Both the position numbers and the translations under genes were made by a program. The notes beneath the pieces were generated by a model. It made no database searches. It saw nothing but the letters and a program-made list of their open reading frames with translations, and was not told the origin of the DNA. Shown here piece after piece: positions 1-64,000 of a DNA stretch of 64,000 nt (the stretch's first letter is position 1; each line of letters starts with the position of its first letter). The stretch comes from Candidatus Gastranaerophilales bacterium (lineage in GTDB: Bacteria > Cyanobacteriota > Vampirovibrionia > Gastranaerophilales > Gastranaerophilaceae), in assembly GCA_947625305.1 (NCBI GenBank), contig CANQNW010000005.1:1-64000 (forward strand), written 5' to 3'.

Positions 1-611
1 ATACTTTGATTTGTATCTGAAGTTAATTTTTCAAATTTATTATTTATATCATTTTTGAAATTTGATATATTAAGTTCGGTATTTTGTGTAAAATTTTGAA
101 TTTTTTCGTCAATATTATAATTAATTAATTTTTCACCTTTCTCATCCCATTGGATAACATTATTTGCTTCGGGATATGGAAAAGTAACATCAACCACCTT
201 TGAACCTTCTGGAATTTTTGCAGCACGTTCCATTTGTCTTTTTGTGATTTGACAAATACGGGTTAGATAATCTAAACTCCATTCAAGAGTAATAAGACTT
301 AATTTGCTTGAATTTGCATACTCTTTGTCCTGTTCTATATCTAATTCAAGCGATAGAGAAATTATCTCATCTTCTGCAAGCAATTTATATTCAGAATCTT
401 TGAGCGGAAAAGTGATATAACTACCATTTTTATTCCCTACTTCATCAATAGAATAATCCTTGTCAAGCGTTAATGTCGTTTGAACTCCTTTAGAATCGGT
501 ATGTTGTACTAATAATTCTTTTTCATTTTCGATTAAAAAATCAAAATCAAAACGCGTAGTAGAACTATCACCGGTATAATTGTTTACCGGATTAATTTTT
601 GATACTGTCAT
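1..611 (-). CDS. Phage tail fibre, N-terminal part (cut by window edge)
   Basis: The minus-strand frame starts with ATG at 611 and runs off the left edge, so about 203 residues are seen. The start has the pattern N-N-Y-T-G-D-S-S-T-T-R-F-D-F-D-F, as in the N-terminal domain of T7-type tail fibres, which attaches the fibre to the tail. A polar, coil-prone stretch follows near the cut, as expected before a fibre shaft. A Shine-Dalgarno (GGAGTG) precedes the ATG. It sits 11 bases downstream of the giant virion protein and is probably co-transcribed with it. The receptor-binding end lies outside the window, so host specificity cannot be judged. Confidence 0.75.
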   Translation of the reverse strand, partial: MTVSKINPVNNYTGDSSTTRFDFDFLIENEKELLVQHTDSKGVQTTLTLDKDYSIDEVGNKNGSYITFPLKDSEYKLLAEDEIISLSLELDIEQDKEYANSSKLSLITLEWSLDYLTRICQITKRQMERAAKIPEGSKVVDVTFPYPEANNVIQWDEKGEKLINYNIDEKIQNFTQNTELNISNFKNDINNKFEKLTSDTNQS

Positions 612-621
612 TTTTCACTCC

Positions 622-3600
622 TTATTGTTTTTCTTTCAATATCCAGTTATATAATGGTTTACCAATTATAGGTATATATGCGAAGCTGCTCTTTTTACCC
701 GAAAGCACTCTTGTTGCAACAGGCGCAACTGAAGGTGTAAAGAAATTTACTACTGCTTTGCCTAAACCTCCCTTGCCTGCATCAGCAAAGAAGAACCTAT
801 TAATAATAAATGTAGGAATTAAATTATCTATCATACTTTCAAATATATTTATATCCCTGTTAGAGAGAAGATCTTTTAGTGCGTCTATAGGCACACCAAA
901 CAGCCATAATAACATTTGAAGCCTTATTAAATTTTTAAAACCATTAACAACTTGTTTTTTGTTTTTATTCATAATACCTTGTTGAATATTATTTGTTACA
1001 TCTTGCCTTGCTATATCAAGTGCTTTTATACCGTATGTTTTTAAAGTGTAAAATAGTTTCATAAAACCGCCACCGCTTTGATATAATTCCGTAACCTGAT
1101 CTTCTGATATTGGTTGAATATCTGCAAGTGAATGATAGGCAAAAATAATCGTATCGTCTGTTATTTTGCCTTCAGCTAAATCTTTTTTAGCAGCTTCCCA
1201 ATTATCGCCATATATTCTTTTTAATTTTGCGTTAAAATCTGCGTTGTTTGATTTTGCCAATTTTTGAGCATTTAATAAAGAGGTTTGTATAATTGTGTTT
1301 TTGCCAAGCCCGTCTATTGCGTTAAGTCCGATTATTTGAAATTGTTTTTTTAACCACTTTGAAATCTTTGAAGTATCTCCGAATTCATAAGCTAAATCGT
1401 TTATTCCTAAGTCTTCCATAGATATATCGAAAGGCTTTTTGAGACCCTTGAAAGTATCCGAAAAGCCATATTTATAAACCGAAAAAGCAAGGTCGCCAAA
1501 CTGTGTGATTGCGTTTGTAATATCATTCAAAGTCGTAATATATGTAAGGTCTTTTATCATTTTAATTGGTTCACATACTCTGCTTGCATTAAATCTTGCT
1601 ACAAGCATTTCTCTTATAAGTTTTTCATCTTTTGCATATATTTCACCTTTTGCCGCAAGCGAATTTACAAGCGCACCTATACTGTCTTCGACATTTTCAG
1701 AACTTCCGATTATTTTGGTAATTTCTTCTGAAGTTTCCGTAATTTCTTCTTTAAGGCGTTTTATGACTGCCCCCTTAACTTGATATGCGTTAGCTTCATT
1801 TACCCATTCTATTTGACCTTCTAAGCGCGCTTTTTGAGCCTGAAGTCTGCTTTTATATTGTTTCATTTCTTCGTCTAAGTCTTCTCTGTTTTCAAGTTCT
1901 TCAAGCTTTATTTCAATAGGCGAGAGTTCATATTTAAGCCTTGTTAATTCTTTTGCTTTTGCTACATTAGGGTATCTGTCTTTTACTTCGTCAAGCGTTT
2001 TTTTCTTGCGCTTGATTCTTGCTCGAAGTTTACCTACTTCTTTATACTCACTTCCAAAGAATTTTCTTGCTTCTATGACTTTTCTTGAATTGCTTATATA
2101 ATTTATTAATGCCGGTTCAAAGGTTTCATAAAATTGATTAAAGTCACCGTCAAGTTCATCTATTCTTCTTTCAAATTTTAAACTTGCATTTCTTGATAAA
2201 AGAATATTATTTTTTCCAAAGCCTCTAATATGATTATTGATAAATTTTGCCCTGTCTTCTACACTCCAAAACTGGCTATTGTCTGCTTCTGCAAGATCTC
2301 TCAATACCATACTTATTTTGGCGTCTTCTAACTTTATTACTTGATTAATTACATCTTGCTGCTCTTTTCTTGCAAGCGCTTCTATATATTCAATGTATTT
2401 TTCTGAAAGATCATTTTTTACAAGTCTTGGAAAATAATTATCAAGATAGCCTACATCTATTCCGACTTCAAGCGCACTATTATAAATATCTTCCAAAATT
2501 TCTCTTATTTTATTAAATTCTTCAGTGAAGCCATATTTATTCGCAATTATTCTTACCATATGTTCATCACGATTTTTTAATGCTAAATCGAAAGTCAGGT
2601 AATCTTCTTTGCTTGCTTGTTTCATAGCTTCAGTTTTTTTAATAAAGTCAGCAGCTGCGTTAAGGTCTTTTCCTGTTATCAGACTTAATTGTGCAGTATG
2701 GTTTCTTAATTTGTCTCTTAATTCAGGTGATATTTTACCTAAGCGAGTTTCTAAAGGAATAAATAATTTATCATACCAATTACTGAATTTTTGCCCGAAC
2801 TCATATAATCCCTTTTTTAATTTGTATTGAGGATTATTTGTAATGTTTTCAAGCTCAATACTTTTTGCATAATTATATTGATACTTTGGCAGCACTTCGC
2901 GCTCGTATTCTTCATCAGTTGTAAATACCCTTTCAAATAGTTTTATTGTATCATCAGACAAGTTGATATTAAGGTCTTTTACAGAATTATATACTTGTCT
3001 TAACCAGTCTTTAAAATTTTGGAAAACTCTTAATAAGGTTTTTGACGGCGCAGAACCTTCCATTAAATATGCTTCAAAGCCGCGTGCGAATCTTTCGTGA
3101 AAATCGACCATTTCTTCATAGGAATATTCGACACCTTCTTTCATTCCAAAAACTCTATAAACTTCAGACAATTCTCTTTGAGCGCGTTTATTCCCACCCT
3201 TAGCAAGCGTGTCTAAAGAATATAAATAATAATGCCCCAGCTCGTGGCATATAGTTGAAGCGTCGCCGTTTTCAAGAATATCAATTATTGCGGTACCGTT
3301 TTCATCTATTCTGAATTGTCCGCGTGGCGCTTCTTCTTCGCCTTGATAAAATTTATTTAAAATATTTATAGCTTTATCATCAAAGATTACATAGCATCTG
3401 CCATCTTGTTTACCTTCGTAAGTGATACCTTTAATTCCGTAATTATTTAAAAATTCAGAAGCAAGTTTTTGAGGATCTTGCCATTCATTTTCTTTATATC
3501 CAAAATTTCTTAATTTCTGATTTTCAGACTCTTGTTTTAATAGGAAATTTTTAACGAGCTGTTTGTATAAATCTTTTCCTGTTGGAGAAGATTTTTTTAA

Positions 3601-6600
3601 TTCATCTTTTAACCAATCGTTTTCATTTAAAATTTTGTTGACTATTTTTTGTACATTTTCATTTTGCTTGTTTAATGGTTCTTGCTCATCAAGCAGAACA
3701 TCAGCTTCGGGAATATCAACTTCAAAAAGTTGTCCTTCGGTTTTAAATGTTCTTTGCGGATAACCGTAATCATCCAATATTTCTTTTTGTTGATAATAAA
3801 AATCTAATTGTTTTTGATTTTCTTTATTATTTTTTTGGTTTTCCAACTTTTCAATATTATCAGATATTTCAAGCCATACATCATCAAAAATTGCATCTTC
3901 TGATTTTCCGGTTCCGTCATAAAATTTAATTAAAAGATCTTTTTCAAAATCTTTTAAATCCGTAGTGTTATTTTTTATTTCTACTTTATTTTTTTTGTCA
4001 TTAAAAATTAAAGTATAATCTTTCCCTTTATAATTCCAAATATTTCTGTTTTCATCAGTTCCGGTGCTACTTAAATTTTTTCTATATTCTTCTGAAACCT
4101 CTTTATTTTTAGCTAAATATACGCCATAGCCGTGAGTCATTGCCCCTTCGCCTGAAAAGGCATAAGATAAATCAAATTTATCAAAATCTCTTGGCCCACC
4201 GTGATATGCTGGTTGATTAAAAACTATTCCTTGATTATATCCATTTCCTCGCCCGTCGGATCGTGCTTCCAATCTGTCCGACCTTTGAGCGTTACTTTCT
4301 TGTCGAAGCGCCCCTTGAACAAGTTGCCCGATTTCTTCGTCTTCAATGTGTTGGGGTTTTTCCCCGTACTTAACGTCTGTCGAAACTGCTTCATAGGTCT
4401 TAAATAGTCCTTTCTCTTTCATTATAACATAATTTTTTAATGGATTGTACCCCACTTCATTTACAATATAATCAAGCGGTACAAGCCTTCCTGTTTCTCT
4501 GTATCTGCTTACGGCTCTATCTACTGATTTTTCAATAGGTAAATATACAAGTCTTAAATGTATATCGTATCCTGCTTCAGCAAGAACATTATATTTTTTC
4601 ATTATGGCTCTTTCGCTTTTACCTACAATAGGCAGCAAAATATTGTCGTTGTTTTCAACAGCGACTTCAAATACTTCATTTGCTATTAATTGGCTTTCTT
4701 CGTGAACCTGATCTGCTCGTTTGCCTTCGCTCTCTATAAACTCCGGTATGCGTTCTTTTGCCATATCAGAATCAATAATAAGACAGCCCGTTTCATCTGC
4801 TAAAGGATTTGCAAAAGATGATTTGCCGCTTGCCGGTGCGCCAATTACAATATATGCCTGTTTTTCTTTTTTTGTTGCACCTTTGCCATACAGTTCTTGT
4901 GCAATATCTTCTCTTAATTTAATGCGTTCAGGGGTTGATATATTGATCGTTGAAGGCAATAAACCTTCTGCTTTTAATCTGTCCTGCTCGTCTAAATCTG
5001 CTGCAACATCAGGATATAAAGCACGCCAGTTTACTAAGTCTTCTGCTTTGGCTGATTGGTATAAACCTTTTGAATAAAATTCATCAGGTTTAATCAGAAT
5101 ATCCTCATTATCCGCAATATCATTAAGCGCAGTATATGGGTTTTCTTCATTATTGACAAACCTACTTATTGCAGTTTGATTATATGCAATTTCCTTTTTG
5201 ACACGACCAAAAATTTCATTAATCACATCAGGGGTTAGCATATACGCTTTAAATTCTTTGGCAGCTTCATCTAAAGATATTTCTTCATTTTTAACCATAG
5301 AAGCTAATTGCAAAGCTTTATCTGATATAGGGCCTTGCTTTGACGCAAGTTTCTCAATAAGATCTATTGCAACAGCAGCCTGCTGATTTATTCTTTCATT
5401 AGTTATTTTATCAAGCCTGTTCTTGCCCCTGCCGGTAATTCTATTGTTATTGCGTAATAATCCGCTAAATATTTTTTTATCATTTTTCAAAGATTTTACA
5501 GCTTTATCTACAATTTGTATTTTTTCAATAGCCGTAGTTTGAAAAATTTCTTGCGTTCCGAATAAATTTATTTGCTCTGATTTTACAGTATCAGCTGCTA
5601 ATACCTCACGCGCAAACATAGCGACTTGTTCTAAATTACTAAACTTTGCAATTCTTACGCCGTCTATTGCAGCAATTTGTTTGCTTTCATCTGTCCTTAT
5701 AATATCCGCTATTCGTGCTGCCTGCGCTGAAGTTATTTCACCGTTTACTACTTTTTGAAATGCGGTATCACCAAGCCTTGACAAAGCTATGCCGTCTTTT
5801 ACCATAGCAGAATTCGTAGGAATAGTTTTAGGTAAATTTTCATATCCTATTTCTTTTATAATCTTTGCTGTGTCTAATGCAGTACCGGAGTTTTCAGCTA
5901 TATTTTTTTGAGCTGCAAGAACTCTCATTTGTTCCGGTGTATATCCGTCTTGTTCTTTAAATAAATAACCTTTAAGGGTAATATTATCACCGCCCAATCT
6001 TTTTGCAAGACCTAAGCGCTGGTGTCCGTCAACGACATATTTTTTTCCGTCTTTTCTTTCATAAACGATAATGTCGCCTGCATACAAAGGATCAAATTCT
6101 TCAACGCCATTCATTCTATCTGTTACGCCGTTTTCGTCTGAATTATCTTTGTATTGAAAAGTTTTAGCGTCAGTTAAAAGTTCGCTCGGTTTAAATGATT
6201 GTTCTTGTCTTTCCTTAATTTCACTATCTATAAAACGTGTTTCATCATTAAGCTGCATTTTGTTGTTCTGATTTATTAAGACTTGCAGATTAGATTTTTT
6301 AAGAAGTTCCTTGCCTTCTTCACCAAATTTATCTGTAATAACATTATCAAGCTGCTGTACGAGTTGAGCAGAAGTGTCTGCCAGTTCAGAATTAGCGCCT
6401 TGTCGTTCCATTTCGCCTTTTATTCTTGTGTAAGATATACCGGCTTGTAGTGTTTTTGTTTTTTGGTTTGCCTGTTCTGTCGCGACTTCCGCAAGTGTAT
6501 CCATATTTTCTGTGAGAAAATCGTTGCGCTCATCAACTGTCATAGCTTCAGCTTCTTTTTTTGCAAGACTTGATTCTATACCTTGCTTTGTCTTTACCGC

Positions 6601-7761
6601 AGTAACTTGCGCAGTCGTGCCAATACCGCCCATTCCTATTGCAGAAATAGCACCAACAAGACCAGCCTGCATTATTTCATCAATCTTATCAGCTAAAGGT
6701 TTTGGCGCTACACCACGCATTTTTCTTGCTAAATTTTCATATATAAAATTGGTGTATTCTTGCGCCATTTCCGTTGAACCTTCTTCAATACCTGCCTTTG
6801 CAAGTTCTAAGGATAAAGCTGCTAATTGGCTTCTAAATGTTTTATCTTTTGCAAGTTCTTTAATTCCTTGCTTTCCAAACATATCTAATACTTTATCGCC
6901 GTTGGGTATTGCTTTTAAAATAGCTCCCAATCCTAAATATTCCAAAGAAGCATTAATAAGTCCAACCGACATAGCAAGATTGTCCATATCAGAATCACTT
7001 AATTTTTCTATCCCTTCATTTACAAATTCGTCATTCAACTGTTCTAATTCTTGACGCATAAAACCGGCTTCAAGTTCAAAACTTTTCTTTGCTACCGCTG
7101 TTCTTGCAAATAAACTTGCGCCAGTTCTCATACCTCCTTGTGCGCCGAGCCAAGCCCCTTGTGGTGTTTTTGTTGCAATAGCGCCACCAATAGCACCAAC
7201 AGCGAGGCCGCCAGCGCCCCCTATCGCCCCCAATATTCCTGCTTCTTTTCCAATACTATAAAGAATTGCTATTTGCTTCATTACTTCTGCATACAGCTGT
7301 TTAGCTCCGTTAGCTTTTTCAGATAATACAACAGGGCTGCCTTCTTCAAAATATTTGCCGTCGCTTGTTTGCAGAAATTTACTATATATTCCGTAGTTAT
7401 TAGCCTGATTATATCTTCCTTTACTATATGGGTTGTCAAGTTCATCTATTCTTGCTTTTTCAGCTTCAGATAAATCTTGTCCTGCTTTTCGTAGCAGCAT
7501 TCCTTTTGTTCTTAATTCAGCTGCTTCATTATCTTTTTTCTGTTCCATAAAAGCAGCAACGGGTACTTCTGTAACAAATTGCCAAGCAGATTTTAAATTA
7601 TCAAGAACAGTAGGCGCTTTATATTCTGATATAATAGGGCCGTTATATTCTTTTTGTATTTCTGTTGAAGCTGGTTCTTGTTCTAATTCAAAGCCTTCAG
7701 GTATTTCATTAGACAGATATTCAACTTCAAAGCCTTCAGGAAGCGCTAAATTGCTTGCCAT
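622..7761 (-). CDS. Giant polyvalent virion protein (ParB-like, zeta-like kinase, ART-like, zincin-like domains)
   Basis: This 2379-residue protein is most likely packaged in the virion and injected with the DNA. In order it shows: two PEGFE motifs in the first 30 residues; a Gly/Ala-rich hydrophobic stretch (about 165-215); a ParB/Srx-type segment with VVDGHQR (about 576-582); a P-loop GAPASGKSS (about 973) in a zeta-toxin-like kinase; an ADP-ribosyltransferase-like segment starting YHGGPRDFDKFDL (about 1185); a zinc-protease motif HELGH (about 1506); and a long helical C-terminus with hydrophobic segments after about 2290. This chain matches the polyvalent proteins described in phages and conjugative elements. 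The start overlaps the upstream gene by 16 bases. Domain names rest on motifs, not on a database search. Confidence 0.82.
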   Translation of the reverse strand: MASNLALPEGFEVEYLSNEIPEGFELEQEPASTEIQKEYNGPIISEYKAPTVLDNLKSAWQFVTEVPVAAFMEQKKDNEAAELRTKGMLLRKAGQDLSEAEKARIDELDNPYSKGRYNQANNYGIYSKFLQTSDGKYFEEGSPVVLSEKANGAKQLYAEVMKQIAILYSIGKEAGILGAIGGAGGLAVGAIGGAIATKTPQGAWLGAQGGMRTGASLFARTAVAKKSFELEAGFMRQELEQLNDEFVNEGIEKLSDSDMDNLAMSVGLINASLEYLGLGAILKAIPNGDKVLDMFGKQGIKELAKDKTFRSQLAALSLELAKAGIEEGSTEMAQEYTNFIYENLARKMRGVAPKPLADKIDEIMQAGLVGAISAIGMGGIGTTAQVTAVKTKQGIESSLAKKEAEAMTVDERNDFLTENMDTLAEVATEQANQKTKTLQAGISYTRIKGEMERQGANSELADTSAQLVQQLDNVITDKFGEEGKELLKKSNLQVLINQNNKMQLNDETRFIDSEIKERQEQSFKPSELLTDAKTFQYKDNSDENGVTDRMNGVEEFDPLYAGDIIVYERKDGKKYVVDGHQRLGLAKRLGGDNITLKGYLFKEQDGYTPEQMRVLAAQKNIAENSGTALDTAKIIKEIGYENLPKTIPTNSAMVKDGIALSRLGDTAFQKVVNGEITSAQAARIADIIRTDESKQIAAIDGVRIAKFSNLEQVAMFAREVLAADTVKSEQINLFGTQEIFQTTAIEKIQIVDKAVKSLKNDKKIFSGLLRNNNRITGRGKNRLDKITNERINQQAAVAIDLIEKLASKQGPISDKALQLASMVKNEEISLDEAAKEFKAYMLTPDVINEIFGRVKKEIAYNQTAISRFVNNEENPYTALNDIADNEDILIKPDEFYSKGLYQSAKAEDLVNWRALYPDVAADLDEQDRLKAEGLLPSTINISTPERIKLREDIAQELYGKGATKKEKQAYIVIGAPASGKSSFANPLADETGCLIIDSDMAKERIPEFIESEGKRADQVHEESQLIANEVFEVAVENNDNILLPIVGKSERAIMKKYNVLAEAGYDIHLRLVYLPIEKSVDRAVSRYRETGRLVPLDYIVNEVGYNPLKNYVIMKEKGLFKTYEAVSTDVKYGEKPQHIEDEEIGQLVQGALRQESNAQRSDRLEARSDGRGNGYNQGIVFNQPAYHGGPRDFDKFDLSYAFSGEGAMTHGYGVYLAKNKEVSEEYRKNLSSTGTDENRNIWNYKGKDYTLIFNDKKNKVEIKNNTTDLKDFEKDLLIKFYDGTGKSEDAIFDDVWLEISDNIEKLENQKNNKENQKQLDFYYQQKEILDDYGYPQRTFKTEGQLFEVDIPEADVLLDEQEPLNKQNENVQKIVNKILNENDWLKDELKKSSPTGKDLYKQLVKNFLLKQESENQKLRNFGYKENEWQDPQKLASEFLNNYGIKGITYEGKQDGRCYVIFDDKAINILNKFYQGEEEAPRGQFRIDENGTAIIDILENGDASTICHELGHYYLYSLDTLAKGGNKRAQRELSEVYRVFGMKEGVEYSYEEMVDFHERFARGFEAYLMEGSAPSKTLLRVFQNFKDWLRQVYNSVKDLNINLSDDTIKLFERVFTTDEEYEREVLPKYQYNYAKSIELENITNNPQYKLKKGLYEFGQKFSNWYDKLFIPLETRLGKISPELRDKLRNHTAQLSLITGKDLNAAADFIKKTEAMKQASKEDYLTFDLALKNRDEHMVRIIANKYGFTEEFNKIREILEDIYNSALEVGIDVGYLDNYFPRLVKNDLSEKYIEYIEALARKEQQDVINQVIKLEDAKISMVLRDLAEADNSQFWSVEDRAKFINNHIRGFGKNNILLSRNASLKFERRIDELDGDFNQFYETFEPALINYISNSRKVIEARKFFGSEYKEVGKLRARIKRKKKTLDEVKDRYPNVAKAKELTRLKYELSPIEIKLEELENREDLDEEMKQYKSRLQAQKARLEGQIEWVNEANAYQVKGAVIKRLKEEITETSEEITKIIGSSENVEDSIGALVNSLAAKGEIYAKDEKLIREMLVARFNASRVCEPIKMIKDLTYITTLNDITNAITQFGDLAFSVYKYGFSDTFKGLKKPFDISMEDLGINDLAYEFGDTSKISKWLKKQFQIIGLNAIDGLGKNTIIQTSLLNAQKLAKSNNADFNAKLKRIYGDNWEAAKKDLAEGKITDDTIIFAYHSLADIQPISEDQVTELYQSGGGFMKLFYTLKTYGIKALDIARQDVTNNIQQGIMNKNKKQVVNGFKNLIRLQMLLWLFGVPIDALKDLLSNRDINIFESMIDNLIPTFIINRFFFADAGKGGLGKAVVNFFTPSVAPVATRVLSGKKSSFAYIPIIGKPLYNWILKEKQ

Positions 7762-9989
7762 TTTCCACCTCTCATAATCATTCTTTCACCGGTTTTAGGA
7801 TTTCTTATAATTGTTCCTTCTGCATAAGCGCCGTTATTATTTTTAGCTTTTGTATCTTTACTTAAAGGATTTATGCTTTTTCCGTTTATAATTCTTTCGT
7901 AATGCAGACACGGCGCAGTAGCGTTCCCCGTACTTCCTGCTCTTCCGATAAAATCACCAGCGTTAATTGTTTGCCCCGTTTTTACAGAAAAGCTATTAGC
8001 GTGTGCATATCTATGTATGGTATCGCCACTTTGAATATCAATATAATTACCGTAGCCGGCGGGATCTTTTCCGATTTTTACTACTTTGCCACTTGCAAAA
8101 GCCATAATTCTTTCATTGTTACCATAAGAAAGATCTACCCCTTTATGATCTGAACTTGCACGACTGTTAGGCTTTTTTCGCGGCCCGTATAAACTTGTTA
8201 TTCTATGTCCGAACCACATATCACCAATCTGAGGCAGTCCACCTTGTTTAATTTCAATAGCGCTGCTTAATTCTTTGTTGTCGTCTTGAACAGTCTTAGA
8301 AACTCTTTGCGCCACTATTTTATATTTTTCTTCATCTGTTAGAGGGCTGCCTTTTGCTTTTTCGGCTGTATTAAAATCATTTATTACATTTCTCATAAAG
8401 CCCACTTGCTTATTCATTCCTTCAATATATAAATCAGACGTTTTACCGTCTTTGCTTTTATAAGCATAGTTTTGTGCAAATTCTTTTAGAGCGCTGTTTA
8501 TTTCGCCTTGCGTCAAATTTTTACCTTTTTTTAATTCAAGTTCTTTAATATAAGCATTAGCAGAATTTGTAAATGCTTTCGCTTTTTTATCGGTTCTTTC
8601 GCCCATATACCAAGAAGGGTCTGTATTCAGTTGCCCTTGTTTATTGTATGTATAGCCAAGCATTTTTAAACCGTCTTTTATGGCTTTGTCTTGATCTGTT
8701 AGTTGTGTAGGCGTCATATTTTTAATATCAATCTGCATTTTTTGAAAAGCTTTATAATCAGAATTAGAAAGCAGCGGTCTGTATTGCGTTAAGTTCATAC
8801 GCGCGAATCTTTGAGCGTCTGTATTTCTTAATTCGTAAAGTTCTAAATAAGCAGAATTATCTGTATCAATATCACCTTTATTAATAAGCTGATTTATTGC
8901 GCCTTGCGCATTATACCAATTTCTACCATTAAGCCCATAGGGTATATCGTCTTCTGAAGGTACTTGACCTGATTTCATTTTTTCAGCAATATTATCCCAC
9001 ATCTGATCCATAAGCTGATCTTGTTCGTGGTTGTCTATTCTTCGTTGCCTGTTATATAAAGAAGTTAGCCTATTTTCAACGGCTTGGCGTTCTTGCTCAT
9101 TTTCAATTTTATCTACTTGAGCGTATGCTCCTGCTTCATCTTCAGGATATAAACTGTATAATCTTTCTGCGGAAGATCTTGCAACATAATTTAATTCGTT
9201 ATTTCTTACAGCGCCTAAATATCTTGCTTGCGCGTCAGGCAATAACTCATCTTTATGCGCATTATAGTATTCAGTAGCTTTTAGGCTACCGTCTTGTAAG
9301 TAAGCATTTAATACTCCTGCGTGAAAATCGGAAGTAAATTTTGCAAGTTGTATCCTTGTTGTGTCGCCATCCCATTTAAGAAGTTTAGCTTTACTTAAAA
9401 GTGTAGCTCTACCATTCCCAAGCGCAATAGCCATATCGTCTTCATTATCTCTGTGTGTTACGGCTTTACTAATTGCAAGGTTTTGCGCTTCTTCAAGTGT
9501 TGCCATACCCCACGCGTGAGTTTGTTTCATTTCGTGCGCTTGTGCGCCTTGATAAAGCATATTCAATTTTCTAAGTTTAACAGATTCAGCAGCTTTAGCT
9601 CCCCTGCCCCAAGTCAAACCTAATTCTTGTTGTTTTTGATTTATTTTTTGTTCAATATTATTCATTACGCCCGTTGCACCGCTGTTCGGATCGTCAGGGT
9701 TTGCCATAGCGTCTTTTCCAAGTTTTGAATAATAACCATTTTCAGGATCTTGTAAATCCGTTCTTTCAAGAACATCAATGTAATTTGCAAGCTCTCTTGC
9801 ATTCATTTCTTGTATTTGATTATGCAAATTAATCATATTTTGAGTAAACCACGCAGAAGTTTCACCCAATTTTTCTGTTGCTCGTGCTATACTCACACCA
9901 AAAGCGTCAGGGTTTGTATTTGCTTTTAAATAGCCCGTAGGTTCGTGGCTATAATTAACTCTTTGTTCATATTGTGGAATTGCTACCAT
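7746..9989 (-). CDS. Internal virion protein with C-terminal M23/LytM peptidase domain
   Basis: The protein has 747 residues. The first 580 or so are helical and polar, like the large internal virion proteins of T7-type podoviruses. The end is a LytM/M23 fold: GHRITSLYGPR, the metal-binding HKGVD (residues 615-619), then the usual late Gly-rich strand. M23 enzymes cut peptide crosslinks in peptidoglycan, which fits local wall penetration at infection. One oddity is that the HxH motif reads P-C-L-H-Y-E (Cys694, His696), so the first His, normally catalytic, is Cys. Activity is therefore uncertain. ATG at 9989 has an AGGAGT ribosome site. It lies in the late operon between the gp14-like protein and the giant protein. 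Confidence 0.8.
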   Translation of the reverse strand: MVAIPQYEQRVNYSHEPTGYLKANTNPDAFGVSIARATEKLGETSAWFTQNMINLHNQIQEMNARELANYIDVLERTDLQDPENGYYSKLGKDAMANPDDPNSGATGVMNNIEQKINQKQQELGLTWGRGAKAAESVKLRKLNMLYQGAQAHEMKQTHAWGMATLEEAQNLAISKAVTHRDNEDDMAIALGNGRATLLSKAKLLKWDGDTTRIQLAKFTSDFHAGVLNAYLQDGSLKATEYYNAHKDELLPDAQARYLGAVRNNELNYVARSSAERLYSLYPEDEAGAYAQVDKIENEQERQAVENRLTSLYNRQRRIDNHEQDQLMDQMWDNIAEKMKSGQVPSEDDIPYGLNGRNWYNAQGAINQLINKGDIDTDNSAYLELYELRNTDAQRFARMNLTQYRPLLSNSDYKAFQKMQIDIKNMTPTQLTDQDKAIKDGLKMLGYTYNKQGQLNTDPSWYMGERTDKKAKAFTNSANAYIKELELKKGKNLTQGEINSALKEFAQNYAYKSKDGKTSDLYIEGMNKQVGFMRNVINDFNTAEKAKGSPLTDEEKYKIVAQRVSKTVQDDNKELSSAIEIKQGGLPQIGDMWFGHRITSLYGPRKKPNSRASSDHKGVDLSYGNNERIMAFASGKVVKIGKDPAGYGNYIDIQSGDTIHRYAHANSFSVKTGQTINAGDFIGRAGSTGNATAPCLHYERIINGKSINPLSKDTKAKNNNGAYAEGTIIRNPKTGERMIMRGGKWQAI

Positions 9990-9999
9990 TGTTACTCCT

Positions 10000-10698
10000 T
10001 TAAGCTATTTTATTAGGGTTTAATATTCCGCTGTTTGAAACATCAAAACCGCCACTTAATTTTAATCCCGATTGTGTTGCGCCTCCACCGAGTGAACCTA
10101 AGCCACCACCTAAAGAAGTAAATAAACTGCCGATTTGTCCGACCGTTTTTAAGCCACCGGCTACCGCGCTAATTGTTCCTGCTGTTCTTGCGTTTCTTGC
10201 TGATAATTGAGCTAAGTTTGCTTCATTTGCAAAGTTAGAAGCTTCAATTTCATAATTACGCGCTTTCTTTTCTGAATTATATTCAATAGTTAATGCGTCA
10301 AGTTCGCCAAGCATAGCGGTATCTTCAATTATGTCTAATGAAGTTCCATAACCAACATCAACACCATTTGCAGCCAAAGATACTTCTTGCTTTCCAATAG
10401 CTTGAAGTGTTGATATTCTTTGCCTGCGCGCTTCTTCTAAACCAAGCTGTCTTTCCATAGCAGCATTGTTCATAGCAATTTTTTGATTTTCTGCCGCTAC
10501 TCGTGCCTGATACCCATAAGCAGCAGCTTGCGCTTTCCCTGATTGGTAGCTTCCGACTGCGCCCAAAGCTGTTCCTGCTATTCCTGCCGCAGTTGCCGCG
10601 ACAGCTACACCACCTATTGCAGCTGCTGCGCCAGCCGATACAGAAGCTCCGACAGCGGCAGCTATGGAAGTTCCTATAATAGTAAAAAGTTCGCACAT
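10000..10698 (-). CDS. Internal virion protein, T7 gp14-like
   Basis: The protein has 232 residues. It starts with a long Ala/Gly hydrophobic segment (about 8-50) that could insert in a membrane. A helical, Gln/Ala-rich middle follows with motifs typical of podovirus internal core proteins (GYQARVAAENQ; AANGVDVGYGTS). The end is Gly-rich. Such proteins help form the channel that carries DNA through the envelope. The position between the gp13-like gene and the M23 protein matches T7 order (13-14-15-16). The start has a GGGGG/GGGAA ribosome site 5-9 bases upstream. The functional call is by length, composition and gene order. Confidence 0.75.
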   Translation of the reverse strand: MCELFTIIGTSIAAAVGASVSAGAAAAIGGVAVAATAAGIAGTALGAVGSYQSGKAQAAAYGYQARVAAENQKIAMNNAAMERQLGLEEARRQRISTLQAIGKQEVSLAANGVDVGYGTSLDIIEDTAMLGELDALTIEYNSEKKARNYEIEASNFANEANLAQLSARNARTAGTISAVAGGLKTVGQIGSLFTSLGGGLGSLGGGATQSGLKLSGGFDVSNSGILNPNKIA

Positions 10699-10701
10699 TG
10701 T

Positions 10702-11187
10702 TTATTCCCCCAGTCCTTTAACTTCTCTAAGACGGTAAAAAAATTCAAAACCTTCAGGAATAACAATGCCTTCAGGTTTAGGATTATCGAATTTATAATT
10801 AAATTTCTTTAGCCACCTTTTAGCAAGGCGGTTTTTTTCGTGAATAAAATTATAAGTTACCCAATATTTTTCATCAGCTTTTTTTAGTTCCACTTCAAAC
10901 TCTTTAAAAAAGCAGTGTATATGTTTTTTAATTTCATTGGTTGACAAAAGCCAAACAACGCCAACGCCGTCTTCATCACCTTTACAATGACATATACCAC
11001 CGACTAAAACGGGTGTATTATCTTTTTTACTTTTACCTAAGATAGTATCATTTTCAATTATATTTTTTAGTGCTTTTTCTTTCCAATTTTCTTCACCGTA
11101 TGCTACTATAACTTCGTACAGATCTTCCGGCCGTAAATTATCTAAAACATAGTTTATATCTTCAGCATTTTTATTCGCTCTGTACAT
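10702..11187 (-). CDS. T7 gp13-like protein (DUF2833, acetyltransferase-like)
   Basis: The protein has about 161 residues and a GNAT-like layout: a central strand GVVWLLSTNE, then YNFIHEKNRLAKRWLKKFNYKF, the pattern of phage DUF2833/gp13-like proteins. It is probably a minor virion or assembly protein; enzyme activity is unproven. I place the start at ATG 11187 because GAGG sits six bases before it. An in-frame ATG at 11199 would add four residues. The C-terminus contains IPEGFEFFYR, an echo of the PEGFE motif found in two other proteins of this phage. The gene overlaps the end of the tail nozzle gene. Confidence 0.65.
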   Translation of the reverse strand: MYRANKNAEDINYVLDNLRPEDLYEVIVAYGEENWKEKALKNIIENDTILGKSKKDNTPVLVGGICHCKGDEDGVGVVWLLSTNEIKKHIHCFFKEFEVELKKADEKYWVTYNFIHEKNRLAKRWLKKFNYKFDNPKPEGIVIPEGFEFFYRLREVKGLGE

Positions 11188-13468
11188 CTGTATCCTCATC
11201 TTCTATACCTACAACAGCGCTTATACTTGTTACGGTTAGCGGTAGTGGGTATGGCTGCTTTATTTTTATACTTGCGTCTTCTTTATAATTTGCAGTAGGA
11301 TACATTGTAATATCACCACTAAATAGCCAGCCTGCGTCATTTATACTATCAACGCTTCTTGCATTTTGGGTTTCCGAATTATCATCACCAATTATAAAAA
11401 AATCTTCTCTTGATTTTTCTACTTTTATATTTGCAGCTGTTATTATCTTTTTTAATCCGTGTGTATTTTCGCCCTCAATATTTAATGTTTCAAGCTCGAA
11501 AGTATAAGGAAGCCCGACAACTATTTTTTTTGAAGGGTTTTGAAGTGTAATAGAACCGTTTTTTACTACATCTGTATAAGCACCACCGTCAGCTAATATA
11601 GAAACGGTTTCACCTTCAAGATGAGATAAACCGCTTATATGACTTACTTCTGATTCAAACTCTGCTTTTAGTCCGCAATCAACAAAGAAGCCGTCTTGTG
11701 CATTATCTATGAGGCGTGAGTGCATACGTTCAATAAATCTTTTTTCTTCCCCGTTGATTATCCTTTTTATAACAAAATAAACTACATCTTCAAAGCCTTC
11801 TCTTATAACCGCAACGCTTTCAAATTTACCTTTTGTTTCGTGTCTATGCCAGCCAGCTACTTCTTGTTTTTTATTATAAGTTAGTGCATTTACTGTTCCG
11901 TCAGACATTACACACCATAAAATTCGATATGGCTCTTTAGAATAAGCCATATCTATAACTTGCTTATTTTCAAATAAATGGTTCGCAAATATTGTTAGTT
12001 CATCACCATTATAAGAATCTGATACATATTCATATCCAAGATCCCTAACAACAGAACCACCGGCTTGAACAAAAAGAACCATATTGCCCGATACGCAAGG
12101 CTGAACGTGAGAACAGCCGTAATAACTTTGTGGTACGCAAAGAGGTGGAGAAGCTGCTGAAAATGTTCCGTCTGATCCGTTCAATTTCCATTCGGCCCCC
12201 GAAGTTAAAACAATTAAATCGTTAAGACCTATTAAATGCCTAATTTCGTTTACTTCTCTTTCTGATATTTTGATGTTAATGCTATCTGAAGCATTTAAGG
12301 GCCTTGATATATTAAAGTTGTTATCCGTGCCGGTTTGTGATGTAACAAGAGTTTGAGGCGCATTTTTTAAGCAAGCAAATAATTTTCTTTGTTGAAAATA
12401 ATTTACACAAGAAGGATAATTATTTTTTTCAAAAGGGTTTCTTGCTATTGGTGCTGTTGATGATAAATCCGGTTCGATTTTATTATCTGTAAAACTTGTT
12501 TTTGCTGCTGTTCCAATAAAACCAAAAATACCGTTGACGCTTTTATAAACATTGTATTCAGTTGCGCCTTCTACTTCTTCCCACGATATAGTCATACTTT
12601 CCGAAGTAGTCCAGTAGCTTTCTATATGTCCTGTTGCTTTTGCTATTTCCGATCTTTCGCTTTCCTCGTATGTTTCTTCCATTATGGCTGTAACGACATA
12701 TTCGTATTCACGTGTGTTAGAACTCGTTTCACCTTTCCAAGAAGCTTCAATATTTTGAGGTGGGTTTATTTGTGGCGTTGGTATAATTTCATTTAAACCC
12801 CAATCATAATGACTTGTTCTTGATAATTCGCGCGGCAAATAATCTTTATGGCAAATTGTCAATACATCAGCGTTTTGCCCGTATTTCAACATAAATAAAT
12901 CTTCATTAAGGTATGGTGTTTCAGTCTCTACTATTTCCCCACGCTTAGCAATCTTTTCTTCGTCTTTATCTATACTTATTTGCTTTGTTTCTTTGTCTAT
13001 GCTCGTAACTACACCGTATTTTGTAATAAAATCTTTTTCAAGATAACAAATACTACCTTCTTCAATTTCAGCTTCAGTATAAACGATCTGATCGCCGAAA
13101 ATGTAAGAAAAAGTTTCTTCTTCAACTTCTTCATTTATAGAATATTCACCCTCATATTTAAGCCCGTAATTATCAGGGTATATTATTTGTCCTCCGTCTT
13201 TAATATACCTTGCGTATTTTTCCCCAAGCTCAATAATATAAGTTTGTTCAGTATTGAAAGAAAAAGGGATTATTCGCGTAGGTTTGCTGCTATCTTTTAC
13301 TTCGCAAACCAATTCAAGACCGGCTCTATTAGATATACAGCCTTCTGTCCTTACAAAACCATTTAATAGTTTTTTTAATCCATTACTATATTTTGCAAGA
13401 TCATTTCTTGCATATAAAGATGGCGACAATTCGCCGCCGGTAAAAGATTTTTGCGTTAATCTTGTCAT
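11171..13468 (-). CDS. Tail tubular protein B / tail nozzle (T7 gp12-like)
   Basis: The protein has 765 residues. The N-terminus (TRLTQKSFTGGELSPSLYAR) is the hallmark of podovirus tail tubular protein B and its relatives, as is the later LIVLTSGAEWKL region. The product forms the nozzle at the tip of the short tail. A fibronectin-like segment around residues 240-330 (tyrosine- and threonine-rich, ending in a YNVYKS motif) looks like an inserted Ig-like domain. It starts four bases after the adaptor gene and is translated from ATG 13468. The family call is strong; the inserted domain is inference. Confidence 0.88.
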   Translation of the reverse strand: MTRLTQKSFTGGELSPSLYARNDLAKYSNGLKKLLNGFVRTEGCISNRAGLELVCEVKDSSKPTRIIPFSFNTEQTYIIELGEKYARYIKDGGQIIYPDNYGLKYEGEYSINEEVEEETFSYIFGDQIVYTEAEIEEGSICYLEKDFITKYGVVTSIDKETKQISIDKDEEKIAKRGEIVETETPYLNEDLFMLKYGQNADVLTICHKDYLPRELSRTSHYDWGLNEIIPTPQINPPQNIEASWKGETSSNTREYEYVVTAIMEETYEESERSEIAKATGHIESYWTTSESMTISWEEVEGATEYNVYKSVNGIFGFIGTAAKTSFTDNKIEPDLSSTAPIARNPFEKNNYPSCVNYFQQRKLFACLKNAPQTLVTSQTGTDNNFNISRPLNASDSINIKISEREVNEIRHLIGLNDLIVLTSGAEWKLNGSDGTFSAASPPLCVPQSYYGCSHVQPCVSGNMVLFVQAGGSVVRDLGYEYVSDSYNGDELTIFANHLFENKQVIDMAYSKEPYRILWCVMSDGTVNALTYNKKQEVAGWHRHETKGKFESVAVIREGFEDVVYFVIKRIINGEEKRFIERMHSRLIDNAQDGFFVDCGLKAEFESEVSHISGLSHLEGETVSILADGGAYTDVVKNGSITLQNPSKKIVVGLPYTFELETLNIEGENTHGLKKIITAANIKVEKSREDFFIIGDDNSETQNARSVDSINDAGWLFSGDITMYPTANYKEDASIKIKQPYPLPLTVTSISAVVGIEDEDTDVQSE

Positions 13469-13471
13469 TTT

Positions 13472-14152
13472 TTAATCTCTTGCTTTTATCCAATCGCACT
13501 CGTTTTTTTCTTCTCTGAAGCCCTCGTTTGCGTCTGCTGTTGTTCCTTCTCTTAGCATTTGTTTATAAATTTGCAAACAATCTGCTGTTTTAACTCTTGC
13601 CCCCGTTATAGAAGGTGCTGCTAAAAAGGCAAGATACCAAGATAGCGCCATAGCAAATTCAGGAGTATAAAAAGTTTCCTCATTTACTAAGCGTGTGAAT
13701 CTTACTACTGCTGGCTGAACATTTGTAAATATAATTCTATTTCCCGTATCATCAGAACCAGTATCAAATTGCTGCCTTTTTAAATATTCGCTGTCTCTAT
13801 CTTCATAATGAAGCGCAGCCATATTATAAAAAGAAATTTTTTCATCTGTTATCGGCTTTTCTCGTTCTTTGTCAATCATATAAACTTCTCTGACAAATAA
13901 ACAATTATTAGGATAATCATATTCATATTGAAATTTAGGGTGTTGGCTGGTGTTGCCCGTAGGTGTTAATTCTCTAAAACAGCTTGCAAATCCCCAATCG
14001 TGATCTGCTAAAGTTTTTTCCTTTGCTGTTTCGTAAAACTCATCAAGAACAACTGTATTACGATCGCCTTGATTAGCACCTTGAACACCAACCGATACGC
14101 CTAAATTTTTTAAAGCCATATTGAATATTTTAGCTTTTGTATATTTTGCCAT
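13472..14152 (-). CDS. Tail tubular protein A / head-tail adaptor (T7 gp11-like)
   Basis: The protein has 226 residues with the layout of podovirus tail tubular protein A: FNMALKNLGV near the start, a central VLDEFYETAKEKTLADHDWGFA motif region, and a C-terminal helix ending near the C-terminus (ANEGFREEKNE). The protein forms a ring between portal and nozzle. Its stop is four bases from the nozzle start, and its ATG shares a base with the stop of the acidic protein upstream, which suggests coupled translation. Length and neighbours are both normal for the family. Confidence 0.85.
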   Translation of the reverse strand: MAKYTKAKIFNMALKNLGVSVGVQGANQGDRNTVVLDEFYETAKEKTLADHDWGFASCFRELTPTGNTSQHPKFQYEYDYPNNCLFVREVYMIDKEREKPITDEKISFYNMAALHYEDRDSEYLKRQQFDTGSDDTGNRIIFTNVQPAVVRFTRLVNEETFYTPEFAMALSWYLAFLAAPSITGARVKTADCLQIYKQMLREGTTADANEGFREEKNECDWIKARD

Positions 14153-14571
14153 TATTCTTCGCCTTCAGAATTTCCTTTGTCTTCTTTTTGTTTTTTAGCT
14201 TCGATTTTTTCTTTTAAAGTTTTAACTTTCCAGCTTAAAATCTGATTGCCTTCAATGCCTACTGCTTTTGCAGCTTCGATTAAGGCATTTTTTTCTACTA
14301 AAGGCAATTCATTTACTTTTCTTTTGTCTTCAGTATTTCCTTCGCCTTCAGTATTTCCTTCGCCTTCAGAATTTCCTTTGTCTTCTTTGTTTCCCTTGCC
14401 TTCTTTGTCTTCATTCTTCTTGATATTTTGAAATTCTTTTTCAGTTATTTCTTCAGCCCAAGAAGGACAATTTTTGCCGGCATAATCTATAATCAATTCA
14501 GAATCTTTCATAATATCCGGATCATAATGTCGTGCGTTATACCAAGCTTCTTTTATAATTTTAACTTTCAT
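14152..14571 (-). CDS. Acidic repeat protein of the tail module, unknown function
   Basis: The protein has 139 residues and I do not recognise it. The first 45 residues (W-Y-N-A-R-H-Y-D-P) look folded and resemble short head-completion or decoration-type proteins. Residues 55-85 are a low-complexity acidic run built on GEGNTE/EDKGNSE units. The last eleven residues repeat the same EDKGNSEGE word, so both copies may come from slippage or duplication. A SAP-like or Rho-N-like segment (LIEAAKAVGIEGNQI, about residues 95-125) lies between them. It sits between the cement protein and the adaptor, so a small structural role is plausible. Confidence 0.6.
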   Translation of the reverse strand: MKVKIIKEAWYNARHYDPDIMKDSELIIDYAGKNCPSWAEEITEKEFQNIKKNEDKEGKGNKEDKGNSEGEGNTEGEGNTEDKRKVNELPLVEKNALIEAAKAVGIEGNQILSWKVKTLKEKIEAKKQKEDKGNSEGEE

Positions 14572-14594
14572 TTTTACTCCTTTTTATAAATTTT

Positions 14595-14625
14595 AATAAA
14601 AACCGAGGGCAGATTTACTGCCCTC
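14595..14625 (-). terminator. Rho-independent terminator after cement gene
   Basis: A perfect 8-bp stem (GAGGGCAG/CTGCCCTC, loop ATTTA) lies just after the stop of the capsid cement gene. On the minus strand it is followed by GGTTTTTATT. It may partly insulate the head genes from the tail genes. Confidence 0.75.
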
Positions 14626-14630
14626 AAATT

Positions 14631-15020
14631 TTATACGTGGTATCCTTCATTAGAACCGTCAACGATACCAGCTGTAATTTTACCAGCGCTTGCACTTCCT
14701 GAAACGGTATAATTCAAGCGTAAGTATTTTTTAATGCCGATTGGTAAGAATTTTAAAGGGAATTTATAACCGGCTTTTAATTTTTCAAGTTCGATTGCGC
14801 CTGTTGTTACAAGATCTTCATACTCGCCAGCTTCTGTATCACAAGTTTGAACAGCAACCGTAATATCTGTTAAACCTTCAAAATCTTCTACTACTTGCGC
14901 TAAAACTTCTACCGGTTCACCCTTGCCAATATCCCCATTTACTTTAATTACATTGGTAGATACCGCAGTTTCGGTAATTGCCTGTGCGTCTGAAAATAAT
15001 GCTTGTTCATCTAATATCAT
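14631..15020 (-). CDS. Capsid cement protein, Bbp16-like
   Basis: The protein has 129 residues. Its pattern matches the Bbp16 cement protein of phage BPP-1: ILDEQALFSDAQAIT at the start, VQVVEDFEGLT-like and TDITVAVQT strands, LKAGYKFPLKFLP, and the C-terminal LRLNYTVSGSASAGKITAG. Cement proteins bind the outside of the capsid and stabilise it. The gene sits immediately after the major capsid gene and is bracketed by two terminators, so its transcript level could be set separately. A GGAGC ribosome site precedes the ATG. Confidence 0.85.
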   Translation of the reverse strand: MILDEQALFSDAQAITETAVSTNVIKVNGDIGKGEPVEVLAQVVEDFEGLTDITVAVQTCDTEAGEYEDLVTTGAIELEKLKAGYKFPLKFLPIGIKKYLRLNYTVSGSASAGKITAGIVDGSNEGYHV

Positions 15021-15053
15021 TTTTTTGCTCCTTATAATTAAAATTTACACACT

Positions 15054-15084
15054 TAAAAATGCGCTCTATGCAAAGATAGAGCGC
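15054..15084 (-). terminator. Rho-independent terminator after major capsid gene
   Basis: A 9-bp perfect stem (GCGCTCTAT/ATAGAGCGC, loop of six) lies seven bases after the capsid stop. On the minus strand it is followed by ATTTTTAAG. Partial read-through would feed the cement gene. Confidence 0.75.
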
Positions 15085-15091
15085 AAATTAT

Positions 15092-16090
15092 TTAGGATAC
15101 TTTTGCTTCAGTATCCAAAATTTGATCGCATTCTCTTATCGGAATACCTTTATAAGTAAGGGTTTTTTGACCCAAGTATTCTTGATACGAGAAGTGGATA
15201 TTGTCTTTATTTTCTACTTGTGCGTCAAAATGTTCTAATACATTAGTATTGCAATATATAACAGTTTTGCCGCCAGCAGAATAGCGTTTAATTCTATAAT
15301 ACGCTTTACGCATTAATGCTATTAAATCCGCAGAAGCGTCTTTAGAATCAAGATCGGATACATCAATATTTGCAATACGGCAAGTTGAGCGCCAATCTCT
15401 CAAAGTTAATCCTGAATCCATTTTGTAATGGTCTTGATATACTTTTCTTTTGCCGCCGTTTGCGTCTGTTTCTGTTTGAACTCCGTCGTCAGTGTGCTGC
15501 ATACCAGCTTGTGAACCTTGCGGATAAATCATAGAAACGTGCTGATCGCCGTGTGTGATAAACCATATTGAAGTATTATCATCACCAGAACCGCCACCGT
15601 CTATTATGTTGTAGCCGATATTTCTTTTATCTGTCGATATAGAATTATATCTTACCGCTAAACCGTCAAAACCTTCAGGTCTTGTTTTAGTGTTCCCATA
15701 AAAGAACTCTTTTTGCAGGCCCTGATTCATAGCTTCAATAAAAGCTGTTGATTCAGATAATCTGAATAGTTTTGGATTAGGCGCTTTATCAACAAGATCT
15801 TTATCGACAATAGAATATGTTTCTAACATACCGGTAGGATCTTTGACTTGCGCTGTTGTTGATTTAGAAGGCGGTACAAAACCGTAAATTCTTCTAAATG
15901 TTGCAGTCGGCAATCCTGTTCTTATTGTCGTGATGTGGTTTGAACCGTCGTTACATTCAATGACATTAGCATCTTGCATAATAACATTGGTCTCATTCAT
16001 CATTTCAATGATAGTGGCTGCCTGTTCGCCTCTTTCTGTTCTTTTCAATCTGTCTGCTAAATTCAAATAGCTTGTTCCAAGTGTTGCCAT
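15092..16090 (-). CDS. Major capsid protein, Bbp17-like (BPP-1 type)
   Basis: The protein has 332 residues and the pattern of the BPP-1-type major capsid protein: LADRLKRTERGEQAATIIEMMNE-type N-arm, YGFVPPSKSTT, the VDKAPNPKLFRLSES segment, then QKEFFYGNT and a late LTLRDWRSTCRIANI. It builds the HK97-fold icosahedral shell. The protein is followed by its own terminator. ATG 16090 has an AAGGAGT ribosome site. Order scaffold-capsid-cement is the same as in BPP-1 relatives. Confidence 0.9.
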   Translation of the reverse strand: MATLGTSYLNLADRLKRTERGEQAATIIEMMNETNVIMQDANVIECNDGSNHITTIRTGLPTATFRRIYGFVPPSKSTTAQVKDPTGMLETYSIVDKDLVDKAPNPKLFRLSESTAFIEAMNQGLQKEFFYGNTKTRPEGFDGLAVRYNSISTDKRNIGYNIIDGGGSGDDNTSIWFITHGDQHVSMIYPQGSQAGMQHTDDGVQTETDANGGKRKVYQDHYKMDSGLTLRDWRSTCRIANIDVSDLDSKDASADLIALMRKAYYRIKRYSAGGKTVIYCNTNVLEHFDAQVENKDNIHFSYQEYLGQKTLTYKGIPIRECDQILDTEAKVS

Positions 16091-16113
16091 AGTTTTTACT
16101 CCTTTTAATTGTG

Positions 16114-16854
16114 CTATACATTACTGTCATTCATTGAGGGATACAAAATATCTTCGCGGCTTTTTTCGTCTCCAGCCGGATTGCCCGAAGTGTGAATTGT
16201 ATCGTTTTTCATTTGTGAGCCGATAGCTTTAAGGGCTTTTATAAATTTAGGGTGTACATTCAAGCCCCCTTCTGCTAATATTGTTCTTAATTCTTCATCT
16301 TTGAAAAATGCGTCATAAGCCAAATTTGCAGTTGCTATTGATTCTTTTAAATTTGCCCCTCCTACTTCTTTATCTGAATTTAAGAGCTGCTTATATTCTA
16401 AGCATTTAGCTTCTTGAAGTTTCCCCATAGCTTCAACAGTCTGCTGCTGTGTCTGCTCTGTTAGTTCAACCGCCATAGCCATAAGCTCATTAGCGCTCTT
16501 TTGAGATAAATTAAGTTTAGTTGCATATTCATTAAATTTGCCTGTCATAGTTTCATCAAGCTTCATATTTTCAGGTAGCTTGACTTCTTTATAATCGTAA
16601 GATTCAGGTTTGCCAAAAAGTTCTTTGTTTTCTTGCTGCTTATCCTCTTGACCTTCCTGTTTTTCTTGTTCCTCTTGTTCTTGTTGTTTGTCGTCTTGGT
16701 CTTCCTGTTTTTTATCCTCTTGACCTTCCTGACCTTCTTGAATTTGTGCGCCGCCTAAAGAAGTTGTTTCTTGGTTTTGTTGCCCTTCAATATTGCCTTG
16801 TGCTTCCACTCCGGCGCCGGTGTTTGTATTAGTTGCTTCCATTGTCATATTCAT
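16114..16854 (-). CDS. Phage scaffolding protein
   Basis: The protein has 246 residues. Residues 25-75 are an extreme Gln/Glu/Asp/Lys-rich tract made of repeated GQEGQED/KQQEQEEQ words. Residues 85-235 are helical and charged, as in scaffold proteins that guide capsid assembly and then leave. It lies directly upstream of the capsid gene. The start overlaps the Bbp19-like gene by 26 bases, with AAGGAG before the ATG; in-frame ATGs two and four codons later could also be used. Confidence 0.75.
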   Translation of the reverse strand: MNMTMEATNTNTGAGVEAQGNIEGQQNQETTSLGGAQIQEGQEGQEDKKQEDQDDKQQEQEEQEKQEGQEDKQQENKELFGKPESYDYKEVKLPENMKLDETMTGKFNEYATKLNLSQKSANELMAMAVELTEQTQQQTVEAMGKLQEAKCLEYKQLLNSDKEVGGANLKESIATANLAYDAFFKDEELRTILAEGGLNVHPKFIKALKAIGSQMKNDTIHTSGNPAGDEKSREDILYPSMNDSNV

Positions 16855-17092
16855 TTACTCCTTCTTTTATGATTTCCATATATGTTTCAGGTGCATACTG
16901 TAAAAATAAAGCTCTGATATATAAGCCAAAATCACCATATCCCCTGTTGTAAATTTCTGTTCTTTCATCTCGCGCTAATCCTTGTCTAAAACAACCTGAT
17001 TTATCTATGAAGTGTTTTAGAAGAATTTTTGCACTTTTAGATCCGTTCAAAGTATTTGTAAACGCTTCTTTTAATTTTTCATCATTTAACAT
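16829..17092 (-). CDS. Bbp19-like small head protein
   Basis: The protein has 87 residues. It resembles the small Bbp19-type proteins found between portal and scaffold genes in BPP-1-like phages: a KEAFTNTLNGSKSAKILLKHF helix, a central DERTEIYNRGYGDFGLYI segment, and a final helix (YMEIIKEGV). The exact role is unknown. It starts right after the portal stop and overlaps the scaffold gene, which fits translational coupling. The call is by position and a short pattern only. Confidence 0.65.
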   Translation of the reverse strand: MLNDEKLKEAFTNTLNGSKSAKILLKHFIDKSGCFRQGLARDERTEIYNRGYGDFGLYIRALFLQYAPETYMEIIKEGVNEYDNGSN

Positions 17093-18754
17093 CTATAAAC
17101 CTATCCTTGCCATTAATTCGCCACCGAAAGCGTCAGCGCCTCCGACATTTTTTACAATTTCAGAACCTTGTTGAAGTGCTGCCATTTGCTCTGCTTGTTG
17201 CTGTTTCTGTTCTTGTGCTTCTCTCATTTTGTCAACATCTTCAGTAGGTACAACTTGTTCAGGGTTAATATTTACGTGATCTGCATAATCGTCTATGATT
17301 TTAGAACCGTTTAATTTTTTAACCAGTGTAGGATCTACTGATTGAGCAAGGTTTATAGTAAATGTACAAAATCTTTCCATACCTGATATTTTTTGCGCTT
17401 TTTGCGCTTGTGCAAGCATAGAAACAAATTCTATTTCAAGTTCGCCGCCTTGTATTTGAGCCGGTGGAGCAGGAATTATATTGCGTTCTGTGCATTCAAG
17501 AAATATCCAGCCCATAACTGTTTTAAGTCCGCTGTGAATTTGTTCTAAAATCGGACTTAATAATGTCATTTTTTCTTCTTTAAGCTCGTTGACTTCTGTT
17601 GCTGTTCTGCCCCTATCAGCCGTATTTAATATCATAGCGAATAAGTCATTAAAAAATATTTCATAAATTGATTGTCTTTTTGCTTCAAGCAAAGCTTCAA
17701 GAGGCTGAACAACCGCAGGCGGTACTTGATAAATTGGCTGTAAACCCTCGCCGTTTTGGTTATCCTCTGTAAAAGTTGCAGGCTGATCCGTAAGTTTTTT
17801 ATTTTTTAATTCAGCTGGTCCTCTAAGTTGTGGACTTCCAATTTTTTTTACAATTTTGCCTTCATCAACAACCATAGCCATAAGTTGTTTAACATCAGGC
17901 AAAGCATTTATACCGCAGCTTTCTGTTGGGTAAACATCTTCGCCGTTTACTTCAGCTTCAAAGACTACGAAAGGGAATTTATCAAAGCCGCTTTTCGACA
18001 AGAATTTATCTTTGTCGCCGCTGGTTTCATAATAAACAGATATATATTTTTTGTTTTTAGCCCATACTGAATCAGGCAGATATTCTGCGTTAGGTTCAAC
18101 AAAGTGTACTATTTCAAATAATTGTTCGTATTTTTTAGATTTAATACAATTTTTCACCGCCTCTGAAACATTATCTTTGCCAAACTTCGTGTATAGATTT
18201 TTAGCGGTTTCCATATAAACTCTACACATTGTATCGACAATACCGCTTTCGTTTTTTGCATAGCGATATGAACCTATTGGCAATAATTTTGTGCGCATTA
18301 CAGTATCTACATCACTTTCAAGACTAATTGCAGATAGCGCAAAAATGCCGAGCTGTTTATATGCAGCAGGCAATTTTTCATATAAATTTGAAGCGTTGAA
18401 TACATCTTTAATAGCTGTTTCAACGATATTACACCACCTTTTGACAGCCCAGTCATACTTTGTATCATAATTTTTTATGCGTATTCTAAACCAATTTGTA
18501 GCCGGATTTGTAGCGCCTGACATCATACCTGAAGAAAAATTGCGAACAGCTTTAAGAGGTGCGCTGTCCTTAATTTTTTTATTTTTTGTAGGCGTTTTAT
18601 TTACATTTCGAGCCAAGAATCTAACTGTACGCGGCGCGAAGTAATCAGCTAATTCTTGCCAATCAGCTTTCATCTGATTATAAGCTACTTCAAGTTCTGC
18701 TCTGCGACTTTCAAAATATGGTTTATCGAGTTTTATATCTATAAAATCTTCCAT
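17093..18754 (-). CDS. Portal protein (head-tail connector)
   Basis: The protein has 553 residues with the T7/BPP-1-type connector layout. Near residues 28-48 is KADWQELADYFAPR, then SAPLKAVRNFSSGMMSGATN, a WFRIRI strand, and late GRTATEVNELKEEKM followed by the crown helices and a Gln-rich tail (QEQKQQQAEQM). Twelve copies form the ring through which DNA is packed. ATG 18754 overlaps the stop of the upstream small gene by one base and follows TTAGGTGA. It lies directly downstream of the terminase large subunit and the small Ala/Pro protein. Confidence 0.9.
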   Translation of the reverse strand: MEDFIDIKLDKPYFESRRAELEVAYNQMKADWQELADYFAPRTVRFLARNVNKTPTKNKKIKDSAPLKAVRNFSSGMMSGATNPATNWFRIRIKNYDTKYDWAVKRWCNIVETAIKDVFNASNLYEKLPAAYKQLGIFALSAISLESDVDTVMRTKLLPIGSYRYAKNESGIVDTMCRVYMETAKNLYTKFGKDNVSEAVKNCIKSKKYEQLFEIVHFVEPNAEYLPDSVWAKNKKYISVYYETSGDKDKFLSKSGFDKFPFVVFEAEVNGEDVYPTESCGINALPDVKQLMAMVVDEGKIVKKIGSPQLRGPAELKNKKLTDQPATFTEDNQNGEGLQPIYQVPPAVVQPLEALLEAKRQSIYEIFFNDLFAMILNTADRGRTATEVNELKEEKMTLLSPILEQIHSGLKTVMGWIFLECTERNIIPAPPAQIQGGELEIEFVSMLAQAQKAQKISGMERFCTFTINLAQSVDPTLVKKLNGSKIIDDYADHVNINPEQVVPTEDVDKMREAQEQKQQQAEQMAALQQGSEIVKNVGGADAFGGELMARIGL

Positions 18755-18960
18755 TATTCACCTAATAAATTTTTCTTTTTAGTCGTTGCTTCGTCAGTTA
18801 CTCCAAGTGCGCTTGATTTTACATTTTGACTGGCAGCAGCAGCTTGTTGTTGTCTTGTATTATCGCCGGCTTTTTGTACAGAAGCGTCTGCATAAGTCGG
18901 TGCTGCTATTGGTTCTGCTACCGGTGCTACCACCGGTGCCGGTGTTTTTGGTGAACACAT
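18754..18960 (-). CDS. Small Ala/Pro-rich virion-associated protein
   Basis: The protein has 68 residues. It starts MCSPKTPAPVVAPVAEP, then a Gln/Ala-rich stretch, and ends with TKKKNLLGE. Similar tiny proteins with a Cys-Pro/Ala-rich start and a short conserved tail sit beside the portal gene in many gut podoviruses. No function is known to me. A TAGGAGGAATA ribosome site precedes the ATG, which supports expression. Its stop overlaps the portal start. Confidence 0.6.
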   Translation of the reverse strand: MCSPKTPAPVVAPVAEPIAAPTYADASVQKAGDNTRQQQAAAASQNVKSSALGVTDEATTKKKNLLGE

Positions 18961-18975
18961 TTTATATTCCTCCTA

Positions 18976-20304
18976 TTAATCAAATGGATCATAGCTTGTA
19001 TCCATATAAACTACTTCGTCTTCTTCTTTAGATTGGGCCATATAAGAATAATAATTAAGCCCAAAAATACTCATCATTAAGCTATCAGCATTATCAGGGC
19101 TTTTTCCGATTTCTTCTTTTAATTCTTCTTTCTTTTGGATTATTATTGTACCGTTAGCCCTATACTCTTTTTTTGTAAATTCTATTTCATCTCTTGTATC
19201 ATTTTGAGGTATTTCAAGCCATTCATTATCAATAAAATCTTTAAGTGTTAAATACCCGTCAGCTCTTTGGTTATAAGCATTTTTTCTAAAACTTTTACCA
19301 CTTCCGTGAAATGCCAAACATTTTGGTATGGCTTTTTTGACTGAAACATATATAGGATAGCCCATACCGTCTGCGTCTAAAATCAAAATATCAGGCTGCC
19401 AAAGAGAATATAAATTTATTATTTTTCCTTTGGTAATATCGGTGTCCGGTTCGTTCCATTCTTCGCGTTTAGTTGCTTTAAAATGTATGCTGCTTATGCT
19501 TTCTACCAAAGTTGCAACGCATTGATCGCCTCCGTTACCCGATAAGTCAACAGCCATACATTTAATTTTTTTGTACTTTTCGTTAGGAATATTTTCTAAA
19601 TGCGCAGATCTATCAAGTTTTGAAGAACTTACAAGATAGTCTTTTGCTTGGTCTAAAGGGTTTCCTTCCCATATATGTTCATAATCTATCGGGTTTATTT
19701 GTTTGCATTTTAAAGCTTTTTTCTTTAAATTATCAGGACAATGTTTATTGTCGTAGTAATTTATTTTTATTACTTTGCAATCAGGATCTTTGGAAAATTC
19801 AATATAAACAGCGTCTTTTCTGACGTGTCTGTTCATTGTAAAATAAACAATAGCGTTAGTTTTACGGATTGTCGGTACGATAATATCAAGAGTTGCTTTT
19901 GTTATTGCTTCCGCTTCATCTATCCATAGAATATCAACACCTTCAAGACCTTTTATATTTACGCGGCCTTGTTCTTTAAAGCCTCTGAATATTATTGTTG
20001 AATTGGTGCGGCGGTGCACAATTCTATTGTTGAAAACATCAAAATCAAGTTCATATTCGCCGATAATATCCACGAGTATTCTATAAACAGAATCTTCTAT
20101 GGTGTTTTGTGTTTCACGACCGCAACAAACTCTTACTTCTCTTTGTTCGCAGATCCATAAAATAAGTCTTGCTATACTTTGGGATTTTCCACCACCCCTG
20201 CCGCCGTGTATAAGCCAATAATCATAATTATTTATCTCATATATGCAAGGCAGCAATTTATCAGGAAAATCAAGTATTTTAGGTAATTCAATTTCAGGAG
20301 GCAT
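18976..20304 (-). CDS. terL: Terminase large subunit
   Basis: The protein has 442 residues. The ATPase half shows a Walker A motif GGRGGGKS (residues 34-41), then ILWIDEAE (Walker B, about 130). The C-terminal half has RNase H-like nuclease acidic motifs DLSGNGGD (about 255) and ILDADGMG (about 315), then a late acidic SPDNADSLMM motif that supplies the last metal ligand. It packages and cuts concatemeric DNA. It starts two bases after the small subunit stop region with an AGGAGG ribosome site. Confidence 0.93.
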   Translation of the reverse strand: MPPEIELPKILDFPDKLLPCIYEINNYDYWLIHGGRGGGKSQSIARLILWICEQREVRVCCGRETQNTIEDSVYRILVDIIGEYELDFDVFNNRIVHRRTNSTIIFRGFKEQGRVNIKGLEGVDILWIDEAEAITKATLDIIVPTIRKTNAIVYFTMNRHVRKDAVYIEFSKDPDCKVIKINYYDNKHCPDNLKKKALKCKQINPIDYEHIWEGNPLDQAKDYLVSSSKLDRSAHLENIPNEKYKKIKCMAVDLSGNGGDQCVATLVESISSIHFKATKREEWNEPDTDITKGKIINLYSLWQPDILILDADGMGYPIYVSVKKAIPKCLAFHGSGKSFRKNAYNQRADGYLTLKDFIDNEWLEIPQNDTRDEIEFTKKEYRANGTIIIQKKEELKEEIGKSPDNADSLMMSIFGLNYYSYMAQSKEEDEVVYMDTSYDPFD

Positions 20305-20305
20305 T

Positions 20306-20794
20306 TTATTCCTCCTTTGGTGTTGGCTTTTTCCCTACTCTTAAATTAAGTGTCTGACCGCCAATTTTTATATTACCCATACAATTTATGTTAATTTCTT
20401 GCTTTGTTTCAGGTTCATATAAACCGCTCATTTTGCCTTTTAATTCTTCAGCTTTCATATAGGCAATAAGATCCGGCTTTGGTATTGTTATCACTTCGCC
20501 GTCTTTAGTTACTTTTATAAACTGATTATCTAAAGCCATTTGCTGAACATCTTCAAGCTTTTTAAAACTCATTGAACGAGAATAGTAAAATTGTTCTTCT
20601 GCTTCTTTTCTTAATTCAGCGATATAATTTTTTATTTCAGGTTTTTTCAAGTTTTCACAAGCAATAGAATAAGCTGTATCTTTTGAATATCCTGCATTTA
20701 AGGCAGCTTGTGTTCCGTTGCATAAAAGATAATATTCGCGGCAAAATTTTTCTTGTTTAGGTGTCAATTTCTTTTTTTGTTTTTGCTTTGTCAT
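20306..20794 (-). CDS. terS: Terminase small subunit
   Basis: The protein has 162 residues. The N-terminal LTPKQEKFCREYYLLCNGTQAA-type helix-turn-helix (about residues 10-50) is the Terminase_2 signature for binding the packaging site. A coiled segment follows (RKEAEEQFYYSRSMSFKKLEDV). The C-terminus is basic. It is directly upstream of the large subunit and overlaps the upstream membrane-protein gene by 38 bases. Confidence 0.88.
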   Translation of the reverse strand: MTKQKQKKKLTPKQEKFCREYYLLCNGTQAALNAGYSKDTAYSIACENLKKPEIKNYIAELRKEAEEQFYYSRSMSFKKLEDVQQMALDNQFIKVTKDGEVITIPKPDLIAYMKAEELKGKMSGLYEPETKQEININCMGNIKIGGQTLNLRVGKKPTPKEE

Positions 20795-20996
20795 TTTTAT
20801 CCTTTTTAAAAACTTGCTTATGACATTTTTTTAAATAATCAACTAATATTTTTTGTTGTTCCGAAGGGGTTTTAGTGATCTGTTTTACATAGTATGAATA
20901 ATTAACTATTACATTTTTTTCAAAAAATATTGTAATTAAGCCGTCTAAAAACATTATCAGCATTAATATTGAAAATCTTATAAATGATTTAAACAT
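20757..20996 (-). CDS. Small membrane protein upstream of terminase
   Basis: The protein has 79 residues. Residues 6-25 form one hydrophobic segment (IRFSILMLIMFLDGLITIFF); the rest is Lys-rich. Topology and position before the terminase are compatible with a holin or a Rz-like protein, but nothing specific proves this. It is the first gene of the late minus-strand operon. The ribosome site is weak. Its end overlaps the small terminase gene. Confidence 0.45.
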   Translation of the reverse strand: MFKSFIRFSILMLIMFLDGLITIFFEKNVIVNYSYYVKQITKTPSEQQKILVDYLKKCHKQVFKKDKNDKAKTKKEIDT

Positions 20997-21014
20997 TCTT
21001 GGTCTGCTCTTTCA

Positions 21015-21038
21015 TAAAAAAAAGTGCTATAAAGCACT
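21015..21038 (-). terminator. Rho-independent terminator before the late operon
   Basis: A 6-bp stem (AGTGCT/AGCACT, four-base loop) is followed on the minus strand by a run of eight T. It lies 43 bases beyond the stop of the 21,081 gene. The late genes from 20,996 must therefore have their own promoter nearby or need antitermination. Confidence 0.65.
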
Positions 21039-21080
21039 AATTAACTTCCATTCGTTTTGTAATTGATGAATAATTGAATA

Positions 21081-21491
21081 CTAGAGTTTAATTTTATCTT
21101 TTTTATAAAATCTTTCGTTTAATTTTGCGTTTATTTCTATGCGCGACATTTTCAAAAATTCTTCTTGTGTTGCGATTTTTGCGCCGTTGCCGTTATAGAT
21201 TGTTCCATATACATTGTTAAAGCTGTATTCTTTTGTGCGTGTTCCGGTAAATGTTTTATATTCAAATTGTAAAAATTTTAGTCCGTGTTTTTCAAGCAAT
21301 CTATCTGCGGCTTTTCCGATTCTTCGCAGGCTTGTAATATATTCGCCTGCCGGCGTTTTATGTCGTACCTCTGCTATTGCTTGACCGCAGCCGTAATGTT
21401 CATCTACATATACCAAAAAAGAATTTGAACCTATATTGTAAATTCTTCCTGTTTGTTCGATATTTCCGCACTCAATTTTTGCAATATTCAT
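21081..21491 (-). CDS. Phage hypothetical protein
   Basis: The protein has about 136 residues and I do not recognise it. It appears to be a soluble alpha/beta protein with a central RHKTPAGEYITSLRRIGKAADR segment. The ATG at 21491 follows GGAGG by ten bases; a GTG at 21494 has seven-base spacing and could be the real start. It is the only minus-strand gene between the terminator at 21,015 and the early promoter region, so it may be expressed apart from the late genes. Confidence 0.55.
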   Translation of the reverse strand: MNIAKIECGNIEQTGRIYNIGSNSFLVYVDEHYGCGQAIAEVRHKTPAGEYITSLRRIGKAADRLLEKHGLKFLQFEYKTFTGTRTKEYSFNNVYGTIYNGNGAKIATQEEFLKMSRIEINAKLNERFYKKDKIKL

Positions 21492-21758
21492 CACGACAAA
21501 ACCTCCGCTAATTGCCTTAATAGCTCAACCTTGCCACAACTGTTAGCTTTATAACGGTTTTTGCTCTTGCTGCAACGGCTAAAATATTTGTAGCAAGATA
21601 AAAAATAAAAGTCTGCTCAATTCATTCACTTAAAATAAAATAAATTGCTTTCCCTTGTATTTATTAGGTTTTTAAACACACTTATATTTTTAATTCATGA
21701 AGTTTTGTAAAGTTGAATTTTTCAAGCGCAGCATGGATTTTAATAATATTCATAATAT

Positions 21759-21804
21759 TTTTAGATATTTTGGTATTGCAAAAATATCTAAAATAGTTTA
21801 TAAT
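21759..21804 (+). promoter_or_regulatory. Early promoter with a perfect 13-bp inverted repeat
   Basis: The 347-bp gap 21,495-21,841 holds this site and nothing else I can name. The arms TTTTAGATATTTT (21759-21771) and AAAATATCTAAAA (21781-21793) are perfect, separated by nine bases. A TTGCAA (21776-21781), 17 bases, then TATAAT (21799-21804) forms a good sigma-70 promoter for the gene at 21,842. The palindrome covers the -35 box, so it is probably an operator. Without a U-run it is not a terminator. Confidence 0.6.
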
Positions 21805-21841
21805 AATAATGTAAGGACAAGTTAATAAGAAAGGCGGTAAA

Positions 21842-22213
21842 ATGAAAGAATTAACAAACGAAATCAGGGAAAAATGCAACTGTGCAAATTGTAAACACAG
21901 GGAAAACTGCGTACATCACGACAGTTTTAGGCGATACCCTTTTGAATTTGGGGGTGTTGGTGCTTGTAAAAAACTTTACGAGAAAAAATATGTAGTAGTA
22001 ACAACAACAGCAGATGAAAGAATACCTAACAGATGTATTGCTGATATTTATGATGAAGAAGTTTTAAGAAACTCTGACTACAAGAATATTCTTCCTAAAG
22101 AATTACACCAAACAACAACTCAAGTTGAAAAAGTTTTGGGGATAAATTGTACTGCGTTAGCAGATAACGATGAATATATCGAATGGGTTACAACTATTAC
22201 AAGAATAGCATAA
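21842..22213 (+). CDS. Early phage protein with N-terminal Cys cluster
   Basis: The protein has 123 residues of unknown function. The N-terminus carries CNCANCKHRENC, a likely zinc-binding knuckle, followed later by a lone Cys (ACKKLY). It is the first gene after the operator promoter, with a GGCGG ribosome site nine bases upstream. Early position and zinc-like motif suggest a small regulatory or host-takeover protein, but this is inference. Confidence 0.6.
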   Translation: MKELTNEIREKCNCANCKHRENCVHHDSFRRYPFEFGGVGACKKLYEKKYVVVTTTADERIPNRCIADIYDEEVLRNSDYKNILPKELHQTTTQVEKVLGINCTALADNDEYIEWVTTITRIA

Positions 22214-22231
22214 AAGAAAGGCGGTAAACAA

Positions 22232-23020
22232 ATGGCAAACAATTATCAAGAAAGAAAACAAGCAAGAATTAACCGGTACAGAGAACTTGCAGAAAAAAAT
22301 CACGCTGCGGCTTCAGCGAAACATCAAGAAAGCCGCGATATGATGTCTGTAATTCCTATGGGGCAGCCTATTTTAATAGGACACCATAGCGAAGCAAGAG
22401 ACAGACGCTATCGCGAAAGAGCATTTAATAAAATCGGTCAAGCTGTTGAGCTTGAAAATAAAGCAAATTATTACGAACAAAAAGCCATAGCAGCAGAAAA
22501 CAATACAGCAATTAGTTCTGATGATCCTGAAGCAATTAAGCTTTTAAAAGAAAAACTTGAAAAACTTGAAAAACTTCAAGAGATTATGAAAGCCGCTAAC
22601 AAAATTATAAGAAATAAAAAGTTTACTGATGAAGAAAAAGTTCAAGAAATGGTTAAAATCGGATTATCAGAAGAAGGCGCACTAAAAGCTTTAAAACCTG
22701 ATTTTTGCGGTCGTGTTGGTTTTGCTTCTTACTCTCTACAAAACAACAATGCAAATATTAAAAGAATTAAGGACAGAATAATTAAAAAAGAGGATTACAG
22801 AAAAGAAGCTGATCGGGTTATCCTTACAGAACCAAAAGAAATTTCTGAAGATGTTTACTATGAAATGTTAGAAATCCTACCGCCATTATGTTACACCGGC
22901 AACGGATTTTTAATGAGCGAATTTCAAACTGGAAGCTATACGGATCAATTCTTCAGACGCGACGGCAAATTTTATATGGCAGTAGTTGATTATAGAAGAA
23001 AAGAAACTTGGCATAAATAG
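22232..23020 (+). CDS. DUF3560-like early phage protein
   Basis: The protein has 262 residues. Residues 1-90 fit the DUF3560 pattern: a helical start rich in Arg/Ala/Lys, then an S-x-x-P-M-G-Q-P-I-L-I-G-H-H-S core and a long helix. This domain is common in plasmid and phage accessory proteins; its biochemical role is not known to me. A long coiled coil (about 100-140) follows, then a C-terminal globular part ending in DGKFYMAVVDYRR. It sits 18 bases after the previous gene and shares the same GGCGG-type ribosome site. Confidence 0.65.
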   Translation: MANNYQERKQARINRYRELAEKNHAAASAKHQESRDMMSVIPMGQPILIGHHSEARDRRYRERAFNKIGQAVELENKANYYEQKAIAAENNTAISSDDPEAIKLLKEKLEKLEKLQEIMKAANKIIRNKKFTDEEKVQEMVKIGLSEEGALKALKPDFCGRVGFASYSLQNNNANIKRIKDRIIKKEDYRKEADRVILTEPKEISEDVYYEMLEILPPLCYTGNGFLMSEFQTGSYTDQFFRRDGKFYMAVVDYRRKETWHK

Positions 23021-23029
23021 GAGGCAAGA

Positions 23030-23176
23030 ATGTTAAATAGTGAACCTGATAAATTTTCAAATGAACGATTAGAACAATTTATAGAAGATAACCGCGCGAC
23101 ATGTGAAAGTTATGCAGCAGACTTCTTCGCCGGTGATATATACCAAGCAGCAGAATATTTACTTAATCAAATATAA
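23030..23176 (+). CDS. Small early phage protein (48 residues)
   Basis: ATG at 23030 is preceded by ATAGGAGGCAAGA, a strong ribosome site, and the frame encodes 48 acidic residues ending in an amphipathic helix (QAAEYLLNQI). No family is recognised. Tight spacing to neighbours and the ribosome site are the main support. Confidence 0.5.
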   Translation: MLNSEPDKFSNERLEQFIEDNRATCESYAADFFAGDIYQAAEYLLNQI

Positions 23177-23186
23177 GGAGGCATAT

Positions 23187-23369
23187 ATGAAAACAAATTT
23201 AAGTGGCGTAATTGTAAGTGTAAGAGCAGACGGCGAATTTGTCCCATATTGCTATTATGCAAGAATTAGCGAATTTATATTTTATTTACAAAAAAATGGA
23301 AAAATAAACATTAAAGACGATTACGACTATTCAGACTTTTTAAAATTTTTAGCACAGATAGAGGAGTAA
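23187..23369 (+). CDS. Small early phage protein (60 residues)
   Basis: I choose ATG 23187 because ATAAGGAGG lies seven bases upstream; the frame is open further back but has no ribosome site. The product is acidic with many Tyr and Phe (YCYYARISEFIFYL). Function unknown. It is part of the same early transcript. Confidence 0.5.
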   Translation: MKTNLSGVIVSVRADGEFVPYCYYARISEFIFYLQKNGKINIKDDYDYSDFLKFLAQIEE

Positions 23370-23451
23370 TAAAAAATGAAAACAATAAGACGCATAAAAA
23401 ACCAGTCCAATAAAATGAATAAATTTTGTGATAAAATAAAGGAGGTCAATT

Positions 23452-23703
23452 ATGACAACACTTGAAGAATTAAAAAAAGAGCGCGACCGCTTTGCGCGAA
23501 TTGTAGAAATAAAAAAGCGGCATTTAAAACAATGCAAAAAAGTTCTTATCTTTTATGCAAAACAAGTTAAAAAAATTGAAGCAAAAATAAGGAAACTACA
23601 ATGTCGGAAGAATACAAAGGCAGAGGCGGCAGACGCGAAGGCGCAGGAAAGCCAAAAGGATATAGAAAAGAACTCCCTGTTAAAGCAAGAAAAATCAGTA
23701 TGA
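23452..23703 (+). CDS. Coiled-coil early phage protein
   Basis: The protein has 83 residues. It is predicted as one Lys/Glu-rich coiled coil from the first residue to about 52, then an Ala/Lys-rich tail. AAAGGAGGTCAATT before the ATG is an excellent ribosome site. Its last 103 bases overlap the next gene in another frame. No function known. A 29-residue frame at 23376-23465 overlaps its start and is too weak to call. Confidence 0.5.
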   Translation: MTTLEELKKERDRFARIVEIKKRHLKQCKKVLIFYAKQVKKIEAKIRKLQCRKNTKAEAADAKAQESQKDIEKNSLLKQEKSV

Positions 23704-23786
23704 CAGATCCTGAATATGAAAATTATTTAAAAAAAGGCGGTGCTAAATGGTTACGCCCAATTTTAAGAGGTGAAACAAATGTCTAA
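23601..23786 (+). CDS. Phage GRREGAG-type small basic protein
   Basis: The protein has 61 residues. It begins MSEEYKGRGGRREGAGKPKG, a motif frequent in small phage proteins that may bind nucleic acid. A KARKISMTDPEYENYLKKGGAKWLR-like region follows. AAGGAAAC lies ahead of the ATG. It overlaps the previous gene by 103 bases, and both frames look coding, which is rare. Role unknown. Confidence 0.55.
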   Translation: MSEEYKGRGGRREGAGKPKGYRKELPVKARKISMTDPEYENYLKKGGAKWLRPILRGETNV

Positions 23787-24234
23787 CAAATTAATTATTC
23801 CACTTATGGTATCAATATTATTAAATTGCGCTTTAGGATATTATTTGCATATTACTAAAACAGATCTAAAAAATTCAGAAAATACCAGCCAGCATTATTA
23901 CAATGAACTAAACAAACAAAAACAGCAGCTTAAAGCTGACGCTATCCCTGAAGGTTTTGAAATCGAATATATCCCGAATAAAAAAGCGGTACATACAAAA
24001 TTCCCTTATATACCTATGCAGCCGCGCACATCTGAAGCTTACATACCAATTCAGGGTAATTGGGCTTCTACGCAGCCAGCTTATTATACGAACGAAAGAA
24101 CACTATCACCATATCAAAATAATTATGATCCAAATTTATATAGAGCCTCAAAAGCATTAGAAAATATAAATACAGACATAATGCTTGATTCTATGTTTGA
24201 AGGGCCTTATATGGTTTATCCATACCCGTATTAA
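23779..24234 (+). CDS. Membrane-anchored phage protein with a PEGFE motif
   Basis: From ATG 23779 the protein has 151 residues. I prefer this start over an upstream GTG because AGAGGTG lies eight bases before it. Residues 4-24 are one transmembrane helix. A coiled segment and then IPEGFEIEYIPN follow. The C-terminal half is rich in Tyr, Pro and Asn. The PEGFE word is shared with the giant virion protein and the gp13-like protein. A spanin-like or superinfection role is possible but unproven. The last four bases overlap the convergent repressor gene. Confidence 0.5.
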   Translation: MSNKLIIPLMVSILLNCALGYYLHITKTDLKNSENTSQHYYNELNKQKQQLKADAIPEGFEIEYIPNKKAVHTKFPYIPMQPRTSEAYIPIQGNWASTQPAYYTNERTLSPYQNNYDPNLYRASKALENINTDIMLDSMFEGPYMVYPYPY

Positions 24235-24848
24235 ATAAATACTCTGCCAGCCCAGCGCACTTCCCCAATTACAGCAAAATCGGTTTCGTTCTCTTTCGTG
24301 AAATCAATTATTATTGGTTCGTAGTCCTTGTTATCACTTATTATTTTTAATTGTGTTGCAGATATTTTTTGAAGTCTTTTAGCATATAATTGTCCGTCTT
24401 TTCTTATGCAATATATTTTGCCGTCATATATTTCTAATTTTGACATATCGACAAGAAGACTATCGCCGCTTAATATAGTCGGCTGCATTGAATTACCGCG
24501 CGCAAAAATCATTTTTGTTTGCGTTTCAGATATTCCCAAATCGTGAGCAAGCTGTCGGCTTAACATATATATTGCTGTTTGATTTTCGTTATAGATAGTT
24601 ACTCCAAACCCCATAGAAGCTTCAACATTACCGAGAACAGGAATAGACACACAATTTTCATTTTGAAAAATTTTTACACCAAAATGCGTTTCAATTTTTT
24701 TGACATCTTCTTCTGATAATTCAATGTCATTATCTTTTTTGTAATTTATATTAGAGCGACTAACGCCAAGCGCACGACCTAATTCTGCCTGATTCACATT
24801 ACCATAAGTTAAGTTTTGTAAAATGTCATAAACTTTGCTAAATCTCAT
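24231..24848 (-). CDS. CI/LexA-type repressor with S24 peptidase domain
   Basis: The protein has 205 residues. An N-terminal helix-turn-helix (NQAELGRALGVSRSNINY, about residues 18-35) is followed by an S24 protease domain: FARGNSMQPTILSGD supplies the catalytic Ser, and LYAKRLQKI the Lys. Such repressors hold the lysogenic state and cleave themselves when RecA is activated by DNA damage. AAAGGAGTAT precedes the ATG. It faces the ribbon-helix-helix gene across a 119-bp control region, the usual switch arrangement. It is the best evidence that this phage is temperate. Confidence 0.9.
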   Translation of the reverse strand: MRFSKVYDILQNLTYGNVNQAELGRALGVSRSNINYKKDNDIELSEEDVKKIETHFGVKIFQNENCVSIPVLGNVEASMGFGVTIYNENQTAIYMLSRQLAHDLGISETQTKMIFARGNSMQPTILSGDSLLVDMSKLEIYDGKIYCIRKDGQLYAKRLQKISATQLKIISDNKDYEPIIIDFTKENETDFAVIGEVRWAGRVFI

Positions 24849-24967
24849 ATTTTATACTCCTTTTGGTGTATATTTTATTAATATGTTCTAACTTTCTTGA
24901 CAAATGTTTTAATTTTTAGTACACTTATCTTGTAATTGATTGAATGAATATTTTTTGAGGATACTAA
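24849..24967. promoter_or_regulatory. Divergent lysogeny-control promoters
   Basis: On the plus strand TTGACA (24897-24902), 17 bases, TACACT (24920-24925) forms a strong promoter for the ribbon-helix-helix gene and probably the early operon. On the minus strand TTGTCA, overlapping the same bases, and an AT-rich -10 near 24,880 serve the repressor. The two -35 boxes overlap, so the promoters should exclude each other. I could not define clear repressor half-sites. Confidence 0.6.
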
Positions 24968-25141
24968 ATGAATTATAACAATAATCAAAAAGTCCACAAA
25001 ACCAATATAACCGGTTATTTATCTATTAAAATAATCGACGAATTGGAAGCTTTAGCAAAAGATGAAGGAGTTTCTCGAAATAATTTATTTGAGGAAGCTA
25101 TCTTAGATCTTTTGAGAAAAAGAGGTAGGCTTGTAGCTTAA
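24968..25141 (+). CDS. Ribbon-helix-helix DNA-binding protein (Arc/CopG type)
   Basis: The protein has 57 residues. A strand-forming start (TGYLSIKIIDELEALAKDEG) is followed by SRNNLFEEAILDLLRKRG, the common ribbon-helix-helix pattern. Such dimers bind tandem or inverted DNA repeats in the major groove. It is transcribed from the strong promoter opposite the repressor, the position of Cro in lambda-like switches. Four 11-bp tandem repeats lie 330 bases downstream and would be natural binding sites (inference). Confidence 0.7.
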   Translation: MNYNNNQKVHKTNITGYLSIKIIDELEALAKDEGVSRNNLFEEAILDLLRKRGRLVA

Positions 25142-25317
25142 ATCTTTTCCTAATAAAAATTTAACAAAAAATAAACCCAAAATCAATATTTTGAGGCTTA
25201 GATTTTTGCGCCCTTTTTAAGGGAAATTGAACATTGACAATTTCATAGCATAAGACGACTGAAGCTGAAGTACCACAAGGGGAACGGGCTATAATCAGCG
25301 CGGCAAAAAACAAAGTC

Positions 25318-25370
25318 TAAATTCTTTGACAGCTCATAAGTTAGCGCTTGTGAGCTGAACTAAGAATTTA
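25318..25370 (+). other. Long hairpin in the untranslated leader of the early operon
   Basis: Within the 451-bp non-coding stretch 25,142-25,592. The arms CAGCTCATAAG (25330-25340) and CTTGTGAGCTG (25347-25357) pair with one wobble, and outer arms TAAATTCTT/AAGAATTTA extend the stem after a small bulge. There is no U-run, so it is not a simple terminator. The 80 bases before it are richer in G and C than their surroundings. It could be a structured leader RNA or a recombination site; I cannot tell which. Confidence 0.45.
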
Positions 25371-25472
25371 AACAAATTGTTACAAAAATTAAAACATTTA
25401 TGTAATTGTGCAAATTCAATGTTCTAAATATTCCAAAGGTAAAAAAACAAATTTTTGCACTTAAAAATGTCC

Positions 25473-25516
25473 TTGAATTGCATTTGAATTGCATTTGAAT
25501 TGCATTTGAATTGCAC
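25473..25516 (+). repeat. Four tandem 11-bp repeats (iteron-like)
   Basis: The unit TTGAATTGCAT occurs four times head to tail; only the last base of the fourth copy differs. The 11-bp period puts each unit on the same face of the helix. Just after, the 13-mer TATATAAGAAATG occurs twice (25531-25543 and 25556-25568). This looks like an operator array or origin iterons upstream of the recombination/replication operon. Confidence 0.7.
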
Positions 25517-25592
25517 TTTGAAACGCACACTATATAAGAAATGGATTAAGAAAAGTATATAAGAAATGTAAAAAAAGAAAAGAGGTGTTTTT

Positions 25593-25958
25593 ATGGTAAT
25601 CAAAATTTTCAAAAACTTTTTAAAAGAGAGACAAAGAAAAAAAATGTTAATTAAGTCTTCTATCGAGAGAAAGAAAATGAATTTTGTTTTCAGATTCCTT
25701 CTTACAAATTATGAAAAACAAACAGAAGGGCAAGTTGACATACCGGCGTTTGAATATGCACTTGCCGATATAAGAAAAATAAGAAGGTTAAATAAGATTA
25801 ATGAAGCGTATGACTACGCTAAAAAAGTTTTAGAAGAAGAATTTAAAAAAAAAGATAATACTGATATAGATCTTCAACTTAAAGAAGAAATACAATATGA
25901 CGCAGATTGGGCAGAGTTACAAGCTGAACGCGACGAGGCTATATTATGGGGCGTGTAG
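25593..25958 (+). CDS. Phage hypothetical protein, first gene of the recombination operon
   Basis: The protein has 121 residues, unrecognised. A basic N-terminus (FLKERQRKK) is followed by helical Lys/Glu-rich sequence and an acidic end. AGAGGTG precedes the ATG. Its last 13 bases overlap the exonuclease gene. Possibly an exonuclease partner or inhibitor by position only. Confidence 0.55.
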   Translation: MVIKIFKNFLKERQRKKMLIKSSIERKKMNFVFRFLLTNYEKQTEGQVDIPAFEYALADIRKIRRLNKINEAYDYAKKVLEEEFKKKDNTDIDLQLKEEIQYDADWAELQAERDEAILWGV

Positions 25959-26617
25959 AGTGGCTGAACGAACGCCTGAAAGGTATTGGCGGTTCTGACG
26001 CGGCAGCAGTTATAGGACAAAATCCATATATGACTAATGTTCAATTATGGGAAATAAAAACGGGCAGAAAACAGCAAGAAGATGTTTCTGAAAAAGAAGC
26101 CGTAAAATTCGGAACTTTAGCAGAAGACCCCATAAGAGTTTTATTTTCTCTTGATTTTCCCGAATATGAAGTTACGCACGAAAATTTTAAAACTTATCAA
26201 AACAAAGAACATTATTTTATAAGAGGTAGTTTTGACGGTGAATTGTTACACAAACAAACAAAAGAAACAGGACTTGTAGAATTTAAAACAGGCACAATAA
26301 GACGGCTGCAAGATTGGGAAAAATGGGGCGGCAAAGATTTTCAAGAAAATAAAATACCGCAAAATTATTACATACAAATTCTTCATTATTTTTTAGTCAG
26401 AGAAGATTTTAAATATGCAATATTAAAAGCTAGGCTAAAAGAATTAATATACAACGACAATGAGGAATTTATAAGCCCTAAAATTCATATAAGACATTAT
26501 AAAATCAACAGGCAAGATTGTATTGATGATCTTGCTTTTTTATATGAAAAAGAAGAAGAATTTTGGCGCTATGTCGAGCGCGACGAAAGACCACCACTCA
26601 TAATTCAGGGGGTGTAA
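25946..26617 (+). CDS. YqaJ-like viral recombinase / lambda-type exonuclease
   Basis: The protein has 223 residues. GIGGSDAAAVIGQNPY (residues 13-28) is the N-terminal signature of the YqaJ family. Later acidic/Lys residues fit the PD-(D/E)XK core: GSFDGEL supplies the Asp and LVEFKTG the E-x-K, with an ENKIPQNYYIQILHY helix (the conserved Gln). The enzyme chews 5' ends to leave single strands for RecT. The companion RecT gene lies two genes on. Confidence 0.87.
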   Translation: MGRVEWLNERLKGIGGSDAAAVIGQNPYMTNVQLWEIKTGRKQQEDVSEKEAVKFGTLAEDPIRVLFSLDFPEYEVTHENFKTYQNKEHYFIRGSFDGELLHKQTKETGLVEFKTGTIRRLQDWEKWGGKDFQENKIPQNYYIQILHYFLVREDFKYAILKARLKELIYNDNEEFISPKIHIRHYKINRQDCIDDLAFLYEKEEEFWRYVERDERPPLIIQGV

Positions 26618-26648
26618 ATTTTGGATAAACAAAGGAGGATAAAAAATA

Positions 26649-27440
26649 ATGGAATTTAAACTAATCAATCCACAAACTTTTGTTCAGGTCATTGAATTTA
26701 ATTATGACGATTTAGAAAATTGGATAACAGAACAAGTAGAAAAATATAAGGATCTGACTTATACCGACGAGACAATTAAGAATGCGAAAGAAGACAGAGC
26801 TGCGCTTAATAAGTTCAAAGAAAGGATTGACGAAGCGCGCAAAGATGTAAAAAGAAGGTATCTTGAACCTTATAATGCTTTTGAAGAAAAAGTCAAAAAG
26901 CTTCTTGCTTTGATAGAAGAACCGGCTGGGGCTATTGATAAACAAGTAAAAGCTTATGAAGAAAATAAAAAAGCAGAAAAGAAGAAACAATTAGAAGATT
27001 ATTTTACCGCTATGCTTGGCGAACTTAATACTTTATTAACTTTTGAAAAAGTGTTTAATCCGAAATGGTTAAACGCTACAACTAACATAAAAAATGCTCA
27101 AATTGAAATAGAACAAATTGTAAATAAAGTAAAATTTGATCTTCAAACAATTAAAGATTTAAAAAGTGAATGGGAATTGACTTTAATTGATACTTATTTA
27201 AGCACGCTTGATATTGCAGCAGCACTAAGAGAAAAAACAAGGCTTGAAGAACAAAAGAAAAAAATTAGCCAAGTTGTGGAAACAAACAAAACTATTGAAG
27301 CTGAACCGTTGCAAGAAGAAAAAACCGAATCGGATAAAATTTACACTCGTAAATTTTGGGTTAAAGGTACGGCAGATCAATTAAGAAGCTTAGGACAGTA
27401 TATGAAAAATAATGGTATTGAATACGGAGGTATAGAATAA
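26649..27440 (+). CDS. DUF1351-like phage recombination accessory protein
   Basis: The protein has 263 residues, mostly helical and charged. The KRRYLEPYNAFEEKVKKLL segment and the following long coil are the DUF1351 pattern. DUF1351 genes lie between YqaJ and RecT in many phages, as here, but their role is not settled. The end has a small alpha/beta element (KFWVKGTADQLRSLGQYMK) as in proteins with a C-terminal ACT-like tail. Stop and next start overlap as TAATG. Confidence 0.7.
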   Translation: MEFKLINPQTFVQVIEFNYDDLENWITEQVEKYKDLTYTDETIKNAKEDRAALNKFKERIDEARKDVKRRYLEPYNAFEEKVKKLLALIEEPAGAIDKQVKAYEENKKAEKKKQLEDYFTAMLGELNTLLTFEKVFNPKWLNATTNIKNAQIEIEQIVNKVKFDLQTIKDLKSEWELTLIDTYLSTLDIAAALREKTRLEEQKKKISQVVETNKTIEAEPLQEEKTESDKIYTRKFWVKGTADQLRSLGQYMKNNGIEYGGIE

Positions 27441-28315
27441 TGGTACAAAATTCTTTAACAACACAAACAAACAAAAAGAGAACATTTGCTACATATCTAA
27501 CAAATGACGCAGTAAAAAACAAAATAAATCAGGTAATTGGCGGTAAGGAAGGTGTAAAATTTATTGCTAATCTTATTTCTTTGGTTAGTAATAATCCGGC
27601 AATTTCTGAATGCGAACACGGTACGATTTTATCAAGTGCTTTGTTGGGGGAAAGCTTAAAACTTTCGCCAAGTCCACAATTAGGACATTACTATATTGTA
27701 CCTTTTAAAGATAACGACAAAAACGGAAATGTCAAAAGAATTGTTGCTACTTTTCAATTAGGTTATAAGGGATATATACAACTTGCTATGCGTTCAGGAA
27801 ACTACAAGGATCTTGATGTCATAGAAATAAGAGAAGGTGAATATAAAGGCAAAGATAAATCAACCGGCAAAGCAGTAATAGAATTTATTGAAGATGATGA
27901 AGAAAGGGAATCGTTGCCGGTAGTTGGTTATTTTGCATATTTTGAATTACTTAACGGTTTTAAAAAATCTTTATACTGGAGTAAGACAAAAATGCAAAAT
28001 CACGCAGAAAAATATTCACAAGCATATAGAACAGATCTTAAAAAGAACTGGCATTATAGTTTTTGGTCTAAAGATTTTGACGGTATGGCTTTTAAAACTA
28101 TGCTCCGTCAGCTTATAAGCAAGTGGGGTATATTATCTGTTGAATTTCAAACGGCTATGGCAAATGATATGTCTATGATAAATGAAGAAGGACAGGCTAT
28201 ATATGTTGACAATGCAAACGAAATAGAAGCAGAAATTATAGAGCCTGTTAAAGAACCTGAAACAGTTGACGAAATCAAGACGGAAACACCCGATCCGCTT
28301 GATAATTTTGATTAA
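27440..28315 (+). CDS. recT: RecT-family single-strand annealing protein
   Basis: The protein has 291 residues. It shows the RecT core: SSALLGESLKLSPSPQLGHYY, a FQLGYKGYIQLAMRSGNY stretch, and DGMAFKTMLRQLISKWG. An acidic C-terminal tail (about 260-291) may dock single-strand binding protein. RecT rings anneal complementary single strands made by the neighbouring exonuclease. Length is normal. It is translationally coupled to both neighbours through TAATG junctions. Confidence 0.92.
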   Translation: MVQNSLTTQTNKKRTFATYLTNDAVKNKINQVIGGKEGVKFIANLISLVSNNPAISECEHGTILSSALLGESLKLSPSPQLGHYYIVPFKDNDKNGNVKRIVATFQLGYKGYIQLAMRSGNYKDLDVIEIREGEYKGKDKSTGKAVIEFIEDDEERESLPVVGYFAYFELLNGFKKSLYWSKTKMQNHAEKYSQAYRTDLKKNWHYSFWSKDFDGMAFKTMLRQLISKWGILSVEFQTAMANDMSMINEEGQAIYVDNANEIEAEIIEPVKEPETVDEIKTETPDPLDNFD

Positions 28316-28713
28316 TGGATAACGAGAATCAACAAATAGAACAAGTTGAAGATTTTGCGCAGCAGCTTTTAAGGGTATCGGGTGAAATGAAAAGCCTTAG
28401 CATTGATTACAAAAATGCGCGAAGTGAATATGCAAAATGCTTCAATAAAATCACAATTATGATTTACAAGGCTGGCTTACATAGAAGTAAGGCAGCCTTT
28501 GAAAATAAAATACCTATGCTTATTGCTCACCCTGATTTTACGCAGGAAGCAATAGAAGTTGCAAGCAGAATGAATGAGGCTCAACAAGAATATAAAGGGC
28601 TTGAAATGGTCTTAAAAGCATATCAAGCAGAAATATCAGGGCTTCAGTCTGTAATTAAATTTATGCAAATGGGCGAAATATCAGCTGCCACAGCTGCAAA
28701 ATACGGTTTGTAA
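28315..28713 (+). CDS. Helical phage protein, unknown
   Basis: The protein has 132 residues, almost all helix (coiled-coil heptads around 15-45 and 80-115). No known family. The ATG overlaps the RecT stop (TAATG), so it is probably made with RecT. A single-strand binding or accessory role is possible but not supported by a motif. Confidence 0.5.
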   Translation: MDNENQQIEQVEDFAQQLLRVSGEMKSLSIDYKNARSEYAKCFNKITIMIYKAGLHRSKAAFENKIPMLIAHPDFTQEAIEVASRMNEAQQEYKGLEMVLKAYQAEISGLQSVIKFMQMGEISAATAAKYGL

Positions 28714-28733
28714 AAAAAAGGGGGTGAAGCTAT

Positions 28734-29444
28734 ATGGAAGAAGGATATATTGTAATAAGCCGGAAACTGAAAGAAAGCTGGCTGCACCCTTCTTTAGAAA
28801 ACCGAAAATATACACGCTATGAAGCTTGGATATGGATTATTGAAAATGCGCGCTTCGCTTGTAGTGATCCTGTTTTATTAAACGGAAAATTAATCACAAT
28901 ACCACGCGGCTATTTATCCACAACGGTTGAATATCTTTCAAAAGTTTTTAATTGGGATAAAAGAAAAACAGAAAAATTTTTGCAGTTGTTAGAACTGGAT
29001 CAAAAAATAAGACGATTTAAAATAAACAAAAAAGATAAGCGAAGTTACACTTTAATCAAAGTCAATAATTACAATAAATATCAGCTTTCTGTTTGTGATA
29101 TTTGCACTTCAAAATACAAATTAAAATGTAATTCATATTGCGCAAGCAAAGAAGAAAACAAAAAGAAATCAAAAACAAAGATAACATCCAAAGATGAAAA
29201 TAATAAAAAAGTATATGGCTCAAAAAATAATGTGAAATTAACTGATAGCGAATATTCTAAATTGCTTGAGGAATACGGACAAACCGCTTTAGATAAGGTT
29301 ATTGAATATCTTTCTTGTTATAAAGTCGATAAAAATTATAAAAACAAAGATGATAATTTGACAATAAGGCGCTGGGTTCTTGACGCTTGCAAAATAACAA
29401 AAAAAATAAGTAATTCAACTGATGAAAATTACGGAGGTTTTTAA
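28734..29444 (+). CDS. Replication initiator / replisome organiser
   Basis: The protein has 236 residues. The N-terminal winged-helix part (YIVISRKLKESWLHPSLEN through WDKRKTEKFLQLLELDQKI) is typical of phage replisome organisers. A Lys-rich linker (about 130-165) leads to a DnaD-like helical end (LTDSEYSKLLEEYGQTALDK). Such proteins bind the phage origin and recruit the helicase loader encoded next. Ribosome site GGGGGTG precedes the ATG. Confidence 0.78.
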   Translation: MEEGYIVISRKLKESWLHPSLENRKYTRYEAWIWIIENARFACSDPVLLNGKLITIPRGYLSTTVEYLSKVFNWDKRKTEKFLQLLELDQKIRRFKINKKDKRSYTLIKVNNYNKYQLSVCDICTSKYKLKCNSYCASKEENKKKSKTKITSKDENNKKVYGSKNNVKLTDSEYSKLLEEYGQTALDKVIEYLSCYKVDKNYKNKDDNLTIRRWVLDACKITKKISNSTDENYGGF

Positions 29445-30202
29445 TGAAACAACTAAATCAAATAATGCCTGCGCTACCTGAAGAATTACAAAAAGAAAAG
29501 AAATGCCCTATTTGCGGCAAGGTTTATAGACAAAAATACTTAAAAATGTATAATAAAACCATTTATGTACCTGATTGTAATTGCGTTGAGAGAAAAGAGC
29601 AAGAACGACAAAACAGGATTCAAAGAATTAAATTTTTAAAAAAGAAATTAAAAAATGCTTCTTTCCCGTATGATACTTTAGGTAAAAGATTAAAAACAAG
29701 AACTTGTGAAAATATTGAAGCAGCAAAAGAATATATCAAAAACTTTAAACCAAGAACAAGACAAGGTTTATATTTTGTCGGGCCGGTCGGGAATGCAAAA
29801 ACTACTCTTGCCGTGTGCATAGGTAAAGAACTTATACGCAAAGGGTATTCTGTTAAATTTATTGTATTTTCGCAGGCAATAAGATTATTACAAAGCACAT
29901 ACGGGAACAAGAACCCGTTAGATTTTATGGAACAAATAAAAGAGCTTGCAAAGTTTGATCTTCTGATTTTTGACGATTTTGGGCGTGAAGCCTACAAAGA
30001 CAGAACACTTACAGATGTAGCTGACTTTGTAAATTATTTATATACAAATATGAATAATGTCGTCATTACTTCAAATCCTGAAATGGTGGAAAAAATCAAA
30101 CAAATACCTGATTTTAATGCTATGTTTGATAGATTTTTTCAAATGACTAAGAGGAAAAATTTTGTAAAAACAAGTTATAGGAGGTGTAATGAAAAAGAGT
30201 GA
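29444..30202 (+). CDS. DnaC-like helicase loader ATPase
   Basis: The protein has 252 residues. A zinc cluster CPIC (21-24) with CNC (45-47) precedes an AAA+ core: Walker A GPVGNAKT (113-120), Walker B LLIFDDFG (173-180), then the sensor-I strand VVITSN. It would load the host replicative helicase at the phage origin. The A of ATG is shared with the upstream stop. The order initiator-loader is usual in temperate phages that rely on host polymerase. Confidence 0.88.
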   Translation: MKQLNQIMPALPEELQKEKKCPICGKVYRQKYLKMYNKTIYVPDCNCVERKEQERQNRIQRIKFLKKKLKNASFPYDTLGKRLKTRTCENIEAAKEYIKNFKPRTRQGLYFVGPVGNAKTTLAVCIGKELIRKGYSVKFIVFSQAIRLLQSTYGNKNPLDFMEQIKELAKFDLLIFDDFGREAYKDRTLTDVADFVNYLYTNMNNVVITSNPEMVEKIKQIPDFNAMFDRFFQMTKRKNFVKTSYRRCNEKE

Positions 30203-30557
30203 ATATTTTGTGTTCAATCTTCTTAATTACTTAGAAGATAAATTAGAGCCTGAACTGTTCAATAAAGTACGAACATATATTAAAGATGATACCATTGAAA
30301 ATGCTGAAAAAATGACACAAGCAGACAGAGTATTGAACCACCTAAAAGAACACGGCAGTATAACGAATATGCAGTGTCATTTACTATACGGCATAAGGCA
30401 TTGTCCTTCTGTTATCAGAAATATAAAAAGAAAATTGCTGCTTCAAGGCAGCTCTTTTTATATTGATACAGAACAGAAAAACGGCTGCGACAGATACGGC
30501 AACAATACAAGGTGGCTTAAATACATATTGAAAGATAAAAACAATGAACAAAAATAG
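30189..30557 (+). CDS. Helix-turn-helix phage protein
   Basis: The protein has 122 residues. A winged-helix core lies at about 40-80 (TQADRVLNHLKEHGSITNM then CPSVIRNIKRKLL). Similar proteins are common near replication genes of temperate phages and are probably regulators. It overlaps the loader gene by 14 bases. Confidence 0.6.
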   Translation: MKKSEYFVFNLLNYLEDKLEPELFNKVRTYIKDDTIENAEKMTQADRVLNHLKEHGSITNMQCHLLYGIRHCPSVIRNIKRKLLLQGSSFYIDTEQKNGCDRYGNNTRWLKYILKDKNNEQK

Positions 30558-30882
30558 TATGAATAACGATATAAAAGAATTTGATATTTTTATTCTTTTA
30601 CTGTCGGGAAAACTAAAACAGATATTTAATATTTTTTCAATAAACGATTATAACCATTATGTATTTAATCTTCATCACTATATAAAAGCGCAAGAATGGA
30701 ATAGGAATAAAGCTTGGTATATTGAACGAGGCATAAAACAAAAACTTATATTATTGCCAATACATATACACGAGCAAGTACATTTTCAAGCCGTGCATAA
30801 TATGTCTGATGAAGAATTTGAAGCAAAATATAAGATCTCACGCTGGGATCTTATTTTTAATAGAAGACACAGCAAATATTAA
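30544..30882 (+). CDS. Phage hypothetical protein with HEQVH
   Basis: The protein has 112 residues with a His-rich centre (PIHIHEQVHFQAVHN). The HExxH-like word is probably not a protease because the surroundings do not match; a metal-dependent nuclease is equally possible. It overlaps the previous gene by 14 bases. Confidence 0.5.
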   Translation: MNKNSMNNDIKEFDIFILLLSGKLKQIFNIFSINDYNHYVFNLHHYIKAQEWNRNKAWYIERGIKQKLILLPIHIHEQVHFQAVHNMSDEEFEAKYKISRWDLIFNRRHSKY

Positions 30883-30893
30883 GGAGGTTGAAT

Positions 30894-31217
30894 ATGGGCT
30901 GCTATGTAGATCCAAAAGATGAAACAAAGGAAGAATTTTTAATGCGCGAAGGGCGCGAAGTTGAAAGTGATTATATTTCAGAAAATTACAGATTTATAAA
31001 AGAAAAAGGCGAACTTCCGGTAGTTCTTGTTGATAACGGGAATTTTACCGCTGCCGGTATTGCATATTGTGAAAGAGAATTTGAAAGGTTTGTCAGATAT
31101 GATAACAGACCTAAAAGATTTTTCATTGTGTCAATAGAAAAATTAAAAGAAGTTTCATACGTGGAAGGATACTTGAACGAAGCAAAGGAAGAAGAATGGC
31201 GAACGAGGTACAATTAA
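30894..31217 (+). CDS. Phage hypothetical protein
   Basis: From ATG 30894 (AAGGAGG seven bases upstream) the protein has 107 residues. It is acidic with Lys and Arg-rich patches. No family recognised. It overlaps the next gene by 22 bases. Confidence 0.5.
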   Translation: MGCYVDPKDETKEEFLMREGREVESDYISENYRFIKEKGELPVVLVDNGNFTAAGIAYCEREFERFVRYDNRPKRFFIVSIEKLKEVSYVEGYLNEAKEEEWRTRYN

Positions 31218-31471
31218 GAATTTGCGAAGATATTCCGCAAACAAAACCGGTAATAAAATTCAAAAGCAAATATCTTAAATGGAAATATGACGCCGATTAC
31301 AAAAAAGCTGAAACCGGCAAAAGCTGTAAAAATTGCAGAAATTGTATTGGTTTTAAATACCACGACAAAACATATTATAAATGCAATTTGCAAGGTATAT
31401 CACACGGCGCAGCAACTGATATTAGATTAAGTTATGTTTGCAATTATCATAGGGAGGTAGAAAATGTCTAA
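31196..31471 (+). CDS. Cys-rich phage protein, probable zinc binder
   Basis: The protein has 91 residues. CKNCRNC followed by YYKCN and VCNYH gives five Cys and a His in the spacing of a zinc ribbon. A DNA- or protein-binding role is likely; nothing more can be said. It overlaps both neighbours. Confidence 0.5.
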   Translation: MANEVQLRICEDIPQTKPVIKFKSKYLKWKYDADYKKAETGKSCKNCRNCIGFKYHDKTYYKCNLQGISHGAATDIRLSYVCNYHREVENV

Positions 31472-32018
31472 AAATTCTTTTATGACGCGCAAGAATGTTG
31501 ATGAATATGACTTTTACCCAACGCCTGATTTTGCAACAGAAGCTTTGCTGGCGCGTGAAACCTTTAGGGGGGGGGTAATATGGGAATGCGCTTGCGGCAA
31601 CGGAGCAATAAGTAAAATTCTAAAAGCTCACGGGCTGCAAGTTTTTTCTTCAGATCTAATTGATAGAGGATATGGCGAAATAAGAAATCTTGATTTTACA
31701 CAAGAGCTGCCGAATATATATAAAGCTACTCATATTATCACTAATCCACCATTTAAAATTGCTAAGCCTTTTGTCGAACAAGCTCTTAATATGGCAAGCG
31801 GTAAAGTTGCTATGTTATTGAGATTAGCTTTTTTGGAAAGTGCAGACAGATACAATTTATTTAAAACAACACCTTTAAAAACAGTTTATGTATTTTCTAA
31901 ACGCTTGACAATGTCAGCAAAAGGCGAAGGAAAAAATAAAGGTGGAATGATACCTTTTGCTTGGTTCGTATGGGAACACGAGTATAATGGAAAACCTTTT
32001 ATTGAATGGATTCTTTGA
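31464..32018 (+). CDS. DNA adenine methyltransferase (NPPF type), possibly phase-variable
   Basis: The protein has 184 residues. The SAM-binding motif I is WECACGNG (about 40-47) and the catalytic motif IV is NPPF (94-97), which point to an N6-adenine methyltransferase. Short length suggests no separate recognition domain. In phages such enzymes protect DNA from host restriction. A run of nine G at 31567-31575 (codons 35-38) lies before both motifs; gain or loss of one base would abolish the protein. Confidence 0.8.
   Translation: MSKNSFMTRKNVDEYDFYPTPDFATEALLARETFRGGVIWECACGNGAISKILKAHGLQVFSSDLIDRGYGEIRNLDFTQELPNIYKATHIITNPPFKIAKPFVEQALNMASGKVAMLLRLAFLESADRYNLFKTTPLKTVYVFSKRLTMSAKGEGKNKGGMIPFAWFVWEHEYNGKPFIEWIL
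31567..31575 (+). repeat. Poly-G(9) tract inside the methyltransferase gene
   Basis: Nine consecutive G in an AT-rich gene. The frame reads AGG-GGG-GGG-GTA. Such tracts slip during replication and are classic on/off switches. Confidence 0.85.
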
Positions 32019-32069
32019 GAAGGACATAAATGTCCTTAGCAAAATAATTAAACCAAAGGAGAAAAAATA

Positions 32070-32738
32070 ATGGAAAACGAAAATAGAAAATCGAAAAAAG
32101 AAATCGGACAAGAAAAAGATGTTTTATTTTGTTGTCAAATAGAAAAATCGGTATTCAAAAAACTAATCAAAGAACAAGCAAATTATTGCGCTATGTTCGC
32201 GAATGTTTTTGACGGCATACTTTTTGAATTAAAAGACGATATTTTGACAATGGTTTCAACGGACGGAAACAAATTACTTGAAACAAAAGTAAAAGCGTAT
32301 AGCGCATTTAAAAGCGGGTCAAAAGTTTATAACGGCAATTATTTAAGAAACATAAAATTCTTGAAAAATATTTGCATATTTTCCGAAAGTTACGTCGATA
32401 TGTTACAAATCAATTTCTATGAAGATTGTATGACAATAAAAGACCTTGCAAATTCAATCGAATATAACGTCCCGAAAGTTGACGGACAATTCCCGCCGAA
32501 TTGGAAAAATCTATTTCCGACGATAAAAGAAGACGGCGAATATACGACAATCGGGGTTAATATTCAATTCATAAAGGAATTAAGCAAGTTATCGTTTAAT
32601 CAAAGAACGGGAATCGTTGAATTGTCAATCAAAAATAATTCGCCGTTGTCGGCAATATTAGCAAAAGCGAAAAACCCCGACGGCGATATTTCAAACCGCG
32701 TTTTAATAATGCCTATACAAATAGAAAAAACAGTTTAA
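32070..32738 (+). CDS. Sliding-clamp-like protein (DNA polymerase III beta homologue)
   Basis: The protein has 222 residues. DDILTMVSTDGNKLLET resembles the conserved strand pair of bacterial beta clamps (usually L-x-A-T-D-G-H-R-L), and the end VLIMPIQI resembles the C-terminal VMPMRL. Bacterial clamps have about 370 residues and three domains, so this one seems to hold two. It may form a trimer or act with the host clamp. GGAG precedes the ATG. This call is by motif; structure prediction would settle it. Confidence 0.6.
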   Translation: MENENRKSKKEIGQEKDVLFCCQIEKSVFKKLIKEQANYCAMFANVFDGILFELKDDILTMVSTDGNKLLETKVKAYSAFKSGSKVYNGNYLRNIKFLKNICIFSESYVDMLQINFYEDCMTIKDLANSIEYNVPKVDGQFPPNWKNLFPTIKEDGEYTTIGVNIQFIKELSKLSFNQRTGIVELSIKNNSPLSAILAKAKNPDGDISNRVLIMPIQIEKTV

Positions 32739-32887
32739 AATGCGGTGAATTGTATAAAAATTTTTGCAAATTTTATACGCAGTGTGGGGAATTGCACTTC
32801 GTGTGCTATTTTTAGCTTTTGCAGAAATCAAAAATACGGATTTTGTAATGAAATTATACAATAATGGTTAGAAAGCGAGTGTGAGGA

Positions 32888-33199
32888 ATGAACATTGACA
32901 ACCTTATTATTATAAATATGTGGGATAGACCTTGTATGCACTTAATAGCAGAGATTTTACCTGACGGAAAAATTAAATATATAAACAAAATTTTAAGAAA
33001 AGAATATCCTATATTAAAAAAGGGTAATGGTTGGGCAAGCATTAAGGATTATGGCTTTATATTTGATGAAGGAACTAAAAAATTTATTCAAAAGAATAAA
33101 AGTATTGTCAAGTATGATGATGGCACACTTCGCAGATGGCAAGGCTTAAGTGAGTTTACTTATGAAGATATTGTTAATAGTTCAAAATGGGGTGATTAA
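32888..33199 (+). CDS. Phage hypothetical protein
   Basis: The protein has 103 residues, unrecognised. It has a central NGWASIKDYGFIFDEGTKKF region. GAGG precedes the ATG. It follows a 150-bp gap with an AT-rich hairpin (GTATAAAA/TTTTATAC, about 32,754-32,780), which may be a processing or regulatory site. Confidence 0.5.
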   Translation: MNIDNLIIINMWDRPCMHLIAEILPDGKIKYINKILRKEYPILKKGNGWASIKDYGFIFDEGTKKFIQKNKSIVKYDDGTLRRWQGLSEFTYEDIVNSSKWGD

Positions 33200-33201
33200 T
33201 T

Positions 33202-33642
33202 ATGACAAAACCAATAATAATTAACGGTGTTGATGTGAGCGGGTGTATTTATATAGATGAAAATACAATACCTCAAGATTGCGGAGTTAATAACAGTTTT
33301 TGTTATGAATTTAATCAATGTTACTACAAGCAACTTCAAAGAAAAGAAAAAGAATTTAAGGAATTAAAAAATAAACTTGAAAAAGCTGAAAACAATTGTA
33401 TTAAAGTATTTAATCTTTTCTCTGAATTAGGTGAAAAATATAAAAAATTAAAAAGGGAATGCGAGAAGTATAAAAAATGTATTGAAACCATAAAATCAAG
33501 AGTTAAAGGTTATAAAGAAAGTTGCGACAAATTCTGCGACTGTAATAGAAAATGTTGCGCTTCTTGTTTTATTGGCGGTGCTATTGAACTGGGTGAAGAT
33601 ATTGAAATGGATATAAACGAGGTGGAAAATGAAAAAGTATAA
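33202..33642 (+). CDS. Coiled-coil phage protein with Cys cluster
   Basis: The protein has 146 residues. Residues 45-100 form a coiled coil (KEKEFKELKNKLEKAENN onward). The end has FCDCNRKCCASCF, six Cys in a short stretch likely to bind zinc. Role unknown. It overlaps the next gene by 14 bases. Confidence 0.55.
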   Translation: MTKPIIINGVDVSGCIYIDENTIPQDCGVNNSFCYEFNQCYYKQLQRKEKEFKELKNKLEKAENNCIKVFNLFSELGEKYKKLKRECEKYKKCIETIKSRVKGYKESCDKFCDCNRKCCASCFIGGAIELGEDIEMDINEVENEKV

Positions 33643-34195
33643 CATCATCTATGCTGACCCTCCTTGGGAATATAAAGAAAGCGGTGCAGGTCATAGAGGC
33701 ACAGCTGGACTTCCATATTCCACAATGTCAACGGAAGAAATTTGCAAACTACCCATAAAAGACTTACAAGCAGAAAAGTCAATATTGTTTATTTGGGCGA
33801 CCTTCAGAAAATTAGAAGAATGCTTAAAAGTAATTGATGCTTGGGGATTTGAATATTATGGTTTGGGGTTTGACTGGTGTAAATTATCAAAAAATGGTAA
33901 ACCTGCTTGGGGAATGGGATATTATACCAGGCAAAATAATGAAGTTTGTTTGATTGGTGTACCGCACAAAAAAGAGAACCGTTTAAAACCAGTGAATAGA
34001 AATGTATTGTGCAGTATATTGGCTGAACGTGAAGAGCATTCTAAAAAACCTGATATAATAAAAGATTTAATAGTAAGAGCTGTAGGTGATTTGCCCCGTA
34101 TTGAATTATTTGCAAGGCAAAAAACAGAAGGTTGGAATGTATGGGGTAATGAAGTAAAAAATGATGTAGAAATTGAGGTGGAAAATGAACGATAG
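33629..34195 (+). CDS. MT-A70-family adenine methyltransferase
   Basis: The protein has 188 residues. The start YNIIYADPPWEY holds the DPPW motif (residues 10-13) of the MT-A70 family, followed by STMSTEEICKLP, ILFIWAT and the Asn-rich NEVCLIGV strand. These enzymes transfer methyl groups to N6 of adenine in DNA or RNA. In a temperate phage an anti-restriction role is likely. It is the second adenine methyltransferase of this phage. Confidence 0.85.
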   Translation: MKKYNIIYADPPWEYKESGAGHRGTAGLPYSTMSTEEICKLPIKDLQAEKSILFIWATFRKLEECLKVIDAWGFEYYGLGFDWCKLSKNGKPAWGMGYYTRQNNEVCLIGVPHKKENRLKPVNRNVLCSILAEREEHSKKPDIIKDLIVRAVGDLPRIELFARQKTEGWNVWGNEVKNDVEIEVENER

Positions 34196-34295
34196 ATTTA
34201 AGTTTTACACTGCACCCGAACTATTGGAGGGGAACACGAGCGAAATCCCCGATTTTAAAATTTATAACCATTCCAATGTACGCAAAAATCTATAA
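34185..34295 (+). CDS. Small phage protein (36 residues)
   Basis: ATG at 34185 follows GAGGTGGAAA and overlaps the methyltransferase stop by 11 bases. The product starts MNDRFKFYTAPELLEG. Strong ribosome site is the only support. Confidence 0.4.
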   Translation: MNDRFKFYTAPELLEGNTSEIPDFKIYNHSNVRKNL

Positions 34296-34342
34296 ACAAA
34301 AAAATAAATATTATAATTAAAACAGTTGTTAGAAAGGGGGAT

Positions 34343-34513
34343 ATGATGAAATTTATAATAAATAGAGCACACAGGGATTGGAATAAAAAAGAGACTCCAC
34401 CTTGTAAGAATGCACAAAGAAATAAAAACGGTCAATGGATTATTGAAATAAATACTATATCTGAATTAATAGATATAAGGCAGAAATACCATTTTAGGAG
34501 AAATTATGAATAA
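34343..34513 (+). CDS. Small basic phage protein (56 residues)
   Basis: Two ATGs in tandem at 34343 and 34346 follow AAAGGGGGAT. The product is basic with W, R and H, and ends eight bases into the next gene. Similar short proteins are widespread in phages, with no known role. Confidence 0.45.
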   Translation: MMKFIINRAHRDWNKKETPPCKNAQRNKNGQWIIEINTISELIDIRQKYHFRRNYE

Positions 34514-35054
34514 AACAGAATTTTTTATTATGGAGCTTGATTTAATTCAAGATCCGGAAATTAAAAAAATAGCAGAAGAATTAATCGGGCAATTACCCGA
34601 TTATTTTTTTGAAGTTGCAGCAAGCAGCACTGGAAAATATCACCCACAATATGCGCTGGGTAAAGGTGGTCTTGTCAGACATACAAAAGCTGCTGTTAGA
34701 ATCGCGAATGACCTTTTAAAACTTGAAATGTTTAATTGGCTGTCAGAGAAAAAAGACTTGATTATAACTGCATTATTGTTGCACGACGGCTGGAAACACG
34801 GCGCCGAATATCAACAATATGCACGCGCAGATCACCCGTTAATAGCGTCTGAAAAAATTATAGAACTATGCACTAATCAAGAAATAGGATACCAATTATC
34901 AAATCTTATTATATCGCATATGGGCCAATGGAATACAGACTGGAAAAACGGCCAAGAAATTCTGCCAAAGCCCGAAAGTAAAATACAAGCTTTTGTTCAT
35001 TTATGCGATTATCTTGCAAGCCGTAAATTTCTTGAATTTAACTTTGAGGCATAA
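34506..35054 (+). CDS. HD-domain phosphohydrolase
   Basis: The protein has 182 residues. His59, the pair His93-Asp94 in LLLHDGWKHG, and the later ADHPLIAS and ISHMGQW fit the HD metal-binding fold. HD enzymes cleave nucleotides or cyclic nucleotides. In a phage it could alter nucleotide pools or remove signalling nucleotides, but the substrate is unknown. AGGAG precedes the ATG. Confidence 0.75.
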   Translation: MNKTEFFIMELDLIQDPEIKKIAEELIGQLPDYFFEVAASSTGKYHPQYALGKGGLVRHTKAAVRIANDLLKLEMFNWLSEKKDLIITALLLHDGWKHGAEYQQYARADHPLIASEKIIELCTNQEIGYQLSNLIISHMGQWNTDWKNGQEILPKPESKIQAFVHLCDYLASRKFLEFNFEA

Positions 35055-35059
35055 AATAT

Positions 35060-35341
35060 ATGCGTAGAAAAAGAAAAAGGATTAATTCAAAAAAGGAAGC
35101 GCAGCGCAAACATTTTGAAAAGCGTTCTTTAGAGAGGGTAGGCGTAGTATTAAATCGTAAAGAATTAATTTACAAAATTCAAGGGAGAGAGCTTGAATTT
35201 ATTAAGCGCCAAAGCCACAGAGTAAGCGTTTTCAGGTTTGAATTTTTAGGGGATTTTTACCGCATTGTCTATGACAAAGAGCGGAAGCAGATTGTAACTA
35301 TTTTTATGATACAGAGGAACAATGGCAAAAGAAAAAATTGA
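35060..35341 (+). CDS. Basic phage protein, DUF4258-like
   Basis: The protein has 93 residues with a very basic start (RRKRKRINSKKEAQRKHFEKRSLERVG split over two helices) and a small beta-rich end (RFEFLGDFYRIVYDKERKQIVTIF region). The HF-x-KRS-x-ERVG pattern recalls small RNase-toxin-like folds. Function unproven. Confidence 0.5.
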   Translation: MRRKRKRINSKKEAQRKHFEKRSLERVGVVLNRKELIYKIQGRELEFIKRQSHRVSVFRFEFLGDFYRIVYDKERKQIVTIFMIQRNNGKRKN

Positions 35342-35435
35342 ATTAGTTTTGCTGCCTCCAAAAGAAAGAAAGGAGGTAACAGAAGAAGATATTGCAAATT
35401 TCTATGCAACTTTAATAATGATATTATCTGAATAA
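35322..35435 (+). CDS. Small phage protein (37 residues), last early gene
   Basis: ATG at 35322 follows AGAGGAAC and overlaps the previous gene by 20 bases. The product starts MAKEKIELVLLPPKERKEV, like small conserved phage peptides. It is the last phage gene I can support. Confidence 0.4.
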   Translation: MAKEKIELVLLPPKERKEVTEEDIANFYATLIMILSE

Positions 35436-35541
35436 TTATGCAGCAAGATCCACGCATTTTAATCTCGAAATAAAATCTTGACTTAACATATCTTTTAGTT
35501 TATAAATGAATTGAGCTAGTTCTGATGTCGTTCTGTTTCTA

Positions 35542-35667
35542 GCTAATAAAAAAGTTTCACCATAGGTGGGGCTTTTTTATTGTGTAAGGACAGGCGAGAA
35601 CGGAGTGAGAAGCCTCGTTGCTATAGCTCTTTGCGAGCAGTGCGAGCAAATAGAGATATAGTACCTA
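35542..35667. repeat. Left copy of the island-flanking repeats (B then A)
   Basis: Element B (35542-35625, 84 bases) and element A (35609-35667, 59 bases) overlap. Both recur at 51,175-51,327 in the opposite order. A holds an imperfect hairpin (CTATAGCTCT...AGAGATATAG with TTGC/GCAA inside). They lie between phage genes and the island. The 541-bp gap 35,436-35,976 has no tRNA or recognisable gene. Confidence 0.85.
35545..35581. terminator. Bidirectional terminator inside element B
   Basis: AATAAAAAAG-TTTCACC, loop ATA, GGTGGGG-CTTTTTTATT. The 17-bp stem (some G-T pairs) has A-rich and T-rich arms, so it works on either strand. It would stop the early phage operon. Confidence 0.8.
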
Positions 35668-35976
35668 TATAGTTTTTCAGGTAGTTTGAAATGATATTTT
35701 CTAGAAGTAGTAAAGTTGGAAGGATATACCAATATTGCTTTTTGCCGATTGTTTGAGGTTTGAAGATCACATTTTGAAAGTGCTCAAACTACGAATTTAC
35801 TATCCCTACTTTCCATTTCTTGGAAAGTTGAATTGCTATGATTTAAGTGTGGCTTGTGTTTAAAGTTGAAAGTTGATGCGTAGTTTCGCTCATTTTTGGG
35901 ATTTTTAAAGCTGTGTTTAACTTGTTAAATAATTACTAATTAGTATAATTATTTTATCAATAGAAAGGAATAAGCT
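35668..35976. other. Non-coding left end of the island
   Basis: No gene is seen in these 309 bases. A 9-bp inverted repeat GTAGTTTGA (35681-35689)/TCAAACTAC (35784-35792) and several AAGTTG words are present. TATAATTATTTTATC just before 35,970 and AAAGGAATAAGCT give expression signals for the glycosylase gene. Confidence 0.4.
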
Positions 35977-36774
35977 ATGAAAAAAACATCAATAGAAGAC
36001 AAAATTTTAAAAATTGCTAAAGATAAGTATAGTAATAAAATGAACAAAGAAAATATGAATAAAGATAATCTAAATTTATTAAAAAAATATCCTCATATAT
36101 TTTTGTTGTCTTGCATAGTTGATTCTGCAAATTCAGATACTGCATGGAATACAGTTAAAAAGATTGCGCAATACACTGGATATGATTTTATAAATTTTTA
36201 TAATGCAGTAATAAATGAAGATACTGAACTTGATAAATTATTAGCTCCTATATCTTCTAGAAATAGTCATAAATATTTTAAACTTGCAGTAATTAAGATA
36301 AAAGAAGAATATAATAGTAATGCTGCTTTAATATGGGAAGATGCTAAAAACTGCGCTGATGTAATAACAAAATTATTGGAATTTGATGGGGTTGGGGTTA
36401 AGAAAGCAACGATGACCGTAAATATATTAACTAGAGACTACAAAATTGATTTAAAAGATAAAAGTGCAATTGATATCTCACCTGATATACATGTAAAACG
36501 CTCTATGTGTAAATTAGGTTTAATAAAAGAACCTGAGCTATTTAATAATAAAAAGGATTATCAAAAAATAGATAATAATATCGTTATCTATAAAGCAAGA
36601 TCCATATATCCTAAATTTCCAGGGATATTAGATTATGCATTTTGGCAAATAGGTAAAAATAAAATTTGCGAAAATAATATATGTAAATCAGATAATGATA
36701 ATAGATGTCCCTTTGAGTCATTCTGTCCGCAACATAAAAGTGCAATTAGCAAAAATTCACGTAGCATAAGTTAG
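35977..36774 (+). CDS. Endonuclease III-like HhH-GPD DNA glycosylase
   Basis: The protein has 265 residues. The helix-hairpin-helix is EFDGVGVKKATMTVN (about 135-150); Lys142 aligns with the lyase Lys of endonuclease III and Asp170 (PDIHVKR) with its catalytic Asp. Four Cys (231, 236, 244, 250; spacing 4-7-5) would hold the iron-sulfur cluster; the usual spacing is 6-2-5, so the loop is unusual. Such enzymes excise damaged or mismatched bases. Next to methyltransferases, related enzymes repair mismatches from deaminated methylcytosine. AAAGGAAT precedes the ATG. It is the first gene of the island. Confidence 0.75.
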   Translation: MKKTSIEDKILKIAKDKYSNKMNKENMNKDNLNLLKKYPHIFLLSCIVDSANSDTAWNTVKKIAQYTGYDFINFYNAVINEDTELDKLLAPISSRNSHKYFKLAVIKIKEEYNSNAALIWEDAKNCADVITKLLEFDGVGVKKATMTVNILTRDYKIDLKDKSAIDISPDIHVKRSMCKLGLIKEPELFNNKKDYQKIDNNIVIYKARSIYPKFPGILDYAFWQIGKNKICENNICKSDNDNRCPFESFCPQHKSAISKNSRSIS

Positions 36775-36828
36775 CAAATGGCTTAAATTTGATTGAATAT
36801 ACTCCATAATGTTAAAAAGCAGGTAATT

Positions 36829-38613
36829 ATGGCAAATATTCAAAAACATAATTTAAATTTCCGAATAGAAAAATTAAGAGTCGAAGCATTAGCAAAAATC
36901 GACCTGTTAAAATCATTTGAAAAATTTGAAACTAAATTTGAACACCGTTTGAACGCAGAAAAAATATTCCTTGAACTATACAATTCAGGCGAGTACTTAA
37001 AAGATATTTTTAAAATTTTGGGAAAAGTTTCAAAATCCTCATTGTATCGTTGGAATAAAACATACTCAGAATATGGAACAATTGAAAGTTTAATTCCAAA
37101 ATATAAATGCACAAGTATTCAAGAATATAATACGACTTTAACCCCTGAAATGATTGAACAATTTAAGAAATTTCTGTTTCTTCCAAACAGATTTAAGATT
37201 TCAAAAGCGATAAGTTTAACAAAATATTGTTTGGAGCAAAAAGGAATAGCAAATATTCCTGCGGACATTGCTTTCAGAAGATATGCCGATAAATATAAAT
37301 CTGTGCATTATGACGAATGGGTGTTTAAAAGAGATGGAGAAAAAGCACTAACTGACAAAGTTTTGCCATATATTCAAAGGGATATGTCAAAAATAGAAAT
37401 CGGAGAAGTTCTTGTTGCTGACGGTCACAATTTAAATTTTCAAGTTATTAACCCATTTACAGGTAAACCACAAAGAGCAACACTTGTCGGTTTCTTTGAT
37501 TGGAAGTCTGGCGCATTGGTCGGATATGAAATAATGATGTCTGAAAATACACAATGTATCGCAAGTGCTTTAAGATACGCAATATTAAATTTAGGAAAAA
37601 TTCCTAAATTTGTGTATCAAGATAATGGTAAAGCATTCAGAGCAAAATATTTTCAAAACTGTGATTTTGAAGAAAGCGGTTTTAACGGAGTTTATGCAAA
37701 TTTAGGTATTACTCCAATTTTTGCAAGAGTCAGAAATGCAAGAGCTAAAATTATAAAAAGATTTTTCTTAGAGTTTCAAGAAGAATTTGAGAAAATGATG
37801 CCGTCATATATTGGAACATCTATTCAGGATAAACCTGCAAGATTATTAAGGGGAGAGGAATTACACAAAGCACATTATCTTAAAACTACTGGCGGACAAA
37901 TTCCAACAATTCAACAAGTAATAAAGTGTATTGATTTTTGGCTAAACCACCACAATTCAAAACCATGCAGCAATGATAAATCAAGAACTATTAAAGAATG
38001 TTTGAACTCTGTTCATAAAGAATTTATAGACCGTTCAAAAATGAATTATTTAATGATGAAATCAGAACCTAAAACTATACTTAGAAACGGTATAAGATTT
38101 TTAGGTGAAAATTACTACCATGAAATATTATTTGGACTTCGGGAACAAGTCTATATTCGTTATTCTCTTTTTGACCTTACAAAAGTATATGTTTATTCCC
38201 TAAAAGGTGAATTTCTTTGTATTGCAAAACGAGTTGAAAAAACTCATCCACTAGCTAATTACACTGGCACAGTTAAGGATATGGAAGATTTTAAGCAGAA
38301 AATACAGAAGCAAACAAAATTGAAAAATAAAGAGATAAGGGAATTCAAAAAATATTTTGATATCGAATCAACAGGAATTTTAGAAATTCCAAAAGAACCT
38401 GTAAAAATTGAAGATTATAAAGAAATAAAGAAAAAACGAGAACGAAAGCAAACACTTCGGGAACAACAGATGAACAGGCCTTATTTTACTGACGATTTTC
38501 AAAAGTGTGAGTGGCTTATGGAACATGGTTGCACCTCACAGGAAGATAGGAAATTTTTATACGAATTTAAAAATAGCGAACAATACAAACTCTTATACGG
38601 AGATGATAACTGA
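36829..38613 (+). CDS. MuA/TnsB-like transposase, catalytic Glu apparently lost
   Basis: From ATG 36829 the protein has 594 residues (an upstream TTG lacks a ribosome site). An N-terminal helix-turn-helix (about 50-80; VSKSSLYRWNKTYSEYG) precedes the integrase core: Asp198 (LVADGHN) and Asp265 (YQDNGKAF). The third position, normally E in A-K-x-x-E-R-F-F, reads A-K-I-I-K-R-F-F (Lys310, codon AAA). A GAA to AAA change would explain this. The C-terminal Mu-type beta-barrel part (about 400-470) and a Lys-rich tail remain. DNA breakage should be lost unless another Glu (315) compensates. The ATPase gene follows directly. Confidence 0.82.
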   Translation: MANIQKHNLNFRIEKLRVEALAKIDLLKSFEKFETKFEHRLNAEKIFLELYNSGEYLKDIFKILGKVSKSSLYRWNKTYSEYGTIESLIPKYKCTSIQEYNTTLTPEMIEQFKKFLFLPNRFKISKAISLTKYCLEQKGIANIPADIAFRRYADKYKSVHYDEWVFKRDGEKALTDKVLPYIQRDMSKIEIGEVLVADGHNLNFQVINPFTGKPQRATLVGFFDWKSGALVGYEIMMSENTQCIASALRYAILNLGKIPKFVYQDNGKAFRAKYFQNCDFEESGFNGVYANLGITPIFARVRNARAKIIKRFFLEFQEEFEKMMPSYIGTSIQDKPARLLRGEELHKAHYLKTTGGQIPTIQQVIKCIDFWLNHHNSKPCSNDKSRTIKECLNSVHKEFIDRSKMNYLMMKSEPKTILRNGIRFLGENYYHEILFGLREQVYIRYSLFDLTKVYVYSLKGEFLCIAKRVEKTHPLANYTGTVKDMEDFKQKIQKQTKLKNKEIREFKKYFDIESTGILEIPKEPVKIEDYKEIKKKRERKQTLREQQMNRPYFTDDFQKCEWLMEHGCTSQEDRKFLYEFKNSEQYKLLYGDDN

Positions 38614-39344
38614 TGAAACAAGTATTTGTAAGAACAAAAAATGTCAAAAAATTTGTTTCTCTTATGGAAACCTTGAAAAATTTACCGCCAAACATTCCTA
38701 AACTTGCACTTGTTTATGGCAGTCACGGACTTGGCAAAACCAAAACTCTTATTTGGTGGGCGACTAAAAACGATGCAATTTACATTCGAGCTAATAACGA
38801 TATGACTCAAAATGGCTTATTAAAAGAAATTGTACTTGAACTAAATCAGCGACCATATCACGCAATGCAGGATAATTTGGATTTGATAATAGGACAGTTA
38901 AGATTCAATCCTAAAATTATCATTGTTGATGAAATTGATTATCTATTCAGCAAAAATGCGATAGAAATATTAAGGGATATTCACGATAACTCAGGAACTC
39001 TGATAGTTTTATCAGGAATGGGTAATGTTAATACAAAAATTGCTCGGTATAAACATTTTGAGGATAGGATTTACAAAAAATTGAAATTTGAACCGTATAA
39101 CGAATCAGATATAGAAGATATTTTAAATCAAATTACTGACTTATTCTTTGCTCCTGATGCTATTAAATATCTTGCCACTCGGACAAACCAGTTTAGAAAA
39201 ATTGTTCAGACATTAGACCAACTTGAAAAACAAGCCGAAACAAACGGCGTTGCCGAAATTACAGAAAATATAATCAAAGGAATAATTACAAATGAAAGAC
39301 AAAATATTAACCTTATGCCGAAGATTGAAAAAAAGTACGCTTGA
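38613..39344 (+). CDS. MuB/TnsC-like AAA+ ATPase
   Basis: The protein has 243 residues. Walker A is GSHGLGKT (36-43) and Walker B IIIVDEID (102-109), with sensor-like IVLSGMG after it. A small helical C-terminal domain (about 185-225) follows. In Mu and Tn7 this protein picks target DNA and activates the transposase. It overlaps the transposase stop by one base and the next gene by 53 bases. Confidence 0.85.
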   Translation: MKQVFVRTKNVKKFVSLMETLKNLPPNIPKLALVYGSHGLGKTKTLIWWATKNDAIYIRANNDMTQNGLLKEIVLELNQRPYHAMQDNLDLIIGQLRFNPKIIIVDEIDYLFSKNAIEILRDIHDNSGTLIVLSGMGNVNTKIARYKHFEDRIYKKLKFEPYNESDIEDILNQITDLFFAPDAIKYLATRTNQFRKIVQTLDQLEKQAETNGVAEITENIIKGIITNERQNINLMPKIEKKYA

Positions 39345-40032
39345 TGATTTGGTTTCGTATTTAGAAATAAAATCTGGTGAAATTGAGCCGATTCTCCTGC
39401 AACTTGAAAATGATGGATGTATAAAACAAAAGAACGGAGAAATATTATATCTTGGCAAAAATACAGTTTCTAAGGGAAAAATTGAAAAAAAAGATATAAA
39501 TCTGATGTTTGAATATAGGACTCCGGCGGAGAAAGAAATAATTATTAAAGGATTTTGTCTTGAAATGCCACCGCATAATTTATGCGAACTAATAAATTTG
39601 CAGAAAAATTGTGTTTGCCATTATTACGCAATTTTTAGAAAAATGATTTATGATAGGCAATTTAAAGAACTTTTAAAAAAATATGAGTTATATCCGCAAC
39701 TTGGCAGATATAGAAAATTTTATGAAAAATATGCCTACTTTTATGTTTATAACGGAAAAGTTTTTGTATCATACAAATTACTTAAAACCGATAAAAAAGA
39801 AAAAGAATTTACGAAAAATGAAATCAGGGAATTTAAAATCACTTACAGTTTTCTCACTCGGATTGAAAGTCATAATATAAATGAACACTATTTATATTAC
39901 CGACTTGCCGAATACATTTGGCGAAGAAATAAAGCTCTTAATACATTATATCAAGATTTAACAAATTTAATAGATGCACAAACACAAACCCTTTCAGTTA
40001 ATGAGCCGACAGGGTATTGTAGTGTAGGTTGA
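39292..40032 (+). CDS. Third gene of the Mu-like operon, wHTH protein of unknown role
   Basis: The protein has 246 residues. Residues 1-60 form a winged helix (LDDLVSYLEIKSGEIEPILLQ, then a GCIKQKNGEILYLG wing). The rest is helical and basic with Cys103/Cys105 (about; NCVCHYYAIF). I do not recognise a known family. Since it follows MuA and MuB in one operon, a role in target choice, end binding or regulation is likely (TniQ-like in position only). Confidence 0.55.
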   Translation: MKDKILTLCRRLKKSTLDDLVSYLEIKSGEIEPILLQLENDGCIKQKNGEILYLGKNTVSKGKIEKKDINLMFEYRTPAEKEIIIKGFCLEMPPHNLCELINLQKNCVCHYYAIFRKMIYDRQFKELLKKYELYPQLGRYRKFYEKYAYFYVYNGKVFVSYKLLKTDKKEKEFTKNEIREFKITYSFLTRIESHNINEHYLYYRLAEYIWRRNKALNTLYQDLTNLIDAQTQTLSVNEPTGYCSVG

Positions 40033-40261
40033 TATGAAACTAAAAAAACAAAAATAACCAAAGAGTTAGGTGTGAAGTGTCATATAATGCTTTTCGTCAT
40101 ATTCTAAAATCTGAAATTGAACAAGCATTCAAAAACTTCCGAGAATAAAATTACAAAATAACTTTACTGACAATAATACACTTGAAACCGAATTCTACAA
40201 TAATATAGTAGAAAGTTTCAATAAATATACTGCTTCTGATTTAAGTATAGTATCTATATGA
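40033..40261 (+). pseudogene. Broken coding remnant after the transposition genes
   Basis: Conceptual pieces TKITKELGV, then AFRHILKSEIEQAFKNFRE in another frame, then LQNNFTDNNTLETEFYNNI in a third, ending at 40259-40261. The first two pieces together resemble a small helix-turn-helix protein split by frameshifts. This is probably a decayed fourth gene of the element. Weak call. Confidence 0.35.
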
Positions 40262-40315
40262 ACACAAAAAGACATAGCAAAAAATTTAATGTATGATAAA
40301 AGAAAGGAGATACAA

Positions 40316-41062
40316 ATGACTTACGACTTAAGATATGGTGATTGCTTTAAATTATTAGATGATATTTCTGATAAATCAATTGATTTAATCTTAACAGATC
40401 CACCATACAATATTGCAAAATATTCTACAGGAAATATCAATTTGCCAGGTCGCTGCGCTCTTAATAATGATTTGGCAGATTGGGATAAACTTGAAATTAA
40501 ACCTAGAGATTTATTGGCTAACTTTAAAAGAATAATTAAACCCAAAGGTAATATCTTTGTTTTTACCACTTATAACCAAATAGGCAAATGGCATGAGGCT
40601 TTTGATCCGGAATTTGATACTTTTCAATTTATGGTTTGGCACAAAACGAACCCTGCTCCTAAAATTTATAAAAATGGATTTTTAAATAGTTGTGAGTTAA
40701 TTGTGTGTATGTGGAACAAAGGTCATCAATGGAATTTTAGCAATCAAAAAGAAATGCATAACTTTATTCAAACCCCAATTTGCATGCAACCTGAAAGGCT
40801 TTCTAATCCAAAACATCCGGCACAAAAACCTGTAAAATTATTAGAACATATTATTAATATTGCATCTAATGAAGATGATACAATACTCGATCCTTTTATG
40901 GGAGTTGGTTCAACAGGTATTGCTGCTTATAATTTAAATAGAAACTTTATTGGAATTGAAATAGAAAAAGAATATTTTGATGCTACTTGCAAACGATTTA
41001 AAAATCATGAATACAAAATGAAAGAATATGCTATGAGCAACTATTTACTAATTAATTCTTGA
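40316..41062 (+). CDS. Beta-class DNA methyltransferase
   Basis: From ATG 40316 (AAAGGAG seven bases upstream) the protein has 248 residues; an earlier ATG at 40289 lacks a ribosome site. Motif IV TDPPYN (27-32) comes before motif I DPFMGVGSTG (about 197-206), the beta-class order, so it methylates adenine N6 or cytosine N4. It converges with the cyclase-like gene, overlapping it by 15 bases. It may protect sites cut by the TdeIII-like enzyme or the HNH enzyme. Confidence 0.85.
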   Translation: MTYDLRYGDCFKLLDDISDKSIDLILTDPPYNIAKYSTGNINLPGRCALNNDLADWDKLEIKPRDLLANFKRIIKPKGNIFVFTTYNQIGKWHEAFDPEFDTFQFMVWHKTNPAPKIYKNGFLNSCELIVCMWNKGHQWNFSNQKEMHNFIQTPICMQPERLSNPKHPAQKPVKLLEHIINIASNEDDTILDPFMGVGSTGIAAYNLNRNFIGIEIEKEYFDATCKRFKNHEYKMKEYAMSNYLLINS

Positions 41063-41824
41063 TAAAGTAATATCGCAATTTTCTTTATAATTTCTTATAA
41101 TATTATCATTAATTGCATTGTTATATTTCTTTTTTAACCACATATATTTATCTAATGCCTCTTGTTCATACAAGCCTTTTTTTATTTGTTCTTTTAATTT
41201 GCAAATATACTCAGCCCATTCTTCATTACTATCTGTTTCATGTCCAAACGTATCATATGAAATATAATCTATATAATAATAACCATCAGTATCCATCTTT
41301 AAACATTGTATTATGTCTTTCTTTTCAGCTTCATAATTATAAGATTGATTGGAAGAATATTTAGAGCACTCAGTAATAACTTTATTAGGAATAATCACGC
41401 GAGGATACTTTGCTACTTTCTCCATAGATACAACTTTATTCATTGCTGGACCAAATATGGTAGTGCCGTTATGGTATAAATTCCCACAAGTACATGCTCC
41501 TCTCAGAAAAATTCCATGCAATGCGGCAAAATTTGCCTGTAAACGCATAACATCTAATATCGTATAAAATAAACCTGAAGGTGTTTCTATAGGAAAAGAT
41601 AATATTATTGAATCAGATACTTGCAAATAATTTTTTTCCTCATTGCCAATCCAATTGAATTTATCTTTTTCTCGTTTATTTATCCATTTTGTGTAGTCTA
41701 GATGATACTCTGCTTTATCAAATTTATTAAGCATTTCATCAACGGTTATTTTGTTATTATCAATAATTTCCTTAAAACCTAATATGTCTAAAAAGAAAAT
41801 AACATAATCTCTATATTCTTCCAT
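41048..41824 (-). CDS. Class III nucleotide cyclase-like protein in a restriction operon
   Basis: The protein has 258 residues. FFLDILGF (Asp13), QVSDSIIL (Asp71), LRGACTCGNLY (Arg108) and FGPAMNK (124-130) with PRVII after it follow the order of class III cyclases: first metal Asp, second metal Asp, then the G-x-x-x-x-x-A-x-N helix. Spacing is looser than in standard cyclases and the family looks divergent. Possible role: making a cyclic nucleotide alarm signal in phage defence. The gene is the last of a four-gene minus operon, seven bases after the TdeIII-like gene. No adjacent nucleotide-gated effector is seen. Confidence 0.5.
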   Translation of the reverse strand: MEEYRDYVIFFLDILGFKEIIDNNKITVDEMLNKFDKAEYHLDYTKWINKREKDKFNWIGNEEKNYLQVSDSIILSFPIETPSGLFYTILDVMRLQANFAALHGIFLRGACTCGNLYHNGTTIFGPAMNKVVSMEKVAKYPRVIIPNKVITECSKYSSNQSYNYEAEKKDIIQCLKMDTDGYYYIDYISYDTFGHETDSNEEWAEYICKLKEQIKKGLYEQEALDKYMWLKKKYNNAINDNIIRNYKENCDITLSRIN

Positions 41825-41831
41825 TTTATAC

Positions 41832-42680
41832 CTATCTTGAGCATTGCTGTATCATTTCATTTAGTTTTTCGTTTAGATTTATTTGATTAATTGCTTCGTT
41901 GTATATTTTGGTAAACTCTTTAAAATTAACACCTTCAGGTAAAATCTTATTCCAAAATGCCGAACCTACTAAAAACATATGTGGGTATTGCAAATATTTC
42001 TTAATAGAGCCAGACCAAGTTCTGCCTTCTCCGTCTTTATGATAAATAGTTGCAAAATATGGTTTTGTTTTTCTATAATTTAAACCCACATAAATAGTTA
42101 ACAACTTTTTGGCATTTGACGGAGCATTACTACTATCAAGATTACCTCCGGCTTTGATTTCCATAATATTTAATTCGTCTCCATCCCAAAAAGCTAAATC
42201 CACAGGTTTTGTATGAATTTCGTTCGTAATTGGTAAAGGTTTGTCAAGTAATTCCAGAATAGTTTCATGATTTACAGAGCAACAAACTTTTCTTTTACTA
42301 TCTCCTTCACATCTTGTCATAAATTCCGTAATTCTACCTTGTAATTGGGAATTGCCCATATCAATGTTCGAAACAATAATTTGTTCGTGCTCGTTAGGAT
42401 TTTGAACATTATGTTCTAAATTATGAGGATTAACAATTTGAGGAACATTTTCTGCCCCATATCTTAATTTTGTAATTTCCTTAGCAACTTTTTGTATTGA
42501 ATTACCGCTTTTTGACTCAAAACTACTCACGAATACCATATGTGCAGACATCATTGTATCTAATTCTTTTAATAAGAAATTATTCTGTTTTGCTTTAAAA
42601 TTAGTTACAAAGTCACATTGAATTCTTGCAACTAATGATGAAAATTCTTCCTCTATAATTTGAAATATTCTATCTCTCAT
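41832..42680 (-). CDS. TdeIII/MjaII-like type II restriction endonuclease
   Basis: The protein has 282 residues. The [13 protein letters not shown] segment (51-63) and the [10 protein letters not shown]...MEIKAGGN core (about 159-180) match the TdeIII family; Asp161, Glu174 and Lys176 make a PD-(D/E)XK site. I recall that relatives recognise GGNCC, but specificity cannot be read here. It overlaps the HNH gene by 11 bases, so it is in the same operon. Confidence 0.75.
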
Positions 42681-43407
42681 TTGTTTTTACGACCTCTTTT
42701 AATTGTTCAACTGTTATATTGTTTCTGTGTAATATTTTGTGACAGTTAGAACATAATGGAACTAAATTTTTTCGAGCTTCTTCTAAATTTGTAAGTTTAC
42801 CATCTACTTCATATACAGAAACAGGATTTATGTGATGAAATTCTATAAAATTTTTACCGTATTCACCATATATTGCTTCAAAATCAAAATCACATGCATC
42901 GCATTTAATTTTTCCAAGTTTACTATAGTAATCAAAAGCATATGCCCTTAATTTTGCAGAACGTTTTCTTGTTTTTGTAACTGTTGTTACTAACTTTCCC
43001 TCAACAATTTCATCTTCCGGTATAAAATGCTTATTACTGTCATTTAACAAATTAACATTCGCACTTTTTTGAGCTTCTATATCGAAATAGCCGCTATTAA
43101 TGTACTCATACTCTTCATATTTATTTTCAAGAAAGTTTAAACCATCTTCAGTAATATAATATTTTTCGTCTACATATTGTGCTAAATTTCCACGTTCGAA
43201 TGTTGAATGTGATCTTAAGTTACGAACTTTTTGCGAGAAATAAGTATCGTTTCTTCCCGGAATAATTTCTGCATCCTTACCTTTAGGCTGCATTATTTCT
43301 GTTAATATCTCAATTAGTTCAGAAGTAGTTGTCCCCTCTTTTCGCCTTGAAAAAACTTTTAATGAAGGAATTATAAGTTGATTTTCCGAAATGCGTTCTT
43401 CTGGCAT
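42670..43407 (-). CDS. HNH endonuclease with N-terminal winged helix
   Basis: The protein has 245 residues. Residues 10-95 look like a winged helix ([18 protein letters not shown]...[14 protein letters not shown]). The C-terminus is an HNH domain: Cys169/Cys172, EFHHINPVS (His191-His192), then [14 protein letters not shown] with Cys219/Cys222 and His227. Zinc-bound HNH nucleases of this shape are restriction enzymes. It follows the Dam-type methyltransferase by nine bases, so the two may form a type II pair. Confidence 0.8.
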
Positions 43408-43416
43408 ATTCCCCTC

Positions 43417-44604
43417 CTATGCATATTGTAGTTGTTTTTTCTTATTAGATTTAAGAGCAGTAACTGTACCACTTTTTTTGATTTCATTATCAATAGGATA
43501 ATTTGTGATTAATAAATGCTCACAATCCCTATTATTACGACCTTTAAAACTAACCATATATGTTTTATCAAAACTTGTGATGTATAATCCGTTATTACTA
43601 TACAAGTTGGAAATAAATTCCGTATTTTTAATTACAAGCATAAATTTAGCCGGACATTTATTGATTAAATAATTTGCCAAGCGTTCCTGATCTTGTTTAT
43701 TAAAAGTATTATTAACATAACTACTAAAGTCAGTATCATATGGTGGATCTAAAAATATAAAATCATTTTTAGTAAGTTTAACTTTATTCAAAAATTCTTC
43801 AAAATCTAAATTGTAAATGTCTGTATTTACAAAATGTGATTGGAGTTCTTTTGATTTTATATAATCAATTTTTCTTTGGAAGTTCTTTCTATTATAAGAA
43901 ATTCCGCCATATGGAACATTAAATTCCCCATTGGAATTGTATCTAAACATGGAAGAATAGCAGTATTCTCTAATAAAATAGAAATATTCGCTATTATCAT
44001 ATTTATTGTATAAAGCTCTTATATACATATAGAAAGAACCTTTTAATGCACATTCAAAATTATCATAAATATCTTTTTCGGGAAGATTTCCTTTTTTTTC
44101 TTCCAAATCTTTCATGCGAACTAATTTTGCACTAATGTTTCTCTGCAATTCTTTTTCAAAAATGCCATAATGCTCCAATAACTCAGGGTTCAATAGTTGC
44201 TTAAAAGCCATTTTATTATTGTTTATAAACAAACCAATATTTTTAATTAAATCTTCTTTGGCAATTTTGTTGGATCTATATTTTGAGTAAGTTATGTTAA
44301 AAACATCAACATTATTGTCTAATATACTTTCTAACCCAACCCAAGCATTTTGAAGAGACTGCAAGTGAGTTATAAAATCTTTATTCTTGTATTTAACATT
44401 ATTGTACAGAGTTGTTAACTCGCTAGATTTATCATTAATAAGCATGTTTTTATTTTTCATAGAGAAAAAAACAGCACCGCCACCGACAAAAGGTTCAATA
44501 AAACGAACAAAATTTTTAGGTATATTCGGGAGAATATACTTTAATTCTTGTTCTTTACCTCCAGCCCATTTAACTATGGGCGACAAATCGTTCACCTTCT
44601 CCAT
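43417..44604 (-). CDS. Dam/DpnM-type N6-adenine methyltransferase
   Basis: The protein has 395 residues. VKWAGGK (11-17) and EPFVGGGAVFF (about 37-47) form the SAM site, and LDPPYD (Asp286) is the catalytic motif: the alpha-class Dam layout. Usual DpnM proteins have about 280 residues; this one carries a longer helical recognition region (about 90-230). It is the first gene of the restriction operon. No Shine-Dalgarno is seen and the promoter places the start at or next to the ATG. Confidence 0.88.
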   Translation of the reverse strand: MEKVNDLSPIVKWAGGKEQELKYILPNIPKNFVRFIEPFVGGGAVFFSMKNKNMLINDKSSELTTLYNNVKYKNKDFITHLQSLQNAWVGLESILDNNVDVFNITYSKYRSNKIAKEDLIKNIGLFINNNKMAFKQLLNPELLEHYGIFEKELQRNISAKLVRMKDLEEKKGNLPEKDIYDNFECALKGSFYMYIRALYNKYDNSEYFYFIREYCYSSMFRYNSNGEFNVPYGGISYNRKNFQRKIDYIKSKELQSHFVNTDIYNLDFEEFLNKVKLTKNDFIFLDPPYDTDFSSYVNNTFNKQDQERLANYLINKCPAKFMLVIKNTEFISNLYSNNGLYITSFDKTYMVSFKGRNNRDCEHLLITNYPIDNEIKKSGTVTALKSNKKKQLQYA

Positions 44605-44640
44605 AGAAATTATTATAGTAAAAACAAGCTACTTCTTCAA
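44605..44640 (-). promoter_or_regulatory. Promoter of the restriction operon, probably leaderless
   Basis: On the minus strand TTGAAG (44640-44635), 17 bases, then TATAAT (44617-44612). Transcription should begin about seven bases on, at 44605/44604, which is the ATG of the methyltransferase. Confidence 0.65.
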
Positions 44641-44705
44641 TGTAGTAAAGAAAGATTAAGAAAATAAATTAATGTTTATGATATACTATGCTCAAAGGAG
44701 TGGTA

Positions 44706-45623
44706 ATGAAAAATCTTGATAAAAATGAGTTTATAAATTTAGCAATAAATATTCTTTCCGAGAATAAAGATATTCCAATGAGTGCATCTGAAATGTGGGA
44801 ATATGCAATTAATAAAGGTTATGATAAAGAATTAAATAGTAATACTAAAACACCTGAAAAAAGTTTACAATCTAGGTTATATACAAGTAAAAAGTCGGAA
44901 GATTTATTTAATAGAGTTGGTTCGTTTCCGATTAGATTTATACTAAAAGGTCAAAAATCGAAATTATCAGATGAAGAACTGGAAGAAAAAACAATTACTG
45001 ACAAAATAGAATGTAAAAGAAATAACAAGCATGAAGAAAGAAAATTACATCCACTATTAGCATATTTTGCTAGAAGCAATTTTTCTGCTTATTTAAAAAC
45101 TATAAATAATCACACATCATTAAAAGGAGATTACAAAGAATGGATGCATCCTGATATGGTGGGTGCATATTTCCCATTTGAAGATTGGCAAGAAAAGTCA
45201 ACAACGGAACTCTCTCAAAAACTTGGGTGTTTTCCCTTAAAGATATATTCTTTTGAATTGAAATTATCATTAGAACCGGGAAATATTAGGAAACATTTTT
45301 TTCAAGCTGTATCTAATTCATCATGGGCTCATGAAGGTTATATTGTTGCTCCTGTAATTTCTATGCAACCTGAATTCATGCGTGAATTAAAAAGATTATC
45401 TTCTTTACATGGAATAGGTGTTATAAAGTTAAACAAAGAGTCTCCGGAAGCAAGTGAAGTGATATTTCCAGCGACAGAGAAACAGAGTCTCGATTGGGAT
45501 ACCATAGACAAAATATCAAAATTGAATCCTGATTTTAAGGATTTTATAAATAGGATAATAAAAGATTGCAACAATAAAGAAATTATAAAAAGTTTTTATG
45601 ATTCAATTGATGAGTTTGAATAG
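44706..45623 (+). CDS. HARE-HTH protein with PD-(D/E)XK-like domain (COG2958 type)
   Basis: From ATG 44706 (CAAAGGAG upstream) the protein has 305 residues. Residues 1-78 fit the HARE-HTH fold (PMSASEMWEYAINKGYD to FPIRFIL). The second half shows HPDMVGAYFPF (Asp150), YSFELKLSL (Glu184-x-Lys186) and HFFQAVSNSSWAHEGY (Gln200), which I read as a PD-(D/E)XK nuclease core. Proteins of this type occur with restriction genes. It diverges from the Dam-type gene and lies 19 bases before the broken helicase. Confidence 0.65.
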   Translation: MKNLDKNEFINLAINILSENKDIPMSASEMWEYAINKGYDKELNSNTKTPEKSLQSRLYTSKKSEDLFNRVGSFPIRFILKGQKSKLSDEELEEKTITDKIECKRNNKHEERKLHPLLAYFARSNFSAYLKTINNHTSLKGDYKEWMHPDMVGAYFPFEDWQEKSTTELSQKLGCFPLKIYSFELKLSLEPGNIRKHFFQAVSNSSWAHEGYIVAPVISMQPEFMRELKRLSSLHGIGVIKLNKESPEASEVIFPATEKQSLDWDTIDKISKLNPDFKDFINRIIKDCNNKEIIKSFYDSIDEFE

Positions 45624-45642
45624 AATTAAAGGAGAGCATTAA

Positions 45643-48197
45643 ATGGTTGATTTTAACAAACTTTTATCAACACGCAATTTACAAAAGCCAATAGATCCAA
45701 TAGAGATATACAAGTCATTAGATAGAACAAGGGAAAAGGGGGAATTAAGATCCGCACAGGAAATTATATTAAAGGAATGGTATTCCAAGTATAACAACAA
45801 AAAAGATTCTATTATTAAACTTAATACAGGAAAAAGGAAAACATTAATTGGATTATTAATACTTCAATCCAAATTAAACAAAAATGAAGAGCCCTGTCTA
45901 TATTTGTGTCCAAATAAATTTTTAGTAGAACAAACATGTAAAGAGGCAGAAAGTTTTGGAATTGAAGTCTGCACTGCAGAAAAAGATATACCGATTGAAT
46001 TTGAAAATGGTAAAAAATTCTTGTTACAACTGTAAAAAAATTGTTCAATGGAAGATCAAAATTTGGAATAGATAAAAACTCTATGGCAGTTGGTGCTATT
46101 ATATTGGACGATTCACATGCTTGTTTAGATGAGATACAATCTTCTTTTACAATAAAAATTCCAAGAAACAATAATCTATACGATAAATTTCTTGAAATAT
46201 TTGAAAATTCTTTAAAACACAGGGGCAAGGAACTTTTGAAGAACTTAAATTAAATAATAGCGATTCATATTTACCAATACCCTATTGGAGCTGGATAGAT
46301 CAAATTGACACTATTGTTTCGCTATTAACAAGATGTAATGAAGAAGATTTTATAAAGTTTCAGTGGCCATTATTAAAAAATGACTTCAAAAATTGTTCTT
46401 GCATTATATGTAATGATTATATAGAAATATCTCCGTATATTTTGCCGATTGAAAAATTTGGATCTTTTTATAATGCTCAAAACAGAATATACATGTCTGC
46501 AACAGTAAATAATGATTCGTTTTTTATAAAACATTTAAATATCGATGAAGATACTATTAAAAATCCAATAATTCTTGAAAATGAACTATGGTATGGCGAA
46601 AAAATGATACTAATGCCTTCTCTTATAAATTCAGAATTAAATAATGATTTAATTATGCAGTTTTTTACAAAAACTTTATATGAAAAAACACCTCCTAAAT
46701 TTGGAATTTGCGTATTAACACCAAGTTTTAAATATGCATCTCCGTGGGGTAACAACGGAGCCACAATTTCAAAGGGAGATGATATAGGACAAGTTATTTC
46801 AGAATTAAAATCTGGCAATTTTGATAAGCCAATTGTATTTGCAAACAGATATGATGGTATAGATTTGCCAGATTCTTCATGCCGTATATTAATCTTCGAT
46901 GGAAAACCATATTCTGAAAATTTAATTGATAAATATTATGAAGATTGTCTTAGTGATACCGAAATAACAAATACAAAAATTGCACAAAAAATTGAACAAG
47001 GATTAGGAAGAAATGTTAGGAGGGGGGGATAAGGATTATGGTGCTATATTAATTCTAAGAGATGAATTAGTAAAGTTTCTAATGGCAAATAAATATAAAA
47101 AATATTTCTCCCTTCAAACACAAAAACAAATAGATATAGGATTATTTATTACTGAATTAACCCAAAAGGAAACAGAAAGTCAAAGTTCATTAAAAGTTTT
47201 AATTGATTTGTTATGGAATAAACTCTTGAAAAGAGATGAAGGTTGGAAAGCTTATTATAATAGAGAGATGAATAGTTTACAACCAGAGAATACGCATAAA
47301 ATATTAACAGAATTAACGATGTAGCATGATGCAGAGTATTTAAATTATAAAAATAAAAAAGAGGAAGCAATATCAACTATTCAAAAATTTATTAATGCAA
47401 ATATTGATACTATATCAAAGGAAGAGCATGGTTGGTATTTACAACAAATAGCAAGATACCAATACGAAAATTCAAAAAGTAAATCGATTGATACTCAAAA
47501 AGCTGCATATAACAAAAATAATTACCTATTAAAACCTGAAGTTAACATAGAATTAAAACTATTAAAATCTGAAAAAATTGAACAAGCCAAAGGAATTATT
47601 GAATATATTAAAACCTTTGATGATGAAAAAGAATTTAAATTAGAAATTAATGAAATTCTTGATAGTTTAAATTTTGGAATTGATTCCGATAAATTTGAAA
47701 AAAGCATAGAAAAAATAGGAAAATTTTTGGGATTTGCTTCAGAAAGACCTGATAAACAATATAGAGAGGGACCTGATAATTTATGGGCTGTTGCTCCTGG
47801 TAATTATTTCGTAATTGAATGTAAAAATGAAGTTAAAGAAAACAGAAATTGCATTTCTCAATCTGAAACTGGACAAATGAATAATACGTATAACTGGTTT
47901 AATACAAGGTATCCTCATTCAAAGGCTACATATATAATGATTATCCCGACCACGTATGTTGATAATAGAGGAGGTTTTAATTGTAGTGTTGGTATTATAA
48001 AAGATAGTAACTTGAAAAAATTAAAAAACAATATTGAAAATTTTGTAAATGATTTAATTAGTAATAACTTTAAGAACATAAATGAAAATGAAATTGCGAA
48101 AATACTAGCATTGCACGGCTTAAATTATAATGCTTTTTCTGCGACATATTTAGAAAAGCCACAATATATTCAAATTTCAAAAGATATAATAAGATAA
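45643..48197 (+). pseudogene. DEAD/DEAH-type helicase, broken by three frameshifts and one stop
   Basis: Conceptual product about 850 residues: helicase motif I IIKLNTGKRKT (intact families have G-x-G-K-T), a DEAD-like motif IILDDSHA, MSATV (motif III) and QGLGRNVR (motif VI), then a C-terminal nuclease-like NLWAVAPGNYFVIECKNE. Breaks: a lost A near 46,014 (A6 run), a lost A near 46,215, an extra G in the G7 run at about 47,022, and TAG at 47322-47324 in frame. Motif I has Arg where Gly is expected. It followed the HARE-HTH gene as its likely partner. Four independent lesions argue against sequencing error alone. Confidence 0.85.
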
Positions 48198-48271
48198 TTA
48201 ATGCTTATTTATGAATGAATTAAATTATTAAAAAATACTTAATTTTATTAGCCGAATTAAAAATCTATTGT

Positions 48272-49612
48272 ATGCTTTTTATCATGGGAAATAATGAAAA
48301 TATATCAAAAGATATTGTTTTTATAAGCCATGCAACTCCTGAAGATAATGAAATTGCAATTTGGCTTGCATCTCGTCTTGAAAATGCAGGATACAATGTG
48401 TGGGTTGATAAAAATGAACTTACTGGTGGAGAAGAATTTTGGGATAACATACAGGATATATTAACGAATAAGACTGTAAAATTTATTAGCATAATATCAA
48501 ATTCATCAATTAATAAAAATGGTGTAAAAGATGAAATATCGTATGCTCTTGAATTAGAAAGAAAAAATAACTTAAGTGAATTTATCTTACCAATAAAAAT
48601 AGAAGAAAATGTTACTGTTCCTATAAATCTAGGTAGAAAAAATTATATCGATGATTTTAAAACAGATTGGGGAACTGGTCTTGAAAGAGTTTTAAATTTT
48701 TTAGATAAGAATAATGTTCCAAGAAATAATATTTCTAATTATAAAGATCTTGAGTTGGTACTCCGAAAAGATGTAGTAAAACTCGAAAAAGGAAATGAAA
48801 CTATAATGTCAAACCAATTCAAAATTACTTTGCCAGAATTTATATTTTTATACGAAAAAGACACAAATGCTAATGAATTACCTAGAACGCATGAGTATTA
48901 TGATTATCCGGTTAGAGAATTTGCAGGGAATTTGTTATCATTTTTTGAACTACAAAAAATTAACAGTATAATTGAAAGTCAACAATTAGTTTTAGTTGCA
49001 AAATATAAAACAGATAATTTTATTAATGAGCAATATAAGGAATATTCATATAATTCGAAAAAAGATGATATTGATAGAGTTTTTAAAACTTTAATTTCCA
49101 AAACTTTTGATATGCTATTTAAGAATAAAGGCTTAAAAAATATACAATGGAAACATACTTGTGATTGGTGGTTTCCAAGTAATTTAATACCGGACAATAA
49201 AATCTATTTTACAAATTACTATGATAAAAAAACATATAGAGTAATAACTGGCAAAAGTATACAGTATATATGGCATTTTTGTTTTAGATATCGAATACGA
49301 AGTAATGACAATTTTTATATTGAAATTTCACCAAGAACTATATATACAGATGATAAAGATATCGTTATTCCCAGTGATTCCAGGCTCAACAGGATAAGAA
49401 TCAGCAGAACAAAGACTTGGTATAATGAAAAATGGAGAGATTTATTGGTTGGATTTATGTATTGGTTAAATAATGGTAATGATATTGTTATAAATTGTGG
49501 TGACGATAATAGTTTAATCTGTTCTTGGAAGCCGGAATTTTTCAAATCGGAAATAAAAATTCCCGAAGATAAACTTAGAGATGATGACGGGGATATTCAA
49601 GATGGGCAGTAG
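48272..49612 (+). CDS. TIR-APAZ protein of a SPARTA defence system
   Basis: The protein has 446 residues. The TIR domain (about 10-130) shows FISHATPEDNEIA, then LTGGEEFWDNI with the NADase Glu (54/55), and FISIISNSS. The remaining 300 residues fit an APAZ domain, the partner surface for short Argonautes. When the pair senses invading guide/target nucleic acid, the TIR part destroys NAD+ and the cell dies or stops. A start at ATG 48287 is equally possible; no ribosome site is seen. The Argonaute gene overlaps its end by 11 bases. Confidence 0.88.
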   Translation: MLFIMGNNENISKDIVFISHATPEDNEIAIWLASRLENAGYNVWVDKNELTGGEEFWDNIQDILTNKTVKFISIISNSSINKNGVKDEISYALELERKNNLSEFILPIKIEENVTVPINLGRKNYIDDFKTDWGTGLERVLNFLDKNNVPRNNISNYKDLELVLRKDVVKLEKGNETIMSNQFKITLPEFIFLYEKDTNANELPRTHEYYDYPVREFAGNLLSFFELQKINSIIESQQLVLVAKYKTDNFINEQYKEYSYNSKKDDIDRVFKTLISKTFDMLFKNKGLKNIQWKHTCDWWFPSNLIPDNKIYFTNYYDKKTYRVITGKSIQYIWHFCFRYRIRSNDNFYIEISPRTIYTDDKDIVIPSDSRLNRIRISRTKTWYNEKWRDLLVGFMYWLNNGNDIVINCGDDNSLICSWKPEFFKSEIKIPEDKLRDDDGDIQDGQ

Positions 49613-51125
49613 TTTTAAATTAGAATTTTACCAAGAACCAATGTTAGAATTTGCTCATTCGCAAAAATCTGATTATTGTAAGGATGGATTGTTTTTGTAT
49701 GGACCATTAAAGAACAAAACAGAAATAAGCTATGGAATAATAGGGCATGAAGATGGTATAAAAAGATTTGAAAAATGGATTGGTAGTATTAACTCATATA
49801 TTAATTCTGCTGATTCAAAGAAATTACACTTTTCATCTTATCCTGGTTTTAAATCTGTATTCGGTACAAGCTTAAAACTTATAGATAATGCAAAGATATT
49901 TGTCAATAAAAATACAATTTTAAATAAAATAAAACAAGACAATATAAATAAAGCTATCTACGATACTGTAAATTTATATAGAGAAAAATTAATTCATTAT
50001 AAAAATAACGAAGAAACTATACCCGATATTTGGTTTGTGATAATACCAGAGGAAGTTTATCGTTTTGGAAGACCGCAAAGTATTGTTCCTAAAAACGAAC
50101 GAATTGCTTCCAACATGTTATTAAAAAAAATGAAAGCACAACGTTTAGTAGGGCAAGCAAGCCTTTTCTCTGAAATAAATGAACAAGCAAAAGTATATGA
50201 CTATGGTACAGATTTTAGAAGACAACTTAAAGCTCGATTGCTAAAAGAAAAAATACCAATACAAATTATTCGTGAAACATCCATTGCTCCAAACGATTTT
50301 TTAGACTCAAGAAATCAACCTGTCCGCGATGTCCAAGACCCAGCTACAATAGCTTGGAATCTTTCAACAACAATGATGTTTAAAGCAGGATGTAAGCCTT
50401 GGAAACTTGCTGATATTAGGAAAGGAGTCTGCTATATAGGATTGGTTTTTAAGAAACTTGATAAATCTAATCGTAATGGTAATGCCTGTTGTGGTGCACA
50501 AATGTTCTTAGATACAGGAGACGGGTTAGTTTTTAAAGGTGCTATTGGTAACTGGTTAGATAAAACTAATAATGAATTTCATTTAACAAAAGATAAAGCA
50601 AAAGATTTAATGAAGAATATTCTTGAAGAATACAAAAGAGGTCAAGGAGAGTATCCTAACGAATTATTCATTCATGGAAGAACATATTTTAATGATGCTG
50701 AATGGAATGGTTTTTTTGATGCGGCACAAAATACAACTACAAAGTTAATTGGTATAAGAATTACGCATGCAACAAATGAACTTAAGCTCTATAGACTGGA
50801 TGGAAATCGACCTATTGTTAGAGGAACTGCTTTTAAGGTTTCTGATAATAAAGCTTACTTATGGACGTCTGGTTATGTTGAACGCTTTAACACATATCCT
50901 GGTTTTAGTGTACCGAATCCTATAACAATTGAAATTTGTAGAGGAGAAAAAACATTAGATACTGTAATAAAAGACATTTTCGCTTTGACAAAAATCAATT
51001 TTAATAGTTGTGCTTTTGGTGATAGTGTTCCTGTTACATTAAAATTTGCTGATGCAGTAGGAAATATTTTAACAGCGGCACCTAATGAGGATGTTCCTCC
51101 TTTACCATTTATATATTATATATAG
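49602..51125 (+). CDS. Short prokaryotic Argonaute (SPARTA partner)
   Basis: From ATG 49602 the protein has 507 residues; an ATG at 49581 lacks support. MID domain about 150-300 (PDIWFVIIPEEVY, then KIPIQIIRE), PIWI about 300-507 (IAWNLSTTMMFKAGCKPW, YIGLVFKK, NELFIHGR). PAZ and N domains are absent, as in short Argonautes, and the PIWI acidic tetrad is not intact (Gly where the first Asp is expected), so it should bind but not cut. It pairs with TIR-APAZ; the length and gene order match known SPARTA systems. Confidence 0.88.
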   Translation: MGSSFKLEFYQEPMLEFAHSQKSDYCKDGLFLYGPLKNKTEISYGIIGHEDGIKRFEKWIGSINSYINSADSKKLHFSSYPGFKSVFGTSLKLIDNAKIFVNKNTILNKIKQDNINKAIYDTVNLYREKLIHYKNNEETIPDIWFVIIPEEVYRFGRPQSIVPKNERIASNMLLKKMKAQRLVGQASLFSEINEQAKVYDYGTDFRRQLKARLLKEKIPIQIIRETSIAPNDFLDSRNQPVRDVQDPATIAWNLSTTMMFKAGCKPWKLADIRKGVCYIGLVFKKLDKSNRNGNACCGAQMFLDTGDGLVFKGAIGNWLDKTNNEFHLTKDKAKDLMKNILEEYKRGQGEYPNELFIHGRTYFNDAEWNGFFDAAQNTTTKLIGIRITHATNELKLYRLDGNRPIVRGTAFKVSDNKAYLWTSGYVERFNTYPGFSVPNPITIEICRGEKTLDTVIKDIFALTKINFNSCAFGDSVPVTLKFADAVGNILTAAPNEDVPPLPFIYYI

Positions 51126-51174
51126 ATATTTCAAACCTATGATAAAAATGTTTCAAACAAAGTGTGAATTTACA

Positions 51175-51327
51175 GAAGCCTCGTTGCTATAGTTCTTTGC
51201 GAGCAGTGCGAGCAAATAGAGATATAGTACCTACTTGGCTCTCGCTAATAAAAGAGTTTCACCGAAGGTGGGGCTTTTTTATTGTGTAAGGACAGGCGAG
51301 AGCGGAGTGAGAAACCTCGTTGCTATA
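51175..51327. repeat. Right copy of the island-flanking repeats (A then B)
   Basis: A (51175-51233) differs from the left A by one base. B (51244-51327) is also 84 bases long and differs at about five positions. The shared core CCTCGTTGCTATA occurs three times (35613, 51179, 51315). No gene lies in the gap 51,126-51,365. Confidence 0.85.
51247..51283. terminator. Bidirectional terminator at the island's right edge
   Basis: AATAAAAGAG-TTTCACC, loop GAA, GGTGGGG-CTTTTTTATT. It would stop both SPARTA transcripts and the convergent host gene at 51,366. Confidence 0.8.
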
Positions 51328-51365
51328 ATTTGCAGGTTACACAATATAAATGTAAAATTAACGAA

Positions 51366-51770
51366 TTATTTTGTAAAAAATGGGATTGTAATTTCCGGAA
51401 TATCTAATGTATCACCGTATAATTCACATGTTTTTTCAATTTCTTTATTTTGTTGTTTATATAAATTTTGAGCTTGTTTCGCATAAACATTTCCGTCAAT
51501 AGGATTCATACTTTTCCTTGCAGTGATGTTTATTTCCCGATTTAGTTTGGAAATATTATTAAAATTCGGATATTTTTGGGAGATTATTTTTACTGCATAG
51601 TTAACTCCCAGAGAAAGGGTATCAATATTATAACTTGTTAAAAGTTTATCTTGGGGGATATTCGTAACTTTTGATAAAAAAGAACTGGTGCTGTTAAGCC
51701 TTCCTGCCGCTGCATTTGCTGTTTCTCTTGTATTTATTAAAGCTTTAAATGAAACGGGATTAACAAGCAT
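51366..51770 (-). CDS. Host small protein with PVSFK-type leader
   Basis: The protein has 134 residues and starts MLVNPVSFKALINT. Short leaders of this form are frequent in Gastranaerophilales proteins; I use it as a lineage hint. The body is polar and helical with N, K and Q. Function unknown. AAGGAAA precedes the ATG. Confidence 0.6.
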   Translation of the reverse strand: MLVNPVSFKALINTRETANAAAGRLNSTSSFLSKVTNIPQDKLLTSYNIDTLSLGVNYAVKIISQKYPNFNNISKLNREINITARKSMNPIDGNVYAKQAQNLYKQQNKEIEKTCELYGDTLDIPEITIPFFTK

Positions 51771-51829
51771 TTTTTAATTTTCCTTTCTTTTTTATAGTAA
51801 GTAAAACATGTGAAAATTTTTTTTACGTT

Positions 51830-52045
51830 TTATTCATAATCCCAGCACCCGATGTTACCGCAATACCTGCAGACTGCATGCGTATTCATAAATCTTATAT
51901 CGGGAATGAAGGTATAACCGTCCACGGTTATTTGAATATCATTATTTTTATTGTATTGAACATTAAATTCTTTAGCACCTTTATATTCGGGGCTGAACAT
52001 AAGTTCAAATTTATCAATGGAGTTACATTTTTTACATTTGAACAT
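51830..52045 (-). CDS. Small zinc-ribbon protein
   Basis: The protein has 71 residues. CKKC near the start and CRYCGNIGC near the end could bind one zinc. The middle is beta-rich. Its start lies two bases after the stop of the membrane protein gene, so the two are probably co-transcribed. Confidence 0.6.
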   Translation of the reverse strand: MFKCKKCNSIDKFELMFSPEYKGAKEFNVQYNKNNDIQITVDGYTFIPDIRFMNTHAVCRYCGNIGCWDYE

Positions 52046-52047
52046 AA

Positions 52048-52998
52048 TCAGTTCTTTCTTTTTTTACCAGCTGCCCGTTTAATTATTTCATCGGTCTGAT
52101 TTGAATTTTCTTTAATTTTTTCGGAATCATATAGTTTGTAAAGTTCCGTAAAGCAGCAGCATCTGAAAGGAAGGGTAAATGAAGTTATTATGAAAATAAT
52201 TAATGCCTGATAAGAGCCAATGGCAATATCTATTGGTTTTAACTGGGTATTAATAAATGAAAGATATGAGTTAATAATATCGAGTTCCATAGCATTTGAG
52301 ATAGTTTCAAATTTTTCAATTAAAAAAGTAGATACAGATATTTTATCAAATGCCCATAAAAAGAGATTAGGAAGAAAAATATAAGTTGTAAATATACATA
52401 AAACCAACATTATTAAGGTCGGAATAATATTTGCTTTAACCATTTCAAAACTTCTGGATATTGCTTTTGGTGCGGAGATATCACCTTCAAGTGCAAGGAC
52501 TTGGAATGCTAAACATAAAAACAGCCAAACAATAGGAGAAACCAATAATAATATTAATAATAGCAGAGAAACTATAAGCATTAATAAGATATAATTAGGG
52601 AATTTTCGTTTAATGACGTTATCATTTGCTTTAAAATCAATGTTTTTAACTTTTGATTTTCCGCTTGTTGTATAAAATAAGATGTTTAATGAAGCAAAAG
52701 CCAGAATGTAATTATAAATTGCTTTCATGAGTACTAAAAAGAAGGGAGCAAGAACAATCCAAAAACATGTGTAAAGATTTTTATCGCTTTCAAAAAAAGG
52801 ATTAAGATTTCTTATATTATCAATATTTGTTTTAAACAGATATGTTAGCCAGAAGATAATTATAATACTTATAATTTGCCCGAATACAGGGAATGCCAGA
52901 TATTTTGCACACTGATCAAGATATAAAAAATATGATTTTATACTTGAAAAAAATATATTAAATACTGATAAAAATTTATTAGATTTTTTTCTTGGCAT
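52048..52998 (-). CDS. Multi-pass membrane protein
   Basis: The protein has 316 residues. Six hydrophobic segments can be seen at about 37-53, 78-98, 144-170, 200-220 and 265-285, with a further one at 95-115. SRSFEMVKAN resembles the polytopic DUF975/YciC-like membrane protein family. Basic ends (N: PRKKSNK; C: RAAGKKRKN) suggest cytoplasmic tails. Substrate unknown. Confidence 0.65.
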   Translation of the reverse strand: MPRKKSNKFLSVFNIFFSSIKSYFLYLDQCAKYLAFPVFGQIISIIIIFWLTYLFKTNIDNIRNLNPFFESDKNLYTCFWIVLAPFFLVLMKAIYNYILAFASLNILFYTTSGKSKVKNIDFKANDNVIKRKFPNYILLMLIVSLLLLILLLVSPIVWLFLCLAFQVLALEGDISAPKAISRSFEMVKANIIPTLIMLVLCIFTTYIFLPNLFLWAFDKISVSTFLIEKFETISNAMELDIINSYLSFINTQLKPIDIAIGSYQALIIFIITSFTLPFRCCCFTELYKLYDSEKIKENSNQTDEIIKRAAGKKRKN

Positions 52999-53057
52999 GC
53001 TTTCCCTTTTTCTTATTTTATATTAGCATATTATAGTATATTTGGAATTTAATAAGC

Positions 53058-53696
53058 ATGCAAAAAGAAGAATTAAAAAATAAGTTATTATCGTTAAAAG
53101 AAAGTGATTTTTACACTTTTGCCGATTTACATATTCATTCAAATGAATCGGACGGAAGAATGACCCCTGTTGAAATAGTAATAAATGCGCAGAGAAAATA
53201 TTTAAAACTCATATCTGTTACCGATCATAATACTATAGATGCCTATTTAAATACTAATATATTAAAAGAGGATATTTTAATAACCGGTGTTGAGTTTGAC
53301 TGCTTATATAAAGGAGTATTAATTCATATTTTAGGATACGGATTTGACATTGATAATGAGGAAATGAAGAGTTTGTATTCCGAAACCAAAACTGGGTGCA
53401 GGTTTAATTTATACAGATTGTTTAAACTCAGAAATCCCAGAGAAGTTATAGAGAAGATAAATAAAGCCGGAGGAATAGCAGTTTTAGCACACCCATGCTG
53501 TTATTGGGTAATTAATCTTGATAATATGGTTAAAGAACTTGTTGATATAGGGTTAGAAGGTATTGAAGTATATTATCCTTATAACGGACTTAGACGAATA
53601 GTAAAATTTCATTCCCGTAAAGATGTTACAAAAATAGCCGATAAATATAATTTAATAAAAACAGGCGGAACAGACAGTCACGGCAGAAAACTATAA
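53058..53696 (+). CDS. PHP-domain metal-dependent phosphoesterase
   Basis: The protein has 212 residues. DLHIHSNESDGRMTP, TDHNTIDA, GVEFDC, LAHPC and GTDSHG are the PHP metal-binding motifs in the usual order. Many relatives cleave small nucleotides or RNA. It is shorter than the common 270-290 residue form but all motifs are present. Start at ATG 53058 has no strong ribosome site. Confidence 0.85.
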   Translation: MQKEELKNKLLSLKESDFYTFADLHIHSNESDGRMTPVEIVINAQRKYLKLISVTDHNTIDAYLNTNILKEDILITGVEFDCLYKGVLIHILGYGFDIDNEEMKSLYSETKTGCRFNLYRLFKLRNPREVIEKINKAGGIAVLAHPCCYWVINLDNMVKELVDIGLEGIEVYYPYNGLRRIVKFHSRKDVTKIADKYNLIKTGGTDSHGRKL

Positions 53697-54239
53697 TTAT
53701 TTTGTTAATTCTTTTAAATAGTTTTTAACCCCTGAAGTAATAATTAAATTAGGTTCTTTGTCGCAAAAGTCATCCAGAACAGTTATACCTGTTGTTACTT
53801 CACCTTTTTGAATGTATAATAAACCAACTATAATATTATTTAAAGGTGAACTTTTATCGTTTTTATATTGATTGAGTTTTTCTTCAACCAGCCCCAATTT
53901 TTTATAATTTTCAGCCATTTTAAGATAATTATCAAAACATAAAACATTTAGTTTTACCGCTTTTTCAAAACAGGGTCTTGCTAAGTCATTGTATCCGATT
54001 TTTTCATATGTTTTACCCAAATTTAAATAAAAAACAGAGGATGCCTGTTTATCGGGAAGCAGGTCTATTGCAATTTGAAATTCTTTAATCGCACCGTAAT
54101 AATATTTTTCTTCCAGATATCTTAAACCTTTGTTGTTATGGAAATAAGCATTATTCTGCGCTTTTATTAAGTGGTCGCAAAAAGCGCTTTGAGAAGTAAT
54201 TAATAAAACTAAAAAAATTAAAAAACTTCTTATAAACAA
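53697..54239 (-). CDS. Exported TPR-repeat protein
   Basis: The protein has 180 residues. A signal peptide spans about residues 1-22 (FLIFLVLLITSQSAFC; possible cleavage at the Cys). Three TPR units follow (about 38-140; YGAIKEFQIAI, YLNLGKTYEKIGYNDLA). It likely scaffolds proteins outside the membrane. It overlaps the MBL gene by 10 bases and converges with the PHP gene. Confidence 0.75.
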   Translation of the reverse strand: MFIRSFLIFLVLLITSQSAFCDHLIKAQNNAYFHNNKGLRYLEEKYYYGAIKEFQIAIDLLPDKQASSVFYLNLGKTYEKIGYNDLARPCFEKAVKLNVLCFDNYLKMAENYKKLGLVEEKLNQYKNDKSSPLNNIIVGLLYIQKGEVTTGITVLDDFCDKEPNLIITSGVKNYLKELTK

Positions 54240-55171
54240 ATTTCAAGTCCTTCTTTTGCGAGGAAATAATTTTTGTTTTTATTTTTATAAAAGTTTTCAA
54301 TAATGCTTAATTTTTCATCATTATAAGCGGGGTCAAAATGAAAGAATGCCAGATGTTTTACTTTAGCGGATTGAGCTGTTTCAAATGCCATATTGAATGT
54401 GGAATGCCCGAAACCTTGTTTGGGAATTGCCACGGATAAGTAGTCTTCATTAGTATATTGACTGTCGTGTATTAATAGGTCAGTACCTTTTGCGAATAAT
54501 TCAAGTTTTTTATCTCCGCCGGAGTAGCATTCTGTATCTGTTGCATAAACAATTGATTTATTTTTATATAATATTTTAAAGCACATAACACCGAAATTAG
54601 GGTGAGAATTTAATTTAACGGGTATGATTATAACTTCATTGTTTTTAGGTTTAATTTCATTAAAATCCGTAATTCTTTTTAATATCGGCTCATTTGATTT
54701 ATCGCTTAAAATAATAATTTCAGATTCATTAATATCGGAAATAGTTAAATCTGCAGTAATATCATAAAGATTAATAGGAAATGATTTGCCAAAAATAACT
54801 TCAGATAGTGCCTCATCAAGTTCAAGGGAAACCCCGCTGTATCCAAAAATATTGCATTTGGTGGTTTTTACATTTATCGGTTTAAAAAAGTTTAACCCTT
54901 GAATATGATCTTGATGTATGTGGCTTAACAGAATAGTAACATTCATAGGAATTCTGTCTGATGCATTTTGTGCGGAAGAAATATGTTCTTTAAAAATGCT
55001 GTCGCCTAAGGGAATAATTCCTGTTCCCGCATCAAGAATAATTCTGTGATTACCTGCCATAACTTCAATACATGAGGTGTTTCCCCCGTAATTGAGAAAT
55101 TTTTTATCCGCTACGGGATAAGACCCCCTTACACCTCTAAATATAACTTTAAAATCACTATCTTTTTTCAT
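54230..55171 (-). CDS. Metallo-beta-lactamase-fold hydrolase
   Basis: The protein has 313 residues. The metal motif HIHQDH (84-89) follows a DAGTG loop; later HPNFGVMCFK, YATDTEC and HDSQYT complete the site. The arrangement resembles class II phosphodiesterases and tRNase Z-type enzymes of this superfamily. Start at 55171 has TTATG context after a short gap to the phosphoesterase upstream. Confidence 0.85.
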   Translation of the reverse strand: MKKDSDFKVIFRGVRGSYPVADKKFLNYGGNTSCIEVMAGNHRIILDAGTGIIPLGDSIFKEHISSAQNASDRIPMNVTILLSHIHQDHIQGLNFFKPINVKTTKCNIFGYSGVSLELDEALSEVIFGKSFPINLYDITADLTISDINESEIIILSDKSNEPILKRITDFNEIKPKNNEVIIIPVKLNSHPNFGVMCFKILYKNKSIVYATDTECYSGGDKKLELFAKGTDLLIHDSQYTNEDYLSVAIPKQGFGHSTFNMAFETAQSAKVKHLAFFHFDPAYNDEKLSIIENFYKNKNKNYFLAKEGLEICL

Positions 55172-55181
55172 AAATGCCCCG

Positions 55182-56129
55182 TTATTTTTTTTCTATTGTG
55201 ATGGTGGTATTTCTGTCTTTTTCTTTTCCGTAATATTTTGCACCGCCTAAAGTCAGTATTTTTGTTTTGGCTTGGAGGTCTTTTAAATTAGTTTCCATAA
55301 ATTTAAAGTTAAAAATTACTTTATTTCGCTTATTATCAATTTCAATAATTCTGAAAGCATTGGGATAGCCTGCAAGTGTGGGAGTTGATACATGCAGAAT
55401 ATTGCCTCTTTTTGTAATTTTAGCCGCATGATAGTGACCTGAAAATATTGCAATCGGCATTTTATATTTTTTTAGTACGGCTTTAAATTCATTTGCATTT
55501 AATATAACGTGATGTTTAGATTCAAACGGGGGTAAAAGCGGGAAATGAATAAAAATTAAGACTACATCATTTTTAGATTTTTGAAGAATATTATCAAGCC
55601 AAACAAGTTCTTCTTTTGGCAAAATACCGTTAGAAGAAATTCCTTTGTTTTTAGCTCCGTCAAGAACAATTAATCTGAATCCTGCTTTAGGTTTAAAAGT
55701 ATAATAAGTTGAATTAAAAGTATAATTAGGATTTTTTTCCTGCAAAATTTTAACTATATTTTTTTTAGTTAAGTAGCCGTCCGTGGTAGTATCATGGTTG
55801 CCTAAAGTGTAGTACCAAGGATAGTGCAGAGTATTTAAAACATCAGTAAGCCCTTCTATAGATTGTTTATTGGGTCTATCTATGCCGTCACCCGTAATCA
55901 TAACAAAACTTAATCCTTTTTCTTTGTTAATCTGGCAGATGGCATCTTCAAGTAAAGGTTTTGTTTTAGATAAAAGTTTATATCCGTTATCTTCTCTAAC
56001 TGTAGAAAAATGAATATCCGAAATTTGAGCAAATTTTAAAGTTCTTGAAAATGAAGGCTGGCCGCTGATAAAGAACAGTACAGCGACAACAAATAAAATA
56101 TATAAACAATCTTTTAATAATTTATTCAT
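55182..56129 (-). CDS. Secreted calcineurin-like metallophosphoesterase
   Basis: The protein has 315 residues. A signal peptide is at 5-27 (CLYILFVVAVLFFISG). Motifs QISDIHFS, ITGDGID, YTLGNHDTT, IFIHFP and SGHYHAA give the complete two-metal site. Likely a periplasmic or cell-surface phosphodiesterase/phosphatase; substrate unknown. Probably one operon with the MBL and TPR genes. Confidence 0.88.
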   Translation of the reverse strand: MNKLLKDCLYILFVVAVLFFISGQPSFSRTLKFAQISDIHFSTVREDNGYKLLSKTKPLLEDAICQINKEKGLSFVMITGDGIDRPNKQSIEGLTDVLNTLHYPWYYTLGNHDTTTDGYLTKKNIVKILQEKNPNYTFNSTYYTFKPKAGFRLIVLDGAKNKGISSNGILPKEELVWLDNILQKSKNDVVLIFIHFPLLPPFESKHHVILNANEFKAVLKKYKMPIAIFSGHYHAAKITKRGNILHVSTPTLAGYPNAFRIIEIDNKRNKVIFNFKFMETNLKDLQAKTKILTLGGAKYYGKEKDRNTTITIEKK

Positions 56130-56195
56130 AAACTGATTATAACATATTTTAAAATATTATTTGTAAAAGCTGATAAAACATAATAAAATAAAAAT

Positions 56196-57464
56196 ATGGA
56201 TAGTGGAATTAAAATTAAAAATATAGTAATTTTCGGAATTTTTCTAATATTTCTAATGTGGATTTTCGATGATTTAATGAAAACATATGAAATCGGCATA
56301 CATTTTAAGGTTAAAAAGTGTTTTGATAAAATACATCAATCTCAGAAAATAGCGCCTGCACGTTTATATATAAATGCCTGGCGTATTGCAAAACTTGAAT
56401 ATGCAGATTCAACAATGAATTATCAGGATTGGAACAGATGGAGAAACAGGTATCACGGTAAAATAAAAACAATGGAGGATGCAAATGTTGCAATCAGTTC
56501 AATGTTAGCCAGTTTAAATGATATTTATACCAGATTTTTGCAAACGAATAAATATAAAAGGCAAAAAGTAATTTTAGAGTCAAAAATAACAGGTTTAGGA
56601 TTAAATTTTAATAAAACCGATGACGGGATAATAGTTAATAAAATATTAAAAAATTCCCCTGCAGAGACCGAAGAACTTATGCCCGGGGATAAAATTATTA
56701 AAATTAATGACAAATATGTTATATTAATGAGCGATGATGAGATTCAAAATTATATTGAGGCGAAGGAAGGAGAAGAAGTTACTTTAATAATAAAACGAGG
56801 CTGGAAAATTCTTCAAAAGAAACTTAATTCCAAAGAAACTCCTATTGATACGATGTCATACAGAATTACAAAAGATAACATAGGGATTATAACAATTTCA
56901 ACAATTATGGGTGAAAAAGCCGTAGATGATTTTAATACCATAATAGATAAAACAAATAAGACGAAAGGTTTAATAATAGATTTAAGGAATAATTATGGCG
57001 GAATAATTGCTAATGCCGTTGAGATGGCTGATTCAATGTTCAGAAACGGGAATATAGTTAATATTAAATCAAAAGGAAAGATTAAATATAAAATATATTC
57101 TGATAAAGATGCAGGATTTACTGAAAAACCCATAGTGATACTTGTAAATAACAGGACAGCCAGTGCTGCGGAAATTTTAGCGGGAGCATTAAAATATAAT
57201 TTAAATGCCGTATTGATAGGTGAAAACACGTACGGTAAAAATGCAATACAGCATGTAATTCCCCTGGCAAATAATACAGGTTTAATTATAACCTCCGAAA
57301 AATATATACTGCCCAATGGAGAAGATATTCAAGATAAGGGAATAACTCCCGATTATGTTTATACGAATTTAAAACGGACAAAGAAAAATGATGAGCTTAT
57401 GAAAAAAGCCGAAAAATTACTCCTTGATAAAGTGAAAAATAATAAAGAAAGTGATATAATATAA
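56196..57464 (+). CDS. C-terminal processing protease (S41, CtpA-like)
   Basis: The protein has 422 residues. One membrane anchor (about 8-26), a helical domain, PDZ domain (about 128-205; LGLNFNKTDDGIIVNKIL) and S41 catalytic core: Ser323 (NRTASAAE) with Lys348 (NTYGKNAIQ), the usual 25-residue spacing. It trims the C-termini of envelope proteins. Start at ATG 56196 lies 67 bases from the divergent phosphoesterase gene. Confidence 0.9.
   Translation: MDSGIKIKNIVIFGIFLIFLMWIFDDLMKTYEIGIHFKVKKCFDKIHQSQKIAPARLYINAWRIAKLEYADSTMNYQDWNRWRNRYHGKIKTMEDANVAISSMLASLNDIYTRFLQTNKYKRQKVILESKITGLGLNFNKTDDGIIVNKILKNSPAETEELMPGDKIIKINDKYVILMSDDEIQNYIEAKEGEEVTLIIKRGWKILQKKLNSKETPIDTMSYRITKDNIGIITISTIMGEKAVDDFNTIIDKTNKTKGLIIDLRNNYGGIIANAVEMADSMFRNGNIVNIKSKGKIKYKIYSDKDAGFTEKPIVILVNNRTASAAEILAGALKYNLNAVLIGENTYGKNAIQHVIPLANNTGLIITSEKYILPNGEDIQDKGITPDYVYTNLKRTKKNDELMKKAEKLLLDKVKNNKESDII
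57455..57460 (+). promoter_or_regulatory. -10 box of the 6S-like RNA
   Basis: A perfect TATAAT overlaps the last codons of the protease gene and places transcription start at about 57,467. A GTGAAA lies 17 bases upstream as a weak -35. Confidence 0.5.
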
Positions 57465-57466
57465 AT

Positions 57467-57635
57467 GCTCTATGCGGGTATTTATTTTGTTCCTACATCT
57501 TGATTAATAGGGAAAGTTGACTCTCATAACAATGCAGTAGACCTGCCAAGCAGCAGGAAACGGATTTGTTAAGGCGCTTACCCACCTGTGGAGCTTTCAC
57601 AGGTAACAAAATCGTGCTTGCATAGGGCTTTATTA
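57467..57635 (+). ncRNA. 6S-like structured RNA (candidate)
   Basis: About 170 bases with rod-like pairing. CTATGC (57470-57475) pairs with GCATAG (57620-57625) and ATTTTGTT with AACAAAAT to close the rod. AACAAT/ATTTGTT and CCTGC/GCAGG close the tip. A small hairpin ACCTGTG/CACAGGT lies on the 3' side of a large central bubble. This is the shape and length of 6S RNA, which mimics an open promoter and binds RNA polymerase. No coding frame fills this gap. The family call is by shape only. Confidence 0.5.
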
Positions 57636-57965
57636 TTTTTCAAATAATTTAATATTTATCTGATACTACATTTCTGTTTCACTAACCTCAACCAAAAGTT
57701 TCGCAACTCGCTCATTTCATTTCGCTCAAACAGGCGAAACTCTGTTATTGTTTTGGTAAGTGAAACTGCTAAATTTTTTATATGATTTTATATTGAATTA
57801 TTTTTCAAATAATTCAATATTCATCTGATACTACATTTCTGTTTCACTAACCTCAACCAAAAGTTTCGCAACTCGCTCACTTCATTTCGCTCAAACAGGC
57901 GAAACTCTGTTATCGTTTTGGTAAGTGAAACTACGAAATTTCGTATATGATTTCATATTGAATTA
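57636..57965. repeat. Two tandem 165-bp units, each a long hairpin
   Basis: Unit 1 is 57636-57800, unit 2 57801-57965, about 90% alike. Each holds a hairpin with arms GTTTCACT/AGTGAAAC, ACCAAAA/TTTTGGT and AGTTTCGC/GCGAAACT (57676-57766 and 57841-57931). No gene is seen here. Confidence 0.8.
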
Positions 57966-57977
57966 TTAGAAAAAAAA

Positions 57978-58292
57978 TCAATTAAAAGAAAAGTATCTGT
58001 CAAAATCCACATCGTCAAAATTGCATAAGAGCCTGTATACATCATCATCTTCATCCATTTTCTGAAAATTATATTCATCAAATTTCCAAAGCTTTGGGTT
58101 AATTCCGTAAACTCTTATAATTTCTCTATCCAATAATATTTTAAGTTTTTTCTTAACGGTTTCAATAGGCATATCAAGGCATTTTGCCAGCTCAACTGCC
58201 GAAATTCCTTCAGGCCGTTGGCATTTTTCGGGGGTAAGGAACATAAGTTCCAATCCCACTTTTTTTAAATCAATATCTTCTGATATTTCCAT
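57978..58292 (-). CDS. Winged-helix DNA-binding protein
   Basis: The protein has 104 residues. Residues 27-62 form a winged helix (ISAVELAKCLDMPIETVKKKLKILLDREIIR). The end is acidic (KMDEDDDVY). A transcription regulator of unknown target; it diverges from the glycosyltransferase genes and could control them. Confidence 0.65.
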   Translation of the reverse strand: MEISEDIDLKKVGLELMFLTPEKCQRPEGISAVELAKCLDMPIETVKKKLKILLDREIIRVYGINPKLWKFDEYNFQKMDEDDDVYRLLCNFDDVDFDRYFSFN

Positions 58293-58420
58293 ATTGTCAC
58301 CTGTGTTTACATTCTCATGTTCGGCATTTTTTGTAAATACTTTAATTGTTTTAGTATTTTTTTACATATATATTTTTTCTTGTAAATATTGTACAATTAA
58401 TTTTATAACAGGAAAATTAT

Positions 58421-59665
58421 ATGCACGATTATAATATATGTTACAGTCTTGATTCAAAATACACGGAACAGCTTGCTGTTTCTATCTGTTCTATATTGAA
58501 AAATGCAGATACAAGAGATAATTTAAACTTTTATATTTTAGACGGCGGTATAAGTGAACAAGACAAATTAAATATTGACATATTAAAAAATATTAAAGAT
58601 TTTAATATTCAATATATAAAAATTAACCGTGACGATTTTTCCGCTTATCCGATGTTAAAAAATTACAACGAAAAATTTAAAGATTATCATGTAACTGTTC
58701 CGACATATTTCAGGTTTAAACTTCCCGAGCTTTTACCGGATATTAATAAAATTTTATATCTTGATTGTGATGTAATTGTAAGAACATCTTTAAATGATTT
58801 GTATAATGAGGGTATAGAAAATAATTCCGCTTTAATGGTTTTAGATGTAGAGGCAGAGAATAATGCTCAAAGATTGGGATTAAATAAGTATTATAATGCA
58901 GGTGTTATGCTTATTAATCTTGAATTTTGGAGAAACAATAAGGTTGAAGAAAGTGTATTAAATTATATACAAAATAACAGAGAAAAAATACTCTGGCAGG
59001 ATCAGGATATTATTAATGTTATTTTGAATGAAAGCATTAAGGAAGTATCTGAAAAATGGAATTTTCAATATTTTTCATATAATGAAATAACTCCCGAAAA
59101 ATTGTCCGAGGCTGATATTGTGCATTTATCGGGAAGATTTAAACCTTGGATTATCCCCTTTGAACATCCTGTTTATGATATTTATTATTATTATCTGTCA
59201 TTTACTGTCTGGAGATATAAGATAGCAGAATATAAATTAATTTGCAGTAATAAGAAATTAAAAAATAATTTTGGCGGAAGTGAAACTAATATACTTAAAA
59301 CGATTTTTGATGAAGATTTACAGCCTGCATTTGAGGAAATTAATAAAACTTATGATTTTGTTAATGAATCGTTAACATACCTAAAAAAACGATTTGATGA
59401 AGAAATACCTAAAATGTATGATTATGTAAATGAGGCGCTTGAAAAAAAGATTAAAGAAGTTTGTGATTCTTTATACGATAATATAAATAAATCAATTGAA
59501 AAAAAGACACAGGAATGTTTTCCTTTGGTGTATGATTATATAAATGCAGCAATAGATAAGAAAAATAACGAACTTAATCTTATATATGAAGAAATTCATA
59601 AAAACTATAAATACACAGAAAAAATAGTTGATGATTTAAGAGTGGAACTGACAAACAAACAATAA
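58421..59665 (+). CDS. GT8-family glycosyltransferase with coiled-coil tail
   Basis: The protein has 414 residues. GT8 core about 1-270: YLDCDV (D115-x-D117 metal site), LWQDQDIIN, HLSGRFKPW. The last 140 residues are coiled coil and end with IYEEIHKNYKYTEK, the repeat word shared with the next two proteins. It would add a sugar to a surface glycan or protein. First gene of the run; a plain AGGAAAA ribosome site precedes the ATG. Confidence 0.85.
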   Translation: MHDYNICYSLDSKYTEQLAVSICSILKNADTRDNLNFYILDGGISEQDKLNIDILKNIKDFNIQYIKINRDDFSAYPMLKNYNEKFKDYHVTVPTYFRFKLPELLPDINKILYLDCDVIVRTSLNDLYNEGIENNSALMVLDVEAENNAQRLGLNKYYNAGVMLINLEFWRNNKVEESVLNYIQNNREKILWQDQDIINVILNESIKEVSEKWNFQYFSYNEITPEKLSEADIVHLSGRFKPWIIPFEHPVYDIYYYYLSFTVWRYKIAEYKLICSNKKLKNNFGGSETNILKTIFDEDLQPAFEEINKTYDFVNESLTYLKKRFDEEIPKMYDYVNEALEKKIKEVCDSLYDNINKSIEKKTQECFPLVYDYINAAIDKKNNELNLIYEEIHKNYKYTEKIVDDLRVELTNKQ

Positions 59666-59667
59666 AA

Positions 59668-62466
59668 ATGCCAAAAGTATCAATAATAATACCTTTTAAT
59701 AATGTAGAAAACTATATTGAAGAATGTTTGCAAAGTGTAATAACCCAAACATTAAAGGATATAGAAATTATAGTTATCAATGACGGTTCAGATGATAATT
59801 CTTTAAAAACAGTTAAAAAAATAGCTAAAAATGATGACAGAATAAAAATAATTCAGCTTAATGAAAGACATGGGCAAGGTTATGCCCGAAATAGAGGCAT
59901 TGAAATTGCTCAAGGTGAGTATATAGGTTTTGTTGATTCCGATGATTTTATTATGCCCGAAATGTTTGAAGAATTGTATAATAATGCCAAACAAAACGAT
60001 ACAGATATAACTATGTGTCTTGCAAGAGAATTTGATGATGTTACAAAAAAATATACTGAAACTGATTATTACTCTCTTGTACCTTTAAAAAGTTTTGATT
60101 CCAACATTTTCAGTGCAGAAGATACCAAAAATAAATTATTGGATATTAATGTTGCACTTTGGAATAAAATTTATAAAAAAGAGTATTTAATAAATACGGG
60201 CGAAAAGTTTCCCGAAGGTTTTATATATGAAGACTTGCCATTTTTCTACGGGACTTACCTGAGCGCAAAAAGAATTCAAATAGTTTGGAAATATTTTTAT
60301 AACTACAGAATAAACCGAAAATCATCAACAATGCGCCAAGCCGGTAATAAAATTCTGGACAGAGTGCAAATGGTTTCCTTAACTTACGAAAAATTGAAAA
60401 ATGTTCCGTATCTTAGTGATTTAAAGAAAAATATTCAAGGCTGGATTATTAATGATTTATTCCACAGATATACTCTTTTAAAGGAAAGTTACCAGAGGGA
60501 ATATTTCTTTTTAATGAAGAAGGTTTTTAAAAATCTCGAAATAGAAAATATCGAGGATGATTACTGGAAGAAAGTTTATCATTTTGAAGGATATCTGCTG
60601 GTTATGAATAATACTTTTGAAGATTTCAATCAAAAAGTTTTTAATGAATACTTGGATATTCATAAAGTGGAAGACAGAATCACCTCTCAAATAACGGATA
60701 GACATGAAATAGACAGTAAAATTTCCAATGTATATGTGGATATTAATAAAAACTATAAATATACCGAAAATTTAGTATCCGGTGTTGAAAATAAGCTGAA
60801 GGATGTTAAAGAAAGTGTTACTTATAATATGGAAAGAATAAATAAAGTGGCTGAAAAGATTAAAGAAGCGGAAGAAAAAACCAATAGTACAATTACAAAT
60901 GTTGTAAACGAAATAACAAAATTTTCGCAGGATAACATTAATCATATTTCAAATGAGTTTAGAAATTTAAATATTCAGACGGATGAAAAGATATCAAGAG
61001 TTTATGAAGAAATAACAAAAAATTATTCTTACACAAATGAACTGACTGATAAATTAAGAGTAGATATAAAAACAAGTAATGATGCTCTGGCGCAAAATAT
61101 TAAAATTCAAACGGATGAAAAAATTTCCCGTATTTATTCTGATATTACGGAAAATTATAAATATACCGAACAGCTTATTTATAACAGAAATAAAGATTTA
61201 CTTGATGAGATAAGGAAAAATATATCTGAAAATAAAGAAGAATTTAATGTTAAATTAGCTGAAAATAAAAATGATATTAATATTAAACTTGAAGAAAATA
61301 AAAATTATATTAGTTTAATAAAAAGTGATTTAGATAAAACAAATCAAAATTTTATAATTGATTTAAATTCCAAAACTGATGAAAAGATTTCAAGAGTATA
61401 TGAAGAAATAACTAAGAACTACGAATATACAAATGATTTATCCGAAAAACTTAAAACACAAATAAATTCGGATAAAGAAAATTTGATGAGTGCGATTGAA
61501 GTTAAGACAGATGATAAAATCTCTAAAGTTTATGAAGAAATTACAAAAAACTATTCCTATACAAATGAATTGACAGAACAGTTAAGGACAGATATAAATA
61601 ATGAAAAAGAAAATATTCTAAAGGAGGTTGAAACACGAACAAATCAAGAAACAGAAAAAATATATGATGAAATTACAAAAAATTATACATACACTGAAAA
61701 ACTGGTTGAATCTGCAACATCAAAATCCCAATATGAAACAGAAGAAAAAATATCGGATATTTATAATTTAATAACAAATAACTACACTTCAACCAATAAT
61801 AAAATAGAAGAAAAAGCTAACGAAACTAAAAATGAAATATCAAATTTATATGGTAAATATGATGCTCTTATTCAGCAATATCAACAAGAAAATAATTATT
61901 TGAAAGAAACACAAGAACATCAAAATGAAAAAATAAATAATATTGAAATAAAATCAAATGAATTTGAACAAAAACTCGGTAATGAATTAAATGAGAAAAT
62001 AATTTCATTTGAAAAAAGTCAAAACAGAAATTTAAATTTAAAAGTAAGTGAAATATATTCATATACCAATAGTGAGTTTACAAAAGTTTTTGCGGAACTA
62101 AAAGATAATAATACCGAACTGAAAAATAAACTTGATTATCAAACATATGAAACAGGTAAACAAATTAATGAAAATAAAGAAGAAATTAATAAAATAAAAA
62201 CAACTGTAGAAGATAAAGCAGACAGAGTTCAAATAAATGATTTATCAAAAGACTTTGAAGAAAAAATACAAAAGCTTAAAGAGTCTCATTATTGGGAGTT
62301 AAGAGAAATAAAGGCTCAGTTTGAAAATCAATTGAATGAACAGAGAATTAAATATGAGCAAAAATTAATTAATATGGAAAATCATATTAATGAAAATGAA
62401 CAAAAATATATTGAAAGCAGAAAAAATATTTTTCAAAAAATATTCGGTTCAAAGAAAAAGAGATAA
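59668..62466 (+). CDS. GT2 glycosyltransferase with long repeat coiled coil
   Basis: The protein has 932 residues. The GT2 core is about 1-330: IIIPFNNVENYI, INDGSDDNS and FVDSDD (89-93). After that comes about 580 residues of coiled coil with seven copies of a VYEEITKNYSYTN-like word spaced 30-75 residues apart. The last 30 residues are basic (FQKIFGSKKKR). The coil may be a stalk or a scaffold for other enzymes. It starts two bases after the GT8 gene. Confidence 0.8.
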   Translation: MPKVSIIIPFNNVENYIEECLQSVITQTLKDIEIIVINDGSDDNSLKTVKKIAKNDDRIKIIQLNERHGQGYARNRGIEIAQGEYIGFVDSDDFIMPEMFEELYNNAKQNDTDITMCLAREFDDVTKKYTETDYYSLVPLKSFDSNIFSAEDTKNKLLDINVALWNKIYKKEYLINTGEKFPEGFIYEDLPFFYGTYLSAKRIQIVWKYFYNYRINRKSSTMRQAGNKILDRVQMVSLTYEKLKNVPYLSDLKKNIQGWIINDLFHRYTLLKESYQREYFFLMKKVFKNLEIENIEDDYWKKVYHFEGYLLVMNNTFEDFNQKVFNEYLDIHKVEDRITSQITDRHEIDSKISNVYVDINKNYKYTENLVSGVENKLKDVKESVTYNMERINKVAEKIKEAEEKTNSTITNVVNEITKFSQDNINHISNEFRNLNIQTDEKISRVYEEITKNYSYTNELTDKLRVDIKTSNDALAQNIKIQTDEKISRIYSDITENYKYTEQLIYNRNKDLLDEIRKNISENKEEFNVKLAENKNDINIKLEENKNYISLIKSDLDKTNQNFIIDLNSKTDEKISRVYEEITKNYEYTNDLSEKLKTQINSDKENLMSAIEVKTDDKISKVYEEITKNYSYTNELTEQLRTDINNEKENILKEVETRTNQETEKIYDEITKNYTYTEKLVESATSKSQYETEEKISDIYNLITNNYTSTNNKIEEKANETKNEISNLYGKYDALIQQYQQENNYLKETQEHQNEKINNIEIKSNEFEQKLGNELNEKIISFEKSQNRNLNLKVSEIYSYTNSEFTKVFAELKDNNTELKNKLDYQTYETGKQINENKEEINKIKTTVEDKADRVQINDLSKDFEEKIQKLKESHYWELREIKAQFENQLNEQRIKYEQKLINMENHINENEQKYIESRKNIFQKIFGSKKKR

Positions 62467-62469
62467 TAT

Positions 62470-63441
62470 ATGAGTAATGCAAAAATATCAATTATTTTAA
62501 TATATAAAAATAATGAAGATAAAATCAAATATTGTCTTGAGAGTATTTTTAACCAAAAATTTTGCGATTATGAACTGATATGTATAAATAACGGGTCAGA
62601 AGACAAATCTGAAGAAATAGTTCAAGAGTATAAAGAAAATAGAGAAAATGTTATCCTTATAAATTTCCCAACAGAACGAGATATACAGCAAGCACAAAAA
62701 AGCGGATTAGATTTAGCAAACGGGGATTATGTCTGTTTTATAGACCCTGAGCAGGTAATCTATGAAAATTTTCCCGGCGGAATAAAGGCGGACTCTTTTA
62801 CTAATCTGCCTTCCAATATAAAAATAGAAAACGGGCGCATTTACAAAAGAGACTTTTTGGAAAATCAAGATATATTAGATACAATTATAGAAAATAAATT
62901 AACACTTTATTTGCAAAAAATGCAAGAATGTGTTAAAAACTTTGAAAATACCGTTAATTTAAATATTGATAAAGTTCAAAAAACTGTAATTGAAAATGTC
63001 GAGAGTAAATTATATATAACTAATTTACGAACGGAACAATTAGAAAAAATCGTTTATGAAAAAGAAATCAATCAAAATAAACTTGTTGATGACAAAATAA
63101 AGGAAATTTATAATTTACAGGAAAATACCAGAAATGACATATATAATGATATGTCTAAAATATATGAATATATAAATACGGAAATATCTAAAAGAATTGA
63201 GGAAATCAATAAAGTTTATAATGAAATAACAAATTGTTATAAATACAGTGAGGAATTAAATAACAAATCGAAAGAACAAACAGAAAATAATAAAAAAGAA
63301 ATGTTTTCAAATTTTGAAAATATAACTGATGAAATAAGTTTAAGATATTCAAATATAATAAAACTTATGGATATCCAAACAGAAGAACTTAATAAAAAAT
63401 TAGAGGAAGTAAAAGAAGAATTAAGTAAACTGCAAAGCTAG
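62470..63441 (+). CDS. Degenerate GT2-like protein with coiled-coil tail
   Basis: The protein has 323 residues. The first 100 residues resemble the GT2 nucleotide-binding half, but the D-x-D site reads I-D-P-E-Q (91-95) and the catalytic half is missing. Coiled coil follows (about 140-323) with one repeat word, VYNEITNCYKYSE. It is probably a non-enzymatic partner of its neighbours. Confidence 0.6.
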   Translation: MSNAKISIILIYKNNEDKIKYCLESIFNQKFCDYELICINNGSEDKSEEIVQEYKENRENVILINFPTERDIQQAQKSGLDLANGDYVCFIDPEQVIYENFPGGIKADSFTNLPSNIKIENGRIYKRDFLENQDILDTIIENKLTLYLQKMQECVKNFENTVNLNIDKVQKTVIENVESKLYITNLRTEQLEKIVYEKEINQNKLVDDKIKEIYNLQENTRNDIYNDMSKIYEYINTEISKRIEEINKVYNEITNCYKYSEELNNKSKEQTENNKKEMFSNFENITDEISLRYSNIIKLMDIQTEELNKKLEEVKEELSKLQS

Positions 63442-63470
63442 TTTATAGACTAAAAATTAGAAAGAAAATA

Positions 63471-64000
63471 ATGCCTGAAATATCAGTAATTGTTCCTGTT
63501 TATAATGTAGAAAAATATATAAGAAAATGTCTTGATAGTATTATCAATCAAACATTTAAAGATATAGAGATAATATGTGTCAATGACGGCTCAACTGATA
63601 AATCAAGAGAAATATTAACCGAATACCAAAAAAAAGACAGCAGAATAAAAATAATAGATAAGAAAAACGGAGGGTTATCTTCCGCACGCAATGCAGGTTT
63701 AAAAGCTGCTCAGGGTAAATTTATAAGTTTTATAGATTCTGATGACTGGGCAGAAAAAACTATGCTTGAAAAGCTTTATAATAATATAACAGCTTTAAAC
63801 AGTGATATTTCAATATGTGCTGTGCATCAATATGATGAAACAAAGCAAGAAATAAATGACAGTTCAAAGTATTTTACACTCGGTTTTTTTGATGAAACTT
63901 TTGATAATAAAGCATTTACATATAAAGATGTAAAACCTTTTATAATGGATGTGTGCGTTATGGCTTGGAATAAGCTTTACCGCAAAAGTTTAATTGAGGA
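63471..64000 (+). CDS. GT2 glycosyltransferase (cut by window edge)
   Basis: About 176 residues are seen from ATG 63471. VIVPVYNVEKYIRKCL, CVNDGSTDKS and FIDSDDWAE are the GT2 motifs, intact here. The gene continues past the edge, so a coiled tail cannot be checked. It starts 29 bases after the degenerate protein. Confidence 0.88.
   Translation, partial: MPEISVIVPVYNVEKYIRKCLDSIINQTFKDIEIICVNDGSTDKSREILTEYQKKDSRIKIIDKKNGGLSSARNAGLKAAQGKFISFIDSDDWAEKTMLEKLYNNITALNSDISICAVHQYDETKQEINDSSKYFTLGFFDETFDNKAFTYKDVKPFIMDVCVMAWNKLYRKSLIE

Follow-up and report, generated by a model that had tools for sequence, protein, structure and literature searches.

Why should one phage chain carry four unlike enzyme-like modules, and in what form would they act in the host? 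The question is raised by a single uninterrupted ATG frame of 2379 codons at positions 622-7761, minus strand, of the window (the whole 64,000-nucleotide stretch of Candidatus Gastranaerophilales bacterium contig CANQNW010000005.1 analysed here). A plus-strand reading of the same interval was rejected, since it contains stops throughout. Large multi-domain chains with ADP-ribosyltransferase (ART), zincin and ParB-type domains are known as phage polyvalent proteins, and the paper describing them proposes that the zincins release the other domains (Iyer et al., 2017; PMC5512222). A first-pass annotation of the window had reported ParB-like, zeta-kinase-like, ART-like and zincin-like modules in this chain, a claim borne out by profiles, folds and invariant motifs. 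It had missed the minus strand, the exchange of the ART cassette and a recurrent mark at the module borders.

Gene order and prophage context

The gene belongs to a block of virion genes transcribed from the minus strand, the relevant end of which reads as follows.

622..7761, minus strand: probable polyvalent ejection protein, 2379 aa, gp16 position (open frame, Pfam and PHROG matches)
7746..9989, minus strand: gp15-position protein with a C-terminal M23 peptidoglycan peptidase (PF01551, 1.1e-25)
10000..10698, minus strand: gp14-like internal virion protein (T7_gp14, below cut-off; phrog_418, 3.8e-22)
10702..11199, minus strand: internal virion protein (phrog_308)

Contiguous genes on the same strand upstream of the frame encode terminase, portal (Head-tail_con, 8.5e-111) and a scaffold-like protein, followed in the same block by the major capsid protein (GP7, 6.7e-125) and tail proteins (phrog_394, phrog_376). 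The internal virion proteins phrog_308 and phrog_418 (gp14-like) and the gp15-position M23 protein come last. Because virion genes through the gp15-position gene precede it, the 2379-residue protein occupies the position of T7 gp16, and the T7-type gp14/gp15/gp16 order was recovered with Pfam and PHROG. Comparable orders are found in Bordetella phage BPP-1, Pseudomonas phage AF and Cobetia phage Carin1, and also in the methanogen-associated virus vir555; Caulobacter phage Jess A and Pseudomonas phage UFJF_PfDIW6 are laboratory phages whose layout is related. Encoding in the late virion-gene block is likewise typical of phage polyvalent proteins. We assign the chain and its modules to that class with high confidence; gene position and homology also make it quite probable, at a slightly lower grade, that the chain is ejected. 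The terms "virion protein" and "injected" in the first-pass annotation are supported by the position after the internal-virion, gp14-like and gp15-position genes and by an ART-like fold in a podovirus pre-ejectosome (below), and we infer both location and injection from gene order and homology. Action on the host just after entry, also named there, would be a further step of inference.

The prophage is a temperate podovirus, perhaps a transposing one. A Mu-type transposase (phrog_310) and a DNA transposition protein (phrog_296) are encoded at 36793-39344 (plus strand), near the podovirus virion block. Elsewhere in the window, at 48272-51125 (plus strand), a TIR-type gene is followed by a short Argonaute gene; by their matches to PADLOC class I TIR/pAgo models (4.5e-110 and 1.2e-195), the two are a SPARTA-like defence pair. 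Another contig of the same genome encodes a related prophage protein of 2492 aa (L004; G000:C7:631-8106), which has the N-terminal and zincin regions in common with the window protein and differs in its middle modules.

Modules of the chain and the ART slot

The features of the chain are given from N- to C-terminus, followed by a small protein encoded elsewhere in the window. Phi-x-Q denotes a Gln two positions after a hydrophobic or aromatic residue, with any residue between them, a pattern first seen in the linkers before ART and zincin.

7678..7743, minus strand: N-terminal tandem short motif LPEGFEVEY..IPEGFELE, aa 7-28 (within-protein repeat; shuffle p 0.005, the minimum)
6247..7635, minus strand: N-terminal domain with Gly-rich presumed membrane stretch, aa 43-505 (33% identity to the paralogue G000:C7)
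5245..6201, minus strand: ParB-fold module, aa 521-839, with D578-G-H-Q-R582 (PHROG, alignment, fold match)
5056..5064, minus strand: Phi-x-Q border 1, LYQ902 then SA, between ParB and zeta (LYQ kept in four orthologues)
4411..4875, minus strand: zeta-toxin-like kinase module, aa 963-1117, P-loop GAPASGKS 974-981, D999 (Pfam, profile, fold)
4213..4221, minus strand: Phi-x-Q border 2, FNQ1183 then PAYHGG, upstream edge of the ART slot (linker comparison)
3343..4212, minus strand: ART cassette, aa 1184-1473, with YHGG, GYGVYLAK and YVIFDDKAI (motifs, alignment, model; empty or different in orthologues)
3343..3351, minus strand: Phi-x-Q border 3, FYQ1473 then GEEEAPRG, between ART and zincin (linker comparison, model B)
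2902..3324, minus strand: zincin-like metallopeptidase module, aa 1480-1620 (alignment, HExxH)
3232..3246, minus strand: HELGH, residues 1506-1510 (sequence, alignment)
625..2841, minus strand: C-terminal region, aa 1641-2379 (conserved along with the zincin in close relatives)
23770..24234, plus strand: small membrane-anchored protein with the N-terminal motif of the polyvalent protein, AIPEGFEIEYIPN (N-terminal membrane stretch)

Many gp16-position proteins repeat a short peptide in roughly their first 50 residues. On shuffling, 34 of 73 non-redundant proteins reached p<=0.05, and for 21 p was at its minimum. The repeat is lineage-specific, its sequence varying among phages and recurring inside each protein (PEGFEVE/PEGFELE in the window, FDAAVAG twice in BPP-1, and NEYDAL, DFSGLPD or FGFVPDN elsewhere). 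The small membrane-anchored protein that carries the same motif is encoded outside the virion block; its homologues in the viral records L276 and L277 retain AIPEGFEIEYIPN, and that of L276 also has FDSSTA, similar to the motif that L007 carries instead at its N-terminus. As a guess, the repeat might serve as a virion docking address.

The ParB module gave a PHROG ParB-like match (E 4.5e-4), and Foldseek matched its model to Noc (7nfu, E 2.6e-5) and ParB-CDP (6sdk, 3.3e-4). Its DGHQR motif is invariant across 44 aligned sequences. A ParB/Srx fold with a conserved Arg is present, as in DdrB-like ParB; no significant profile match to P1 DdrB was obtained, and Tyr607, the candidate for the DdrB-like Tyr helix, is not conserved in the A6 consensus. 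The zeta module has the hallmarks of zeta toxins, namely the Pfam model (PF06414, E 2.6e-18) and a fold with P-loop, Asp and Arg. It matched the PDB zeta toxin by profile (1.3e-13) and fold (E 7.5e-7), and comparison of its model with 1gvn gave Z 16.9. Polynucleotide kinases are next (Z about 15), so its substrate may or may not be UDP-N-acetylglucosamine, which zeta toxins phosphorylate. Another 23 frames encode a stand-alone ParB-zeta protein of about 1100 aa in which zincin was undetected (e.g. L224, L250, L249), which suggests that the two modules work together. ART stands before zincin in 40 frames. The window protein thus unites two pairs that recur elsewhere.

Scans of the single protein against Pfam and NCBIfam found no ART or zincin match, PF18760 (ART-PolyVal) included; 36 of 68 aligned rows match that family. 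The HYD-type ART residues, one each in strands 1 (H), 2 (Y) and 5 (D), are present in YHGG, GYGVYLA and YVIFDD and are invariant in three divergent sequences. Model B, which covers the ART-zincin region (pLDDT 85.9), gave no Foldseek match against PDB at E<=0.001. The ART match came from a second structural comparison, in which the best hit was chain B of the cyanophage A4 pre-ejectosome (its residues 1418-1604; 166 aligned, Z 11.5, rmsd 4.6), followed by PARP domains (Z 8-9). For the zincin, H1506-E1507-x-x-H1510 and E1556 are invariant over 14 divergent sequences, HExxH is intact in 113 of 113 homologous matches, and model B places HExxH and E1556 in separate helices. Relatives of the zincin gave weak SprT-like and M78 matches. 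A PDB profile search with the zincin alignment returned weak, unrelated-looking matches, and the structural matches listed for model B span model residues 1-297 and do not include the zincin, which speaks neither for nor against a zincin fold. Because no solved zincin was matched, this fold is assigned from motif and helix layout. Among the folds predicted by the first-pass annotation, structural counterparts were therefore obtained for ParB (Noc/ParB), zeta (zeta toxin) and ART (the cyanophage A4 chain, PARP), with the zincin left unmatched.

When codons were compared with those of four orthologues, ParB had a dN/dS of about 0.03-0.08, zeta one of 0.10-0.15 and zincin one of 0.05-0.06, values that are rough because dS is near saturation; ART, lacking or different in the orthologues, lay outside the comparison. 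Such purifying selection indicates that the ParB, zeta and zincin modules are not decaying.

The orthologues are four viral contigs (L005-L008) and one metagenome-assembled genome (Elusimicrobia bacterium RGIG6610, sheep rumen), and they are 76-87% identical to the window protein on either side of the ART region. That region is absent from L006, L007 and L274, a different ART fills the slot in L005 and L008, and the window is a third state. The edges are sharp, marked by "...FNQ" to the left (L007 excepted) and by EEAPRGQFRIDENG to the right. The slot is almost certainly an exchangeable cassette, and it shows module swapping directly. Within our sample, all four modules occur together only in the window protein, L005 and L008; zeta and ART were both undetected in the more distant relatives L039 and L200. 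The three natural states are undescribed as far as the searchable literature goes (most subscription papers lay outside the search). Empty, ART-1 and ART-2 versions of an otherwise closely similar protein offer a ready comparison for the role of the ART cassette.

A glutamine mark at module borders

The strict pattern [LFY][FYNHDE]Q was counted in a window 50-20 residues before HExxH, with the expectation taken from other windows of the same proteins. It was found in 52 of 76 non-redundant relatives against 5.5 expected. When Q was swapped for other residues the counts were near background, the next best being D (13 vs 5.5). With pattern and window fixed, a fresh scan that used different search peptides, and from which near-copies of the first set were removed, gave 26 of 38 against 2.7 expected (p 1.4e-21). 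In zincins of prophages from other genomes of the same host family, YFQ, YYQ or LFQ lies slightly further upstream. The mark is absent before the zincin in L039, L201, L041 and L014 among others. P1 DdrB, checked as an outside test, has no Phi-x-Q before its zincin, though it is reported as processed.

The mark before ART depends on the zincin as well. A Gln was present in 12 of 13 zincin-containing proteins and in 0 of 18 that lack zincin (Fisher 9e-8), counting instances that match a Q-free search pattern and setting aside those found with a Q-containing ART pattern. Among ART domains of the canonical type, the C-terminus is a Q in all 9 proteins with zincin and in neither of the 2 without. 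The contrast is in part due to common descent, as seen in the ART tree, on which the zincin state switches four times or more, with Q following in nearly every row. L126 and L080, for example, have a zincin and the Q inside an otherwise zincin-less ART clade; the exceptions are L133, which has the Q but in which no zincin was found, and L031, which has a zincin with the Q one position off. A mark upstream of ParB is not general (2 of 6 zincin-containing proteins). Overall density rises only slightly (2.98 per 1000 aa in zincin proteins vs 1.7-2.2), so the signal is positional. The linkers around the mark evolve fast; the mark itself is mostly kept. Inside model B, pLDDT falls below 50 in a single segment, which begins at Q1473, at border 3.

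Such a zincin-linked mark is the sequence trace expected if zincins release domains as proposed by Iyer et al. (PMC5512222). No border signature or named cleavage site came up in that paper under cleavage, linker or glutamine, and a literature search for known cleavage sites in polyvalent proteins returned none (most subscription papers lay outside it). Within the same reach of the literature, the zincin-linked border mark is undescribed.

Processing, alternatives and known systems

The best overall explanation, to which we give an even chance, is a polyvalent ejection protein in the gp16 position, processed by its zincin at Phi-x-Q borders and built of swappable cassettes. Its central element, that Phi-x-Q is the processing site of the chain's own zincin, falls a shade below that. 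Together with the gp14- and gp15-position proteins, the chain would form part of the virion's inner core and, on infection, would enter the cell through the tail along with the DNA. The zincin, as the marks and their dependence on it suggest, would cut at LYQ902, FNQ1183 and FYQ1473. This would free a zeta-type kinase (about 31 kDa) and an ADP-ribosyltransferase (about 34 kDa), separating them from the membrane and ParB portion on one side and the zincin and C-terminal portion on the other (computed pieces, if all three sites are cut: 99, 31.5, 34.2 and 104 kDa). Judging from their families, the freed ART may modify host proteins or other macromolecules using NAD+, the kinase may phosphorylate a nucleotide-sugar or other substrate, and ParB may be an NTP-binding or DNA-acting module. 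Closure by the same kind of border mark could make each module swappable as a cassette. A Pro directly follows Q in FNQ/PAYHGG, which counts against processing. Pro at P1' is unusual for most proteases, and the scissile bond may therefore not directly follow Q. Also weighing against processing are the missing mark in P1 DdrB and in some relatives, the packaging of N4 virion RNA polymerase uncut, the share of common descent in the zincin contrast and the unmatched zincin fold.

The strongest competing account, which we hold doubtful though by no means negligible, is that the chain reaches the host and functions in one piece, Phi-x-Q being a structural cap or a relic of module joining and the zincin acting on host proteins. 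In model B, the border 3 mark overlaps the closing part of the final ART strand, which would fit a cap. The N4 virion RNA polymerase, with its HExxH domain, is packaged unprocessed, and zincins can be effectors, according to PMC5512222. On the other side, one mark closes unrelated types of module and is absent from ART proteins without zincin, and its persistence amid fast-evolving linkers is not expected of a mere relic.

Co-occurrence does not show catalysis, and cleavage of phage head proteins by a separate prohead protease is common; the mark could thus be the site of another protease, of host or phage, which the zincin merely accompanies. We consider this improbable, since no prohead protease was recognised among the scanned virion-block genes with Pfam and PHROG, and the mark tracks the zincin within the same chain in many phages. 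Least probable is that the prophage is decaying and the protein a leftover that is no longer delivered. The prophage locus does lie at the contig edge, with genes beyond position 1 cut off, but the frame is intact, its measurable modules (ParB, zeta, zincin) are under purifying selection, and the same layout is found in the viral contigs L005-L008.

Processing by the internal zincin thus remains our preferred reading. More tentatively, it can be extended to a class of phage ejection proteins resembling viral polyproteins, with effector cassettes, a common Phi-x-Q site and zincin cutting during or after delivery. If so, the chain is a cargo train as well as a swappable cassette array, and processing would explain how effectors with unlike targets are held in one chain and exchanged among phages. 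The replicated zincin-linked signature makes the 2017 processing proposal testable at named positions, and Phi-x-Q offers a simple way to locate module borders in giant phage proteins that lack annotation.

The T7 gp14-gp15-gp16 ejectosome resembles the window locus in gene order and position. T7 gp16 has a transglycosylase and, to our knowledge, no ParB, zeta, ART or zincin module. The peptidoglycan-cutting M23 domain of the window is on the gp15-position protein, whereas the T7 hydrolase is on gp16; movement of a peptidoglycan hydrolase domain between gp16 and gp15 homologues has been described (PMC8954989). One segment of the cyanophage A4 pre-ejectosome (PDB 9k3a) has the predicted fold of the window ART, at 15% identity over 166 residues. 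Bbp10 of Bordetella phage BPP-1 has the same gene position (bbp14-13-12-11-10), a related zincin (33% identity) and the repeated N-terminal FDAAVAG; it differs in its other middle modules, with no ParB or zeta match found. Halovirus HCTV-5 gp114 is annotated with a zeta toxin and a ParB nuclease domain in one protein, as in the window chain, but it is 1293 aa long, has zeta near the N-terminus (residues 123-325) and gave no zincin match. Zeta-like kinases are recorded in conjugative elements and MuF fusions in PMC5512222. Compared with the polyvalent proteins of Iyer et al., the window chain agrees in its late virion-gene block position and in uniting unlike enzyme domains, and differs in placing a zeta kinase between ParB and ART.
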